Assembly (NCBI RefSeq): GCF_000877395.1 | Contig: NZ_JYFE01000031.1 | Span: 1 to 35,934 of the forward strand | Source: Jannaschia aquimarina | Lineage (GTDB): Bacteria > Pseudomonadota > Alphaproteobacteria > Rhodobacterales > Rhodobacteraceae | Direction: 5' to 3' | Length of the DNA: 35,934 nucleotides | Shown here: in pieces, positions 1 to 35,934 of the stretch | How positions within the stretch are numbered: position 1 is the first letter of the stretch | How the letters are laid out: each line of letters opens with the position of its first letter | Translations under genes and position numbers: made by a program | Notes under the pieces: generated by a model | What the model was told of the DNA's origin: nothing | The model's database searches: none | Seen by the model: only the letters and a program-made list of their open reading frames with translations

Positions 1-202
1 AACCATTGTCTTTCATGAATGCGCCGTGAATGATTGAACGTTCCTTTGAACTATAGCGTCTTGGCATGCCAAACCCTGACCGGATGACCGTCCTGTCAGC
101 GGCTCGCAGTCGTCGGGCTTCGCGTCGCATGTCAACCGTCCGGCCCGGCCATCGGACCTCCGAGCCCCTCACACAACATGGTTTTGGACGCCGGCGCGGT
201 TT

Positions 203-236
203 AGGTGGGTCGGCCCTCGGCTTAGCCGACCCACCT
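203..236 (-). terminator. Hairpin downstream of the phosphoesterase gene
   Basis: A perfect 12-bp inverted repeat (203-214 and 225-236) encloses a 10-nt loop and begins 8 nt after the stop codon of the minus-strand phosphoesterase gene. The position suits a transcription terminator, although no long T tract follows the stem on the minus strand. It could act as an mRNA 3' stabiliser instead. Positions 1-202 hold no convincing gene. Confidence 0.55.
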
Positions 237-244
237 TGGGATGC

Positions 245-2239
245 TCAGTTCGAGGCGTCCTGCCAAAGCGTATCGTCCCAGTAGGGGAACGGACGCTCCT
301 CGCGCATCTCGAAGGTGATGTGGTCGGTGAATTCCCGGCCATCGGGCTGGATCGCGGTGACGCGGATCACATGCGTGCCCATCGGCAGGTCGGCGGGCAT
401 CTCCATCCGCCACAGGTGCGGCGACTGGTCGGCCACCATCCAGCTCTGCGCCGATTGCGGCGTCGCCGGACCGAAGTCCGACCCCTGCCACAGCTCGAAG
501 CCTTGGGCGCGTGGATCGCCCTCGGTGCTCTGCCAGGCGTAACGGCCGACGGTCATCTGCCTCGGAACGGAGAACGGGTCGGCCCATTCGGCGCCGGCCA
601 GCACGTCCTCGCCATTTGCGGCCTGCGTGCGCTCCATCGGCATTCTGGGGCCATCGCCGATCTGGGCGAAGACCTCGGTGCCGCGGCCGCCGTTCCAGAC
701 GTTCGCGGTCAGCCAGACGGTGCCCGCCACGTCCTCCGGAGTCATGAGCCGGGTATCGGGCAGGTCGTTCACGGTGACCGGCGGCATCTCCGACACGCTT
801 TCCGCCTCCTCGTCGTCGCGCCTCTCGGTCCAGTTCATGATCGTTGTGAACCAGTCGCGGAAGCCCGGCGTGTTGAAGGCCAACGCCATCTGCCGGTCGG
901 CGGGCTGACCGGCGGCGCGGAACTCGACCGTCGGTTCGTTGCCGTCGAAGCGGACCATCATGAAGCCCGGCGGGGTGCCGCCCCGGGCGAAGGACAGAGG
1001 CGTGCCGTCGAAGCCGAGGTCGCCGAAGTACCAGTTGCCCGACGGCGCGCCGCCGATGACATGCGGGAAGGGCAGGCGAGTGACGCCGACCTGCTCCTCC
1101 CAGCCCCGATACCATTCGCCTGCGTCGAGATACTCGAAGGTATGCGTGTGCCCCGAGAAGCTGATGGCCGGGCGCCCGGCCAGCATCTCGTGGATTTCGG
1201 CGAGGTTGTCGGTCTGGTGGCGGCCCGTATTGCTGTCGATGAAGGACACGAACGGGATGTGGTGGAGCATCACGATCAGCCGATCCTCGGGCGTGTTGTC
1301 GAGGATGCCGGCAAGCCATTCCATCTGCCGGTCGGTAACACGTCCGTTGTAGACCGTCTCGGTCGGATCGGCGCAAGCATCGCGCCCGCCTGGGCCGTCA
1401 TCCTCGGGGCCGCAGGGGTAGACCACGTTGTCGAGCGCGATGAATGTCGCCTGCCCGATCTCGAAAGCGTAATAGTTCGGGCCGTAGATCTGGCGCCAGC
1501 TGTCGGCGGAATGCTCGTCGGTGGTGGCGTCGAAGTCGAAGTCGTGATTGCCGTGGACGTAGTACTGCGGCAGGCCCGCGACCGAGAAGAGCGACATGAA
1601 TCGCGGCAGGAGCGACAGGTCGTCGCCCATCACATCGCCCAGCATCACGATGCATTCGGCTTCCGACAGGTCTTCGCCCAGGATCGTGTCGAGCGTGGCG
1701 TCGCGGACATGGCCGATCTCGGTGTTGGAATAGGGCTGCGTGTCCCCCATCATGACGCAGTCGAAGCTGTCGGTGGCGCCGGTGCGGATCATGGGGAAGT
1801 TGATTGCCTCGGGCAGCGGTCCGGTCGGCGCCAGGCCGCCATAGCGCAGCGCCTCGGGCGTGCCGTCGGGGAGGTGGTGATAGAAGAACTGCGGAACGCC
1901 GTTCTCGTCGGTGGGCACGTCCCAGGCAGCCGGCTCGACCACCGAGACGGTCATGTTGTCGTAGACCGGCAAGGCGTAGGTGCCGTCCTGTCCGGTGGTC
2001 GTGACCTCGCGCCCGTTCGTCACCATCACGCCTGCGACGCCGGGCTCGTCGTCCTGCATGACGCCGTCGCGGCTGAGATCGTGGAAGACGACGCCGGCGA
2101 CCGTCTCGGCATTCTCGGCCTTTCCTTGCACGTCGATGTTGGCGACATAGCCGAAATCGGCGAAGGCCGGACCCGAGCCGACCAGGAGAGTGGCCGCCGC
2201 AATGCGTGCCGCGGGCCATCGAATGAACGAAGTAGTCAT
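245..2239 (-). CDS. Secreted calcineurin-like metallophosphoesterase
   Basis: A 664-residue exported phosphoesterase. The start at 2239 is chosen because it opens a signal peptide (MTTSFIRWPAARIAAAT, cleavage near AFA-DF) and has AGGA about 8 nt upstream; longer starts lack a signal peptide. The mature N-terminus looks like a beta-sandwich with a D-x-D-rich segment (SRDGVMQDDEPG), as in MetallophosN-type domains. The catalytic domain then shows the metallophosphatase motifs in order: GDTQ, LGDVMGDD, GNHD, the HH of MLHHIPF and GHTHTF. A C-terminal beta-rich domain of about 200 residues follows. The family hydrolyses phosphomonoesters or diesters with two metal ions; the substrate cannot be read from sequence. 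The gene stands alone and ends just before a strong hairpin. Confidence 0.9.
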   Translation of the reverse strand: MTTSFIRWPAARIAAATLLVGSGPAFADFGYVANIDVQGKAENAETVAGVVFHDLSRDGVMQDDEPGVAGVMVTNGREVTTTGQDGTYALPVYDNMTVSVVEPAAWDVPTDENGVPQFFYHHLPDGTPEALRYGGLAPTGPLPEAINFPMIRTGATDSFDCVMMGDTQPYSNTEIGHVRDATLDTILGEDLSEAECIVMLGDVMGDDLSLLPRFMSLFSVAGLPQYYVHGNHDFDFDATTDEHSADSWRQIYGPNYYAFEIGQATFIALDNVVYPCGPEDDGPGGRDACADPTETVYNGRVTDRQMEWLAGILDNTPEDRLIVMLHHIPFVSFIDSNTGRHQTDNLAEIHEMLAGRPAISFSGHTHTFEYLDAGEWYRGWEEQVGVTRLPFPHVIGGAPSGNWYFGDLGFDGTPLSFARGGTPPGFMMVRFDGNEPTVEFRAAGQPADRQMALAFNTPGFRDWFTTIMNWTERRDDEEAESVSEMPPVTVNDLPDTRLMTPEDVAGTVWLTANVWNGGRGTEVFAQIGDGPRMPMERTQAANGEDVLAGAEWADPFSVPRQMTVGRYAWQSTEGDPRAQGFELWQGSDFGPATPQSAQSWMVADQSPHLWRMEMPADLPMGTHVIRVTAIQPDGREFTDHITFEMREERPFPYWDDTLWQDASN

Positions 2240-2502
2240 TGGCTCTGTCCTTATCTGTGATCCCATGTTGATGCGGCTCGTAACGACGGGGGAAGAAGGA
2301 CGAAGGGCGGTCATCACGTCATGACAGTTGTGCCAAGATTTGGTGACACTCGGGCGCGATCGGCGCCTGGCGGAGGCCCAGCAATCGCGCAGGAACGGGC
2401 ATCGCCGGTTCGGGCCGACGGCGACGGCTGCCGCATCCCCATCCACCTTAGTGAGCCTTCGTAGTCTGTTCGGACGTCTCTCAACGGTGCGCGCGCGGAT
2501 AT

Positions 2503-2519
2503 GCCTGATATGATCAGGC
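2503..2519 (-). terminator. Short palindrome after the LysR gene
   Basis: GCCTGAT-ATG-ATCAGGC is a perfect 7-bp-arm palindrome 7 nt past the stop of the LysR gene. It may be a weak terminator of the regulator, or an operator for the phosphoesterase gene that starts at 2239 in the same direction. There is no T tract. Confidence 0.3.
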
Positions 2520-2526
2520 CCGACCT

Positions 2527-3396
2527 TCACTCAAACGCCAGCTCTCTTAGAAGCGCCGTTCCGCCCATGATCGCGCATTCGAGGGTGATGGTATCGGGTC
2601 GGTCGGCCCAGGGCCGCAGCACGACGCCGGCATAGGTGACGGTCCGCGCCACGGAAGCGCCGATCAGACCGATCCCGACGCCTGCCGCGACGAGGGCGAG
2701 CTGGCTGTGGCTGCGCGCGGCCTCGGCCGCGACGGGAAGCCGTCGTCCGCCCGGCGCCAGCGCGGCAGTGATGGCCGCGTGCAGGACGGGGCCCTGGGCC
2801 TGCGGAAAGAGCACGAGGGGCCGCCCGGTGAGATCTGCGGATCGGATGGTTTCTCGGTCGGCAAGTGGATCTCGCTTGGGCAGCGCCACGAGGAATCCGT
2901 CGCGACCGAGGGAGACGGCGTCAAGGCCCTGCGCCATCTCGACCGGTGGGTGGAGGAGGCCGAGGTCCAGCTCGCCCCGGGCGAGCGCCCGCGCCTGCAG
3001 CTCTGTCGGCGTCTCCACCAGCTCGGGCGCAGGCCATCCGCGTGCGGCGATCCGGTCCAACAGGTCCGGCAGGTGCGCGTCGAGCGCGGCCGACACGAAG
3101 CCGACCCGCAGAGGGCGGGGCCAGGCCCCCATGCGCCGTACGCGCGCCGCGGCGCGGTCGAGCGCGGCGAGGATCGCCTCGGCCTCCTCGATCAGCACGG
3201 CGCCCGCGGGCGTCGGAACCATCCCGCGCGCCGTGCGCTCGAAGAGCGATACCCCGAGGCTGGCCTCAAGCTCCCGAACGGTCCGCGATAGGGGCGGCTG
3301 GCTCATGTTCAGCGCGGCGGCCCCGGCGCGCAGGCCGCCCATGCGGGCAACGGTCGCGATCTGGCGCAGGAGACGGTGGTCGAGCGGGTCCGGCAT
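2527..3396 (-). CDS. LysR-family transcriptional regulator
   Basis: A 289-residue LysR-type regulator of standard length. Residues about 5-65 form the winged helix-turn-helix (ARMGGLRAGAAALNMSQPP followed by LSRTVRELEASLGVSLF). The rest is the two-lobe periplasmic-binding-protein-like effector domain. It lies divergent from the MFS transporter gene, with 72 nt between the start codons, the classic arrangement for a LysR protein controlling its neighbour. The inducer is unknown. The shared intergenic region contains a T-N11-A-type palindrome that is a plausible binding site. Confidence 0.92.
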   Translation of the reverse strand: MPDPLDHRLLRQIATVARMGGLRAGAAALNMSQPPLSRTVRELEASLGVSLFERTARGMVPTPAGAVLIEEAEAILAALDRAAARVRRMGAWPRPLRVGFVSAALDAHLPDLLDRIAARGWPAPELVETPTELQARALARGELDLGLLHPPVEMAQGLDAVSLGRDGFLVALPKRDPLADRETIRSADLTGRPLVLFPQAQGPVLHAAITAALAPGGRRLPVAAEAARSHSQLALVAAGVGIGLIGASVARTVTYAGVVLRPWADRPDTITLECAIMGGTALLRELAFE

Positions 3397-3419
3397 GATC
3401 CTTCAGGAGTATCGGTAGG

Positions 3420-3432
3420 TATCGAAGCGATA
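3420..3432. promoter_or_regulatory. Candidate LysR operator in divergent promoter
   Basis: TATCG-AAG-CGATA is a perfect dyad with the T-N11-A form of LysR boxes. It lies between the divergent LysR (start 3396) and MFS (start 3469) genes. Further TATCG half-sites occur at about 3410 and 3451, so the regulator may bind several times across the region. Binding is inferred from layout only. Confidence 0.4.
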
Positions 3433-3468
3433 TTATCGCGTCCAAGGTGGTATCGCTATGCCAAGGCG

Positions 3469-4692
3469 ATGACCGAGACCCCATCGACCCCGATCGTCGC
3501 ACGCTCCGTTCTGATCGCCTGCATCGTCGTCTTCGCGCTAAGCCAGTTCCAGCGGGCCGCAGGCGGCGTGTTCGGTCCCGTCCTCGGCGACCGGCTCGAT
3601 CTGACCGCGACCGCGCTCGGCCTCGTCGTGGGCACCATGTTCGTCGCGAATCTGGCCGCGCAGGGCCCTGCGGGCGCGGCCCTTGATCGCTTCGGGCCGC
3701 GCCGGGTGCTGGCATGGTCCCTCGCCGTCATCGGAGCCGGTACGCTTCTCTTTGCTCTCGCGCCGAGCCTGGGGGCCGCCGCGTGGCCCGCCCTGGTCGC
3801 GGCGCGCGTCCTCGTCGGCATGGGAATGGCCGGGAGCGCCGGTGGCGTGCAGGTCGCGCTGGCCCGCTTTCTGCCACCGGGCGACTACGGCTACGGGAAG
3901 GGGTTGCTGGTTTCACTCGGTGGGATCGGCGGCCTCCTCGGGACATGGCCGCTCTCCGTCGCGCTCGAACGCATGCCGTGGTCGGTGTCATTCGTTTTGG
4001 CGGCCGGTCTTGCTGCGACGGCGCTCGTTATCGTGCTGCGAGCGATCCCGGAAGGGGCACCGCTTCTGACTTCGAAGGACGACGCGCCGGTCGGATATCT
4101 CGCGCTGCTCCGCGACGGCGCGGTGCTGCGCATCCTCGAACTCGGGGCGGTCGCCTATGCCCCGATCACCACCGTCACCGGCCTTTGGGGCGGCCCCTAC
4201 CTTCAGAGCGTCCACGGTCTGAGCCCGGAGGCGGCTGGGAAGGCCCTTATGGGCCTCTATTCCATGACCATCGCGGCCGGATTCGCGTTCGGGTGGCTCG
4301 ACCGTACGGGGCGGGCACGTGCCTGGGTCGTCGTCACGGGCGCGATCGGGTCTGCCGCCTGCCTCGCTTCGCTGGCTCTCTTGCCATCCCCTGGTGTCGC
4401 GCTCGCCCTCGCCTTGCTCGCCAGCTCGGTGTTTCTCCAACAGTTCTATATCCCGCTCGGAGTGCTGCTAAGGGATGCGGTGCCGCCTCACGCTCTCGGG
4501 CGGGCGAACGCGCTGATGATCCTCCTCGGCGTAGGGATGATCCCGGCGATGCAGACCGGGTTCGGAGCCGCGCTCGATGTCGCGACAGCAAGCGGGTTCG
4601 AAACCGCCGCGGCCTATCGCATGGCGTTCGCTATCGTCGCGACGACGATCGCCGCCGCGCTCGTCCTATACAGCTGGCCGCGTAAAGGTTGA
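3469..4692 (+). CDS. MFS transporter
   Basis: A 407-residue membrane protein with about 12 hydrophobic segments and the major facilitator signature between TM2 and TM3 (DRFGPRRVLAWS, matching the family's D-R-x-G-R-R loop). The start at 3469 is preferred because the 31 upstream residues in this frame are polar, overlap the divergent LysR gene and would disrupt the first membrane helix. Substrate and direction are unknown; regulation by the divergent LysR protein is likely. It converges on the deacetylase gene, with 58 nt between the stops and no clear terminator. Confidence 0.88.
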   Translation: MTETPSTPIVARSVLIACIVVFALSQFQRAAGGVFGPVLGDRLDLTATALGLVVGTMFVANLAAQGPAGAALDRFGPRRVLAWSLAVIGAGTLLFALAPSLGAAAWPALVAARVLVGMGMAGSAGGVQVALARFLPPGDYGYGKGLLVSLGGIGGLLGTWPLSVALERMPWSVSFVLAAGLAATALVIVLRAIPEGAPLLTSKDDAPVGYLALLRDGAVLRILELGAVAYAPITTVTGLWGGPYLQSVHGLSPEAAGKALMGLYSMTIAAGFAFGWLDRTGRARAWVVVTGAIGSAACLASLALLPSPGVALALALLASSVFLQQFYIPLGVLLRDAVPPHALGRANALMILLGVGMIPAMQTGFGAALDVATASGFETAAAYRMAFAIVATTIAAALVLYSWPRKG

Positions 4693-4750
4693 ACGTCCCG
4701 CGTCGAGTTTTTTCGCGTGTATTTCCGATCAGAACCTTGCTCGACGTCGA

Positions 4751-5602
4751 CTACTCACTCGGCCGTCCCATCACTCGCTCGATCTGCGAGAGCCCGCGCG
4801 GCCCGGCGTAGAGGTCGGGCATGGCGTAGAAGGGATCGCGCATCGCCTCTTCGACTGTGACGAAGGTCCAGCCCTCGGCGGCATACCAGTCGAGGAGCGC
4901 GCCGAGGTGATCCGCGTTGATCCGGTTCATGTGCAGGAGGAGGATGTGCGGCACCTCCCGGCCGATGGCTTCCTCGGCCAATGCCTCGAAGTGCAGCGTC
5001 CGCTCGCGCATGTGGGCGAGGTAGGCCTCCGCGATCTCGGCGGTGGTCGCCTCGTCGCCGCGGTCGAGCGCATCAATGTAGTCTGCGTTGTAGCGCCAGT
5101 CGTCCGTGTCGATGGTGACGGGGACGTTCACGTAGCCCAACTCGGCCAGCACTTCGTCGGCGGCGGCCTTCGCCACCGCCGTCTCGCCCTCGCGCAGGAA
5201 GGGAAAGCGATAGAGGCGGCTCTCCCCGATCCAGCGCGAAAGGGCCTCGTCCGTCCGCTGCGTCTCATCGCAGAACTGTTCTGGTGTCAGCGTGCCGTAG
5301 TCCGGGTGCGACCAGGAGTGGTTGCCGACCGTATGTCCAGCTTCGGCGAAGGCAGCCACGGCTCGGCGAGAGCGCCATCCGATCTGACCACCGACCGCGA
5401 AACCTGTCGCTTCCACCCCATGCGCCGCCAGTGCCTCGTTCACCGCCCGAACCTGCGCCAGCCCCTCGGAGGGCGAGGTGCGCGAAGGCATGACGTAAGG
5501 TAGGTCATCGAGCGTGATCGCGATCTCGCACGCTGCGGTCGGAAGCGCGGTCGAGAGCAGGGCGAGACAGGCGGCGAGGGCTCTGGCGAGATGGGAAAGC
5601 AT
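4751..5602 (-). CDS. Secreted polysaccharide deacetylase (NodB homology)
   Basis: A 283-residue exported protein. The start at 5602 gives a signal sequence ending ALPTAAC, which could be read as a weak lipobox (Cys25) or as an ordinary signal peptidase I site. The NodB-homology metal site is visible: Asp32-Asp33 in TLDDLPY and His95/His99 in NHSWSHP, followed by FPFLREGE and a late LLLHMN motif. The family is carbohydrate esterase family 4, which removes N-acetyl groups from chitin-, peptidoglycan- or exopolysaccharide-type substrates. The actual polymer cannot be inferred. The gene is monocistronic and cell-envelope located. Confidence 0.88.
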   Translation of the reverse strand: MLSHLARALAACLALLSTALPTAACEIAITLDDLPYVMPSRTSPSEGLAQVRAVNEALAAHGVEATGFAVGGQIGWRSRRAVAAFAEAGHTVGNHSWSHPDYGTLTPEQFCDETQRTDEALSRWIGESRLYRFPFLREGETAVAKAAADEVLAELGYVNVPVTIDTDDWRYNADYIDALDRGDEATTAEIAEAYLAHMRERTLHFEALAEEAIGREVPHILLLHMNRINADHLGALLDWYAAEGWTFVTVEEAMRDPFYAMPDLYAGPRGLSQIERVMGRPSE

Positions 5603-5674
5603 TCGATGTCCTAATGACCCGGCACCGTCACGATACCGTGCGCGTCGAACCATGTCTCGCGAGTATGCGAACAG

Positions 5675-6571
5675 CTACGCGGCGCGGTCGCCCTCCGCGA
5701 TCAGCCAATCACGGGCCTGTCGGACGGAGTGTCGCGCCGACGTGTTATCGCCCTCGGCAAGCCACCACTCCCCCGGGAGGGGTAAGGAGAGATCACCAAA
5801 CGGCCGGACGAGTTGCCCATCCCGAATGGCGTCCGCTTCGAGCCAGCCGCGTTCCAAAGTCACCCCGCGTCCGGCCTCGGCCGCGCGGAGCACGAGGTCC
5901 GACGACGTAAGGCGCACGCCCTTTCGCACGTCGAGGTCCGCTGGCCCAATGACTTCGCGCCAGCGGTCCCAAGCGGTATTGGTGTCCCGATTGTGGAGAA
6001 GCGGCAGGTCGCGGAGCGCTGTGATGTTGTTGGGCCGGCCGGCGTGCTCCCAAGCCGCCTTGCCCATCACCGGATAGGCTGCGTCGTCGCCCAGCTCGTG
6101 AACCGTAAGCGGCGTCTTTGGCTTCGGCCCCATACGGAGGGTAAGGTCGACTGTCGCATCGAGCGGGGCCATCCGCATCTCGTCGACGACGATTGAGACC
6201 TCGATGCCGGAGCATTCGGCTTGCATTCGGTCGAGCCTAGGCAGAAGCCACCGCGCTGCGATCGAAGGCGGCGTGCAGATCGAGACGCTGCGGGTTCCGC
6301 TGCCCTCACGCATGGCGGCTGTGGCGGCAGAGAGATCGATCATCGTGCGCAGCGCTGCATCGGCCAGGGCGAGGCCCTGCGCAGTCAGGTGGAGCGGTCC
6401 GCCACGCGTCCCTGGGCGCGTCAGCGGCGCCCCGAGCCAGCGTTCGAGCTCGCGCAGCGACCTGCTGACGGCGGAGTGCTCGACCCCCAGCCGCCGGGCC
6501 GCCGCTCGCACGCCGCCTTCGGCTCGGACGGCGGCAAGGGCGCGCAGATGGGACAGGGGGAGGTCTCGCAT
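5675..6571 (-). CDS. LysR-family regulator (GcvA-like)
   Basis: A 298-residue LysR-type regulator. The N-terminal helix-turn-helix (about residues 5-64) reads LSHLRALAAVRAEGGVRAAA then LGVEHSAVSRSLRELERWLG. The effector domain contains the SICTPPSIAARWLLPRL stretch typical of the GcvA/AmpR-like subgroup. It is divergent from the EamA transporter gene beginning at 6648, with 76 nt between the starts, so that exporter is its likely target. The ligand is unknown. Confidence 0.9.
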   Translation of the reverse strand: MRDLPLSHLRALAAVRAEGGVRAAARRLGVEHSAVSRSLRELERWLGAPLTRPGTRGGPLHLTAQGLALADAALRTMIDLSAATAAMREGSGTRSVSICTPPSIAARWLLPRLDRMQAECSGIEVSIVVDEMRMAPLDATVDLTLRMGPKPKTPLTVHELGDDAAYPVMGKAAWEHAGRPNNITALRDLPLLHNRDTNTAWDRWREVIGPADLDVRKGVRLTSSDLVLRAAEAGRGVTLERGWLEADAIRDGQLVRPFGDLSLPLPGEWWLAEGDNTSARHSVRQARDWLIAEGDRAA

Positions 6572-6647
6572 GGTGGTGATCAGGATAGACCAGTTCGCGC
6601 GTCGAAGCGACCGGACGCATGTCGTTCATGTGCGTAGGCTCCGCGTC

Positions 6648-7556
6648 ATGAAGACGACCGCTCCCATCGAACCCGATCGCCGCGGGTTTGCCGTCGGCAT
6701 CCTCGCCTGGATCGCGACGGCCGCAGGGGTCACGATCTGGCAGCTTGCGACGCGGTGGGGCGTGACGACGACCCTCACACCGCTGGACCTCGCGCTGTTC
6801 CGCTACGGGGTGCCGGGCCTCGTCCTAGCGCCTCTGCTCTGGCGGCGTGGGGCGGTCGCGCCCGACCGCCCGCTCTGGCTGACGGCCCTGATCGTCCTCG
6901 GCGCGGGCCTGCCCTTCGGGCTGCTCGCGATGGCCGGGGCGCAGTTCGCGCCCGCCGCGCACATGGGGGCGCTACTCCCCGGCGCCATGCCACTCTTCGT
7001 CGCCGCGCTCTCGGCTCTCGTGCTGGGCGAGCGGTTCGGCGGGCTGCGCCTCTCGGGGCTCGCGCTGGTCGTAGTCGCCGTCCTCTGCATCACGGGCGGT
7101 TCGTTGGTTGGCCCGCTCGACGGGCGGACGCTGATCGGAGATGGGCTCTTCATCCTCGCAGGCGTGATCTGGGCGATCTACACCGTCGCCTTCCGGCGCA
7201 GCGGGCTCGACCCTTGGCACGGGGCCGCGATCATCTGCGGTTGGTCGACCGTGGTGGTCGTGCCCCTGTGGGGGCTCTCGGACGGGACCGGTCTGACGAC
7301 GGCGCCGCTGACCGACGTGCTAATCCAGATCGCGGTGCAGGGCGGGCTTGCCGGGCTCTTCGGCATGGTGGTGTTCGGAATCGCCGTGAACCGGCTCGGC
7401 GCCTCCGCGACGGCGCTCTCGGGTGCAGTTGTTCCGGCGGCGACGGCCGTGGGAGGATGGCTACTACTTGGCGAGACGGTCACGACTGCGACCATCGTGG
7501 GTATCGCGTTGGTCGTAGTCGGATTGGCCCTCTACGCCCGTGGCGGGCAGCGATAG
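6648..7556 (+). CDS. EamA/DMT-family transporter
   Basis: A 302-residue protein with ten predicted membrane helices arranged as two EamA repeats, the standard size for drug/metabolite exporters. The start at 6648 is chosen because upstream in-frame sequence is arginine-rich, overlaps the divergent LysR gene and has no membrane character. The protein ends in a hydrophobic helix and a short basic tail (YARGGQR). The family usually exports amino acids or small metabolites; nothing here defines the cargo. Regulation by the divergent LysR protein is inferred from layout. Confidence 0.87.
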   Translation: MKTTAPIEPDRRGFAVGILAWIATAAGVTIWQLATRWGVTTTLTPLDLALFRYGVPGLVLAPLLWRRGAVAPDRPLWLTALIVLGAGLPFGLLAMAGAQFAPAAHMGALLPGAMPLFVAALSALVLGERFGGLRLSGLALVVVAVLCITGGSLVGPLDGRTLIGDGLFILAGVIWAIYTVAFRRSGLDPWHGAAIICGWSTVVVVPLWGLSDGTGLTTAPLTDVLIQIAVQGGLAGLFGMVVFGIAVNRLGASATALSGAVVPAATAVGGWLLLGETVTTATIVGIALVVVGLALYARGGQR

Positions 7557-7636
7557 TCACGCACTCAGTCGTCGCAGACGAACAGTTCCAGATGTATACT
7601 CGGTGGACGTTCCGTGTTTGGCGCCTGCAGCACAAT

Positions 7637-8542
7637 CTACGCGGCCTGATCCGCGTAGACTCGCTCGCGCCAGATGATGAGGAGCCCGCCCCCCACGATG
7701 AGGAAAACGCCAGGGATCAAGTCATCGAATGGCGCCTCTGCAAAGAATAGCCAGCCCAGCACGAACGAAGACGGGATGCCGAAGTAGTGGAACGGCGACA
7801 GGCTTGAAGGATCTGCCATGCGGTTCGCCGTCGTCATGCAGAAGGCGGCCAGCCCACCGACGACCCCCATGCCGACCAACCACAGCCAGTCCGCGGGCGC
7901 CGTGACGCCTGCAAAGCCGACCGTCGCCATCACGATGATCGTCGCGCCGATGAGGGCGGTGGTCGTGTAATAGAGATTGATGAGCGCGGTCGGCACGTCC
8001 GCCTCGAAGAGCTTGGCGGTGACGCTCGTGCTGGCGAACCCCAGTGCCGCGAGGATCGGAAGCAACGAGTACCAGCCGAAGTCCGAACCGTCGGGACGAA
8101 GGATCAGGATCACCCCGAGAAAGCCCATGGCGATCGCCGACCATCGCCAAAGCCCGATCCGCTGCCCGAGGATCGGCACCGAGAGCGCGGCAATGAAGAG
8201 CGGTCCTGCGAACACCAGCGTCGATGCCGTCGCGAGGTCCATGTAGCGCAGCGAGAGATAGAGGCTCATCTGCGCGAACACGCCCAGGCATCCCCGCGCG
8301 ATCGCGAGGGGCCATTGCCGAAAGACGACCGGGCGCCCCGCATCGGCCCATCCGCGCGATGTGAGGAGGATCGTAAGAGCGGGGACGAGGCCGAAGAGGT
8401 TCCGGAAGACCGTCAGCTCCTGCGTAGAATAGCGCGACCCGAGATGCTTCACGATCGCGCTCATGACGTCATAGAGGACGAGTGCGAGGATGATGACCAG
8501 GACGGCCCTGAGAAACGAAGGGGAAGAGTTGTTCGCGGTCAT
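7637..8542 (-). CDS. EamA/DMT-family transporter
   Basis: A 301-residue protein with ten membrane helices and two EamA repeats, resembling the RhaT/YdcZ-like exporters common in Rhodobacterales. The start at 8542 (MTANNSSPSFLRAVLV) is preferred over 8647 because the longer version adds 35 polar residues before helix 1. It converges on the other EamA gene with 80 nt between the stops. The two exporters are only distantly alike and do not look like a recent duplication. The substrate is unknown. Confidence 0.87.
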   Translation of the reverse strand: MTANNSSPSFLRAVLVIILALVLYDVMSAIVKHLGSRYSTQELTVFRNLFGLVPALTILLTSRGWADAGRPVVFRQWPLAIARGCLGVFAQMSLYLSLRYMDLATASTLVFAGPLFIAALSVPILGQRIGLWRWSAIAMGFLGVILILRPDGSDFGWYSLLPILAALGFASTSVTAKLFEADVPTALINLYYTTTALIGATIIVMATVGFAGVTAPADWLWLVGMGVVGGLAAFCMTTANRMADPSSLSPFHYFGIPSSFVLGWLFFAEAPFDDLIPGVFLIVGGGLLIIWRERVYADQAA

Positions 8543-8898
8543 TGGTCGGCCTCCGGCGGCAAGGGCGGGCCGTGCGGAACGACTCACTTCAGGAGGTCGA
8601 TAACGGGTTGACAGTGTTGAAAAAATAGGGTTTCTGGCGAACGCCAAGAGTCGGACTCGCTCTCGGAAACTCCTTCAGAATCGCCCAACTTTGGCATCCG
8701 TAACGCGAGAGGTCGCTTCGGAACCGGCGGGGCCAGGCTCCACCTGTGCGTTCTGGACGGGTGCAGCCTCGCGTGGCGCTCGGCATGGTTGCAGCCGGGT
8801 GTCACCGCGTGACGCGGCCCGATCCGACCCCTGCGAAACAGATCCCGCCCGTAACCGCCGCATACTTAGTGAAACGCGGTCGGAGGAACGGGCAGCTT
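8543..8898. other. Intergenic region, no gene recognised
   Basis: A 356-nt gap between the EamA gene and the hydrolase stop codon. Open frames here are short and shift composition, so none is annotated. Visible signals are a TTGACA hexamer near 8609 beside an A-rich run (about 8618-8626), and a perfect dyad GTCAC-CGC-GTGAC at 8801-8813 that could be an operator. The upstream promoter of the EamA gene presumably lies here. Confidence 0.4.
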
Positions 8899-9909
8899 TT
8901 AGGTATTGTGCCTTCCGCCCCTTGCCTTGATCCATGACACGACATTGCGGAGCGCGCCCGGGGCGAAGGCGTATCGGCCTTCGAGGGCGAAGCGGGCGCG
9001 GGCGTGCCAAGGCCAATCCTCGGCGAGCTGCCAGTTGTAGGGCCCCGACTTGAGCAGGGCGTGGGTGGCGTCGGGCACGACCCGGATTTCGGTCGCCGGA
9101 TGTTTGTCGCCGACGAGCGCGCGGTAAGCAGCCGCATCGGCCTCGGCGTCGACGTTGAGGTCATCAACACCCCAGATGGCCAGAATCGGCAGGGTCGATC
9201 GCGCAAATGCCTTGTTTGCGTCGGCGTCCCTGTTGGTGCGTACGAAGCGCCAGCGCGCGGGCGTCATTCCTTCCGGCGCATCCTGCGGACCGGCCGCTGG
9301 ACCGAAAGCCGCCGCATCTGCCGCGGCCTCGCGCGCCAGGGCCTCCGTGATCTCCGGCTCACTGGCGCCCGCCCGGCGGAGGCGGACACGGGTGTAGTAG
9401 TCGCCCTGCGCCTGCCACGAGACGGCTGGCCCGATCAGCACGAGGAAATCGGCCTCGCCCGGCCCGAGCGCGGGCAGCACCCAGCCCGCCTGCGAGAAGC
9501 CGAGCGCTCCCACCCCGATGCCTTCCAACCGACCGCGCAGGACGGCGAGCGCAGCGCGCGCCTCTGCCGTCCGGTCCGCCATCGACTGATCCAGCCAATC
9601 GCCTTCGGATGCGCCTACGCCCGGCTTGTCCCAGGACGCCACGGCGATCCCCCGGTCGAGCAACAGGTTCACCAGCGGCGGATAGCCCCCGCCGCCCGTC
9701 CGGTCCTGCGGCCCGTCGCCGTGGACGAGGACAACCGCCGCCTCCGGCGGCCCATACGGCAGCCACAGCGTCCCCGCTAAGGTGGACCCACCCACATCGA
9801 AGGCGAAGGGCTCGGAGGCACGGCGGTCCAGGTCGTGATCGGCGAGGCGCCAGAGCACGAAGGCGAGAAGCAAGCCGAAACCGGCGACGATCAGCAGGAT
9901 CATCCGCAT
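8899..9909 (-). CDS. Alpha/beta hydrolase, membrane-anchored
   Basis: A 336-residue protein. An N-terminal hydrophobic segment (MILLIVAGFGLLLAFVLW) looks like a signal anchor, so the enzyme probably faces the periplasm. The hydrolase fold shows the HGDG oxyanion-type loop, the nucleophile elbow GFSQAG, an acidic residue in WGVDDLNVD and the catalytic-type His in DATHALL. The start at 9909 places the hydrophobic segment at the N-terminus; the longer frame overlaps the divergent acetyltransferase gene. The family hydrolyses esters or peptides (dienelactone hydrolase/prolyl oligopeptidase-like); the substrate is not evident. Confidence 0.85.
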   Translation of the reverse strand: MRMILLIVAGFGLLLAFVLWRLADHDLDRRASEPFAFDVGGSTLAGTLWLPYGPPEAAVVLVHGDGPQDRTGGGGYPPLVNLLLDRGIAVASWDKPGVGASEGDWLDQSMADRTAEARAALAVLRGRLEGIGVGALGFSQAGWVLPALGPGEADFLVLIGPAVSWQAQGDYYTRVRLRRAGASEPEITEALAREAAADAAAFGPAAGPQDAPEGMTPARWRFVRTNRDADANKAFARSTLPILAIWGVDDLNVDAEADAAAYRALVGDKHPATEIRVVPDATHALLKSGPYNWQLAEDWPWHARARFALEGRYAFAPGALRNVVSWIKARGGRHNT

Positions 9910-9958
9910 TGCATCGTCATACTGTGGCCGCGTCTCGAAAGCACATAGAACGTGCAGG

Positions 9959-10573
9959 ATGAGCGATACCGAACATCCCACGCATGACATCGACATCTTG
10001 CAAGGTCTGCGGCCCGCCGACCGCATGCTGGCCGCTCAGGGCTACTGGGACGCCTTCGCGCGAAAGCTGCGCTATCCGCTCGGACCCGAATGCAAGGCGA
10101 CAGCCTTCATCGGGCGGGTCCTCGACCCCGGCCACGCCATCAGCGCCATCGCCCGGGACGGCACGTTCCTGGGCGTCGCTGGCTTCAAGACGCCGGACGG
10201 GGCGTTCGTCGGTGGCGGCCTCCGGGATCTCGCGGCGGTCTACGGATGGGTCGGCGCCTGTTGGCGAGGAATCGCGGTGAGCGCGCTCGAACGCCCCTGC
10301 GAAAGCGGCGTGCTGCTGATGGACGGCATCTTCGTGATGCCAGAGGCACGAGGCCGGGGCGTCGGCACTGCCCTACTGGCCGCGATCGAGCGGCGTGCCG
10401 CCGAAGCGGGTCTGGCACGCATCCGCCTCGACGTGATCGACACAAACCCACGCGCCCGCGCCCTCTACGAGCGTGAGGGGTTCAAACAGGTCGCGACGAC
10501 GTCGCTCGGTCCCCTCGCGCCCGTCTTCGGCTTCTCTCACGCCGCACAAATGAGCAAGGCCGTGCGGCAGTGA
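9959..10573 (+). CDS. GNAT-family N-acetyltransferase
   Basis: A 204-residue soluble protein with the GNAT acetyl-CoA loop (PEARGRGVGTALL, matching Q/R-x-x-G-x-G/A), preceded by a beta strand (LLMDGIFV) and followed by LDVIDTNPRARALYEREGF, the usual motif B end of the fold. GCAGG lies upstream of the start. It transfers acetyl from acetyl-CoA to an amine; the acceptor is unknown. The gene is divergent from the hydrolase and converges on virB6, so it marks the boundary between cargo and the transfer operon. Confidence 0.88.
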   Translation: MSDTEHPTHDIDILQGLRPADRMLAAQGYWDAFARKLRYPLGPECKATAFIGRVLDPGHAISAIARDGTFLGVAGFKTPDGAFVGGGLRDLAAVYGWVGACWRGIAVSALERPCESGVLLMDGIFVMPEARGRGVGTALLAAIERRAAEAGLARIRLDVIDTNPRARALYEREGFKQVATTSLGPLAPVFGFSHAAQMSKAVRQ

Positions 10574-10620
10574 TTGAGTGAGGGACGGGCCGAGGCGTCT
10601 ACAGAACCCATAGGTTTTAG

Positions 10621-11676
10621 TTACTTGCCCCGCCCGGTCCGCATACTTTGAACCCGCTGAACACGGGCGCTGCCTGCGGCGAGTTTTCCGGCACGGCCAT
10701 CGGCAGATTGACTACTTTGCTGCGCGGCAACGGATTGTCTCGCTTCAGCCTCGGCAGCCTGTGTCAGCCGAGCTGTCCAGTCCCGCCCCGCAGCCGGTGC
10801 GCGCTTGGCGGCCCCGACGAGGCGCCCGCCGACGGCCGTAGCCGGCGCGATCGAGCCCCTGGCGAGGGTGCCCGCGAAGGCGCCGAGCTGGAAGGACCCA
10901 GTGATCTGGGTGAGGATGAAGGGCGAGGCGGCGACGAGGATGATGGACAGGACGACGACCATCAGAAGGGGCGTGAGGTCTCCCATCGTGTTGATTTCGT
11001 CGCCGAGTGGGTCGATGGCGGCGCGGCTCATGGCGAGGATCGTGGCGAAGACGCCGGCGATGAGGACTGGGAAGAGGAGCATCGACATGAGCGCCGAGAC
11101 CCAAGCCTCGAAGTAGGATTTCGTCTTTTCTGAGAGCGACGCCATGATCGCGAGCGGGGCGAGCGAGATCAAGAGCGTGAGAACGACGCGGGCCGCGACC
11201 ATGGCGAGCGTCGCGAATGCGCCGAAGATCGCGATCAGGAAGAGCATGAGCGCGTTCAGGACCGAGCCGAGGATGTTCAGGCGGCCGGCGGTGATGTTGA
11301 AGGCGTCCGCCTGGCGCTCGATGAGCTGGTCGAGTTCGCGCGCGAAGGTCGTCCCGCTGGAGGAACCCGCGACGTCGAGGAACGAAGTCGAGACGCTGTC
11401 GAAGAGGTCGTAGAGCGCGCTGACAACGGCGTTGAACTGGGTCCAGTTCTGCAGGAAGAGCGCGACGAGGATCAGCTTCACAAAGAGCAACAGGCTGTCG
11501 CGCGCGTCGATCGGCCGCCACTGCATCGACATGTTGATGAGGACGAGGAGGGCGACCAGGGCGGCCAAGATTTGCGCGGGTCCCGCGATCGCGGTTCCGA
11601 TCTGGCCGAACTGCGTCTCACCTATCCCATCGAGGAAGGTGATGGTGTCCGTGTAGATCGTCTCTATGAAGCCCAT
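10621..11676 (-). CDS. virB6: VirB6/TrbL-type inner-membrane T4SS protein
   Basis: A 351-residue polytopic protein with a long N-terminal region, about six hydrophobic helices (for example ALVALLVLINMSM, ALMLFLIAIFGAFATLAMV, LLMVVVLSIILVAASPF) and a polar Ala/Gln-rich tail after residue 285. This is the pattern of VirB6, which forms the inner-membrane base of the type IV channel. It is the last gene of the operon; its start overlaps the stop of the preceding gene by one base (TGATG). VirB6 at the operon end rather than beside virB5 differs from the Agrobacterium order. Confidence 0.85.
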   Translation of the reverse strand: MGFIETIYTDTITFLDGIGETQFGQIGTAIAGPAQILAALVALLVLINMSMQWRPIDARDSLLLFVKLILVALFLQNWTQFNAVVSALYDLFDSVSTSFLDVAGSSSGTTFARELDQLIERQADAFNITAGRLNILGSVLNALMLFLIAIFGAFATLAMVAARVVLTLLISLAPLAIMASLSEKTKSYFEAWVSALMSMLLFPVLIAGVFATILAMSRAAIDPLGDEINTMGDLTPLLMVVVLSIILVAASPFILTQITGSFQLGAFAGTLARGSIAPATAVGGRLVGAAKRAPAAGRDWTARLTQAAEAEARQSVAAQQSSQSADGRAGKLAAGSARVQRVQSMRTGRGK

Positions 11677-12179
11677 CAGCGCGCGCCCTGGCAGGCTTTC
11701 CCGTATTCGAAGCCGATCTTGGACGCGGGCCGCCGCAGGCTGCGCTCGAGGCGGTAGAGGTCATCCTGCTGCGCTTGTGGCATGTCGGCGAGCCGTACCT
11801 GTTCGAACGGCGCCACGAGCTCTTCGAGCGCCTGCCGGAACGTCTCCCAATCCGGATAGCGATGGTCGCAGCTGCATTCTCCGGTTTCGACGACACGCTG
11901 GCGGATCTGCAGGGTTCCGTAGGCGAGCATCAAGTCCCGCCGCCATTCCATCCCTTCCGGCTGCACCATGACCCAGGCCGGGCGGCCCGGGTGATCGAGG
12001 CATTGTTCGCGGTTCTTGATCTGCGGGTCGACGTAGCCGCCGGCCGCGTCAGCCGGGGCCGAGAGATCGGGAAGGGTGAGATCGAGGAGGCCGTCATCGC
12101 CGGCGGCGTCCTGCGCGATTGCCGGGATCGCCATCGTTACGGCCGCCACCACTGTCGCCGCCCTCAGTCGGATCGTCAT
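11676..12179 (-). CDS. Exported protein of unknown function in T4SS operon
   Basis: A 167-residue protein with a clear signal peptide (MTIRLRAATVVAAVTMAIPA, cleavage after AIAQ). The mature part has four cysteines (EQCLDH, GECSC, KACQGAR) that could form disulfides in the periplasm. The second half is helical and charged. No family is recognised. It overlaps virB11 by 4 nt (ATGA) and virB6 by 1 nt, so it is co-translated with them and is probably a periplasmic component or stabiliser of the channel. Confidence 0.75.
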   Translation of the reverse strand: MTIRLRAATVVAAVTMAIPAIAQDAAGDDGLLDLTLPDLSAPADAAGGYVDPQIKNREQCLDHPGRPAWVMVQPEGMEWRRDLMLAYGTLQIRQRVVETGECSCDHRYPDWETFRQALEELVAPFEQVRLADMPQAQQDDLYRLERSLRRPASKIGFEYGKACQGAR

Positions 12180-13228
12180 GCCGCCGTCTCCTCTCTGTCG
12201 AAGCTGGTCACGTCCATCGCGTCCAAGTCGTCCGCAGCGTCCTTTGCGTCCGTCATGTCCGCTCCGCCGCCATAGTCCCGCGGCAGGAACACCTCGTTCA
12301 CGCCCCGCGCGCCGTTCTCCTTGCCCATGTGGACGATCACATCGATGGATCGGGTGACGTAGGAGATCATGTCCCGGTAGGTCATCTTCCCCGGCGCCTC
12401 CAACGCGGTCTGTGCCAGGCGCTCGATGGCCAGCTCGGCCGTGTCGGCGTGGATCGTCGTCATCGAGCCGCCATGGCCCGTGTTGATCGCCTTGAGGAAG
12501 GTGTAGGCGTCGGCACCCGTCACCTCGGACAGGATGATGCGGTCGGGGCGCAGCCGCAGGGACGCTTGCAGCAGCTTGTCCGGGCTGCGCACGTCGCTCT
12601 CCCTGCGGGAGATCATCATCAGCTTGTTCGCCTGCGTGGGCATGAGATCGGGCACGTCCTCGATCGTCAGAACCCGCTCACGCGCATCGACCTGACGCAC
12701 GAGCCAGCGGGCGAGCGTCGTCTTGCCCGAGCTGGTGCCGCCGGCCACGACGATGTTCAGCTTGGCCTCGACGGCGACCTTCAGCGCCCCCTGCAGGTCG
12801 TGCCGGGCCTGGGACGCGATGTGGTCGACGAGCGCGCGCCGCATGGCAGACGCGCTCTGGGCCTGACCCACGAGGTATCTCGGCTCGAAGGCCTCCGTCT
12901 CCGGCTTGAAGAAGCGCAAGGCGAGGGCGTCGCCGCCGCGTACGACGGGCGCCTCGACCACCTGCGCGCGGATGAGCCATCCGGCATACTCGAAGCTGAC
13001 GCTGCCTAGGGGGTGCTTCTCGCTGACGCGCACGCCGCCCTCGGCCGCGATCTGCTGCACGGCCTCGCGCACGGCCGCCGGCTCAAGGCTGCCGCGGCGG
13101 ATCATGTAGGCGTCGCCCCGCAGCTCGGTCCAGAGGCCGCCGTCGGGATTCACGACCAGCTCGACGATGTCGTCGGAAAGCAGCCGTTGGAACGGCGCCA
13201 GGGCCTTTTCGATATAGGAGGTCGCCAT
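12176..13228 (-). CDS. virB11: VirB11 secretion ATPase
   Basis: A 350-residue hexameric-type ATPase. Visible motifs are Walker A GGTSSGKTT at residues 163-171, a Walker B region IILSEVTG at 231-238 (Ser replaces the usual Gly of the GELRG motif), and the His box GHGGSMTTIHAD at 251-262. The N-terminal domain (1-150) carries the VNPDG and RFF elements of the family. VirB11 works at the inner face of the inner membrane to power pilus assembly and substrate transfer. The C-terminus has an extra acidic tail of about 30 residues (DAKDAADDLDAMD). Starts and stops overlap with both neighbours. Confidence 0.95.
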   Translation of the reverse strand: MATSYIEKALAPFQRLLSDDIVELVVNPDGGLWTELRGDAYMIRRGSLEPAAVREAVQQIAAEGGVRVSEKHPLGSVSFEYAGWLIRAQVVEAPVVRGGDALALRFFKPETEAFEPRYLVGQAQSASAMRRALVDHIASQARHDLQGALKVAVEAKLNIVVAGGTSSGKTTLARWLVRQVDARERVLTIEDVPDLMPTQANKLMMISRRESDVRSPDKLLQASLRLRPDRIILSEVTGADAYTFLKAINTGHGGSMTTIHADTAELAIERLAQTALEAPGKMTYRDMISYVTRSIDVIVHMGKENGARGVNEVFLPRDYGGGADMTDAKDAADDLDAMDVTSFDREETAA

Positions 13229-14733
13229 CAGAAGATCTCGACGTCGCGGTCGAGGATCACGCTGACGGACGCGCCCTGACGGACATAGATGCGCGGCCCG
13301 AGCGACAGAGCGGTCTGGATCGCGCTCTGCGATTGGCTTCCGATGTCGTCGGCCAGGTCCTCGGCGACGTCAGAGCCGTCGTCGGTAATCGAATCCGCCG
13401 CCGCCGCCGCGCCCCCGGTGATGATCGAGACGGCGGCGGCGGAGCCAAAGCGCTCGAAGAACCGCGTGTCCACTGCGCCGCCCGTGCCGGAGCGGCCGAG
13501 CGCGTCCGCTCCGAAGGAGGCGATCGAGATCGAGCGGTTGGACGGCGTGAGGATCCGCGTCCAGACAATAAGGATGCGGCTCGAGCCGGTCTCGATATCG
13601 GACTTGTACTCGCCGAAGAGCCGCGAGCCGCCGGGAATCAGGACCAACGAGCCGTCGAGGCTGTGGACGTCTTCGTTCACGACGGCGCGCAGCGGGCCGG
13701 GGAGGGAACTGTCGATGGCGGTCTCCAGCGAGGCCTGGATGATGGTCCCCTGGGCCACCGTTGCCTCCGGCGACGCGATCTGCGTCGCCCGCGAGATGGC
13801 GACGGCACCGGCACCGCGGCGCACGAAGCGCTCCGCCGCCGACAGCGCCCGGTCGACCCCGTCGGACCCTTCCTCGGCGCTGCCGGTCGAGACGGCGAGC
13901 AAGTCGGAGCGAATGCGCGCCTCCTGCTGGGCCAGGAACTCTTCCTGCTGGGCAGCGAGGCGGGCGCGGCGCGCTTCTTCCTCGGCCAGGCGCTGTTGCT
14001 CGAGGCGGAGATGGTCGGCCTCGAGCGGATCGACGCGGCGGGCGTCCTCCAGTTGGAGCATAAACTGCCGCTGGCGGTCCGCCATTTCTTCGGCATGTCG
14101 AGCCGCCAGCTCGGACATTTCGCGCTGGCGCTCCGCATCGCGGCGGACGCGATCGGCTTCCGCCTCGGTCTGGATGCGCTGAAGGTCGGCCTGAACCTGT
14201 CGTAGACTCGCTTGCAGTTGGGCCTCGGTCTCCCGCGATCGGTCCTGGTCGTTCTCGGCCGAGGATCGCAGGGCGGCGATGTCGGCCGCAAAGCGGTCGC
14301 GCTCAGCCTCCAACTCGGCCTGTAGCTCACGCTCGCGCGCCGTGCTGCCCTCCTCCAACTCGTCGGCTCTCTCCCGGGCCGCGGCCAACTCGTCCTGCAA
14401 CTCGCGGAGCCGGGCGAGAGTGGCGCTGTCCACCTCCGGGGCGGGCGCCGGCGTGCTGATGACCACCTGTGGCGGCGGGGCGGGCAGCTCGAGCGTGTCC
14501 TGCGCCGTCCGGTCCTCGGGGAACTCGGTCGTCTCGCTGGTCGGGATCGGCGGCTCGACACTCGTCGGTGGGACCAGTTGCGTGATGCCCCAGAACGCGC
14601 CCGCACCGATGACGCTGGCCGCCCCCGCCATCAGCGCGATCCGACCCGTGGAGCCGCGGGCACTGGCCCGGGCGGCGCCGGCCTGGATCTCCTCGCGCCG
14701 CGCGCGCAGGTCGTCGATGTCGTCATTCGCCAT
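13228..14733 (-). CDS. virB10: VirB10/TrbI-type T4SS core protein with long coiled coil
   Basis: A 501-residue protein. A short cytoplasmic N-terminus, one membrane helix at about residues 31-53 (IALMAGAASVIGAGAFWG) and a Pro-rich stretch (about 57-95) precede a Glu/Arg/Ala/Gln-rich coiled coil of roughly 175 residues. The C-terminal 200 residues are the conserved TrbI/VirB10 beta-barrel (VAQGTIIQASLETAI, LIPGGSRLFGEYKS, GRSGTGG, IYVRQGASVSVILDRDV). VirB10 spans both membranes and senses ATP use by VirB4/VirB11. The start at 14733 overlaps the virB9 stop by one base. The coiled coil is much longer than in Agrobacterium VirB10. Confidence 0.93.
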   Translation of the reverse strand: MANDDIDDLRARREEIQAGAARASARGSTGRIALMAGAASVIGAGAFWGITQLVPPTSVEPPIPTSETTEFPEDRTAQDTLELPAPPPQVVISTPAPAPEVDSATLARLRELQDELAAARERADELEEGSTARERELQAELEAERDRFAADIAALRSSAENDQDRSRETEAQLQASLRQVQADLQRIQTEAEADRVRRDAERQREMSELAARHAEEMADRQRQFMLQLEDARRVDPLEADHLRLEQQRLAEEEARRARLAAQQEEFLAQQEARIRSDLLAVSTGSAEEGSDGVDRALSAAERFVRRGAGAVAISRATQIASPEATVAQGTIIQASLETAIDSSLPGPLRAVVNEDVHSLDGSLVLIPGGSRLFGEYKSDIETGSSRILIVWTRILTPSNRSISIASFGADALGRSGTGGAVDTRFFERFGSAAAVSIITGGAAAAADSITDDGSDVAEDLADDIGSQSQSAIQTALSLGPRIYVRQGASVSVILDRDVEIF

Positions 14734-15407
14734 CAGAACAGCTCCACGATGCAGACTTCGATATCGCCCATGCGCACCACCCATTGTAGGGACGTGCCGC
14801 TGACGCGGACGACACGATCCTCGACGACTTGGCTGTTGACGCTGCGCTCGCGACCGCTGGTGACGCGGAAGATCGCGGGCACCGGCGCGCCCGCCGGGAA
14901 GCGGAAGTAGGTGAAGGACCCGTCGTCCCAGACTTGGCTTGGCGTGATCGCGTTGCGCTCGCTCACCCCGTAGCTGTGTTTCGCCGCCGTTCGCCGGGGT
15001 GCGGTCCCGGCCTGGTTCGCGCGGCGGGGGAAGGTGAACCGCACGACGTAGAAGGGCGCGTTGCCCTCTTCGAGCGTCAGGTAGTAGCTGCGGCGGTTCG
15101 TGTAGATCGTGGCGTTCGTCCGCACGCCGCGAGCCGTCGGCTTGATGGCGACGACGCGATCGCCCGGCACGGTCTGGAACTGGAAGCTCTCGGTGTCGCC
15201 GGCGACGATGGAGACGATCTGCTCGCCCGGCTCCAGCTCGACCGTCGTGGCGCGGGTCAGGGCGACTCGGATCTTGTAGACCTGTCCGTCCACGTGGCGC
15301 GTCTCGCGGACACGGTGGTCGAGACGCGATCCGGCCGGGATGGCTTCGGCGAGGATGGGGGAGGCGGTCAGGCATGCGAGCGCGCCCGCCAGGATGAAGT
15401 GGCGCAT
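14733..15407 (-). CDS. virB9: VirB9/TrbG-type T4SS outer-membrane core protein
   Basis: A 224-residue protein with a signal peptide (MRHFILAGALACLTASPILA). N-terminal beta-rich and C-terminal domains are typical of VirB9/CagX: PTARGVRTNATIYTNRRSYY followed by YGVSERNAITPSQVWDDG and FTYFRFP. It forms the outer-membrane core complex with VirB7 and VirB10. The gene is immediately after virB8 with no spacer and overlaps virB10 by one base, consistent with stoichiometric co-translation. Confidence 0.93.
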   Translation of the reverse strand: MRHFILAGALACLTASPILAEAIPAGSRLDHRVRETRHVDGQVYKIRVALTRATTVELEPGEQIVSIVAGDTESFQFQTVPGDRVVAIKPTARGVRTNATIYTNRRSYYLTLEEGNAPFYVVRFTFPRRANQAGTAPRRTAAKHSYGVSERNAITPSQVWDDGSFTYFRFPAGAPVPAIFRVTSGRERSVNSQVVEDRVVRVSGTSLQWVVRMGDIEVCIVELF

Positions 15408-16061
15408 CTACTCTCTCCGATCCTGTGTGATGCTGTACTCGGACACGGTGAAGCCGAGGGGGTTGGCCCAGACCGCTTCCAGGGTCCGTTCCTCGCCGGG
15501 GGCGAACTTGTAGCCGATGACGGCCGTGAAGTTGCCCACCGTCGCCCCGTCGGGGTTCGTCAGCCGCTTGCGCATCCGCACCTGCACCCGGTCGTTGGGC
15601 AGGGGCGTGATCGAGGTGATGACCACCTCGACCTGCGCACGATCGCCGTAGCGATCCGGCAGGAATTGATCCGACCCACTGTCCCAAAGGGCCAGGAAGG
15701 CCCGGCGGGCCGTCCCGTCGGTGCGCGCGAGCGCGCGGTTGATCCGCACGTCGTTGTCGATCTGGTTGTAGGTCTCGCGGTCGGTCACGTACTGCCAGAC
15801 GAGGGACTGGACGACGGCCGTGCGCTCGTCGAGCGAGATCGCCTCCACGCTGGCGTTCGGGACGGCCAGGCCCGTCGCCGGGTCGAAGGGGACGACGACC
15901 GGGGCAGGGGGGCGCATCGCATAGAGGATGCCTGCGGCCGAGCCGACTGAGACCATCGCGACCAGGGCCATACCTGCGAACCCGATCTGCCAGAACTTCT
16001 CGCGGCGCAGCGCGCCGTAGATCACTTCCGCCTCGAGAATGGTCCCGGCCGCCTCCGACAT
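15408..16061 (-). CDS. virB8: VirB8-type T4SS assembly factor
   Basis: A 217-residue protein with a short cytoplasmic N-terminus, one membrane helix at about residues 24-49 (FWQIGFAGMALVAMVSVGSA) and a periplasmic NTF2-like domain. Family-like elements include RETYN at the middle helix and NPLGFTVSEYSI at the C-terminus. VirB8 dimers nucleate assembly of the channel and contact VirB4, VirB5, VirB6, VirB9 and VirB10. The start at 16061 overlaps the virB5 stop by one base, which selects it over the longer upstream frame. Confidence 0.93.
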   Translation of the reverse strand: MSEAAGTILEAEVIYGALRREKFWQIGFAGMALVAMVSVGSAAGILYAMRPPAPVVVPFDPATGLAVPNASVEAISLDERTAVVQSLVWQYVTDRETYNQIDNDVRINRALARTDGTARRAFLALWDSGSDQFLPDRYGDRAQVEVVITSITPLPNDRVQVRMRKRLTNPDGATVGNFTAVIGYKFAPGEERTLEAVWANPLGFTVSEYSITQDRRE

Positions 16062-16846
16062 CAGTCGAACTCCGGCTGGGTGAAGTCGACGAATTGCTCG
16101 ATGTCGGCGAGGGTCGCGGCATCGAGGACGCCGTTGAGGCCCACATTCATGGTCTGGACACTTTCGAGCTGCCAGAGCGCAGCCATGGCGACGGCGAGCT
16201 CGGCCGTAACGCGGGTGTTGTGATCGACCGATTGCTTGAGCGTATCCAGGTTCTCGATCTCGCCGATCAGCACGCCCACCCGCTGGACCGACTGGCCCGC
16301 CTCCTCGTAGGCGATCTCGGCCGCGGCCGAGGTGGCCGCGTTGCTGGTGGTGGCGGTGGCGTTGCGCTGCGCGGCCGGGTCGTCCGATTCCGCCATCGCC
16401 GTGATCTGCTCCTGCGAGGTGCCCGAGCCGGACAGCGCACGGTCGATCGCCGCCTCGAAGTCGGGGGCGGCCCCGCCGGTGATGCCGCTCCAATCGCCGC
16501 GCGCGCCGCGCAGGATCGTGCCCAGCATCTCGGCGTCGAACTCGCCCTCGAGAAGCCCGTCGAGATCGATGCCGAGGGCGAGCGACAGCACCTCGGTCGG
16601 GTCCGACAAGAGGGCTTGGATTTCCTCCAGGCGGGTCAGATGTTCCTCGAGGACGCGGACCTGCTCGGCCAGCTGGCCCAGCTGCTCGGCCTGGATGCCT
16701 GCATCCGCGGCCAGCTGCTCGAGGATCTGGATCTGGCGCAGCAGGTTGGCGCTGTCGATCGTCGGCACGCCTTGCGCCGACGCGGGCAGGGCCGAGGCCG
16801 CGAACATGAGAGCGAACAGGCAGGGCTTGAGGGCGGGAAATTGCAT
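16061..16846 (-). CDS. virB5: VirB5/TrbJ-like minor pilin
   Basis: A 261-residue exported protein: signal peptide (LFALMFAASALPASA) then AQGVPTID at the mature N-terminus, a helical first half with coiled-coil character (IQILEQLAADAGIQAEQLGQ), a Gly/Ala-rich middle and a helical C-terminal part (SVDHNTRVTAELAVAMAALW) ending FVDFTQPEFD. VirB5 proteins sit at the pilus tip and mediate adhesion. AAAGGA lies 7 nt before the start. Both termini strongly resemble the termini of the next gene upstream, which carries a transglycosylase domain, so the two share ancestry. Confidence 0.85.
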   Translation of the reverse strand: MQFPALKPCLFALMFAASALPASAQGVPTIDSANLLRQIQILEQLAADAGIQAEQLGQLAEQVRVLEEHLTRLEEIQALLSDPTEVLSLALGIDLDGLLEGEFDAEMLGTILRGARGDWSGITGGAAPDFEAAIDRALSGSGTSQEQITAMAESDDPAAQRNATATTSNAATSAAAEIAYEEAGQSVQRVGVLIGEIENLDTLKQSVDHNTRVTAELAVAMAALWQLESVQTMNVGLNGVLDAATLADIEQFVDFTQPEFD

Positions 16847-16857
16847 CGGGCGTCCTT

Positions 16858-17994
16858 TCAGAACTCGGGCGTAGAGAAGTCGACGAAGGCCATTGCCTCG
16901 CGCTGGCGCGTCAGCTGGGCCGCGACCTGGGAGTATTCGGATTGGGTGCGGGCGGCCTTGGTGCGCAGTCGCGCGGCGACGATCAGCGTGACCTCCGCCC
17001 GGATCGCGGTGTTCAGGTCCATCGCCTGCTTGGCGGTGTTCGTGTCGCTGATCTGGGCGACGAGCGCGCGCACCCGCATCAGCGCCTGGCGGGCTGTCGC
17101 CAGTGAATGCCCCGCATAGTGCATCGAGCCGTCCGACAGAAGGCTCGCATTGGCGACCGCATACTCGGCCGGGTCGAGAGTGCCGAGGGCTTCCGCGCCC
17201 CCGATCGTGCGCAGATACGAGTTGTACTTCTCGGGGATCACCTGGACGTAGTGCTGGGTCTCGCGGAAGGGCGGGACGCCGCCGTATTCGATGATCCGCC
17301 CCGGCCCCGCATTGTAGGCGCCGAGCGCGAAGATGATGTTGCCGTCGAAGCGCTGGAGCTGCTCGGCCAGGTAGCGCCCGCCGCCCACCACCTGCAGGTA
17401 GGGATCTGTGTAGTAGTCGGGATAGACGCCGAGATACCGCGCCGTGCCGGGGATGATCTGCGTGAGCCCGAAGGCGTCCGCGGGCGAGCGCGCCCCGACC
17501 TGGAACCGGCTCTCCTGCCAGATCAGGGCCTGGAGCAGGCAGCGCCATTGCAGAGGCGACAGACCGGCGCGGCCCACGCCAGGCTCCCCATAAGTGTCGG
17601 CCGCGCCGCGGATGATGAGCTGCTCGATGTCCTCGCGCGCATCTCCGAAGACGAAGCGCCCGGCGGGGTTGGCGACCGGCCCATAGACCTCCTCGACGCC
17701 CTCGTATCTCGCCCCGCCGCCGGTGAAGGCGGCCGTCATCGTCGGCACCGATCCGAAGGCCTCGATCATCCGGTCGAGCGCGTCGAGCTGCTGCGCCTTG
17801 AAATCCTGGATGTCCGCCCGGTTCTGCGCTTTCGCGACCTGCGTGTCCTCGTCGCGTTCGAGGTGGAGATAGGCTTGCAGCTTCTCCGCCAGCGTGCGCC
17901 CGTCGATGGTCGGCACGCCCTGTGCCAGGGAAGAATGGCACAGGGCGGCCAGCGCGGCCGCTGCGATCGGGGGTGTTCGCAGCAACCTACCCAC
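16858..17994 (-). CDS. Lytic transglycosylase domain embedded in a VirB5-like protein
   Basis: A 378-residue exported protein. A GTG start at 17994 is chosen because AAAGGAG lies 9 nt upstream and it opens a signal peptide (RTPPIAAAALAALCHSSLAQ); the longer ATG frame begins inside the preceding gene. The mature N-terminus AQGVPTIDGRTLAEKLQ matches that of VirB5. A lytic transglycosylase domain lies in the middle, with catalytic-type Glu in ALIWQESRF and the GLTQIIPGTARYLGV and ALGAYNAGPGRI motifs. The last 75 residues again match VirB5 (DTNTAKQAMDLNT, ending FVDFSTPEF). It would cleave peptidoglycan for channel passage while possibly also occupying a VirB5 position. Confidence 0.85.
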   Translation of the reverse strand: MGRLLRTPPIAAAALAALCHSSLAQGVPTIDGRTLAEKLQAYLHLERDEDTQVAKAQNRADIQDFKAQQLDALDRMIEAFGSVPTMTAAFTGGGARYEGVEEVYGPVANPAGRFVFGDAREDIEQLIIRGAADTYGEPGVGRAGLSPLQWRCLLQALIWQESRFQVGARSPADAFGLTQIIPGTARYLGVYPDYYTDPYLQVVGGGRYLAEQLQRFDGNIIFALGAYNAGPGRIIEYGGVPPFRETQHYVQVIPEKYNSYLRTIGGAEALGTLDPAEYAVANASLLSDGSMHYAGHSLATARQALMRVRALVAQISDTNTAKQAMDLNTAIRAEVTLIVAARLRTKAARTQSEYSQVAAQLTRQREAMAFVDFSTPEF

Positions 17995-18256
17995 GGCACT
18001 GGGCTCCTTTGTGGGGTAGGGTGCCGGTGGGAGAGCGGGACGACCGGGCCAGCGTCGCAGCCTGGTCGTCGGAGAGGAACTTGAAGACCGGCCGACCACC
18101 GACGCCGCCGGGGCCCGGGGGCAAGGCGGCGAAGTCGCAATTGCCGGTCGGGTTGCCCTCCTGCGTGAAGCAGGAACATCGAGCCTCCCGGTCCTGGGCC
18201 GAAACGCAGCCCGATAGCAGGCCGAGGACCGCGATCAGAGAGAGGGGTCGCGTCAT
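17987..18256 (-). CDS. VirB7-like T4SS lipoprotein
   Basis: An 89-residue lipoprotein precursor. The signal sequence ends in a perfect lipobox LLSGC with the lipidated Cys at residue 17. The mature part is small, Cys-containing (CSCF, GNCDF, AQCRG) and Pro/Gly-rich. It sits between virB4 and the VirB5-like transglycosylase and overlaps virB4 by 4 nt (ATGA). Position, size and lipobox suit VirB7, which anchors VirB9 in the outer membrane through a disulfide. Sequence identity to known VirB7 proteins is too low to be certain, so the name is positional. Confidence 0.72.
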   Translation of the reverse strand: MTRPLSLIAVLGLLSGCVSAQDREARCSCFTQEGNPTGNCDFAALPPGPGGVGGRPVFKFLSDDQAATLARSSRSPTGTLPHKGAQCRG

Positions 18257-20610
18257 GGGATGTGCCTCCAGAAGTCGGGCTGCGTACGGAAGTCGGGACC
18301 CGCGACCGAGAGACCGGCCGTGCCGCCGCCGAGGACGTGCAGCAGATCGCCCAAGGCGGACGCGTCGCCGTCGAGGACGACGCTGTTCTCGTCGTCGCGC
18401 AGCAGGAAGTGGCGCCCGAGCGACCGCGACGTGACGATATCGATCTCGGCCGAATTGAGACGCAGCGCGGCGTAGTCCTCGGCAGAGGACTTGCCGTCCG
18501 GAAAGAGGATCTGCGTCGGGAAGAACGAGAAGACGCGCTCGCCTACGCGAGAGCGGGCGAGCTGGCCCGCGTTCTGCGTCAGCATCACGACGACCGCGTT
18601 CTGCTTGCGCAAGGTGGCGAGCCAGCCTTCGATCACGGTGGCGAAGTACGGATCGTCGATGGCCTTCCAAGCCTCGTCGATCAGCACGATCGTCCGCGTC
18701 CGATCCCGCAACTGCCGCTCGATCCGGCGGAAGATGTAGCTCAGCACGGCCGTCCGCTCACGCGGCGAGGGCGCGTCTAGGATCTGTGTCAGGTCGAAGC
18801 CCATCACCTCGCCGTCGAGCGAGAAGCTGTCGGTCTCGGACTGTCCGAAGACCCAGCCGAACCGGCCGTCCCGCGCCCATTCCTCGACCAGTCGCTGCAC
18901 CCCGCCCTCGTCGTCGGTGGAAGCGAAGAGGCGCGCGAACTCGTGGAACTGGCGGAGCGGGCCGTCGGCATCCGCATTGCGGCGGACATTCTGGAGGATG
19001 GCCTGCGTCTGCATCGGCGTCAGCCCGCCTTCGGGGGCCAGGATGCGGGTGAGCCAATCGGTCAGCCATTCGACGCCCTCGCCATCCGTCTCGACCTGCA
19101 ACGGGTTGAGACCCGTGGGCAGGCCGCTCTGGACCACCGAGTAGCTGCCGCGCATGGCCCGGATCGCCATCTCGAGGCCCTGGCGGTAGTCGAAGGCGAA
19201 GATGCGTGCGCCCGTCCGCCGGGCCTGCGTCATCAGGAAGGACGCCAGCAGCGACTTGCCCGACCCGGTCTCGCCCAGGATCAGCGTATGGCCCGCAGGC
19301 GGCTCGCCCCGGCCGTCGCCGCGGCGGTGGAAGCTGAAGCGGTAGCTCGACCCCATCGAGGTCGGGAAGACCGCCACGGGCGTCTCCCAGGGCACCTCGC
19401 CGCGGTCCTTGCCGAGCGGCGTGCGGTGCAAGGATGCGTAATCCGCGAAGTTGCCGTTGGTGATGACGTTCACCCGGCTCCGCGTGCCCATGTTCCCCGG
19501 GAACTGAGCGAAGTAATGCGCCTTCCGGACGAGGCTGTCGCGCACGAGGCGGAAGCCTGCATTGGCTCCGATCCCTTCGACCTCGGACATCAGATCGCGC
19601 ACGATCGTAGCATCCGGGTCGATCAGGGCTACCGTCATGTGATGCTGCCCCAGGGAGACGCGCTGCGACAGCACGCCCTCGTGGAGCGCGGCCAGCTGCT
19701 CGCCGGCCTGCTCGCGTGCATCCGAGGTGGCGCGCATTACGCTGCGCTGGCGCTGGATCTTCTCGACGGCCGCGCTGTTCGCCATCGGCGTGAAGCTCTG
19801 GGCGATGACGTAGTCGCAGGGCATGGCGAACTCGTCGAAGATCGTGACCCAGGACATCGGCCCGTAGGCGCGGATCGCGCGGATCTCGCCGTAACGTTCG
19901 CCCAGGGGGCCATCGTGCAACTTCCAGCCGGGGCCCTGGAAGGTCACCCGCTCCGAGAGAACGTCGTCGGCCACGACGCCGAGCGTGCCGCTGGGGTAGA
20001 TGGGGCGCTCGTCGCCCGTCTGGATAGAGCCGAGGAAGCCCAGCAGCTCGCCCGGGGATGCCGCGAGAATGCGGGTCTCGTCGGCACCGAGGGCGGCGCG
20101 CATGGCGCGCACGGTGTCGGCGAGGATTTCGAGGTCGCGGGCCTGGCCTGCGCCGACGAGCTTCGACGCGCCCCGGAACATATCGAGGCCGCGTGCGAGG
20201 CGGCCGTGCTTGACGATGGAGATCGTCAGCCGGCAGTCGCGCATCTGACGCGCGTCGAGACCGGCCTTCCACCGCGCGTCGACCGCCGCCGGGAAGTCAT
20301 TGGCCTTCAGCGGGTCGAGCGAGGTCGTCAGATCGACCCGGCGGCTGACCCGATGGGTGTAGATGGTGAAGGTCGGATCGAGCTGGGACAGGATGCCCGC
20401 GAAGGCGAGCTTCAGCGCGTCCAGCTCGCGATCCGGCGTCGTGGCGGCGTTCAGTCCATCGGCGCGGATGCAGGTCATGAAGGAGTTGTCCCGCAGGCGG
20501 ACGACGTGATTGTTCACCAGCGAGACGTACGGCAGGTGCATGAGCCCCTGGCGCAGGAGCCCGCGCTGCGCGACCAGCTTGGCGGCGACGGCGGGAACCT
20601 CAAGGGCCAT
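18253..20610 (-). CDS. virB4: VirB4 T4SS ATPase
   Basis: A 785-residue ATPase of normal VirB4/CagE length. The N-terminal domain (about 1-400) is followed by the nucleotide-binding domain with Walker A GETGSGKS (about residues 446-453) and Walker B TIVLIDEAW (about 640-648). Later conserved elements include LRKQNAVVVMLTQNAGQLA. VirB4 energises pilus biogenesis and substrate transfer at the inner membrane. The ATG at 20610 is chosen over GTG at 20622; both overlap the 3' end of virB3, and GGTGG lies upstream of the ATG. The C-terminus ends PDFWRHIP. Confidence 0.95.
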   Translation of the reverse strand: MALEVPAVAAKLVAQRGLLRQGLMHLPYVSLVNNHVVRLRDNSFMTCIRADGLNAATTPDRELDALKLAFAGILSQLDPTFTIYTHRVSRRVDLTTSLDPLKANDFPAAVDARWKAGLDARQMRDCRLTISIVKHGRLARGLDMFRGASKLVGAGQARDLEILADTVRAMRAALGADETRILAASPGELLGFLGSIQTGDERPIYPSGTLGVVADDVLSERVTFQGPGWKLHDGPLGERYGEIRAIRAYGPMSWVTIFDEFAMPCDYVIAQSFTPMANSAAVEKIQRQRSVMRATSDAREQAGEQLAALHEGVLSQRVSLGQHHMTVALIDPDATIVRDLMSEVEGIGANAGFRLVRDSLVRKAHYFAQFPGNMGTRSRVNVITNGNFADYASLHRTPLGKDRGEVPWETPVAVFPTSMGSSYRFSFHRRGDGRGEPPAGHTLILGETGSGKSLLASFLMTQARRTGARIFAFDYRQGLEMAIRAMRGSYSVVQSGLPTGLNPLQVETDGEGVEWLTDWLTRILAPEGGLTPMQTQAILQNVRRNADADGPLRQFHEFARLFASTDDEGGVQRLVEEWARDGRFGWVFGQSETDSFSLDGEVMGFDLTQILDAPSPRERTAVLSYIFRRIERQLRDRTRTIVLIDEAWKAIDDPYFATVIEGWLATLRKQNAVVVMLTQNAGQLARSRVGERVFSFFPTQILFPDGKSSAEDYAALRLNSAEIDIVTSRSLGRHFLLRDDENSVVLDGDASALGDLLHVLGGGTAGLSVAGPDFRTQPDFWRHIP

Positions 20611-20875
20611 AGCTGTCACCACCGAAGAGGCCGCGCGTTCGCGTTCCCGGAACCACCCGAAACCCCGTCATCAGCACGTCGATGATCTTCTCGTCGTAGC
20701 GGGCCGCGATCCGGCAGGCGATGTAGACCACCTCACACCAGGCCAGCGTCCATGCGCTCACCGACCAGATCAACGGCATGACCGTGAACCCCATGAAGGG
20801 GATCGCGAAGCCGTAGGGCAGACCGAGCAGCCGAGACGACTGCGTGAGCGCGCTGTAGAACGGGGTTTCGATCAT
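20600..20875 (-). CDS. virB3: VirB3-type T4SS membrane protein
   Basis: A 91-residue protein with two closely spaced hydrophobic segments (GFAIPFMGFTVMPLIWSVSA and TLAWCEVVYIACRI) after the family-like start METPFY/ALTQSSRLLG. VirB3 is a small inner-membrane protein associated with VirB4 and sometimes fused to it. Here the two genes overlap by 11 nt but remain separate. Length and order (virB2-virB3-virB4) are canonical. Confidence 0.9.
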   Translation of the reverse strand: MIETPFYSALTQSSRLLGLPYGFAIPFMGFTVMPLIWSVSAWTLAWCEVVYIACRIAARYDEKIIDVLMTGFRVVPGTRTRGLFGGDSYGP

Positions 20876-20885
20876 CGGGCGGGTC

Positions 20886-21182
20886 TCAGCTCGCCGCGCC
20901 CCAGATCGACTGGATGATCGTCGGGATGACGCCGATGGCGACGACGACGAACAGCACCTGGAAGACGCGGCTCCAGTCGATGAAGTTGAAGGTGCCCGCC
21001 ATCAGCACGGCGGCGGCGACGAGCGTCATGATGAGGCGGCCGGTCGTGCCGGTGAGCGCGTTCAGCACTGAGGTCAGGAAGGCGTCGAAGGCGCTCACGT
21101 CTATGGCCTGGGCCATCGCCGGCGACGCCGACACACAGAACAGCGCGATCGCTGCGTAAACATAATGAATATTATCAGTCAT
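20886..21182 (-). CDS. virB2: VirB2-type major pilin
   Basis: A 98-residue precursor with a signal peptide (YAAIALFCVSASPAMAQ) and two membrane helices in the mature part (RLIMTLVAAAVLMAGTF and FQVLFVVVAIGVIPTIIQSI) separated by a short polar turn (NFIDWSR). This is the VirB2/TrbC pilin architecture; the mature subunit is about 74 residues and polymerises into the conjugative pilus with phospholipid. The start overlaps the transglycosylase stop by 4 nt (ATGA). Confidence 0.9.
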   Translation of the reverse strand: MTDNIHYVYAAIALFCVSASPAMAQAIDVSAFDAFLTSVLNALTGTTGRLIMTLVAAAVLMAGTFNFIDWSRVFQVLFVVVAIGVIPTIIQSIWGAAS

Positions 21183-21841
21183 GGTCTTGGTCCCCCGTTC
21201 TGGGTCAGTTGGGTATAGGCAGCCATGACCTTCCGGACGTGGCCCTGGGTCTCACGGTAGGGCGGAATGCCCCCGTGACGGCGGACCGCTTCCGGCCCGG
21301 CGTTGTAGGCGGCAATCGCCAGCTCCGGCGTGCCGAATGTGTCGAGCATCTCGAGGAAGTATCGGACCGCGCCGTCCAGGTTCTGGACCGGGTCGTAGCG
21401 ATCGACGCCAAGATAGTCGGCCGTACTGGGCATGAGCTGCCCGAGACCGTAGGCGCCGACGTGGGATCGCGCGCGAGGATTGTAGGCACTCTCGATCTTG
21501 ACGAGCGCCTGGAAGAGGAGCGCCCACTGCCGGGGCGACAGACCGGCCCTGCGGATGGCCCCATGGGATGCATAGCGGAAGCCGGCGTCGCGGATCATCT
21601 CGCGAATACCGGCCGACGGCGTGACCGTAGCCGGCAGACGAGCAACGGCGACGCCGCGAGTAGCTGCGACCGCCGGAGGTCGCTCGGCGCCGAAAATGAC
21701 TAGGCGGCCGGCATCAGCCCATTCTTCGAAGCCGTTGTCGCCTGGAACGAGGACCTGCGGAGTGGCCGGCGATGCATTGAGAAGGAGGGCGACCGCCGCG
21801 GCGTGCAGGCCAAAAGCTTTACGAGCGGACGTTCCGGTCAG
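21179..21841 (-). CDS. virB1: VirB1-type lytic transglycosylase, start codon unclear
   Basis: A protein of about 220 residues with a lytic transglycosylase domain: catalytic-type Glu in ALVKIESAYNP, then GAYGLGQLMPSTADYLGV and AIAAYNAGPEAVRR. It opens local holes in peptidoglycan for the channel. A hydrophobic, signal-like stretch (LHAAAVALLLNASPATPQ) precedes the mature part, but no ATG, GTG or TTG lies in frame near it. A CTG at 21841, just before ARKAFG, is the best candidate start and gives an n-region with positive charges. The start overlaps the 3' end of the preceding gene. It is paralogous to the second transglycosylase of the operon. Confidence 0.75.
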   Translation of the reverse strand: MTGTSARKAFGLHAAAVALLLNASPATPQVLVPGDNGFEEWADAGRLVIFGAERPPAVAATRGVAVARLPATVTPSAGIREMIRDAGFRYASHGAIRRAGLSPRQWALLFQALVKIESAYNPRARSHVGAYGLGQLMPSTADYLGVDRYDPVQNLDGAVRYFLEMLDTFGTPELAIAAYNAGPEAVRRHGGIPPYRETQGHVRKVMAAYTQLTQNGGPRP

Positions 21842-22172
21842 AGGCCCTGTGCAACGCGGTCTCCCCCGCGCGCATCGGAACTGTCGCGGCCGGGAAACCG
21901 AGGCCGTACAGGAAGGTGATGAGACCGTTCGGAGTCTTGAAGAGACGCAGCTTGATCTCGAGATCGCCGCCGGCCCGGGTCGGCACGAGTGCGCGTTCTT
22001 CGTCACCGTCCTCGTTGACGACGCGGATGATCCATTCGCCCGACCAGAAGGATTGCTTGAGGACCGGATCGGCCCTGGCCGCGACCTCGATGCCCCAACC
22101 GTGTTCGAGCAACGCCTTAAGCTGGATTTCCGTGACCACATTCGGGGTGTCTCTGATCGGTCTGTCAGTCAC
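21819..22172 (-). CDS. Unknown protein at the start of the T4SS operon
   Basis: A 117-residue soluble-looking protein with no recognised family. A GTG at 22172 is preferred (GGAG about 7 nt upstream); a TTG at 22190 would add six residues. The sequence has no signal peptide or membrane helix and reads as an alpha/beta fold (IQLKALLEHGWGIEVAAR, WIIRVVNEDGDEERALVP, LRLFKTPNGLITFLYGLGF). It overlaps the transglycosylase gene at its 3' end, so it belongs to the operon. Cytoplasmic location suggests a regulatory or accessory role, which is not proven. Confidence 0.6.
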   Translation of the reverse strand: MTDRPIRDTPNVVTEIQLKALLEHGWGIEVAARADPVLKQSFWSGEWIIRVVNEDGDEERALVPTRAGGDLEIKLRLFKTPNGLITFLYGLGFPAATVPMRAGETALHRASDRNVRS

Positions 22173-22190
22173 CCTCGGTCTCCGCGACAA

Positions 22191-22359
22191 AGGACGCAGG
22201 CAGCAGGGCTGCCCACTTCCTACAACATGTAAAGATTGCGATCAAATCATAAGATCGACCGAATCCCTTCGTACCTTGCCGTTTACTATCGCATGGCGCC
22301 CGAGATGTAAGCGGCGGCAGGGCTGCAGCACCCGCATTTCATCTGGGCTATGAACTCGA
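22191..22359. promoter_or_regulatory. AT-richer spacer with dyad inside the T4SS leader
   Basis: A 169-nt spacer between the first small gene and the next T4SS gene. It contains CGATC-AAATCATAA-GATCG (22239-22257) and an ACATGT palindrome (22225-22230) in sequence noticeably richer in A and T than its surroundings. It may hold a second promoter or operator for the virB genes. No ORF with a good start is seen. Confidence 0.35.
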
Positions 22360-22569
22360 CTAGCGGCCGAACCTCAGCCCCAGAGGCGGCGGCGGGACGA
22401 AGTCGAGGGCTTCGAAGCGAATCTCGTTCACAGCTTCGTCGAACCAGTAGAGCGCGCGCTGGCCATCGTCCCACATGTATTCGGCGCCGACCTGTTCGCC
22501 CGTTCGAGCGTCGAGGATCTTCCGGATCGGCCAAGCTTCCGCGGCGGTGGAGATGTCGTTTCTCGTCAT
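22360..22569 (-). CDS. Small unknown protein, first gene after the quorum operator
   Basis: A 69-residue acidic protein with no recognised family. The ATG at 22569 has GAGG about 7 nt upstream. The protein is compact, with a probable beta-rich core (GAEYMWDDGQRALYWFDEAV, EIRFEALDFV) and a PPPPLG tail. There is no signal peptide or membrane helix. It is the first gene downstream of the 22636-22660 palindrome and in the same direction as the virB operon, so it is probably quorum-controlled and could be a regulator of transfer. Function is not inferable from sequence. Confidence 0.6.
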   Translation of the reverse strand: MTRNDISTAAEAWPIRKILDARTGEQVGAEYMWDDGQRALYWFDEAVNEIRFEALDFVPPPPLGLRFGR

Positions 22570-22635
22570 GGATGACCTCGCGTCCTGCGGCTCGTCCATT
22601 CGGCTAGGACAGCTTCGAGAAGCGGACAACGAGGC

Positions 22636-22660
22636 GCCCTTTCGGTGTATCCGAATGGGC
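22636..22660 (-). promoter_or_regulatory. lux-box-like palindrome upstream of the virB operon
   Basis: A 25-bp dyad with 10-bp arms GCCCTTTCGG and CCGAATGGGC (9 of 10 positions complementary) around TGTAT. Its centre is 79 nt upstream of the first gene of the transfer operon. Extended to 27 bp (22634-22660) it matches the reverse complement of the element at 23390-23416 at 25 of 27 positions. Size, symmetry and association with luxR and luxI make it the probable LuxR binding site that activates the operon. Confidence 0.7.
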
Positions 22661-22668
22661 AGTGCGGG

Positions 22669-22698
22669 ACCCGGCGTGTTTCATCGGGAGAGCCGGGT
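22669..22698 (-). terminator. Possible luxR terminator hairpin
   Basis: ACCCGGC (22669-22675) and GCCGGGT (22692-22698) form a 7-bp stem with a 16-nt loop, 8 nt past the luxR stop. No T tract follows, so termination efficiency is doubtful. It would separate luxR from the virB operon, which reads in the same direction. Confidence 0.35.
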
Positions 22699-22705
22699 TC
22701 GGCGG

Positions 22706-23353
22706 CTAAGCGACGTGGTCGAGGAACCCGCGCTTCAGCGCAATCGCCACAGCCTGGGTCCGGTTCTTCGCCCCGAGCTTCTTCGTCGCCGAGACCGCGC
22801 GTTGCTTCACCGTCGTCTCGGCGATCTGCAGGATCTGCGCGATCTCCTTCTGGCCTTCGCCGTCCCTCAGGAGCTGCAGTACCGCGATTTCCTTCGCAGT
22901 CAGAGCCGCTTGGTTGGTCGCCAGATCGCACCACAGCGAGAACCGCGCGTCGACTGCATCGATCTCCTCGTCCGTGAATTCCCGGCTGTCATGGGCGATC
23001 GAGAGCACCGATCGCTTGAGGCCTCGCTTCTGCGAGAAGACGGCGCCGTAGGCCAGTCCGTGCGCGCGCCCTCGCTCCAATACCTTGCGGATGTCGGGCA
23101 GCCGGACCTCAGACCATCGCCTCACGCCCGATAGACTAAATGCCCAAATCAAGATCGGATCGGCGACCATGTAGTTCTTCTCTTCGTATTCCGTGCGCCA
23201 TTCGGCCGGAAACTCCGAGATCATGTGTTCCGGCCCCATGACGGACCAGTTAAACGCCAGGACGAAGCCTGACGGCGCCGTCCGACGCAGACGCGCTAGC
23301 TCGTCGTCCAGATTGGGGATCAACGTTTCCAGCATATCGCGAGATGTATTCAC
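22706..23353 (-). CDS. luxR: LuxR-family quorum-sensing regulator
   Basis: A 215-residue regulator. The N-terminal autoinducer-binding domain shows the conserved cluster EWRTEYEEKNYMVADPI, with Trp, Tyr and the Asp-Pro pair expected to contact an acyl-homoserine lactone, then the later RRWSEV Trp and GLAYGAVF. The C-terminal GerE-type helix-turn-helix is LTAKEIAVLQLLRDGEGQKE followed by IAQILQIAETTVKQRAVSAT. It is divergent from the luxI unit, sharing a promoter with an operator-like palindrome. A second copy of that palindrome lies beyond its 3' end at the virB promoter, so it is the likely activator of conjugation, comparable in role to TraR. Confidence 0.93.
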   Translation of the reverse strand: MNTSRDMLETLIPNLDDELARLRRTAPSGFVLAFNWSVMGPEHMISEFPAEWRTEYEEKNYMVADPILIWAFSLSGVRRWSEVRLPDIRKVLERGRAHGLAYGAVFSQKRGLKRSVLSIAHDSREFTDEEIDAVDARFSLWCDLATNQAALTAKEIAVLQLLRDGEGQKEIAQILQIAETTVKQRAVSATKKLGAKNRTQAVAIALKRGFLDHVA

Positions 23354-23389
23354 GAGGTTTACCTAGCGGAAGAACTTACTTCGATATAC

Positions 23390-23414
23390 GCCCTATCGGA
23401 TACACCGAAAGGGC
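23390..23414. promoter_or_regulatory. lux-box-like palindrome between luxR and luxI
   Basis: A 25-bp dyad with arms GCCCTATCGG and CCGAAAGGGC (9 of 10 complementary) around ATACA. It lies 36 nt from the luxR start and 42 nt from the first gene of the luxI unit. It is an inverted copy of the element at 22636-22660. A LuxR-autoinducer complex bound here could drive positive feedback on luxI and control luxR. Confidence 0.7.
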
Positions 23415-23456
23415 GCATCATTGACTTGAACCTCCTGCCCCGTCCTTCGTCGGACC

Positions 23457-23678
23457 ATGGAGTTCCCGAAGCTCAGACAGCCGAAGGTCATGGCCGAAGT
23501 GGCCTTCACCCGGGATATGGTCGAGACGCTGAATACGTATTTCAGCGCCTACCAGGATGACGGCGTCGTCACGATCACCGTGACGGATGGCGGGCTCTAT
23601 CTAGAGAATCCGACCACGGCGTCGCGGCAGTTCCTGGGCCTCGCGCGCCTCGCGGACGACCCGAAGGTGCGGCATTGA
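23457..23678 (+). CDS. Small unknown protein co-translated with luxI
   Basis: A 73-residue protein of unknown family. It has a helical N-terminal half (FTRDMVETLNTYFSAYQDDG) and a beta-rich second half (VVTITVTDGGLYLENP). It is the first gene after the lux-box-like palindrome and its TGA overlaps the luxI TTG start by 4 nt (TTGA). Tight coupling suggests a role linked to signal synthesis or simply translational delivery of ribosomes to luxI. There is no signal peptide. Confidence 0.65.
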   Translation: MEFPKLRQPKVMAEVAFTRDMVETLNTYFSAYQDDGVVTITVTDGGLYLENPTTASRQFLGLARLADDPKVRH

Positions 23679-24298
23679 AACCGCGCGCCTTCGACACCGC
23701 GCGCACACCGACGATCACGATCGTCGAGCCGTTCATGCCGTCGAGCCGGTACGACCTTGTCAGGCAATTCATGGCCCTACGCAAAGCGACCTTCATCGAC
23801 GAGATGGACTGGGATCTTAGCCATGCGGACGGGATCGAGTTCGAGCAGTACGACTCCTTCCACGCAGTCTACGTCATCGCTCATCGCGGCAAGGACGTCA
23901 TCGGCGGTGCGCGGCTGATCCGCACCGACCGAACGCTCGGGTCCGGCCGCGTCCGATACTCCTACATGATCAAGGACGCCTATGACGGGCAGCTGCCGGG
24001 ATTACCGGACGACCTGTGCTATGAGGCGCCCCCGATCTCCGAGGACGTGTGGGAGCTGACCCGGCTAGCAACGTTGCCCAAGATCGATGTCGCACGCGAC
24101 ATCCTCAAGGTGGCCAACCGCTACCTCGCCGATCGTAAGGCCAAGACCTGTCTGTTCCTCGGCCCGCCCGCGTTCATGCGGATCGCGCGGTCCATGGGGT
24201 TCTCGCCGGCGGCCATCGGTCCGATCGTCGGCAACGAGACCGGGCGCTTCCTCGCCTTCAAATGCGAGATCCTCAAGACCGCCGAAGCTGCAATATAG
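23675..24298 (+). CDS. luxI: LuxI-family acyl-homoserine-lactone synthase
   Basis: A 207-residue autoinducer synthase. It makes an acyl-homoserine lactone from S-adenosylmethionine and an acyl-carrier-protein-bound fatty acid. Conserved features are LRKATFIDEMDWDL (Arg, Phe and Trp), EFEQYDS (Asp), GGARLIRTD (Arg) and the VWELTRLAT Glu-x-x-Arg pair. The start is a TTG at 23675 overlapping the previous stop; it keeps the first beta strand (TITIVEPF), whereas the next ATG would delete it. It is probably activated by the neighbouring LuxR. The acyl chain cannot be predicted. Confidence 0.92.
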   Translation: MKPRAFDTARTPTITIVEPFMPSSRYDLVRQFMALRKATFIDEMDWDLSHADGIEFEQYDSFHAVYVIAHRGKDVIGGARLIRTDRTLGSGRVRYSYMIKDAYDGQLPGLPDDLCYEAPPISEDVWELTRLATLPKIDVARDILKVANRYLADRKAKTCLFLGPPAFMRIARSMGFSPAAIGPIVGNETGRFLAFKCEILKTAEAAI

Positions 24299-24308
24299 AC
24301 ACTACGTG

Positions 24309-24326
24309 TCAATCTGTATAGATTGA
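24309..24326. promoter_or_regulatory. Palindrome upstream of the TrbM-like gene
   Basis: TCAATCT-GTAT-AGATTGA has perfect 7-bp arms. It begins 11 nt after the luxI stop and lies 33 nt before the next start codon, in locally AT-rich sequence. It could be an operator for the downstream gene or a weak luxI terminator; no T tract follows, which favours an operator. Confidence 0.4.
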
Positions 24327-24358
24327 TAGGCATTCGATCTCTCACAGGAGCCGAGATC

Positions 24359-25024
24359 ATGCCGTCGATCAAGACCAGCGCGATGGCGGTCGCCTTCGCG
24401 TCCTCGTTTGCAACCGCCGCCCCCGCCTACCCGATCGACTGTGCGATCCTCTTATGTCTCGCCGGCGGATGGCCAGCCTCCACCGAGTGCACCGCCGCCC
24501 GCGCCGAGTTCGTCCGCCGGATCACCCCCTGGCCCATCGAGCCGCCGCTGCAGATGTGGCGTTGCCCGCTGCGCGCGAGCGTCGAGGGGCACGCGGAAGC
24601 ACCGCCCACGCTGCTCGATGCGATGGCCCGGATAGACCCGCGCCGGATCACGCGCGACCTCGCATTGGACCTTGTTCAGAGATCGATCCCCGAGCGCGCC
24701 GACATCGACCTCTCTACCCCCGCATTCGACTTCGTCCGCTCCATCCGGGTCTACGACATCGACTGGCACGTCTGGGATCACGAGAACGCCGCCGGTGACC
24801 ATTCGTGCCGGGTTCGCCGTGAACGGGTCCGGATCGGCAGCTACGGCCCGCAGGGCGAGTTCGCCTGGCGCGCCGCCGGCGTCACCGAAGCCACTGCCCA
24901 GACCTGGATCGGCTTCGACACGCGAGCCCGCGAAAGCTGCAGTCACGAGGGCCGGTTCCGGGGCGTCGCTGTTGAGTGGCGCGACGTCGAAGGACGCCAT
25001 GGCTTCGAGGTCGTCACATACTGA
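24359..25024 (+). CDS. Exported TrbM-like conjugation protein
   Basis: A 221-residue exported protein. The ATG at 24359 has AGGAG about 10 nt upstream and starts a signal peptide (SAMAVAFASSFATAAPAYP). The mature N-terminus reads DCAILLCLAGGWPASTEC, resembling the Cys-x-x-LLCLAGG start of TrbM/KikA-type conjugal transfer proteins, followed by RRITPWPIEPPL. The remainder (about residues 95-221) has no recognised domain and contains two further cysteines (HSCRVRR, ESCSHEG) that may form disulfides. Placement after luxI and before repC, apart from the virB operon, suits an accessory transfer protein. The family call is by motif only. Confidence 0.6.
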   Translation: MPSIKTSAMAVAFASSFATAAPAYPIDCAILLCLAGGWPASTECTAARAEFVRRITPWPIEPPLQMWRCPLRASVEGHAEAPPTLLDAMARIDPRRITRDLALDLVQRSIPERADIDLSTPAFDFVRSIRVYDIDWHVWDHENAAGDHSCRVRRERVRIGSYGPQGEFAWRAAGVTEATAQTWIGFDTRARESCSHEGRFRGVAVEWRDVEGRHGFEVVTY

Positions 25025-25103
25025 CGGGAGGCAAGCCAGCCCGTCTAGCGATCGCGCGAGATCACGACCGATCCCAAGCAAGCCTGAAGGAGAACGCCCA
25101 CCA

Positions 25104-25145
25104 GAAACGAAAACCCCCCGCGAGGTCGAAACCTGGCGAGGGGGG
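25104..25145 (-). terminator. Rho-independent terminator reading leftwards
   Basis: CCCCCC (25114-25119) pairs with GGGGGG (25140-25145), with inner pairs CG/CG and AGGT/ACCT around a CGAA loop. On the minus strand the stem is followed by TTTTCGTTT, a usable T tract; on the plus strand the stem is followed by CTTCGG without one. No minus-strand protein gene lies directly to the right, so its function is probably to end the antisense RNA. Confidence 0.6.
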
Positions 25146-25191
25146 CTTCGGTCAGCAGGAACGCCAATTCCTATACGCTCACCAGTCCGGT
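25104..25191 (-). ncRNA. Candidate antisense (counter-transcribed) RNA upstream of repC
   Basis: A minus-strand promoter-like pair, TTGTTC (about 25221-25226) and TAAACT (25198-25203) with a 17-bp spacer, would start an RNA near 25191. The RNA would contain a hairpin region (arms CTCACC/GGTGAG, 25178-25194, possibly truncated at its 5' side) and end at a strong minus-strand terminator. In repABC plasmids a short antisense RNA transcribed opposite the repC leader limits RepC synthesis. Position and orientation match that model; the RNA itself is inferred. Confidence 0.4.
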
Positions 25192-25297
25192 GAGTAGAGT
25201 TTACCAGCCCCCCGACAGTCGAACAAGAAAAAAACGCATTCGTGCGAACGATTTCCGTCGGCTGGTTCGACCTCCTCCATCACGAAGCGAGGAGAAT

Positions 25298-26533
25298 ATG
25301 ACAGCAATTGCCCAAAGGGCCGGCGATCTTTCGGGCCCGCATCGATCGAGCCTTGGCGACGACGCCTTCCCCATCCTTCCCGGCGAAATGCAGCGCAGTC
25401 AGGTCGGCGATCTGATCCGCGAGGTTCGTCGCGCGCTCGGCCTGAGCGCACCGGCGATCACGCTGCTCCAGAAGCTGATCGACATGACCCGCCCTCGCGA
25501 CTGGACCGACCCGCATTCGGAGCCGGTCTGCTACGCGGCCCAGGTTCGCATCGCTCACGAGCTGGGCTGCTCGCCCCGCCAGATACGGACCCACGAGGCC
25601 CGCCTGATCCGCGCCGGCCTCATCGAGGACCGCCGCCGCGCGAATGGCAGCCGCTCGAAACACGGGCTCTGCGGCCTTGGGCTTACGCCCCTCATCCGGC
25701 GCATCCCCGAGCTTCTCGCCGCCCGAGATCGTCTGAGAGACGCATGGACCGACCAAGAACGGCGCGTGAGCCGGCGCAGCGTCCTCTATCGCCGCGCGAA
25801 GGCGCTGCTAATGGAGCTACAGCCGGCCCGTCCCGACGACGCGGAGGTCAACGCCCTGACGGCATCGTTCCTCGCCTGGCCCTCCTCGAGCCGCCTGCGC
25901 CGCCTGCGCCCGAACGACCTGGCGACCCACCTGAGCGCCGCGGCCCATCTCGTGGACCGACTGGAAGCGCTGCGTGCCATGACCTTCGAATCTTCCGGTC
26001 GGGCGGACGGAGAGTTCCGCCGCTCAATAAAAGCTACAACGGAAGCAACTCCGGTACTCTGTAGCGCGCGCCCATCCGCTGGGGGTCGAGATGGCGGCGA
26101 TGAACCGCGGGAACGGGCCAACAACGGCGCCGATTGCAGGGAAAGCGAGCGCCGAAGTCGCAGCCCGGACTGGACCCGCCGCCTCACGCCGTTCGGATTG
26201 CGCGCCATCGCGTCGGACCCGTTCCGGCTCTACCTCGATCACGAGAGCCGGGGACGAACGCAGCCCCGCATCGAGGACTTTCTGCTGGCGGCCCTCCGTC
26301 GCCTGCCGGAGCTCGGCATCAGCCCCTCGGCCTGGGAGGACGCCTGTGATCGGATGGGCGAGGTGACCGCGATGCTCTGCGTCCTCGTCATCGACGCGAA
26401 CCGGCACCACCCCGTCACGCCGATCCGACGTCCAGGTGGCGCGTTGCGGGCCATGACAAAGCGCCATGCCGCGGGCGAGCTAAACCTCGTCGGAAGCCTC
26501 GCCGGCCTGATGGCGCGGGCGGGAACATCGTGA
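25298..26533 (+). CDS. repC: RepC-family plasmid replication initiator
   Basis: A 411-residue initiator of the RepC type found in repABC replicons. The ATG at 25298 has GGAG 7 nt upstream in a leader reading GAGGAGAATATG. The N-terminal winged-helix domain has ALGLSAPAITLLQKLIDMTR, RIAHELGCSPRQIRTHEARL and IRAGLIEDRRR; the C-terminal domain has ELGISPSAWEDACDRMG and AGELNLVGSLAGLMARAG, both typical of RepC. RepC binds an origin lying within its own gene. No RepA/RepB partition genes precede it: upstream is an exported TrbM-like protein. The replicon is therefore solitary repC here, or partition genes lie outside the window. Confidence 0.9.
   Translation: MTAIAQRAGDLSGPHRSSLGDDAFPILPGEMQRSQVGDLIREVRRALGLSAPAITLLQKLIDMTRPRDWTDPHSEPVCYAAQVRIAHELGCSPRQIRTHEARLIRAGLIEDRRRANGSRSKHGLCGLGLTPLIRRIPELLAARDRLRDAWTDQERRVSRRSVLYRRAKALLMELQPARPDDAEVNALTASFLAWPSSSRLRRLRPNDLATHLSAAAHLVDRLEALRAMTFESSGRADGEFRRSIKATTEATPVLCSARPSAGGRDGGDEPRERANNGADCRESERRSRSPDWTRRLTPFGLRAIASDPFRLYLDHESRGRTQPRIEDFLLAALRRLPELGISPSAWEDACDRMGEVTAMLCVLVIDANRHHPVTPIRRPGGALRAMTKRHAAGELNLVGSLAGLMARAGTS
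26022..26066. other. Candidate oriV segment inside repC
   Basis: The middle of repC contains an AT-richer run (AATAAAAGCTACAACGG and following) in the linker between the two RepC domains. In repABC plasmids the origin maps to an AT-rich tract within repC at about this position. No iteron or DnaA box is obvious, so this is a positional guess. Confidence 0.25.
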
Positions 26534-26947
26534 GGGCGCCCGGCGCTCCGATCACTGCGGCGATGGCACCGTCGGAACGCCCCTCGCCCCGCATGGTGCA
26601 CAGGGAACCGATCGGCCGCGATCTCGACATGGGATCGCTGTCAGGCATGGGGCCGTCGTCCCTTGGCCCGGCCCCAAGACGGCATCGGCGCAAAGCTGGC
26701 TACCTCCCCGTCGCCGTTCGGTCGGGGATCGGACCGGCGGCGAGGATGCGGGCCAAGGCGAGGTCCTTGCCCTGTTTCTACCCATGGGTCTTGCCGGATC
26801 GCGGCCGGTCCGTTCCCTCGGCTGCGCCTTGGCAAGCGCGAAGACGGTTTCCCTGCCCTGCGGGCCCGGACCCTCCGACTTCGCGCTGGCGAACCGCCCT
26901 TACCCGATCCGGCCCTTTAATCCCCATCGAAACAAGGAGACCTCGAC
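26534..26947. other. GC-rich intergenic region after repC
   Basis: A 414-nt stretch with no convincing gene; the long plus-strand frame through it is Arg/Pro-rich and runs across two real genes. A nested hairpin lies at 26652-26683: outer arms GCCGTC/GACGGC, inner arms CTTGG/CCAAG sharing one base at 26678. It may be a repC terminator or a structural element. AAGGAG at about 26934 is the ribosome binding site of the next gene. Confidence 0.4.
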
Positions 26948-27160
26948 ATGGCCCGCTACAACCTCACCATCCCCGTCACCTACACCCAGAACGGCCAAGA
27001 GAAGACCCGCTATCAGCGCGTCGGCACGATCTTCGAGAACGTCCGCGACAACGGCGACACCCTCCTGTCGGTCAAGCTCGACTTCCCCGTCGGCGTCACC
27101 GAACTGGTCGGGTTCCTTCCCAAGCCGAAGGACGAGGACGACCACCCGATCGAGGAATGA
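26948..27160 (+). CDS. Small unknown protein
   Basis: A 70-residue protein with AAGGAG about 8 nt before the start. The sequence looks beta-rich (YNLTIPVTYTQNGQEKTRYQ, LLSVKLDFPVGVTELVGFLP) with an acidic tail (KDEDDHPIEE). It has no signal peptide and no recognised family. It begins a run of small same-strand genes ending with the nuclease gene at 28625. Such small proteins are frequent on alphaproteobacterial plasmids. Role unknown. Confidence 0.7.
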   Translation: MARYNLTIPVTYTQNGQEKTRYQRVGTIFENVRDNGDTLLSVKLDFPVGVTELVGFLPKPKDEDDHPIEE

Positions 27161-27218
27161 TCGCCCCCGGGGCGGCGCCGCGCCGCGCCGCCCCGCCCGA
27201 CCCGAAAGGACCGAACCC

Positions 27219-27575
27219 ATGACCCGCTGCGACGAACCGGACCCGCGATATGTCCTGCCGACCCGGCGCCTCACCGAGACGCGAAAGGTCCGCCTTACTA
27301 CCGGCCAGACCGTCCACATCTCCATCGGCACGGACCCCGCCGATCCGGATCGCCCGCGCGAGGTCTTCTACTCCGCTGGCTTCCAGTCCGGATCGCAGCT
27401 CGAATTCCAGGTCCAGGACGCCTGCGTCCTGATCTCGCTCCTGCTCCAGCACGGGCACCGGCCGACCGAGATCGTGAAGTCCCTTGCCCGCGAGGAACGA
27501 CCGGACGGCTCGATCGCCTATGCGAGCGTCATCGGCCTGATCGCGGCCGAACTGGCGAACTATGCGGCGCGATGA
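27219..27575 (+). CDS. Stand-alone TSCPD-domain protein
   Basis: A 118-residue protein. Most of it (about residues 23-110) resembles the TSCPD domain found at the C-terminus of class II ribonucleotide reductases: VRLTTGQTVHISIGTDPADP, EVFYSAGFQSGSQLE, ACVLISLLLQHGHRPTEIVK and SLAREERPDGS. AAAGGA lies upstream of the start. As a free-standing domain its function is not established; a link to nucleotide metabolism or nucleic-acid binding is only suggested by the domain's usual context. It follows a 70-residue unknown gene by 58 nt. Confidence 0.6.
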   Translation: MTRCDEPDPRYVLPTRRLTETRKVRLTTGQTVHISIGTDPADPDRPREVFYSAGFQSGSQLEFQVQDACVLISLLLQHGHRPTEIVKSLAREERPDGSIAYASVIGLIAAELANYAAR

Positions 27576-27612
27576 CGGGTCCGGATATCCGCGAGCCGCG
27601 AAGGAGCACGAC

Positions 27613-28170
27613 ATGCCAAAGACCACTTCGATAAGCAGATCTCGCAAGGGCCCCTGCTTCGTCTGGAACCGCGCCCGCATGCTGATCGCGTTTCACCGTG
27701 ACCCAGCACGCAAGAAACGCGCGAAGCCGTATCTCTGGCCGCCGAAGAACGGCGCTGCGGCCCTCCATCATGACGTGAGAGACCAGGAGGTCTTCGTCGA
27801 CCTGCGCGGCGTCGACCGTGCCGACGACGTCCAGCTGAAGCTCCGCTCCCACGCCATCGTCGCTCGCCGCGACCCCGGCCAAGGCTGGTCGGGCGTTGAA
27901 ATCAACGACCACCAGGTTCGGGTCCTGGTCGACGACATCTGGATCGAGATCCATGCCGACGGCACCGTCGTTCGGGAAACGGCTGACAGCAAGACATTCC
28001 TCGAAGGTGACGGCTCAATCATCAAGACAAGCGAGGACGCTGACGTAATGGTCTCGGCCGACAGCTCGGAGATCACCCGCCGAACACCGGACCGGATCGA
28101 CGCCGTCACAGCCGACGGCATTCTCTCGAAACCACGTCAGGCGATTGCGGGTCCCCGCACCGATTCATGA
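27613..28170 (+). CDS. Unknown protein with repeated beta-rich core
   Basis: A 185-residue protein with no recognised family. GGAG lies 8 nt before the ATG at 27613, which is preferred over an upstream in-frame ATG that overlaps the previous gene. The N-terminus is basic; the middle (GVEINDHQVRVLVDDIWIEI) and following strands (HADGTVVRE, EGDGSIIKTSEDADVMVSAD) have a regular alternation suggestive of a beta-solenoid or repeat fold. Its TGA overlaps the nuclease ATG (ATGA), so the two are coupled. Confidence 0.65.
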   Translation: MPKTTSISRSRKGPCFVWNRARMLIAFHRDPARKKRAKPYLWPPKNGAAALHHDVRDQEVFVDLRGVDRADDVQLKLRSHAIVARRDPGQGWSGVEINDHQVRVLVDDIWIEIHADGTVVRETADSKTFLEGDGSIIKTSEDADVMVSADSSEITRRTPDRIDAVTADGILSKPRQAIAGPRTDS

Positions 28171-28625
28171 CGTTCGCTCGCATCCTTGCTGTCGTCTGGG
28201 TGGCGACAATCGCACTGCTCGCGGCGTTCTGGGATCATCGCGGTACGGCTGCCGTTGAGCCTGTTGCCGACATTCCCCTTTGCCGGGTCGGCCAGCCGAA
28301 CACGTTCGATAAGACCTGTATCGTCGACGGGGACACGATCTGGCTTCATGGAACGAACTACCGACTGAAGGACTTCGACACGCCCGAACCGCGCACCAAT
28401 ATCTGCGGCGGCTTCGAGGAGATAGACTTGGCCCGAGCCGCAACGGATCGCCTCCACGCTCTTCTCAACAGCGACAGCTGGACCATCGAGACATTCGGCT
28501 TCGACGGCACTGGCCAGCGCACACTCGCCACCATCCGGATCGCTGGCGAGGATGTCGGCGACGTCCTGATCCGTGAAGGTCTCGCCCGTCGCTGGCCCTA
28601 TGGCGAAGAGTTCTGGTGCAGCTGA
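28167..28625 (+). CDS. Thermonuclease-family (SNase-like) nuclease, membrane-anchored or exported
   Basis: A 152-residue protein with an N-terminal hydrophobic segment (ILAVVWVATIALLAAFW) and a staphylococcal-nuclease fold: CIVDGDTIWLHG, YRLKDFDTPEPR and a later LATIRIAGEDVGDVLIREGL. The Asp in VDGDT and the Asp-x-x-Glu-x-Arg-like DTPEPR carry the usual Ca2+/catalytic positions. The domain cleaves DNA or RNA phosphodiester bonds, likely in the periplasm. Such parB/SNase-like genes are common on conjugative plasmids. It converges on umuC with 24 nt between the stops. Confidence 0.82.
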   Translation: MTFARILAVVWVATIALLAAFWDHRGTAAVEPVADIPLCRVGQPNTFDKTCIVDGDTIWLHGTNYRLKDFDTPEPRTNICGGFEEIDLARAATDRLHALLNSDSWTIETFGFDGTGQRTLATIRIAGEDVGDVLIREGLARRWPYGEEFWCS

Positions 28626-28649
28626 CCGCTTCTTTCCGTCTGATCAAAG

Positions 28650-29921
28650 TCATCGGATCACCGGCAATTCGCTGATCCGCGTCGTATAACGGGGACTTCG
28701 ATGATCCGCTCGCAAGGCCCAGGATCGCTCCATGCCCTCGGAGGCAAGAACCATCGTCTTCTTCCCGAACCGATCGTTCACCATATCGAGGGCGCACATC
28801 AGCTCGGCCGACTTCGGGCGCATTGCGTCGAAAAGGGTCCGCGGCCGATCCTCTAGGGGCAGGAGATCGTCGAGCAAGACGCCGGCCTTCGAGAAGCCAT
28901 AGGGCTTCTCATCCTTCGGCCACCCTGCCCTCGCGCAGCGCCGCGCAGCCTCGACGAGGTCGAACGTATCCGACGACATCGGCGTCAGCTTTGTCGATCG
29001 CGCGGACGACCATTGCGGACGATCGGGTCGATGCTTGTTCGTATGGAAGATCACCGTCAGCGTGCCGGCGACGAGACTATGCTGGCGCAGCTTCTCCGCC
29101 GCCCGCGTCGCGTGAGCCGTGATAGCCTGAAAGAGCGTGTCGAAATCCATCATCGGCGCCGAGGCCGATCGCGTAACGGCCATGCCTTTCCGCTGGGGCT
29201 CGACCTCTTCGAGCGATAGGCACGGCTCGCCTTGCAGCTCCAGGACCGTGCGTTCGAGGACGACCGTGCCGAGTTTGCGCGCTTGGCGCAGGGGCATGTC
29301 CCGCAACTCGGCCGCCGTGCCGATCCCGATCGCCCGCAGTTTCCTTTCCGTCTGCCGTCCGATGCCCCAGATATCCCCAACCGGCACCTTCGGTAGCAGC
29401 CAGCGGGCCAGCTCCTCGTCCATCATGTCGAGGACGCCATCGAAGATTGGGTTCTTCTTCGCGATCTCGTTGGCACATTTCGCGAGGGTCTTCGAGCTGG
29501 CGATGCCGACCCGAACCGGGATGCCGACCCGGCGTAGCACGGCCGCGCGCATGGCTCGGGCATGTGCCTCTCGGTTCTTGAAGCCGTGGAAGTCCAAGAA
29601 GCTCTCGTCGATGGAGTAGATATCCACCGAAGGCGTGAAATCCGCATACGTATCCACGACCCGCCGGGAGAGGTCCGCGTAGAGCGTGTAGTTCGAGCTG
29701 AAGACCCGGATCCCGTGGGCTTCCACCTTGTCGCGGATCAAGTGAAGGGGGTCCCCCATCTTGATTCCGAGCGCCTTCGCTTCGTCGCTGCGCGCCACGG
29801 CGCATCCATCGTTGTTCGACAGGACGATCACCGGGACGTTCTTCAGCGACGTGTCGAAGACGCGTTCAGCCGAGACGTAGAAGTTCTTGCTGTCCGAGAT
29901 CGCGATCGGCCGCCGGCTCAT
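28650..29921 (-). CDS. umuC: UmuC-type Y-family DNA polymerase subunit
   Basis: A 423-residue Y-family polymerase, the normal UmuC length. The N-terminal palm has Asp10 in [15 protein letters not shown] (here SDSKNF replaces the common DVNAFY), the steric-gate region, and the catalytic pair Asp105-Glu106 in YSIDESFLD. The helix-hairpin-helix ([20 protein letters not shown]) and the little-finger domain follow. UmuC with UmuD' forms Pol V, which copies damaged DNA and is mutagenic. The ATG at 29921 overlaps the umuD stop by 4 nt, forming an operon under a LexA-type box. Confidence 0.93.
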
Positions 29922-30352
29922 TCTAGCTCGTAGCGGCGGACGACACCTGCAAGCACGCCCCATATCTCGCTGTCTGGCGTCAGCTCGACATCAGGGAAGT
30001 CCTCGGCCGAGTTCGCCGGGGCCAGGTAGTACCGGTCGTTCCGGCGCCGGAGGATCTTCGCCGTGACCTCCCCGTCGATCACCGCCAGGACCGCCCGGCC
30101 GAGCCGCCGCTTGCCGTCCCGATCGACCGCAATCAGGTCTCCATCGCGGATACCGACGTCCCAAAGGCAATCCCCCTCCACCCGCCACCAGAAGGTCGAG
30201 GCCGGGCGACGCACGACCCAGGCGATCGGGTCGATCTCGTCTTCCAGATCGTCCGCCGCCGGCGACGGGAAGCCCGCGCTCACCGTCATCCTGACGAAGC
30301 GCATCGGCTGACCTTCGGCGATCACGGGTTGATCGATCGGATGAAGCGGCAT
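29918..30352 (-). CDS. umuD: UmuD-like protein with Cys in place of the catalytic Ser
   Basis: A 144-residue UmuD/LexA-type S24 peptidase. The cleavage site region [11 protein letters not shown] (Ala26-Gly27) and the catalytic Lys99 in DGEVTAKIL are present. The nucleophile, normally Ser in a GDSM motif, is Cys62 in EGDCLWD; the codon is TGC, one base from AGC Ser. UmuD self-cleaves to UmuD' in response to RecA filaments and joins UmuC. Whether Cys supports cleavage here is unknown; if not, the protein would stay full length. It is first in the umuDC operon, preceded by a LexA box 15 nt from its start codon. Confidence 0.9.
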
Positions 30353-30366
30353 TCGTCACCTACGAT

Positions 30367-30381
30367 GTTCTTACTTCGTTC
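30367..30381 (-). promoter_or_regulatory. Alphaproteobacterial LexA (SOS) box upstream of umuDC
   Basis: GTTC-TTACTTC-GTTC is a perfect match to the GTTC-N7-GTTC consensus of alphaproteobacterial LexA. It sits 15 nt upstream of the umuD start codon and thus probably overlaps the promoter, giving repression that is relieved on DNA damage or on ssDNA entry. No second box was found near the other genes. Confidence 0.8.
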
Positions 30382-30504
30382 TACATCTGCGGGGCGGTCC
30401 ACTTCTGTCAAGATTGACGTGGGGCGGAGAGGTCTTCGAAAGCGGTGCGTACTTTCGTCAGGCCCTAATATCCTTGCTCGGCATCACGTCACTAGGACCT
30501 TGCT

Positions 30505-30768
30505 ATGGACGACGAAGTCACCAACCCCACCTGCCCTTCGAGCGCTCAATGCGTCTATCGGCTGGAGCCGATCTGGGACATTCTCGAGCAGTACTTCCGC
30601 GACGACCGCCCGTATCGCATCCTCGCGCCGATCGACGAGGTCGAGAACCATTCCGACATCCCGGCTCTCGAGTGCGGCCAGTCCTGGTGCGGCCTCTGGG
30701 TTCTCGGCGACATTGGAGACGCGGCCGACTTCGAGGCACGTGAGTCATCGAACGCGGTCGGCGCTTAA
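30505..30768 (+). CDS. Small acidic unknown protein
   Basis: An 87-residue protein with AGGA 7 nt before the ATG. It has four cysteines (TCPSSAQCV, ALECGQSWCGLW), an acidic surface and no signal peptide or membrane helix. The start is divergent from umuD with 152 nt between, a region containing the LexA box, so LexA could also affect it. No family recognised. Confidence 0.6.
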   Translation: MDDEVTNPTCPSSAQCVYRLEPIWDILEQYFRDDRPYRILAPIDEVENHSDIPALECGQSWCGLWVLGDIGDAADFEARESSNAVGA

Positions 30769-30825
30769 CCCCTCGAGAGCGTCCTTCTCACGCTCCGGGG
30801 TCATGCTAGAAGCATCGACCATCCG

Positions 30826-31143
30826 ATGCGGCTCCTAACCAGGATCCAGCGTGTGGCATTCGACGGACGACGCCTCCTGCCGGACCGGCCGCTGGTTCAC
30901 CTCTACCCGTCCTCGATGTTCGACCTTTGGCCAATGCCGTCCGGGGAGGCCGCGCTACGCGAAGGTCGACCGACCCTCGCCGTGACGCTGCCCAGCGAGC
31001 ACATCGAGGTCTTTTGCGACGGCCGATGGTACCCGAAGCGCCTCGCGATCGGCCGGATGATCCGCGGCGACATCCTCAAACGCGGATCGGCGGACGGTAT
31101 TGTCTACACGCGAGAGAGCGCCGCCGCCCATCCTCTCCCCTAG
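30826..31143 (+). CDS. Small unknown protein convergent with SRAP gene
   Basis: A 105-residue protein, mixed alpha/beta, with no recognised family. Features visible are a conserved-looking VHLYPSSMFDLWPMPSG segment and VFCDGRWYPKRLAIGRM. An ATGCT-AGA-AGCAT palindrome lies at 30803-30815, just ahead of the start, as a possible operator. Its stop overlaps the stop of the convergent SRAP gene by 4 nt. No signal peptide. Confidence 0.6.
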   Translation: MRLLTRIQRVAFDGRRLLPDRPLVHLYPSSMFDLWPMPSGEAALREGRPTLAVTLPSEHIEVFCDGRWYPKRLAIGRMIRGDILKRGSADGIVYTRESAAAHPLP

Positions 31144-31817
31144 AGCCCAGCCCGATCCGACTTCAGATCCTCGCCTTGCTGGTGGACCACCATCGCGGAT
31201 GCCGGGTAGGGCCGGATCAGATCGAACGCCATGTCCGGATCACCCGTCAGCCAGGTCTCGTAGTCCTCGGGCTGCAGGATCATAGGCATCCGATCAGGGT
31301 GGGTCTCTCGCACCAGTTCGTTCGGCGTCGTCGTCACGATCGAGGACGTGACCAGCTCACGATGCTCGCCGCCGTAGTTCCCGACGAAGGGACGCCAGAT
31401 CCCCGCGAAGGCGAATGGCGGGCGGTCGCCCTCCCCCGTCACCCCGAACCAGACATAAGTCGCCGGCTTCCGGCCCTTCGCTTCGCAGAAGCTCGTCGCT
31501 GGGACCAAGCACCGGCGCTCCTCGAAGCTCTTCCGCCAGAAGGACGACGTCCGGAGCTTGTCGTCACGCGCATTGTTCACCGCCTTCGGCTGGATCGGCT
31601 TGCCGGTCTTCTTCGAGACCTGCGGCAGCACGAAGCCCCAATGGCTGTTCTTCAGCCAGCGGGTACCGTCCTCGCTCATACCGACGATCGGCGCCCTGCC
31701 CTTCGGAAAGATCGCCGGTAGCGGTTCGGCGTTGCCCAGCTCGTCCTGGGCGGGTGACACCCCGAAGAGCTGGCGCATCGCCTCGACCGGCATCGTGTTC
31801 GAGTAGAGATTGCACAT
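31140..31817 (-). CDS. SOS-response-associated peptidase (SRAP, YedK/HMCES family)
   Basis: A 225-residue SRAP-domain protein. After removal of the initiator Met, Cys2 (MCNLYS) can form the thiazolidine DNA-protein crosslink with abasic sites in single-stranded DNA. The other active-site positions are present: Asn82 region (VNNARDD), Glu112 in SFCEAKG and His173 in ETHPDRMP. The family shields abasic sites in ssDNA. It lies within the proposed leading region, where incoming ssDNA is abundant, near umuDC. No LexA box was found upstream. Confidence 0.92.
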   Translation of the reverse strand: MCNLYSNTMPVEAMRQLFGVSPAQDELGNAEPLPAIFPKGRAPIVGMSEDGTRWLKNSHWGFVLPQVSKKTGKPIQPKAVNNARDDKLRTSSFWRKSFEERRCLVPATSFCEAKGRKPATYVWFGVTGEGDRPPFAFAGIWRPFVGNYGGEHRELVTSSIVTTTPNELVRETHPDRMPMILQPEDYETWLTGDPDMAFDLIRPYPASAMVVHQQGEDLKSDRAGL

Positions 31818-31881
31818 ACCTGTCAGACATCCGTCGATTTATGCGCCAATCGTCGCCGTTCGACGCATAGCGTAGGCACCG

Positions 31882-32529
31882 CTACTCGATCTCGAAATCG
31901 ACCAGGTCGGGGACACCCGCACGCTCGTAGGTCAGAACCGTCTCGACCTCAGGATGAGACGTCCAGATCTCTTCGAGGACGGCCTGCAAGTCCTGCGCTT
32001 CATCCCCTTCCAGGTCATCGATCCGCGCCGTCCATTGGAGCTTCGACCCAAAGACGACCATCGACGCCGCCCCTTCGTGCGCCTCGCGGTAGCCCTCCAT
32101 GAGGCCCAATATGGTCGGGTCGTCCCTCGGGACATTGGTAACGTGCACCAGCAGGGGTCGCTCCTGATCGAACCGCGCGGCCAATGCGCGTGACAGCTCA
32201 TCGGTGCGCTCGATCATGCCCTTGTCGACATTCTCACTGACCTCGATCGAAAGCTCCTCGAAGGCCGCGAGAATGCGCGTCTCCGATGTCCCGAAGTCGG
32301 CCTTCAACTCGTCGAAATCCTCCGTCAGTTCGTCCTTCGTATCCTCGATCTCGTCCGTCAGCACGGTGATGCTCGCATTGATCGGAGCCGTCTCGGCTTC
32401 GATCCGGAGACCCACGATGAACCAGATGCCCGTGAAGAGGGTTGCAATGACGCCAAACACGCCTGCCCAATCCCATCCCGTGAAGTTGTTCCGCAGATAC
32501 GATCCTGCGGGTTCCGGATCATGTGCCAT
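31882..32529 (-). CDS. Membrane-anchored coiled-coil protein of unknown function
   Basis: A 215-residue protein with one membrane helix at about residues 21-41 (WAGVFGVIATLFTGIWFIVG), then an acidic, Leu/Ile-rich coiled-coil-like segment (ITVLTDEIEDTKDELTEDFD) of about 60 residues, and an alpha/beta C-terminal domain (about 120-215). The C-terminal part (ERPLLVHVTNVPRDDP, AASMVVFGSKLQWTARI) reads like a small sensor or catalytic fold but matches no family I recognise. It lies in the proposed leading region between SRAP and ardC. Confidence 0.65.
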   Translation of the reverse strand: MAHDPEPAGSYLRNNFTGWDWAGVFGVIATLFTGIWFIVGLRIEAETAPINASITVLTDEIEDTKDELTEDFDELKADFGTSETRILAAFEELSIEVSENVDKGMIERTDELSRALAARFDQERPLLVHVTNVPRDDPTILGLMEGYREAHEGAASMVVFGSKLQWTARIDDLEGDEAQDLQAVLEEIWTSHPEVETVLTYERAGVPDLVDFEIE

Positions 32530-32588
32530 AGATCGCCGAGCCCCTGCTTGGAGCTAATCTATGTGCCCTCAGGGCCGGTCACAACGGA

Positions 32589-32726
32589 TCAGATCGTTAG
32601 GACGCCCGAAAGCACTAAACAAACGGTCGTGCCGATGCCGCATATGGCGAATAGCAGCGTGATCGGCGAAATCGTCGCGCCAGACCAAAGCCGGAGCCGG
32701 GTGGTTGGGTGCATAGGGTCGCTCAC
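32589..32726 (-). CDS. Very small membrane protein (45 residues)
   Basis: A 45-residue ORF with GTG start at 32726 and a strong GGAGG 4 nt upstream; an in-frame ATG at 32714 is an alternative. The N-terminus is polar and basic (HPTTRLRLWSG); the C-terminal half is a single membrane helix (LLFAICGIGTTVCLVLSGVL) reaching the end. It ends 59 nt before the membrane coiled-coil gene in the same direction, so the two may be an operon and the proteins partners. No family is recognised. Confidence 0.45.
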   Translation of the reverse strand: MSDPMHPTTRLRLWSGATISPITLLFAICGIGTTVCLVLSGVLTI

Positions 32727-33413
32727 GTGACCTCCGATCAACGAATCCCACCATAGCAATGTGGCGTTAATGCGGACTTAACTTCTCCGATACCAAGCGA
32801 ACCCCCGCCGGAGGCAACGGTTCCTGACCAGAAATGGCCTCTGCCCCGCTCACGCGTGTCACTGGGCTCTAGTCGTCGCTTGCGCTCCTCCCGGAGCCCC
32901 CCACCCCCGTCCTTTCTGCCTCGGCGGCGCGGCGCGAAGCGTCGGCCTTCCGCCCTCTCCCGTCTCCTACGGAGCCGCGTCCGGTCGAGCGGGTCATGGT
33001 CGGGCGCGGGCGTGGGTCTCCGCCCTTGCGGGTGACGATCCCTGCGGCAGTAGCGGAGATCCCGGCCGGGGGCCGGGATCGAGAGGCAGAAGACCGGCCC
33101 GGGCGGGCCGGACACCCTTTCTGCTTGGTGGTCCACCAGCCAGCCGGACGGGTCGTCGTCAACCGGCAAGCGCCGGCCCGGGGGGCCGTCGGCTCCGGGC
33201 GAGCCCCGTGTCCTCGGCTGATGCCTGCGGGCCGCGCCAGCTCGCCCTCCGCCCGGGTGACCCCGCCCCCTCCGGCCGCAGGTCGGGCTGCGCCCTCACC
33301 TGCTCTGCCCTTCGAATGGCAGGGGCCATTCAAAGCCAGATCAGGCGAGGCCCCGCCCATCGGCGGAAGACCGGCATCGGATCGGCACCCGCCCCACCAT
33401 GAAGGACGATCCC
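32727..33413. other. Hairpin-rich noncoding leader of ardC
   Basis: A 687-nt gap without a convincing gene. It carries several perfect inverted repeats: GATCCCGGCC/GGCCGGGATC (33058-33080), CCGGCCC/GGGCCGG (33094-33111), TGGTGG/CCACCA (33126-33138), CGGCCC/GGGCCG (33174-33188) and GAATGGC/GCCATTC (33314-33331). Single-stranded promoters and priming sites of conjugative leading regions use folded ssDNA, so this cluster is a candidate for such an element ahead of ardC. AAGGA at about 33402 is the ardC ribosome binding site. Confidence 0.45.
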
Positions 33414-34337
33414 ATGGCAAGAGAGCGCTTCGACATCCGGCAGCATATCACCGATCGGATCATCGCCCAGTTCGAGGCGGGGGCGCCCCCGTGGCGGCAG
33501 CCCTGGACCGGGACGCGCGCCGTCGCGGGCTTTCCTCTGCGGCACACGGGCGAGGGCTACAAGGGGATCAACATCCTGATCCTGTGGGCCACGGCCGATG
33601 CGAAGGGCTATGCCTCCGACCGCTGGATGACGTTCAACCAGGCGAGGCAGCTTGGCGGTGCGTTCCGCAAGGGCGAGCGGGCCGCCAAATCCGTCTTCTA
33701 CGAGTCCATCGAACCAGTGGGCGACGCGCCAGAGCAGGACACGGCCGATGCAGGCAACGCGCGGCGCGTCCATTTCGCAAAGGTCTACAACGTCTTCAAT
33801 GCCGATCAAATCGAGGGCCTGCCGGATGAATACTATATCCGTCCGGATCCGCCCCGCGACCTCGGAACGCAAGCGGAACCGAAGCTCGATGCGTGGTTTG
33901 CGGCCACCGGCGCGCGGATCGACACCAGCGACGAGCCCCGCGCCTACTACCGGCCCTGCGAGGACCGCATCCACATGCCGCCCATCGGGACGTTCCATGA
34001 CGCTGCCGGATATTACGGGACGCTCGCCCATGAGATCATCCATTGGACAGGCGCAGGACATCGGCTGGACCGGATCACGCGGTTCGAAGACCGGAGAGCC
34101 TATGCGTTCGAGGAACTGGTGGCCGAGATCGGCGCCTGTTTCCTCGGCCTCCATCTCGGGATCGCGCCACGCTTCGGGCAGTCGGCGGCCTATATCGAAG
34201 GGTGGATCGCGGCGATGAAGGCGGATCGCGACGTGATCTTCCGCGCCGCGGCCGAGGCGCAGAAGGCGGTGGATTATCTCGACCCACTGCGATCATCCGG
34301 GACACCTGCGACGGAAGCGGTCGGTTCGGCAGCCTGA
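33414..34337 (+). CDS. ardC: ArdC-type antirestriction protein
   Basis: A 307-residue protein. The N-terminal ssDNA-binding domain (about 1-130) has the typical RIIAQFEAGAPPWRQPW, GYKGINILILW and KGERAAKSVFY segments; the C-terminal zincin domain has HEIIH at 206-210 with WTGAGHRLDR and a downstream Glu in YAFEELVAEIG. ArdC binds ssDNA and protects incoming plasmid DNA from restriction. The ATG at 33414 has AAGGA 8 nt upstream; the ATG at 33399 is less well placed. The plus-strand orientation means its template is the proposed transferred strand, allowing early expression. Confidence 0.93.
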   Translation: MARERFDIRQHITDRIIAQFEAGAPPWRQPWTGTRAVAGFPLRHTGEGYKGINILILWATADAKGYASDRWMTFNQARQLGGAFRKGERAAKSVFYESIEPVGDAPEQDTADAGNARRVHFAKVYNVFNADQIEGLPDEYYIRPDPPRDLGTQAEPKLDAWFAATGARIDTSDEPRAYYRPCEDRIHMPPIGTFHDAAGYYGTLAHEIIHWTGAGHRLDRITRFEDRRAYAFEELVAEIGACFLGLHLGIAPRFGQSAAYIEGWIAAMKADRDVIFRAAAEAQKAVDYLDPLRSSGTPATEAVGSAA

Positions 34338-34405
34338 GCGGGTCGGGGTCGCCCGTATCGATCGCGATTGGGCGGCTAGCCTGGGGGATTCACCTCTGCT
34401 ACGTT

Positions 34406-34418
34406 CATGCTAGGCATG
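34406..34418. promoter_or_regulatory. Palindrome ahead of the HNH gene
   Basis: CATGC-TAG-GCATG, 4 nt before the HNH start codon. It partly resembles the ATGCT-AGA-AGCAT palindrome ahead of the gene at 30826. Such a position could block translation or transcription; function is inferred. Confidence 0.3.
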
Positions 34419-34422
34419 GTCC

Positions 34423-34914
34423 ATGCCGATCCGGCCGTCACAGCGCTTCTTCTACCCGATCGATTGGCCGCAGCTCTCGCGGGCGGTGCGGTTCGAGCGG
34501 GCGGGCGGCCGCTGCGAGCGCTGCGGGCGGCCGCACAGGGCGGAGGTCTGGCATCTGGGTGCCCACGCGGTCGCTGGCCGAACGGGTCTGTGGTGGGACG
34601 ATGCGCGGGCGCGGTGGCGGTGTGGCCGGGGCCGGCTCGTCGCGAAGGCCCTCTTGCCGCCTCCCGACGATCTCGCGGCCCTGCAGCTCGCCTTCTGGCC
34701 GGGTCTCGCGTGGGCGAGCTGGCCGAAGCGCCTGCGCGTGGTCCTGGCCTGCTGCCATCTGGACCATGACCCGTCCAACAACGCGCCGGGCAATCTCGCC
34801 GCCCTGTGCCAGACCTGCCATCTGGAGCACGACCGGGCCGACAACCTTGCCCGCCGCCGCGCGAATGCCCTGCGGCGACGATCCGCGGCGATGGATCGGC
34901 TGCCCCATCTCTGA
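34423..34914 (+). CDS. HNH endonuclease-like protein
   Basis: A 163-residue basic protein with a zinc-finger-stabilised HNH fold: CERC at 31-34, the CHLDHDPSNN motif at 111-120 with the catalytic-type His, Asn124 and CQTCHLEHD at 129-137. HNH enzymes nick or cut DNA through one metal ion. It lies 85 nt after ardC, same strand, and just before the oriT region, so it is among the first genes to enter a recipient. Its target is unknown; host-defence or relaxosome roles are both possible. Confidence 0.82.
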   Translation: MPIRPSQRFFYPIDWPQLSRAVRFERAGGRCERCGRPHRAEVWHLGAHAVAGRTGLWWDDARARWRCGRGRLVAKALLPPPDDLAALQLAFWPGLAWASWPKRLRVVLACCHLDHDPSNNAPGNLAALCQTCHLEHDRADNLARRRANALRRRSAAMDRLPHL

Positions 34915-34959
34915 CGTCGATAGCCTGCGGACCTTGTGCGAGGCGCCGGGATGGGCGCC

Positions 34960-34977
34960 ATCGGCGGCACCGCCGAT
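34960..34977 (+). terminator. Hairpin after the HNH gene
   Basis: ATCGGCGG-CA-CCGCCGAT is a perfect 8-bp stem with a 2-nt loop, 45 nt downstream of the HNH stop. It lacks a T tract. It may terminate the ardC-HNH transcript or structure the left side of oriT. Confidence 0.4.
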
Positions 34978-35170
34978 CGGCACGACGCCTCGGCACCCGC
35001 CGCATCATTGCCTCGCGGTTGCGCAGGTTCCGGGGCGCCGCGGTCTTGCCCCTCCGGAAGATCGGAGCCGGGAGGCCGGTGCTGCCAAGGAGGTGGGGGT
35101 GAGCGGAATACGGGCGATCTTTGGGTCTTTCGATAATGCAATATTGATGCATTCGTATAGTCCTGAAAGA

Positions 35171-35221
35171 CTCGCCCGTATGGATTGCTCGCCCGTATGG
35201 ATTGCTCGCCCGTATGGATTG
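35171..35221. repeat. Three perfect 17-bp tandem repeats
   Basis: CTCGCCCGTATGGATTG occurs three times without a mismatch or spacer (35171-35187, 35188-35204, 35205-35221). A partial inverted copy of its core (ATACGGGCG) lies at 35108-35116. The local sequence is AT-rich compared with the rest of the window, and a palindrome AATGCA/TGCATT (about 35136-35154) lies just to the left. This iteron-like array is a probable binding site of the relaxosome or of the adjacent HTH-MobC protein. Confidence 0.85.
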
Positions 35222-35245
35222 CAGGATATGTGTAATGTCTACATT
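35171..35245 (-). other. Probable origin of transfer (oriT) with P-type nic site
   Basis: The minus strand reads CATATCCTGC at 35230-35221, an exact match to the YATCCTG|Y nic consensus of IncP/Ti-type (MOBP) transfer origins. The cut would fall between 35222 and 35221, at the end of the third repeat. An inverted repeat AATGT-CT-ACATT (35234-35245) lies 5' of nic on that strand, as in RK2. A mobilisation gene and a probable relaxase gene start within 600 nt to the right. Inferred direction: the transferred strand enters leftwards, with HNH and ardC first. Confidence 0.62.
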
Positions 35246-35832
35246 TGTTGCGTGTCTTGGCTGATCGAGGCGGCTCCGACCGGCGCCAGCGGATGCGGGA
35301 CCGCATCGCGGCGGGCTTGTCGGACAGCGCGATTGCGGACGAGTTCGGCGTCTCGCGATCGACCGCGCACCGCCTTCGGTCGCAGATGGGGAAGCGGCGC
35401 AACGAGGCCGCGGGACATCGGGTCATCTCGACCCGGCTGACCGATCGGGAGATCGCCGGGCTGGATCGTCTCGTCGCGTCGGGCGCCGGCAAGTCGCGCG
35501 GCGCGGTGCTTCGGAAGTTGGTCCGTCACGCCGGAGTGCTGTTCGAGCCGCGTCCCGACGAGGGCGCCTTTCTCGCGGAGGCGGACCGCCACCTGTCTCG
35601 TCTCGGGGGCAACTTAAATCAGATCGCGGCGGCGCTGTCGGCCTCGATGCGCAAGATCGGTCGGGCGGAGCCGAGCGCGGAGCAGGTCCGGGCGATGCAC
35701 CAGGCGGCGGATGAGGTGGCCGAGATCCGTCGTGTGCTGGTCGCGATGCTGCGCCACTCGCAGGTCCGTGCAGAGTCCCTGGAGGCGCGGTTGACCCGGA
35801 CAGGCGACGTCTCGGAGGTCGGTGATGCCTAG
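35245..35832 (+). CDS. mobC: HTH-MobC-like relaxosome accessory protein
   Basis: A protein of up to 195 residues. The N-terminal part has a resolvase-type helix-turn-helix (RIAAGLSDSAIADEFGVSRS), then a ribbon-helix-helix-like MobC segment (RVISTRLTDREIAGLDRL), and the MobC signature LSRLGGNLNQIAAAL. MobC proteins bind oriT and help the relaxase open the DNA. The start is uncertain: TTG 35245 gives the full open frame, but it touches the oriT inverted repeat and lacks a ribosome binding site; ATG 35293 keeps both domains. The stop overlaps the next start by 8 nt. The extra helix-turn-helix may read the adjacent repeats. Confidence 0.75.
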   Translation: MLRVLADRGGSDRRQRMRDRIAAGLSDSAIADEFGVSRSTAHRLRSQMGKRRNEAAGHRVISTRLTDREIAGLDRLVASGAGKSRGAVLRKLVRHAGVLFEPRPDEGAFLAEADRHLSRLGGNLNQIAAALSASMRKIGRAEPSAEQVRAMHQAADEVAEIRRVLVAMLRHSQVRAESLEARLTRTGDVSEVGDA

Positions 35833-35934
35833 AAGCGCGTCCTCCGTCGATCGGATCATGGGCCGGCTGTTCGAGGACGGCCTTCGGCGGGAGAGGGCAG
35901 GGGGCTCGGGTGGGCCGTTGCGACGGGCCGGGCC
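35825..35934 (+). CDS. Probable relaxase, N-terminal fragment cut by the window edge
   Basis: An open frame starting ATG at 35825 overlaps the MobC-like stop by 8 nt and runs off the right end after 36 codons (MPRSASSVDRIMGRLFEDGL and on). Too little is present to recognise motifs such as the relaxase Tyr. The position directly after mobC and beside oriT makes a relaxase the most likely product, which is inference from gene order alone. Confidence 0.45.
   Translation, partial: MPRSASSVDRIMGRLFEDGLRRERAGGSGGPLRRAG

Follow-up and report, generated by a model that had tools for sequence, protein, structure and literature searches.

On a stretch of Jannaschia aquimarina DNA that carries a plasmid replication gene and a virB-type type IV secretion system (T4SS; contig NZ_JYFE01000031.1, 35,934 nt, hereafter the window), luxR is bracketed by two near-identical 25-bp dyads, one inverted relative to the other. 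A matching palindrome is found again in luxR promoters of related loci, with a second copy beyond luxR in part of those that carry T4SS genes. We read the two dyads as operators of the LuxR encoded between them, site 2 serving luxR and hyp73-luxI and site 1 serving the small gene orfX, and assign this joint reading a probability of about 0.72 from sequence comparison. The sequences of the sites, their recurrence, position, pairing and co-divergence, and the gene order around them were observed directly. The features concerned are as follows.

22636-22660, no strand: site 1, 25-bp dyad GCCCTTTCGGTGTATCCGAATGGGC, directly 3' of luxR and facing orfX
23390-23414, no strand: site 2, 25-bp dyad GCCCTATCGGATACACCGAAAGGGC, between luxR and hyp73-luxI
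22627-22660, no strand: left arm of a 34-nt inverted repeat, which adds 9 nt to site 1 toward orfX
23390-23423, no strand: right arm of the same repeat, site 2 plus 9 nt toward luxI
22706-23353, minus strand: luxR (AHL-binding domain PF03472, E 1.1e-11; GerE HTH PF00196, E 7.8e-14)
23384-23389, minus strand: AT-rich GTATAT next to the luxR-facing edge of site 2, a possible luxR -10 element
23457-23678, plus strand: hyp73, small conserved ORF (73 aa) before luxI, with tblastn matches in many loci
23675-24298, plus strand: luxI, AHL synthase (PF00765, E 6.7e-11), divergent from luxR with hyp73 between
22360-22569 (from ATG), minus strand: orfX (hypB0), small ORF after site 1, assigned by position and a phmmer match to the orfX of locus L274
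22210-22269, no strand: AT-rich trough (GC 0.417) in the orfX-virB gap, candidate separate virB promoter region
10621-22190, minus strand: virB-type T4SS cluster (Pfam and NCBIfam; VirB3 by tblastn to relatives)
25190-26533, plus strand: repC, plasmid replication protein (PF03428 and PF11800; NCBIfam RepABC_RepC below its cut-off)

Two inverted dyads flank luxR

Nine of the ten arm positions are complementary in each dyad, and 22634-22660 is identical to the reverse complement of 23390-23416 at 25 of 27 positions, which confirms the claim of a sequence-only reading of this DNA that two near-identical dyads flank luxR. A repeat search of the window extended the likeness to the 34-nt inverted repeat, 88% complementary. 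Beyond the dyads, the two sites agree at 7 of 9 further letters on the side facing orfX or luxI and at 2 of 9 on the side facing luxR.

Allowing up to three mismatches, the dyad pattern matched the window twice, at the two dyads, in line with the earlier observation that no further copy was present; the corresponding shuffle mean of 0.01 is a flattering comparison because the pattern was taken from these same sites. Throughout the genome (4,098,947 bases in 81 contigs), sites 1 and 2 were the sole places that matched at two mismatches or fewer. A looser pattern, at up to three mismatches, gave 45 matches per strand against 19 for a reversed-pattern control; sites 1 and 2 matched with none and all other places with two or three, which leaves them the only close copies in the 4.1-Mb genome, with nothing else within one mismatch of the loosened pattern.

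Site 2 is centred 49 nt upstream of the luxR start, and site 1 lies 46 nt past the luxR stop. The sequence-only reading had put one dyad in the luxR/luxI intergenic region, and this position holds with the amendment that the region is properly luxR/hyp73-luxI, because the small ORF at 23457-23678 stands between site 2 and luxI. The other dyad had been placed 79 nt, centre to start, upstream of the first gene of the virB operon; the distance is correct, but the gene at that distance is the small ORF at 22360-22569 and not a virB gene. A TTG at 22629 is a possible alternative start of orfX, and in relative L034 the corresponding distance is 85 nt to the annotated start.

LuxR and LuxI have the sequence features of an AHL-type (acyl-homoserine lactone) pair, with both LuxR domains, the AHL-pocket residues, and a LuxI-type synthase beside luxR. 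The pocket residues are W57, Y61, D70, P71, W85 and G113 in TraR numbers, as given in the available portion of PMC11655674. W52, Y56, D65, P66 and W80 of the window LuxR are invariant in our alignment A1 and have the spacing of the first five; G103 is also invariant and was taken as TraR G113, an assignment that its spacing makes less sure. No Pfam or NCBIfam family matched hyp73, which is retained in L071 and L151, where tblastn gave no adjoining luxI.

Elsewhere in the window, the T4SS cluster contains a lytic transglycosylase, VirB2, VirB3, VirB4, a VirB5-like protein, VirB10, a VirB11-like protein and VirB6. The VirB10 frame (13228-16146) is 972 aa long with its TrbI/VirB10 domain only at residues 796-970, hence either a long N-terminal extension or a start called too far upstream. 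A 233-aa ORF at 24323-25024, for which Pfam and NCBIfam gave no family, is also present close to repC in many of the plasmids, and the repC side further holds, at 28650-30352, 31140-31817 and 33399-34337, a UmuC-like polymerase with an S24 peptidase, an SRAP protein and an ArdC-like anti-restriction protein.

The palindrome recurs in the luxR promoter of relatives

Loci of relatives were collected from plasmid records, genome contigs (at least 80 loci) and whole genomes, and the window genes were mapped onto them by tblastn. A de novo search for a palindromic motif 25 positions wide, the width of the window's own dyad, covered the luxR upstream regions of 43 relatives with at least 40% LuxR identity and excluded the window; the identity floor was 35% in the two-site tests and in the scan for sites in relatives. 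Two rows from contigs already represented, L152 (= L071) and L156 (= L092), were dropped from the motif, two-site and gene-order counts. Many of the loci are close kin, therefore lineages are fewer than loci.

The motif that emerged, GcCTTTTCGGacagtCCGAAAAGgC (24 bits), had sites in 24 of the 43 relatives and a log-likelihood of 264, against 41-50 in three runs on single-letter shuffles that were given at most 60 start seeds where the real run had 500. Of the 24 sites, 20 are centred 38-61 nt before luxR; the distance is 23 nt in L072 and 18 nt in L037, L093 and L095. Background was low (two matches of at least 15 bits in 3.36 Mb of Markov sequence, the highest 17.4), and the two window sites, which the model had never seen, scored 27.0 bits (site 1) and 24.7 bits (site 2). 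Because a matching palindrome recurs in the luxR promoters of relatives and its model scores both window sites highly, we consider both dyads very probably to be operators of LuxR, and comparison thus supports what had been proposed from the window sequence.

The frozen model was carried to a later set, drawn from 125 genomes of the genus of L080 (Paracoccus). Sixty-seven LuxR places scored above 190 bits; 60 regions covering 61 of them were taken, which reduced to 27 non-redundant loci, and 26 were tested, L263 being too short. Sites of at least 12 bits were found in 14 of the 26, and in only three of the nine loci with T4SS genes. In the two closest LuxR relatives of the window (57-58% identity) the model detects no full site, the scores being -5.5 and 1.7 bits; both show only a 15-nt core match at each luxR end (13/15). 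The LuxR tree, built without L112-L149 (except L114 and L121) and without short matches, grouped the window with these two relatives (100/97) and then with L153 (99/90), under a warning of long branches that may be falsely joined.

A pattern search across the family returned matches in 90 of 295 genomes at one mismatch or fewer; reversed-pattern controls were frequent as well, and the search, which counted pattern matches alone, was uninformative. A near-fixed dyad, CTTTTCGGNCTGACCGAGAAG, was seen in several family genomes (e.g. L163, L169, L172, L173 and L178), with several copies in G219, and is perhaps a mobile element or a coding motif.

A second copy beyond luxR in T4SS loci

Two tests addressed the pairing of sites. 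The first, a Hamming two-site test, covered 29 loci, of which 11 reached p ≤ 0.025: the window, L111, L037, L093, L095, L034, L080, L038, L046, L035 and L082. The last (p = 0.0001, against 0.82 in the second test) rests on a weak site and is not counted. Lineages with other letters were left out of this test because it required a model site of at least 8 bits, and the second, which came after it, was free of any model and looked for a repeat shared by the 90-nt stretches on either side of luxR, with every other window of that locus as the background.

By the model-free test, p was 0.01 or lower in 10 of 27 T4SS loci (9 of 26 once the window is set aside). Of the loci that lack T4SS genes in the stretch, 3 of 53 reached that level. 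The later set gave 5 of 9 and 3 of 17, respectively. The window itself reached p = 0.0013, the lowest value possible. The ten positive T4SS loci include near copies (L037, L093 and L095; L038 and L046), and 17 of 27 T4SS loci in the first set and 4 of 9 in the later one fell short of 0.01. Among these, L034 and L080 gave p = 0.12 and 0.13, their second site being visible to the model only (21.0 bits), and the two closest LuxR relatives gave 0.040 and 0.053.

Inverted pairs match at 30/34 positions in the window, 37/40 in L258, 27/28 in L264, 16/17 in L043 and 30/40 in L037, and direct pairs at 28/35 in L248 and 26/32 in L253. The letters of paired sites are alike within each lineage and different between lineages. 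The expectation that the dyad would stand beside luxR in relatives is borne out by the palindrome in the luxR promoter of 24 of 43 relatives and by a second copy after luxR in part of the T4SS loci. The window has every part of the paired arrangement: a palindrome in the luxR promoter, a second copy after luxR, and orfX beyond that copy. Among the other loci, L105 and L272 carry two luxR-luxI pairs side by side, and L081, L085, L086, L088 and L089 have luxR between two luxI genes.

OrfX rather than virB follows site 1

The ORF after site 1 appears, from its sequence, to belong to a family of small proteins with the motif WLYxWNTGE; its match to the family HMM alone is weak (E 0.036), against E 1.4e-6 to the L274 member. 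Of 54 T4SS loci, a partly redundant set that counts the window, 25 have a gene of this family no more than 700 nt after luxR and on its strand; outside the T4SS set one locus, a MOBP repC plasmid, has it as well. In 43 of 49 loci it is the luxI side of the block that faces the virB genes; in the remaining six (L071, L151, L082, L244, L261 and the window, with L082 and L244, whose contigs are equally long, probably one record) it is the luxR side. These counts of 49 and 54 loci pool both locus sets, because of which some plasmids are counted twice. luxR was divergent from luxI/hyp73 in all 49 T4SS loci; in loci without T4SS genes in the stretch it was divergent in 57, on the same strand in 16 and convergent in five. 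With orfX after luxR in 25 of 54 loci, and virB at the other end of the block in 43 of 49, we read site 1 primarily as a putative orfX operator.

Quorum control of virB is possible. LuxR at site 1 might drive orfX and the virB genes as one transcript, since all of them lie on one strand after that site, and long-chain AHLs affect T4SS expression in Dinoroseobacter shibae (PMC4886583, available sections). We regard this as a doubtful if reasonable proposition. The first virB-side ORF (21819-22190) begins 169 nt past the end of orfX, across a gap whose GC content falls to 0.417 and which holds a weak terminator-like stem, and the 43 of 49 loci with virB off the luxR side do not share the arrangement. 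A separate site before virB was also sought in related plasmids, and no model site of at least 9 bits was found between luxI and the first virB gene, with a model that fits some lineages poorly.

Activation or repression

The main rival to an activating role is a repressor like GtaR, with signal-free LuxR on both dyads repressing luxR, luxI and orfX until AHL releases it, the opposite sign of control. Rhodobacter capsulatus GtaR represses its own gene until AHL is bound, covering its own -10 element and start (PMC11655674, PMC6363796, in the portions available), and the putative operator at site 2 has a position that fits such own-promoter binding by GtaR or CerM. In support, the letters next to the dyad toward luxR are AT-rich and resemble a -10 element (AT content 0.70, against 0.52 at the opposite flank, over 22 distinct sites). 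In many relatives ata or atat stands at the position matching GTATAT; a scan of 22100-23700 for sigma-70-type promoters returned none. The 22-bp GtaR motif, RACMTGTCYWWWWRGACAKGTY, has no match in the window at up to three mismatches, however, and the repeated copy before orfX suits activation equally well. On balance repression is a serious but rather unlikely account of both dyads.

GtaR of Rhodobacter and CerM of Cereibacter are nonetheless like the window regulator in being LuxR proteins of Rhodobacterales with a palindrome in the regulator's promoter (PMC11655674, PMC6363796). The available text of the former gives the GtaR motif in 18 of 24 upstream regions, with repression relieved by AHL, and that of the latter describes binding over the protein's own -10 element and start. 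Their sites differ from the window dyads in arm spacing, and these parts of the two papers describe no second copy after the regulator gene. CerM motif matches in the window were at chance level (24 against a shuffle mean of 18.2).

TraR/TraI of Agrobacterium Ti plasmids offers another likeness, a plasmid luxR/luxI pair by T4SS and repC genes with palindromic operators before several transcription units. According to the accessible part of PMC3907764, tra boxes serve traI-trb, repABC, tra and traM and none was detected in the traR promoter, whereas luxR in the window has a site at each end. The window LuxR scores 34.4 bits against the TraR family, below its cut-off of 250.

In Vibrio fischeri, the lux box is a LuxR-type operator between divergent luxR and luxI genes, as site 2 would be; the window dyad is longer, with a 5-nt centre. 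Neither the lux box nor the 18-bp tra box (both as consensus sequences) matched the window at up to three mismatches, which agrees with the earlier remark that the dyads differ from both, and the GtaR motif was likewise absent.

Long-chain AHLs raise expression of the T4SS on plasmids of D. shibae, another member of the Rhodobacterales, and the available sections of that study name no LuxR operator (PMC4886583). The sites treated in the corresponding part of PMC6473078 are those of CtrA and LexA, and for Paracoccus plasmids luxR/luxI or T4SS genes are noted with no operator given in the text seen of PMC3925955, PMC6209633 and PMC3832669. A literature search by title and start of abstract, with subscription papers mostly outside its reach, returned no description of paired operators around luxR.

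Other possible functions of the inverted repeats

Long, near-identical inverted repeats around luxR, as in the window, L258 and L264, could also be recombination sites making luxR an invertible or mobile cassette, and the entire luxR-luxI block is indeed turned in 6 of 49 loci. We consider this very improbable. No flipped luxR was seen, the gene being divergent from luxI/hyp73 in every one of the 49 T4SS loci, which rules against an invertible luxR; the pairs of L248 and L253 are direct, and each repeat encloses an inner palindrome that relatives have in the luxR promoter. Least likely of all is that site 1 acts as an RNA hairpin or terminator. Located 46 nt beyond the luxR stop, it does fold into a stem in that transcript, but it is absent from the terminator-like sites and lacks a T-run, lies in a 121-nt region folding no better than shuffles (z -1.19), and shares its letters, centre included, with the promoter-located site 2.

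Proposed mechanism

Returning to the dyads as operators of the LuxR encoded between them, we infer LuxR binding, its AHL dependence, the sign of regulation and read-through into virB along the following lines. Site 2 would act on two divergent promoters, that of luxR and that of hyp73-luxI. LuxR with its signal bound most likely activates the latter, a positive feedback, and the site, set against the -10-like element of luxR, would limit luxR itself. Site 1 would be a copy of the outward, luxI-type control element placed before orfX, bringing that gene under control shared with luxI, and in this plasmid transcription from orfX may continue into virB. Most relatives have the luxR-luxI block turned the other way, with the luxI side facing virB and the orfX side facing repC, and an operator at each end of luxR would allow one regulator to address both flanks in either orientation.

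More speculatively, a family of Rhodobacterales plasmids may have luxR bracketed by two operators of its own, alike within a plasmid and drifting together between plasmids, as a private quorum switch that commands the transfer and replication flanks in either orientation of the block, perhaps through looping of luxR, with orfX a new quorum-controlled partner such as a TraM-like antiactivator. We regard this picture as unlikely in its entirety.

Implications

According to the available portion of PMC11655674, operators of LuxR proteins are degenerate and difficult to predict. The paired-operator luxR, as judged from sequence, would be a variant on the known LuxR-operator theme that is not previously named in the literature found. 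It points to a regulator family that often has its operator twice in predictable places, so that sequence is enough to recognize the operator in a number of lineages, and the many pairs of LuxR and operator would provide material for the study of DNA specificity. Induction of a T4SS by AHL has been measured in Rhodobacterales, with the operator unnamed in the sections of that work available (PMC4886583), and the sites reported here would be ready sites for testing the link between conjugation and cell density in this order. They also point to two small proteins, OrfX and Hyp73, as possible parts of the switch.
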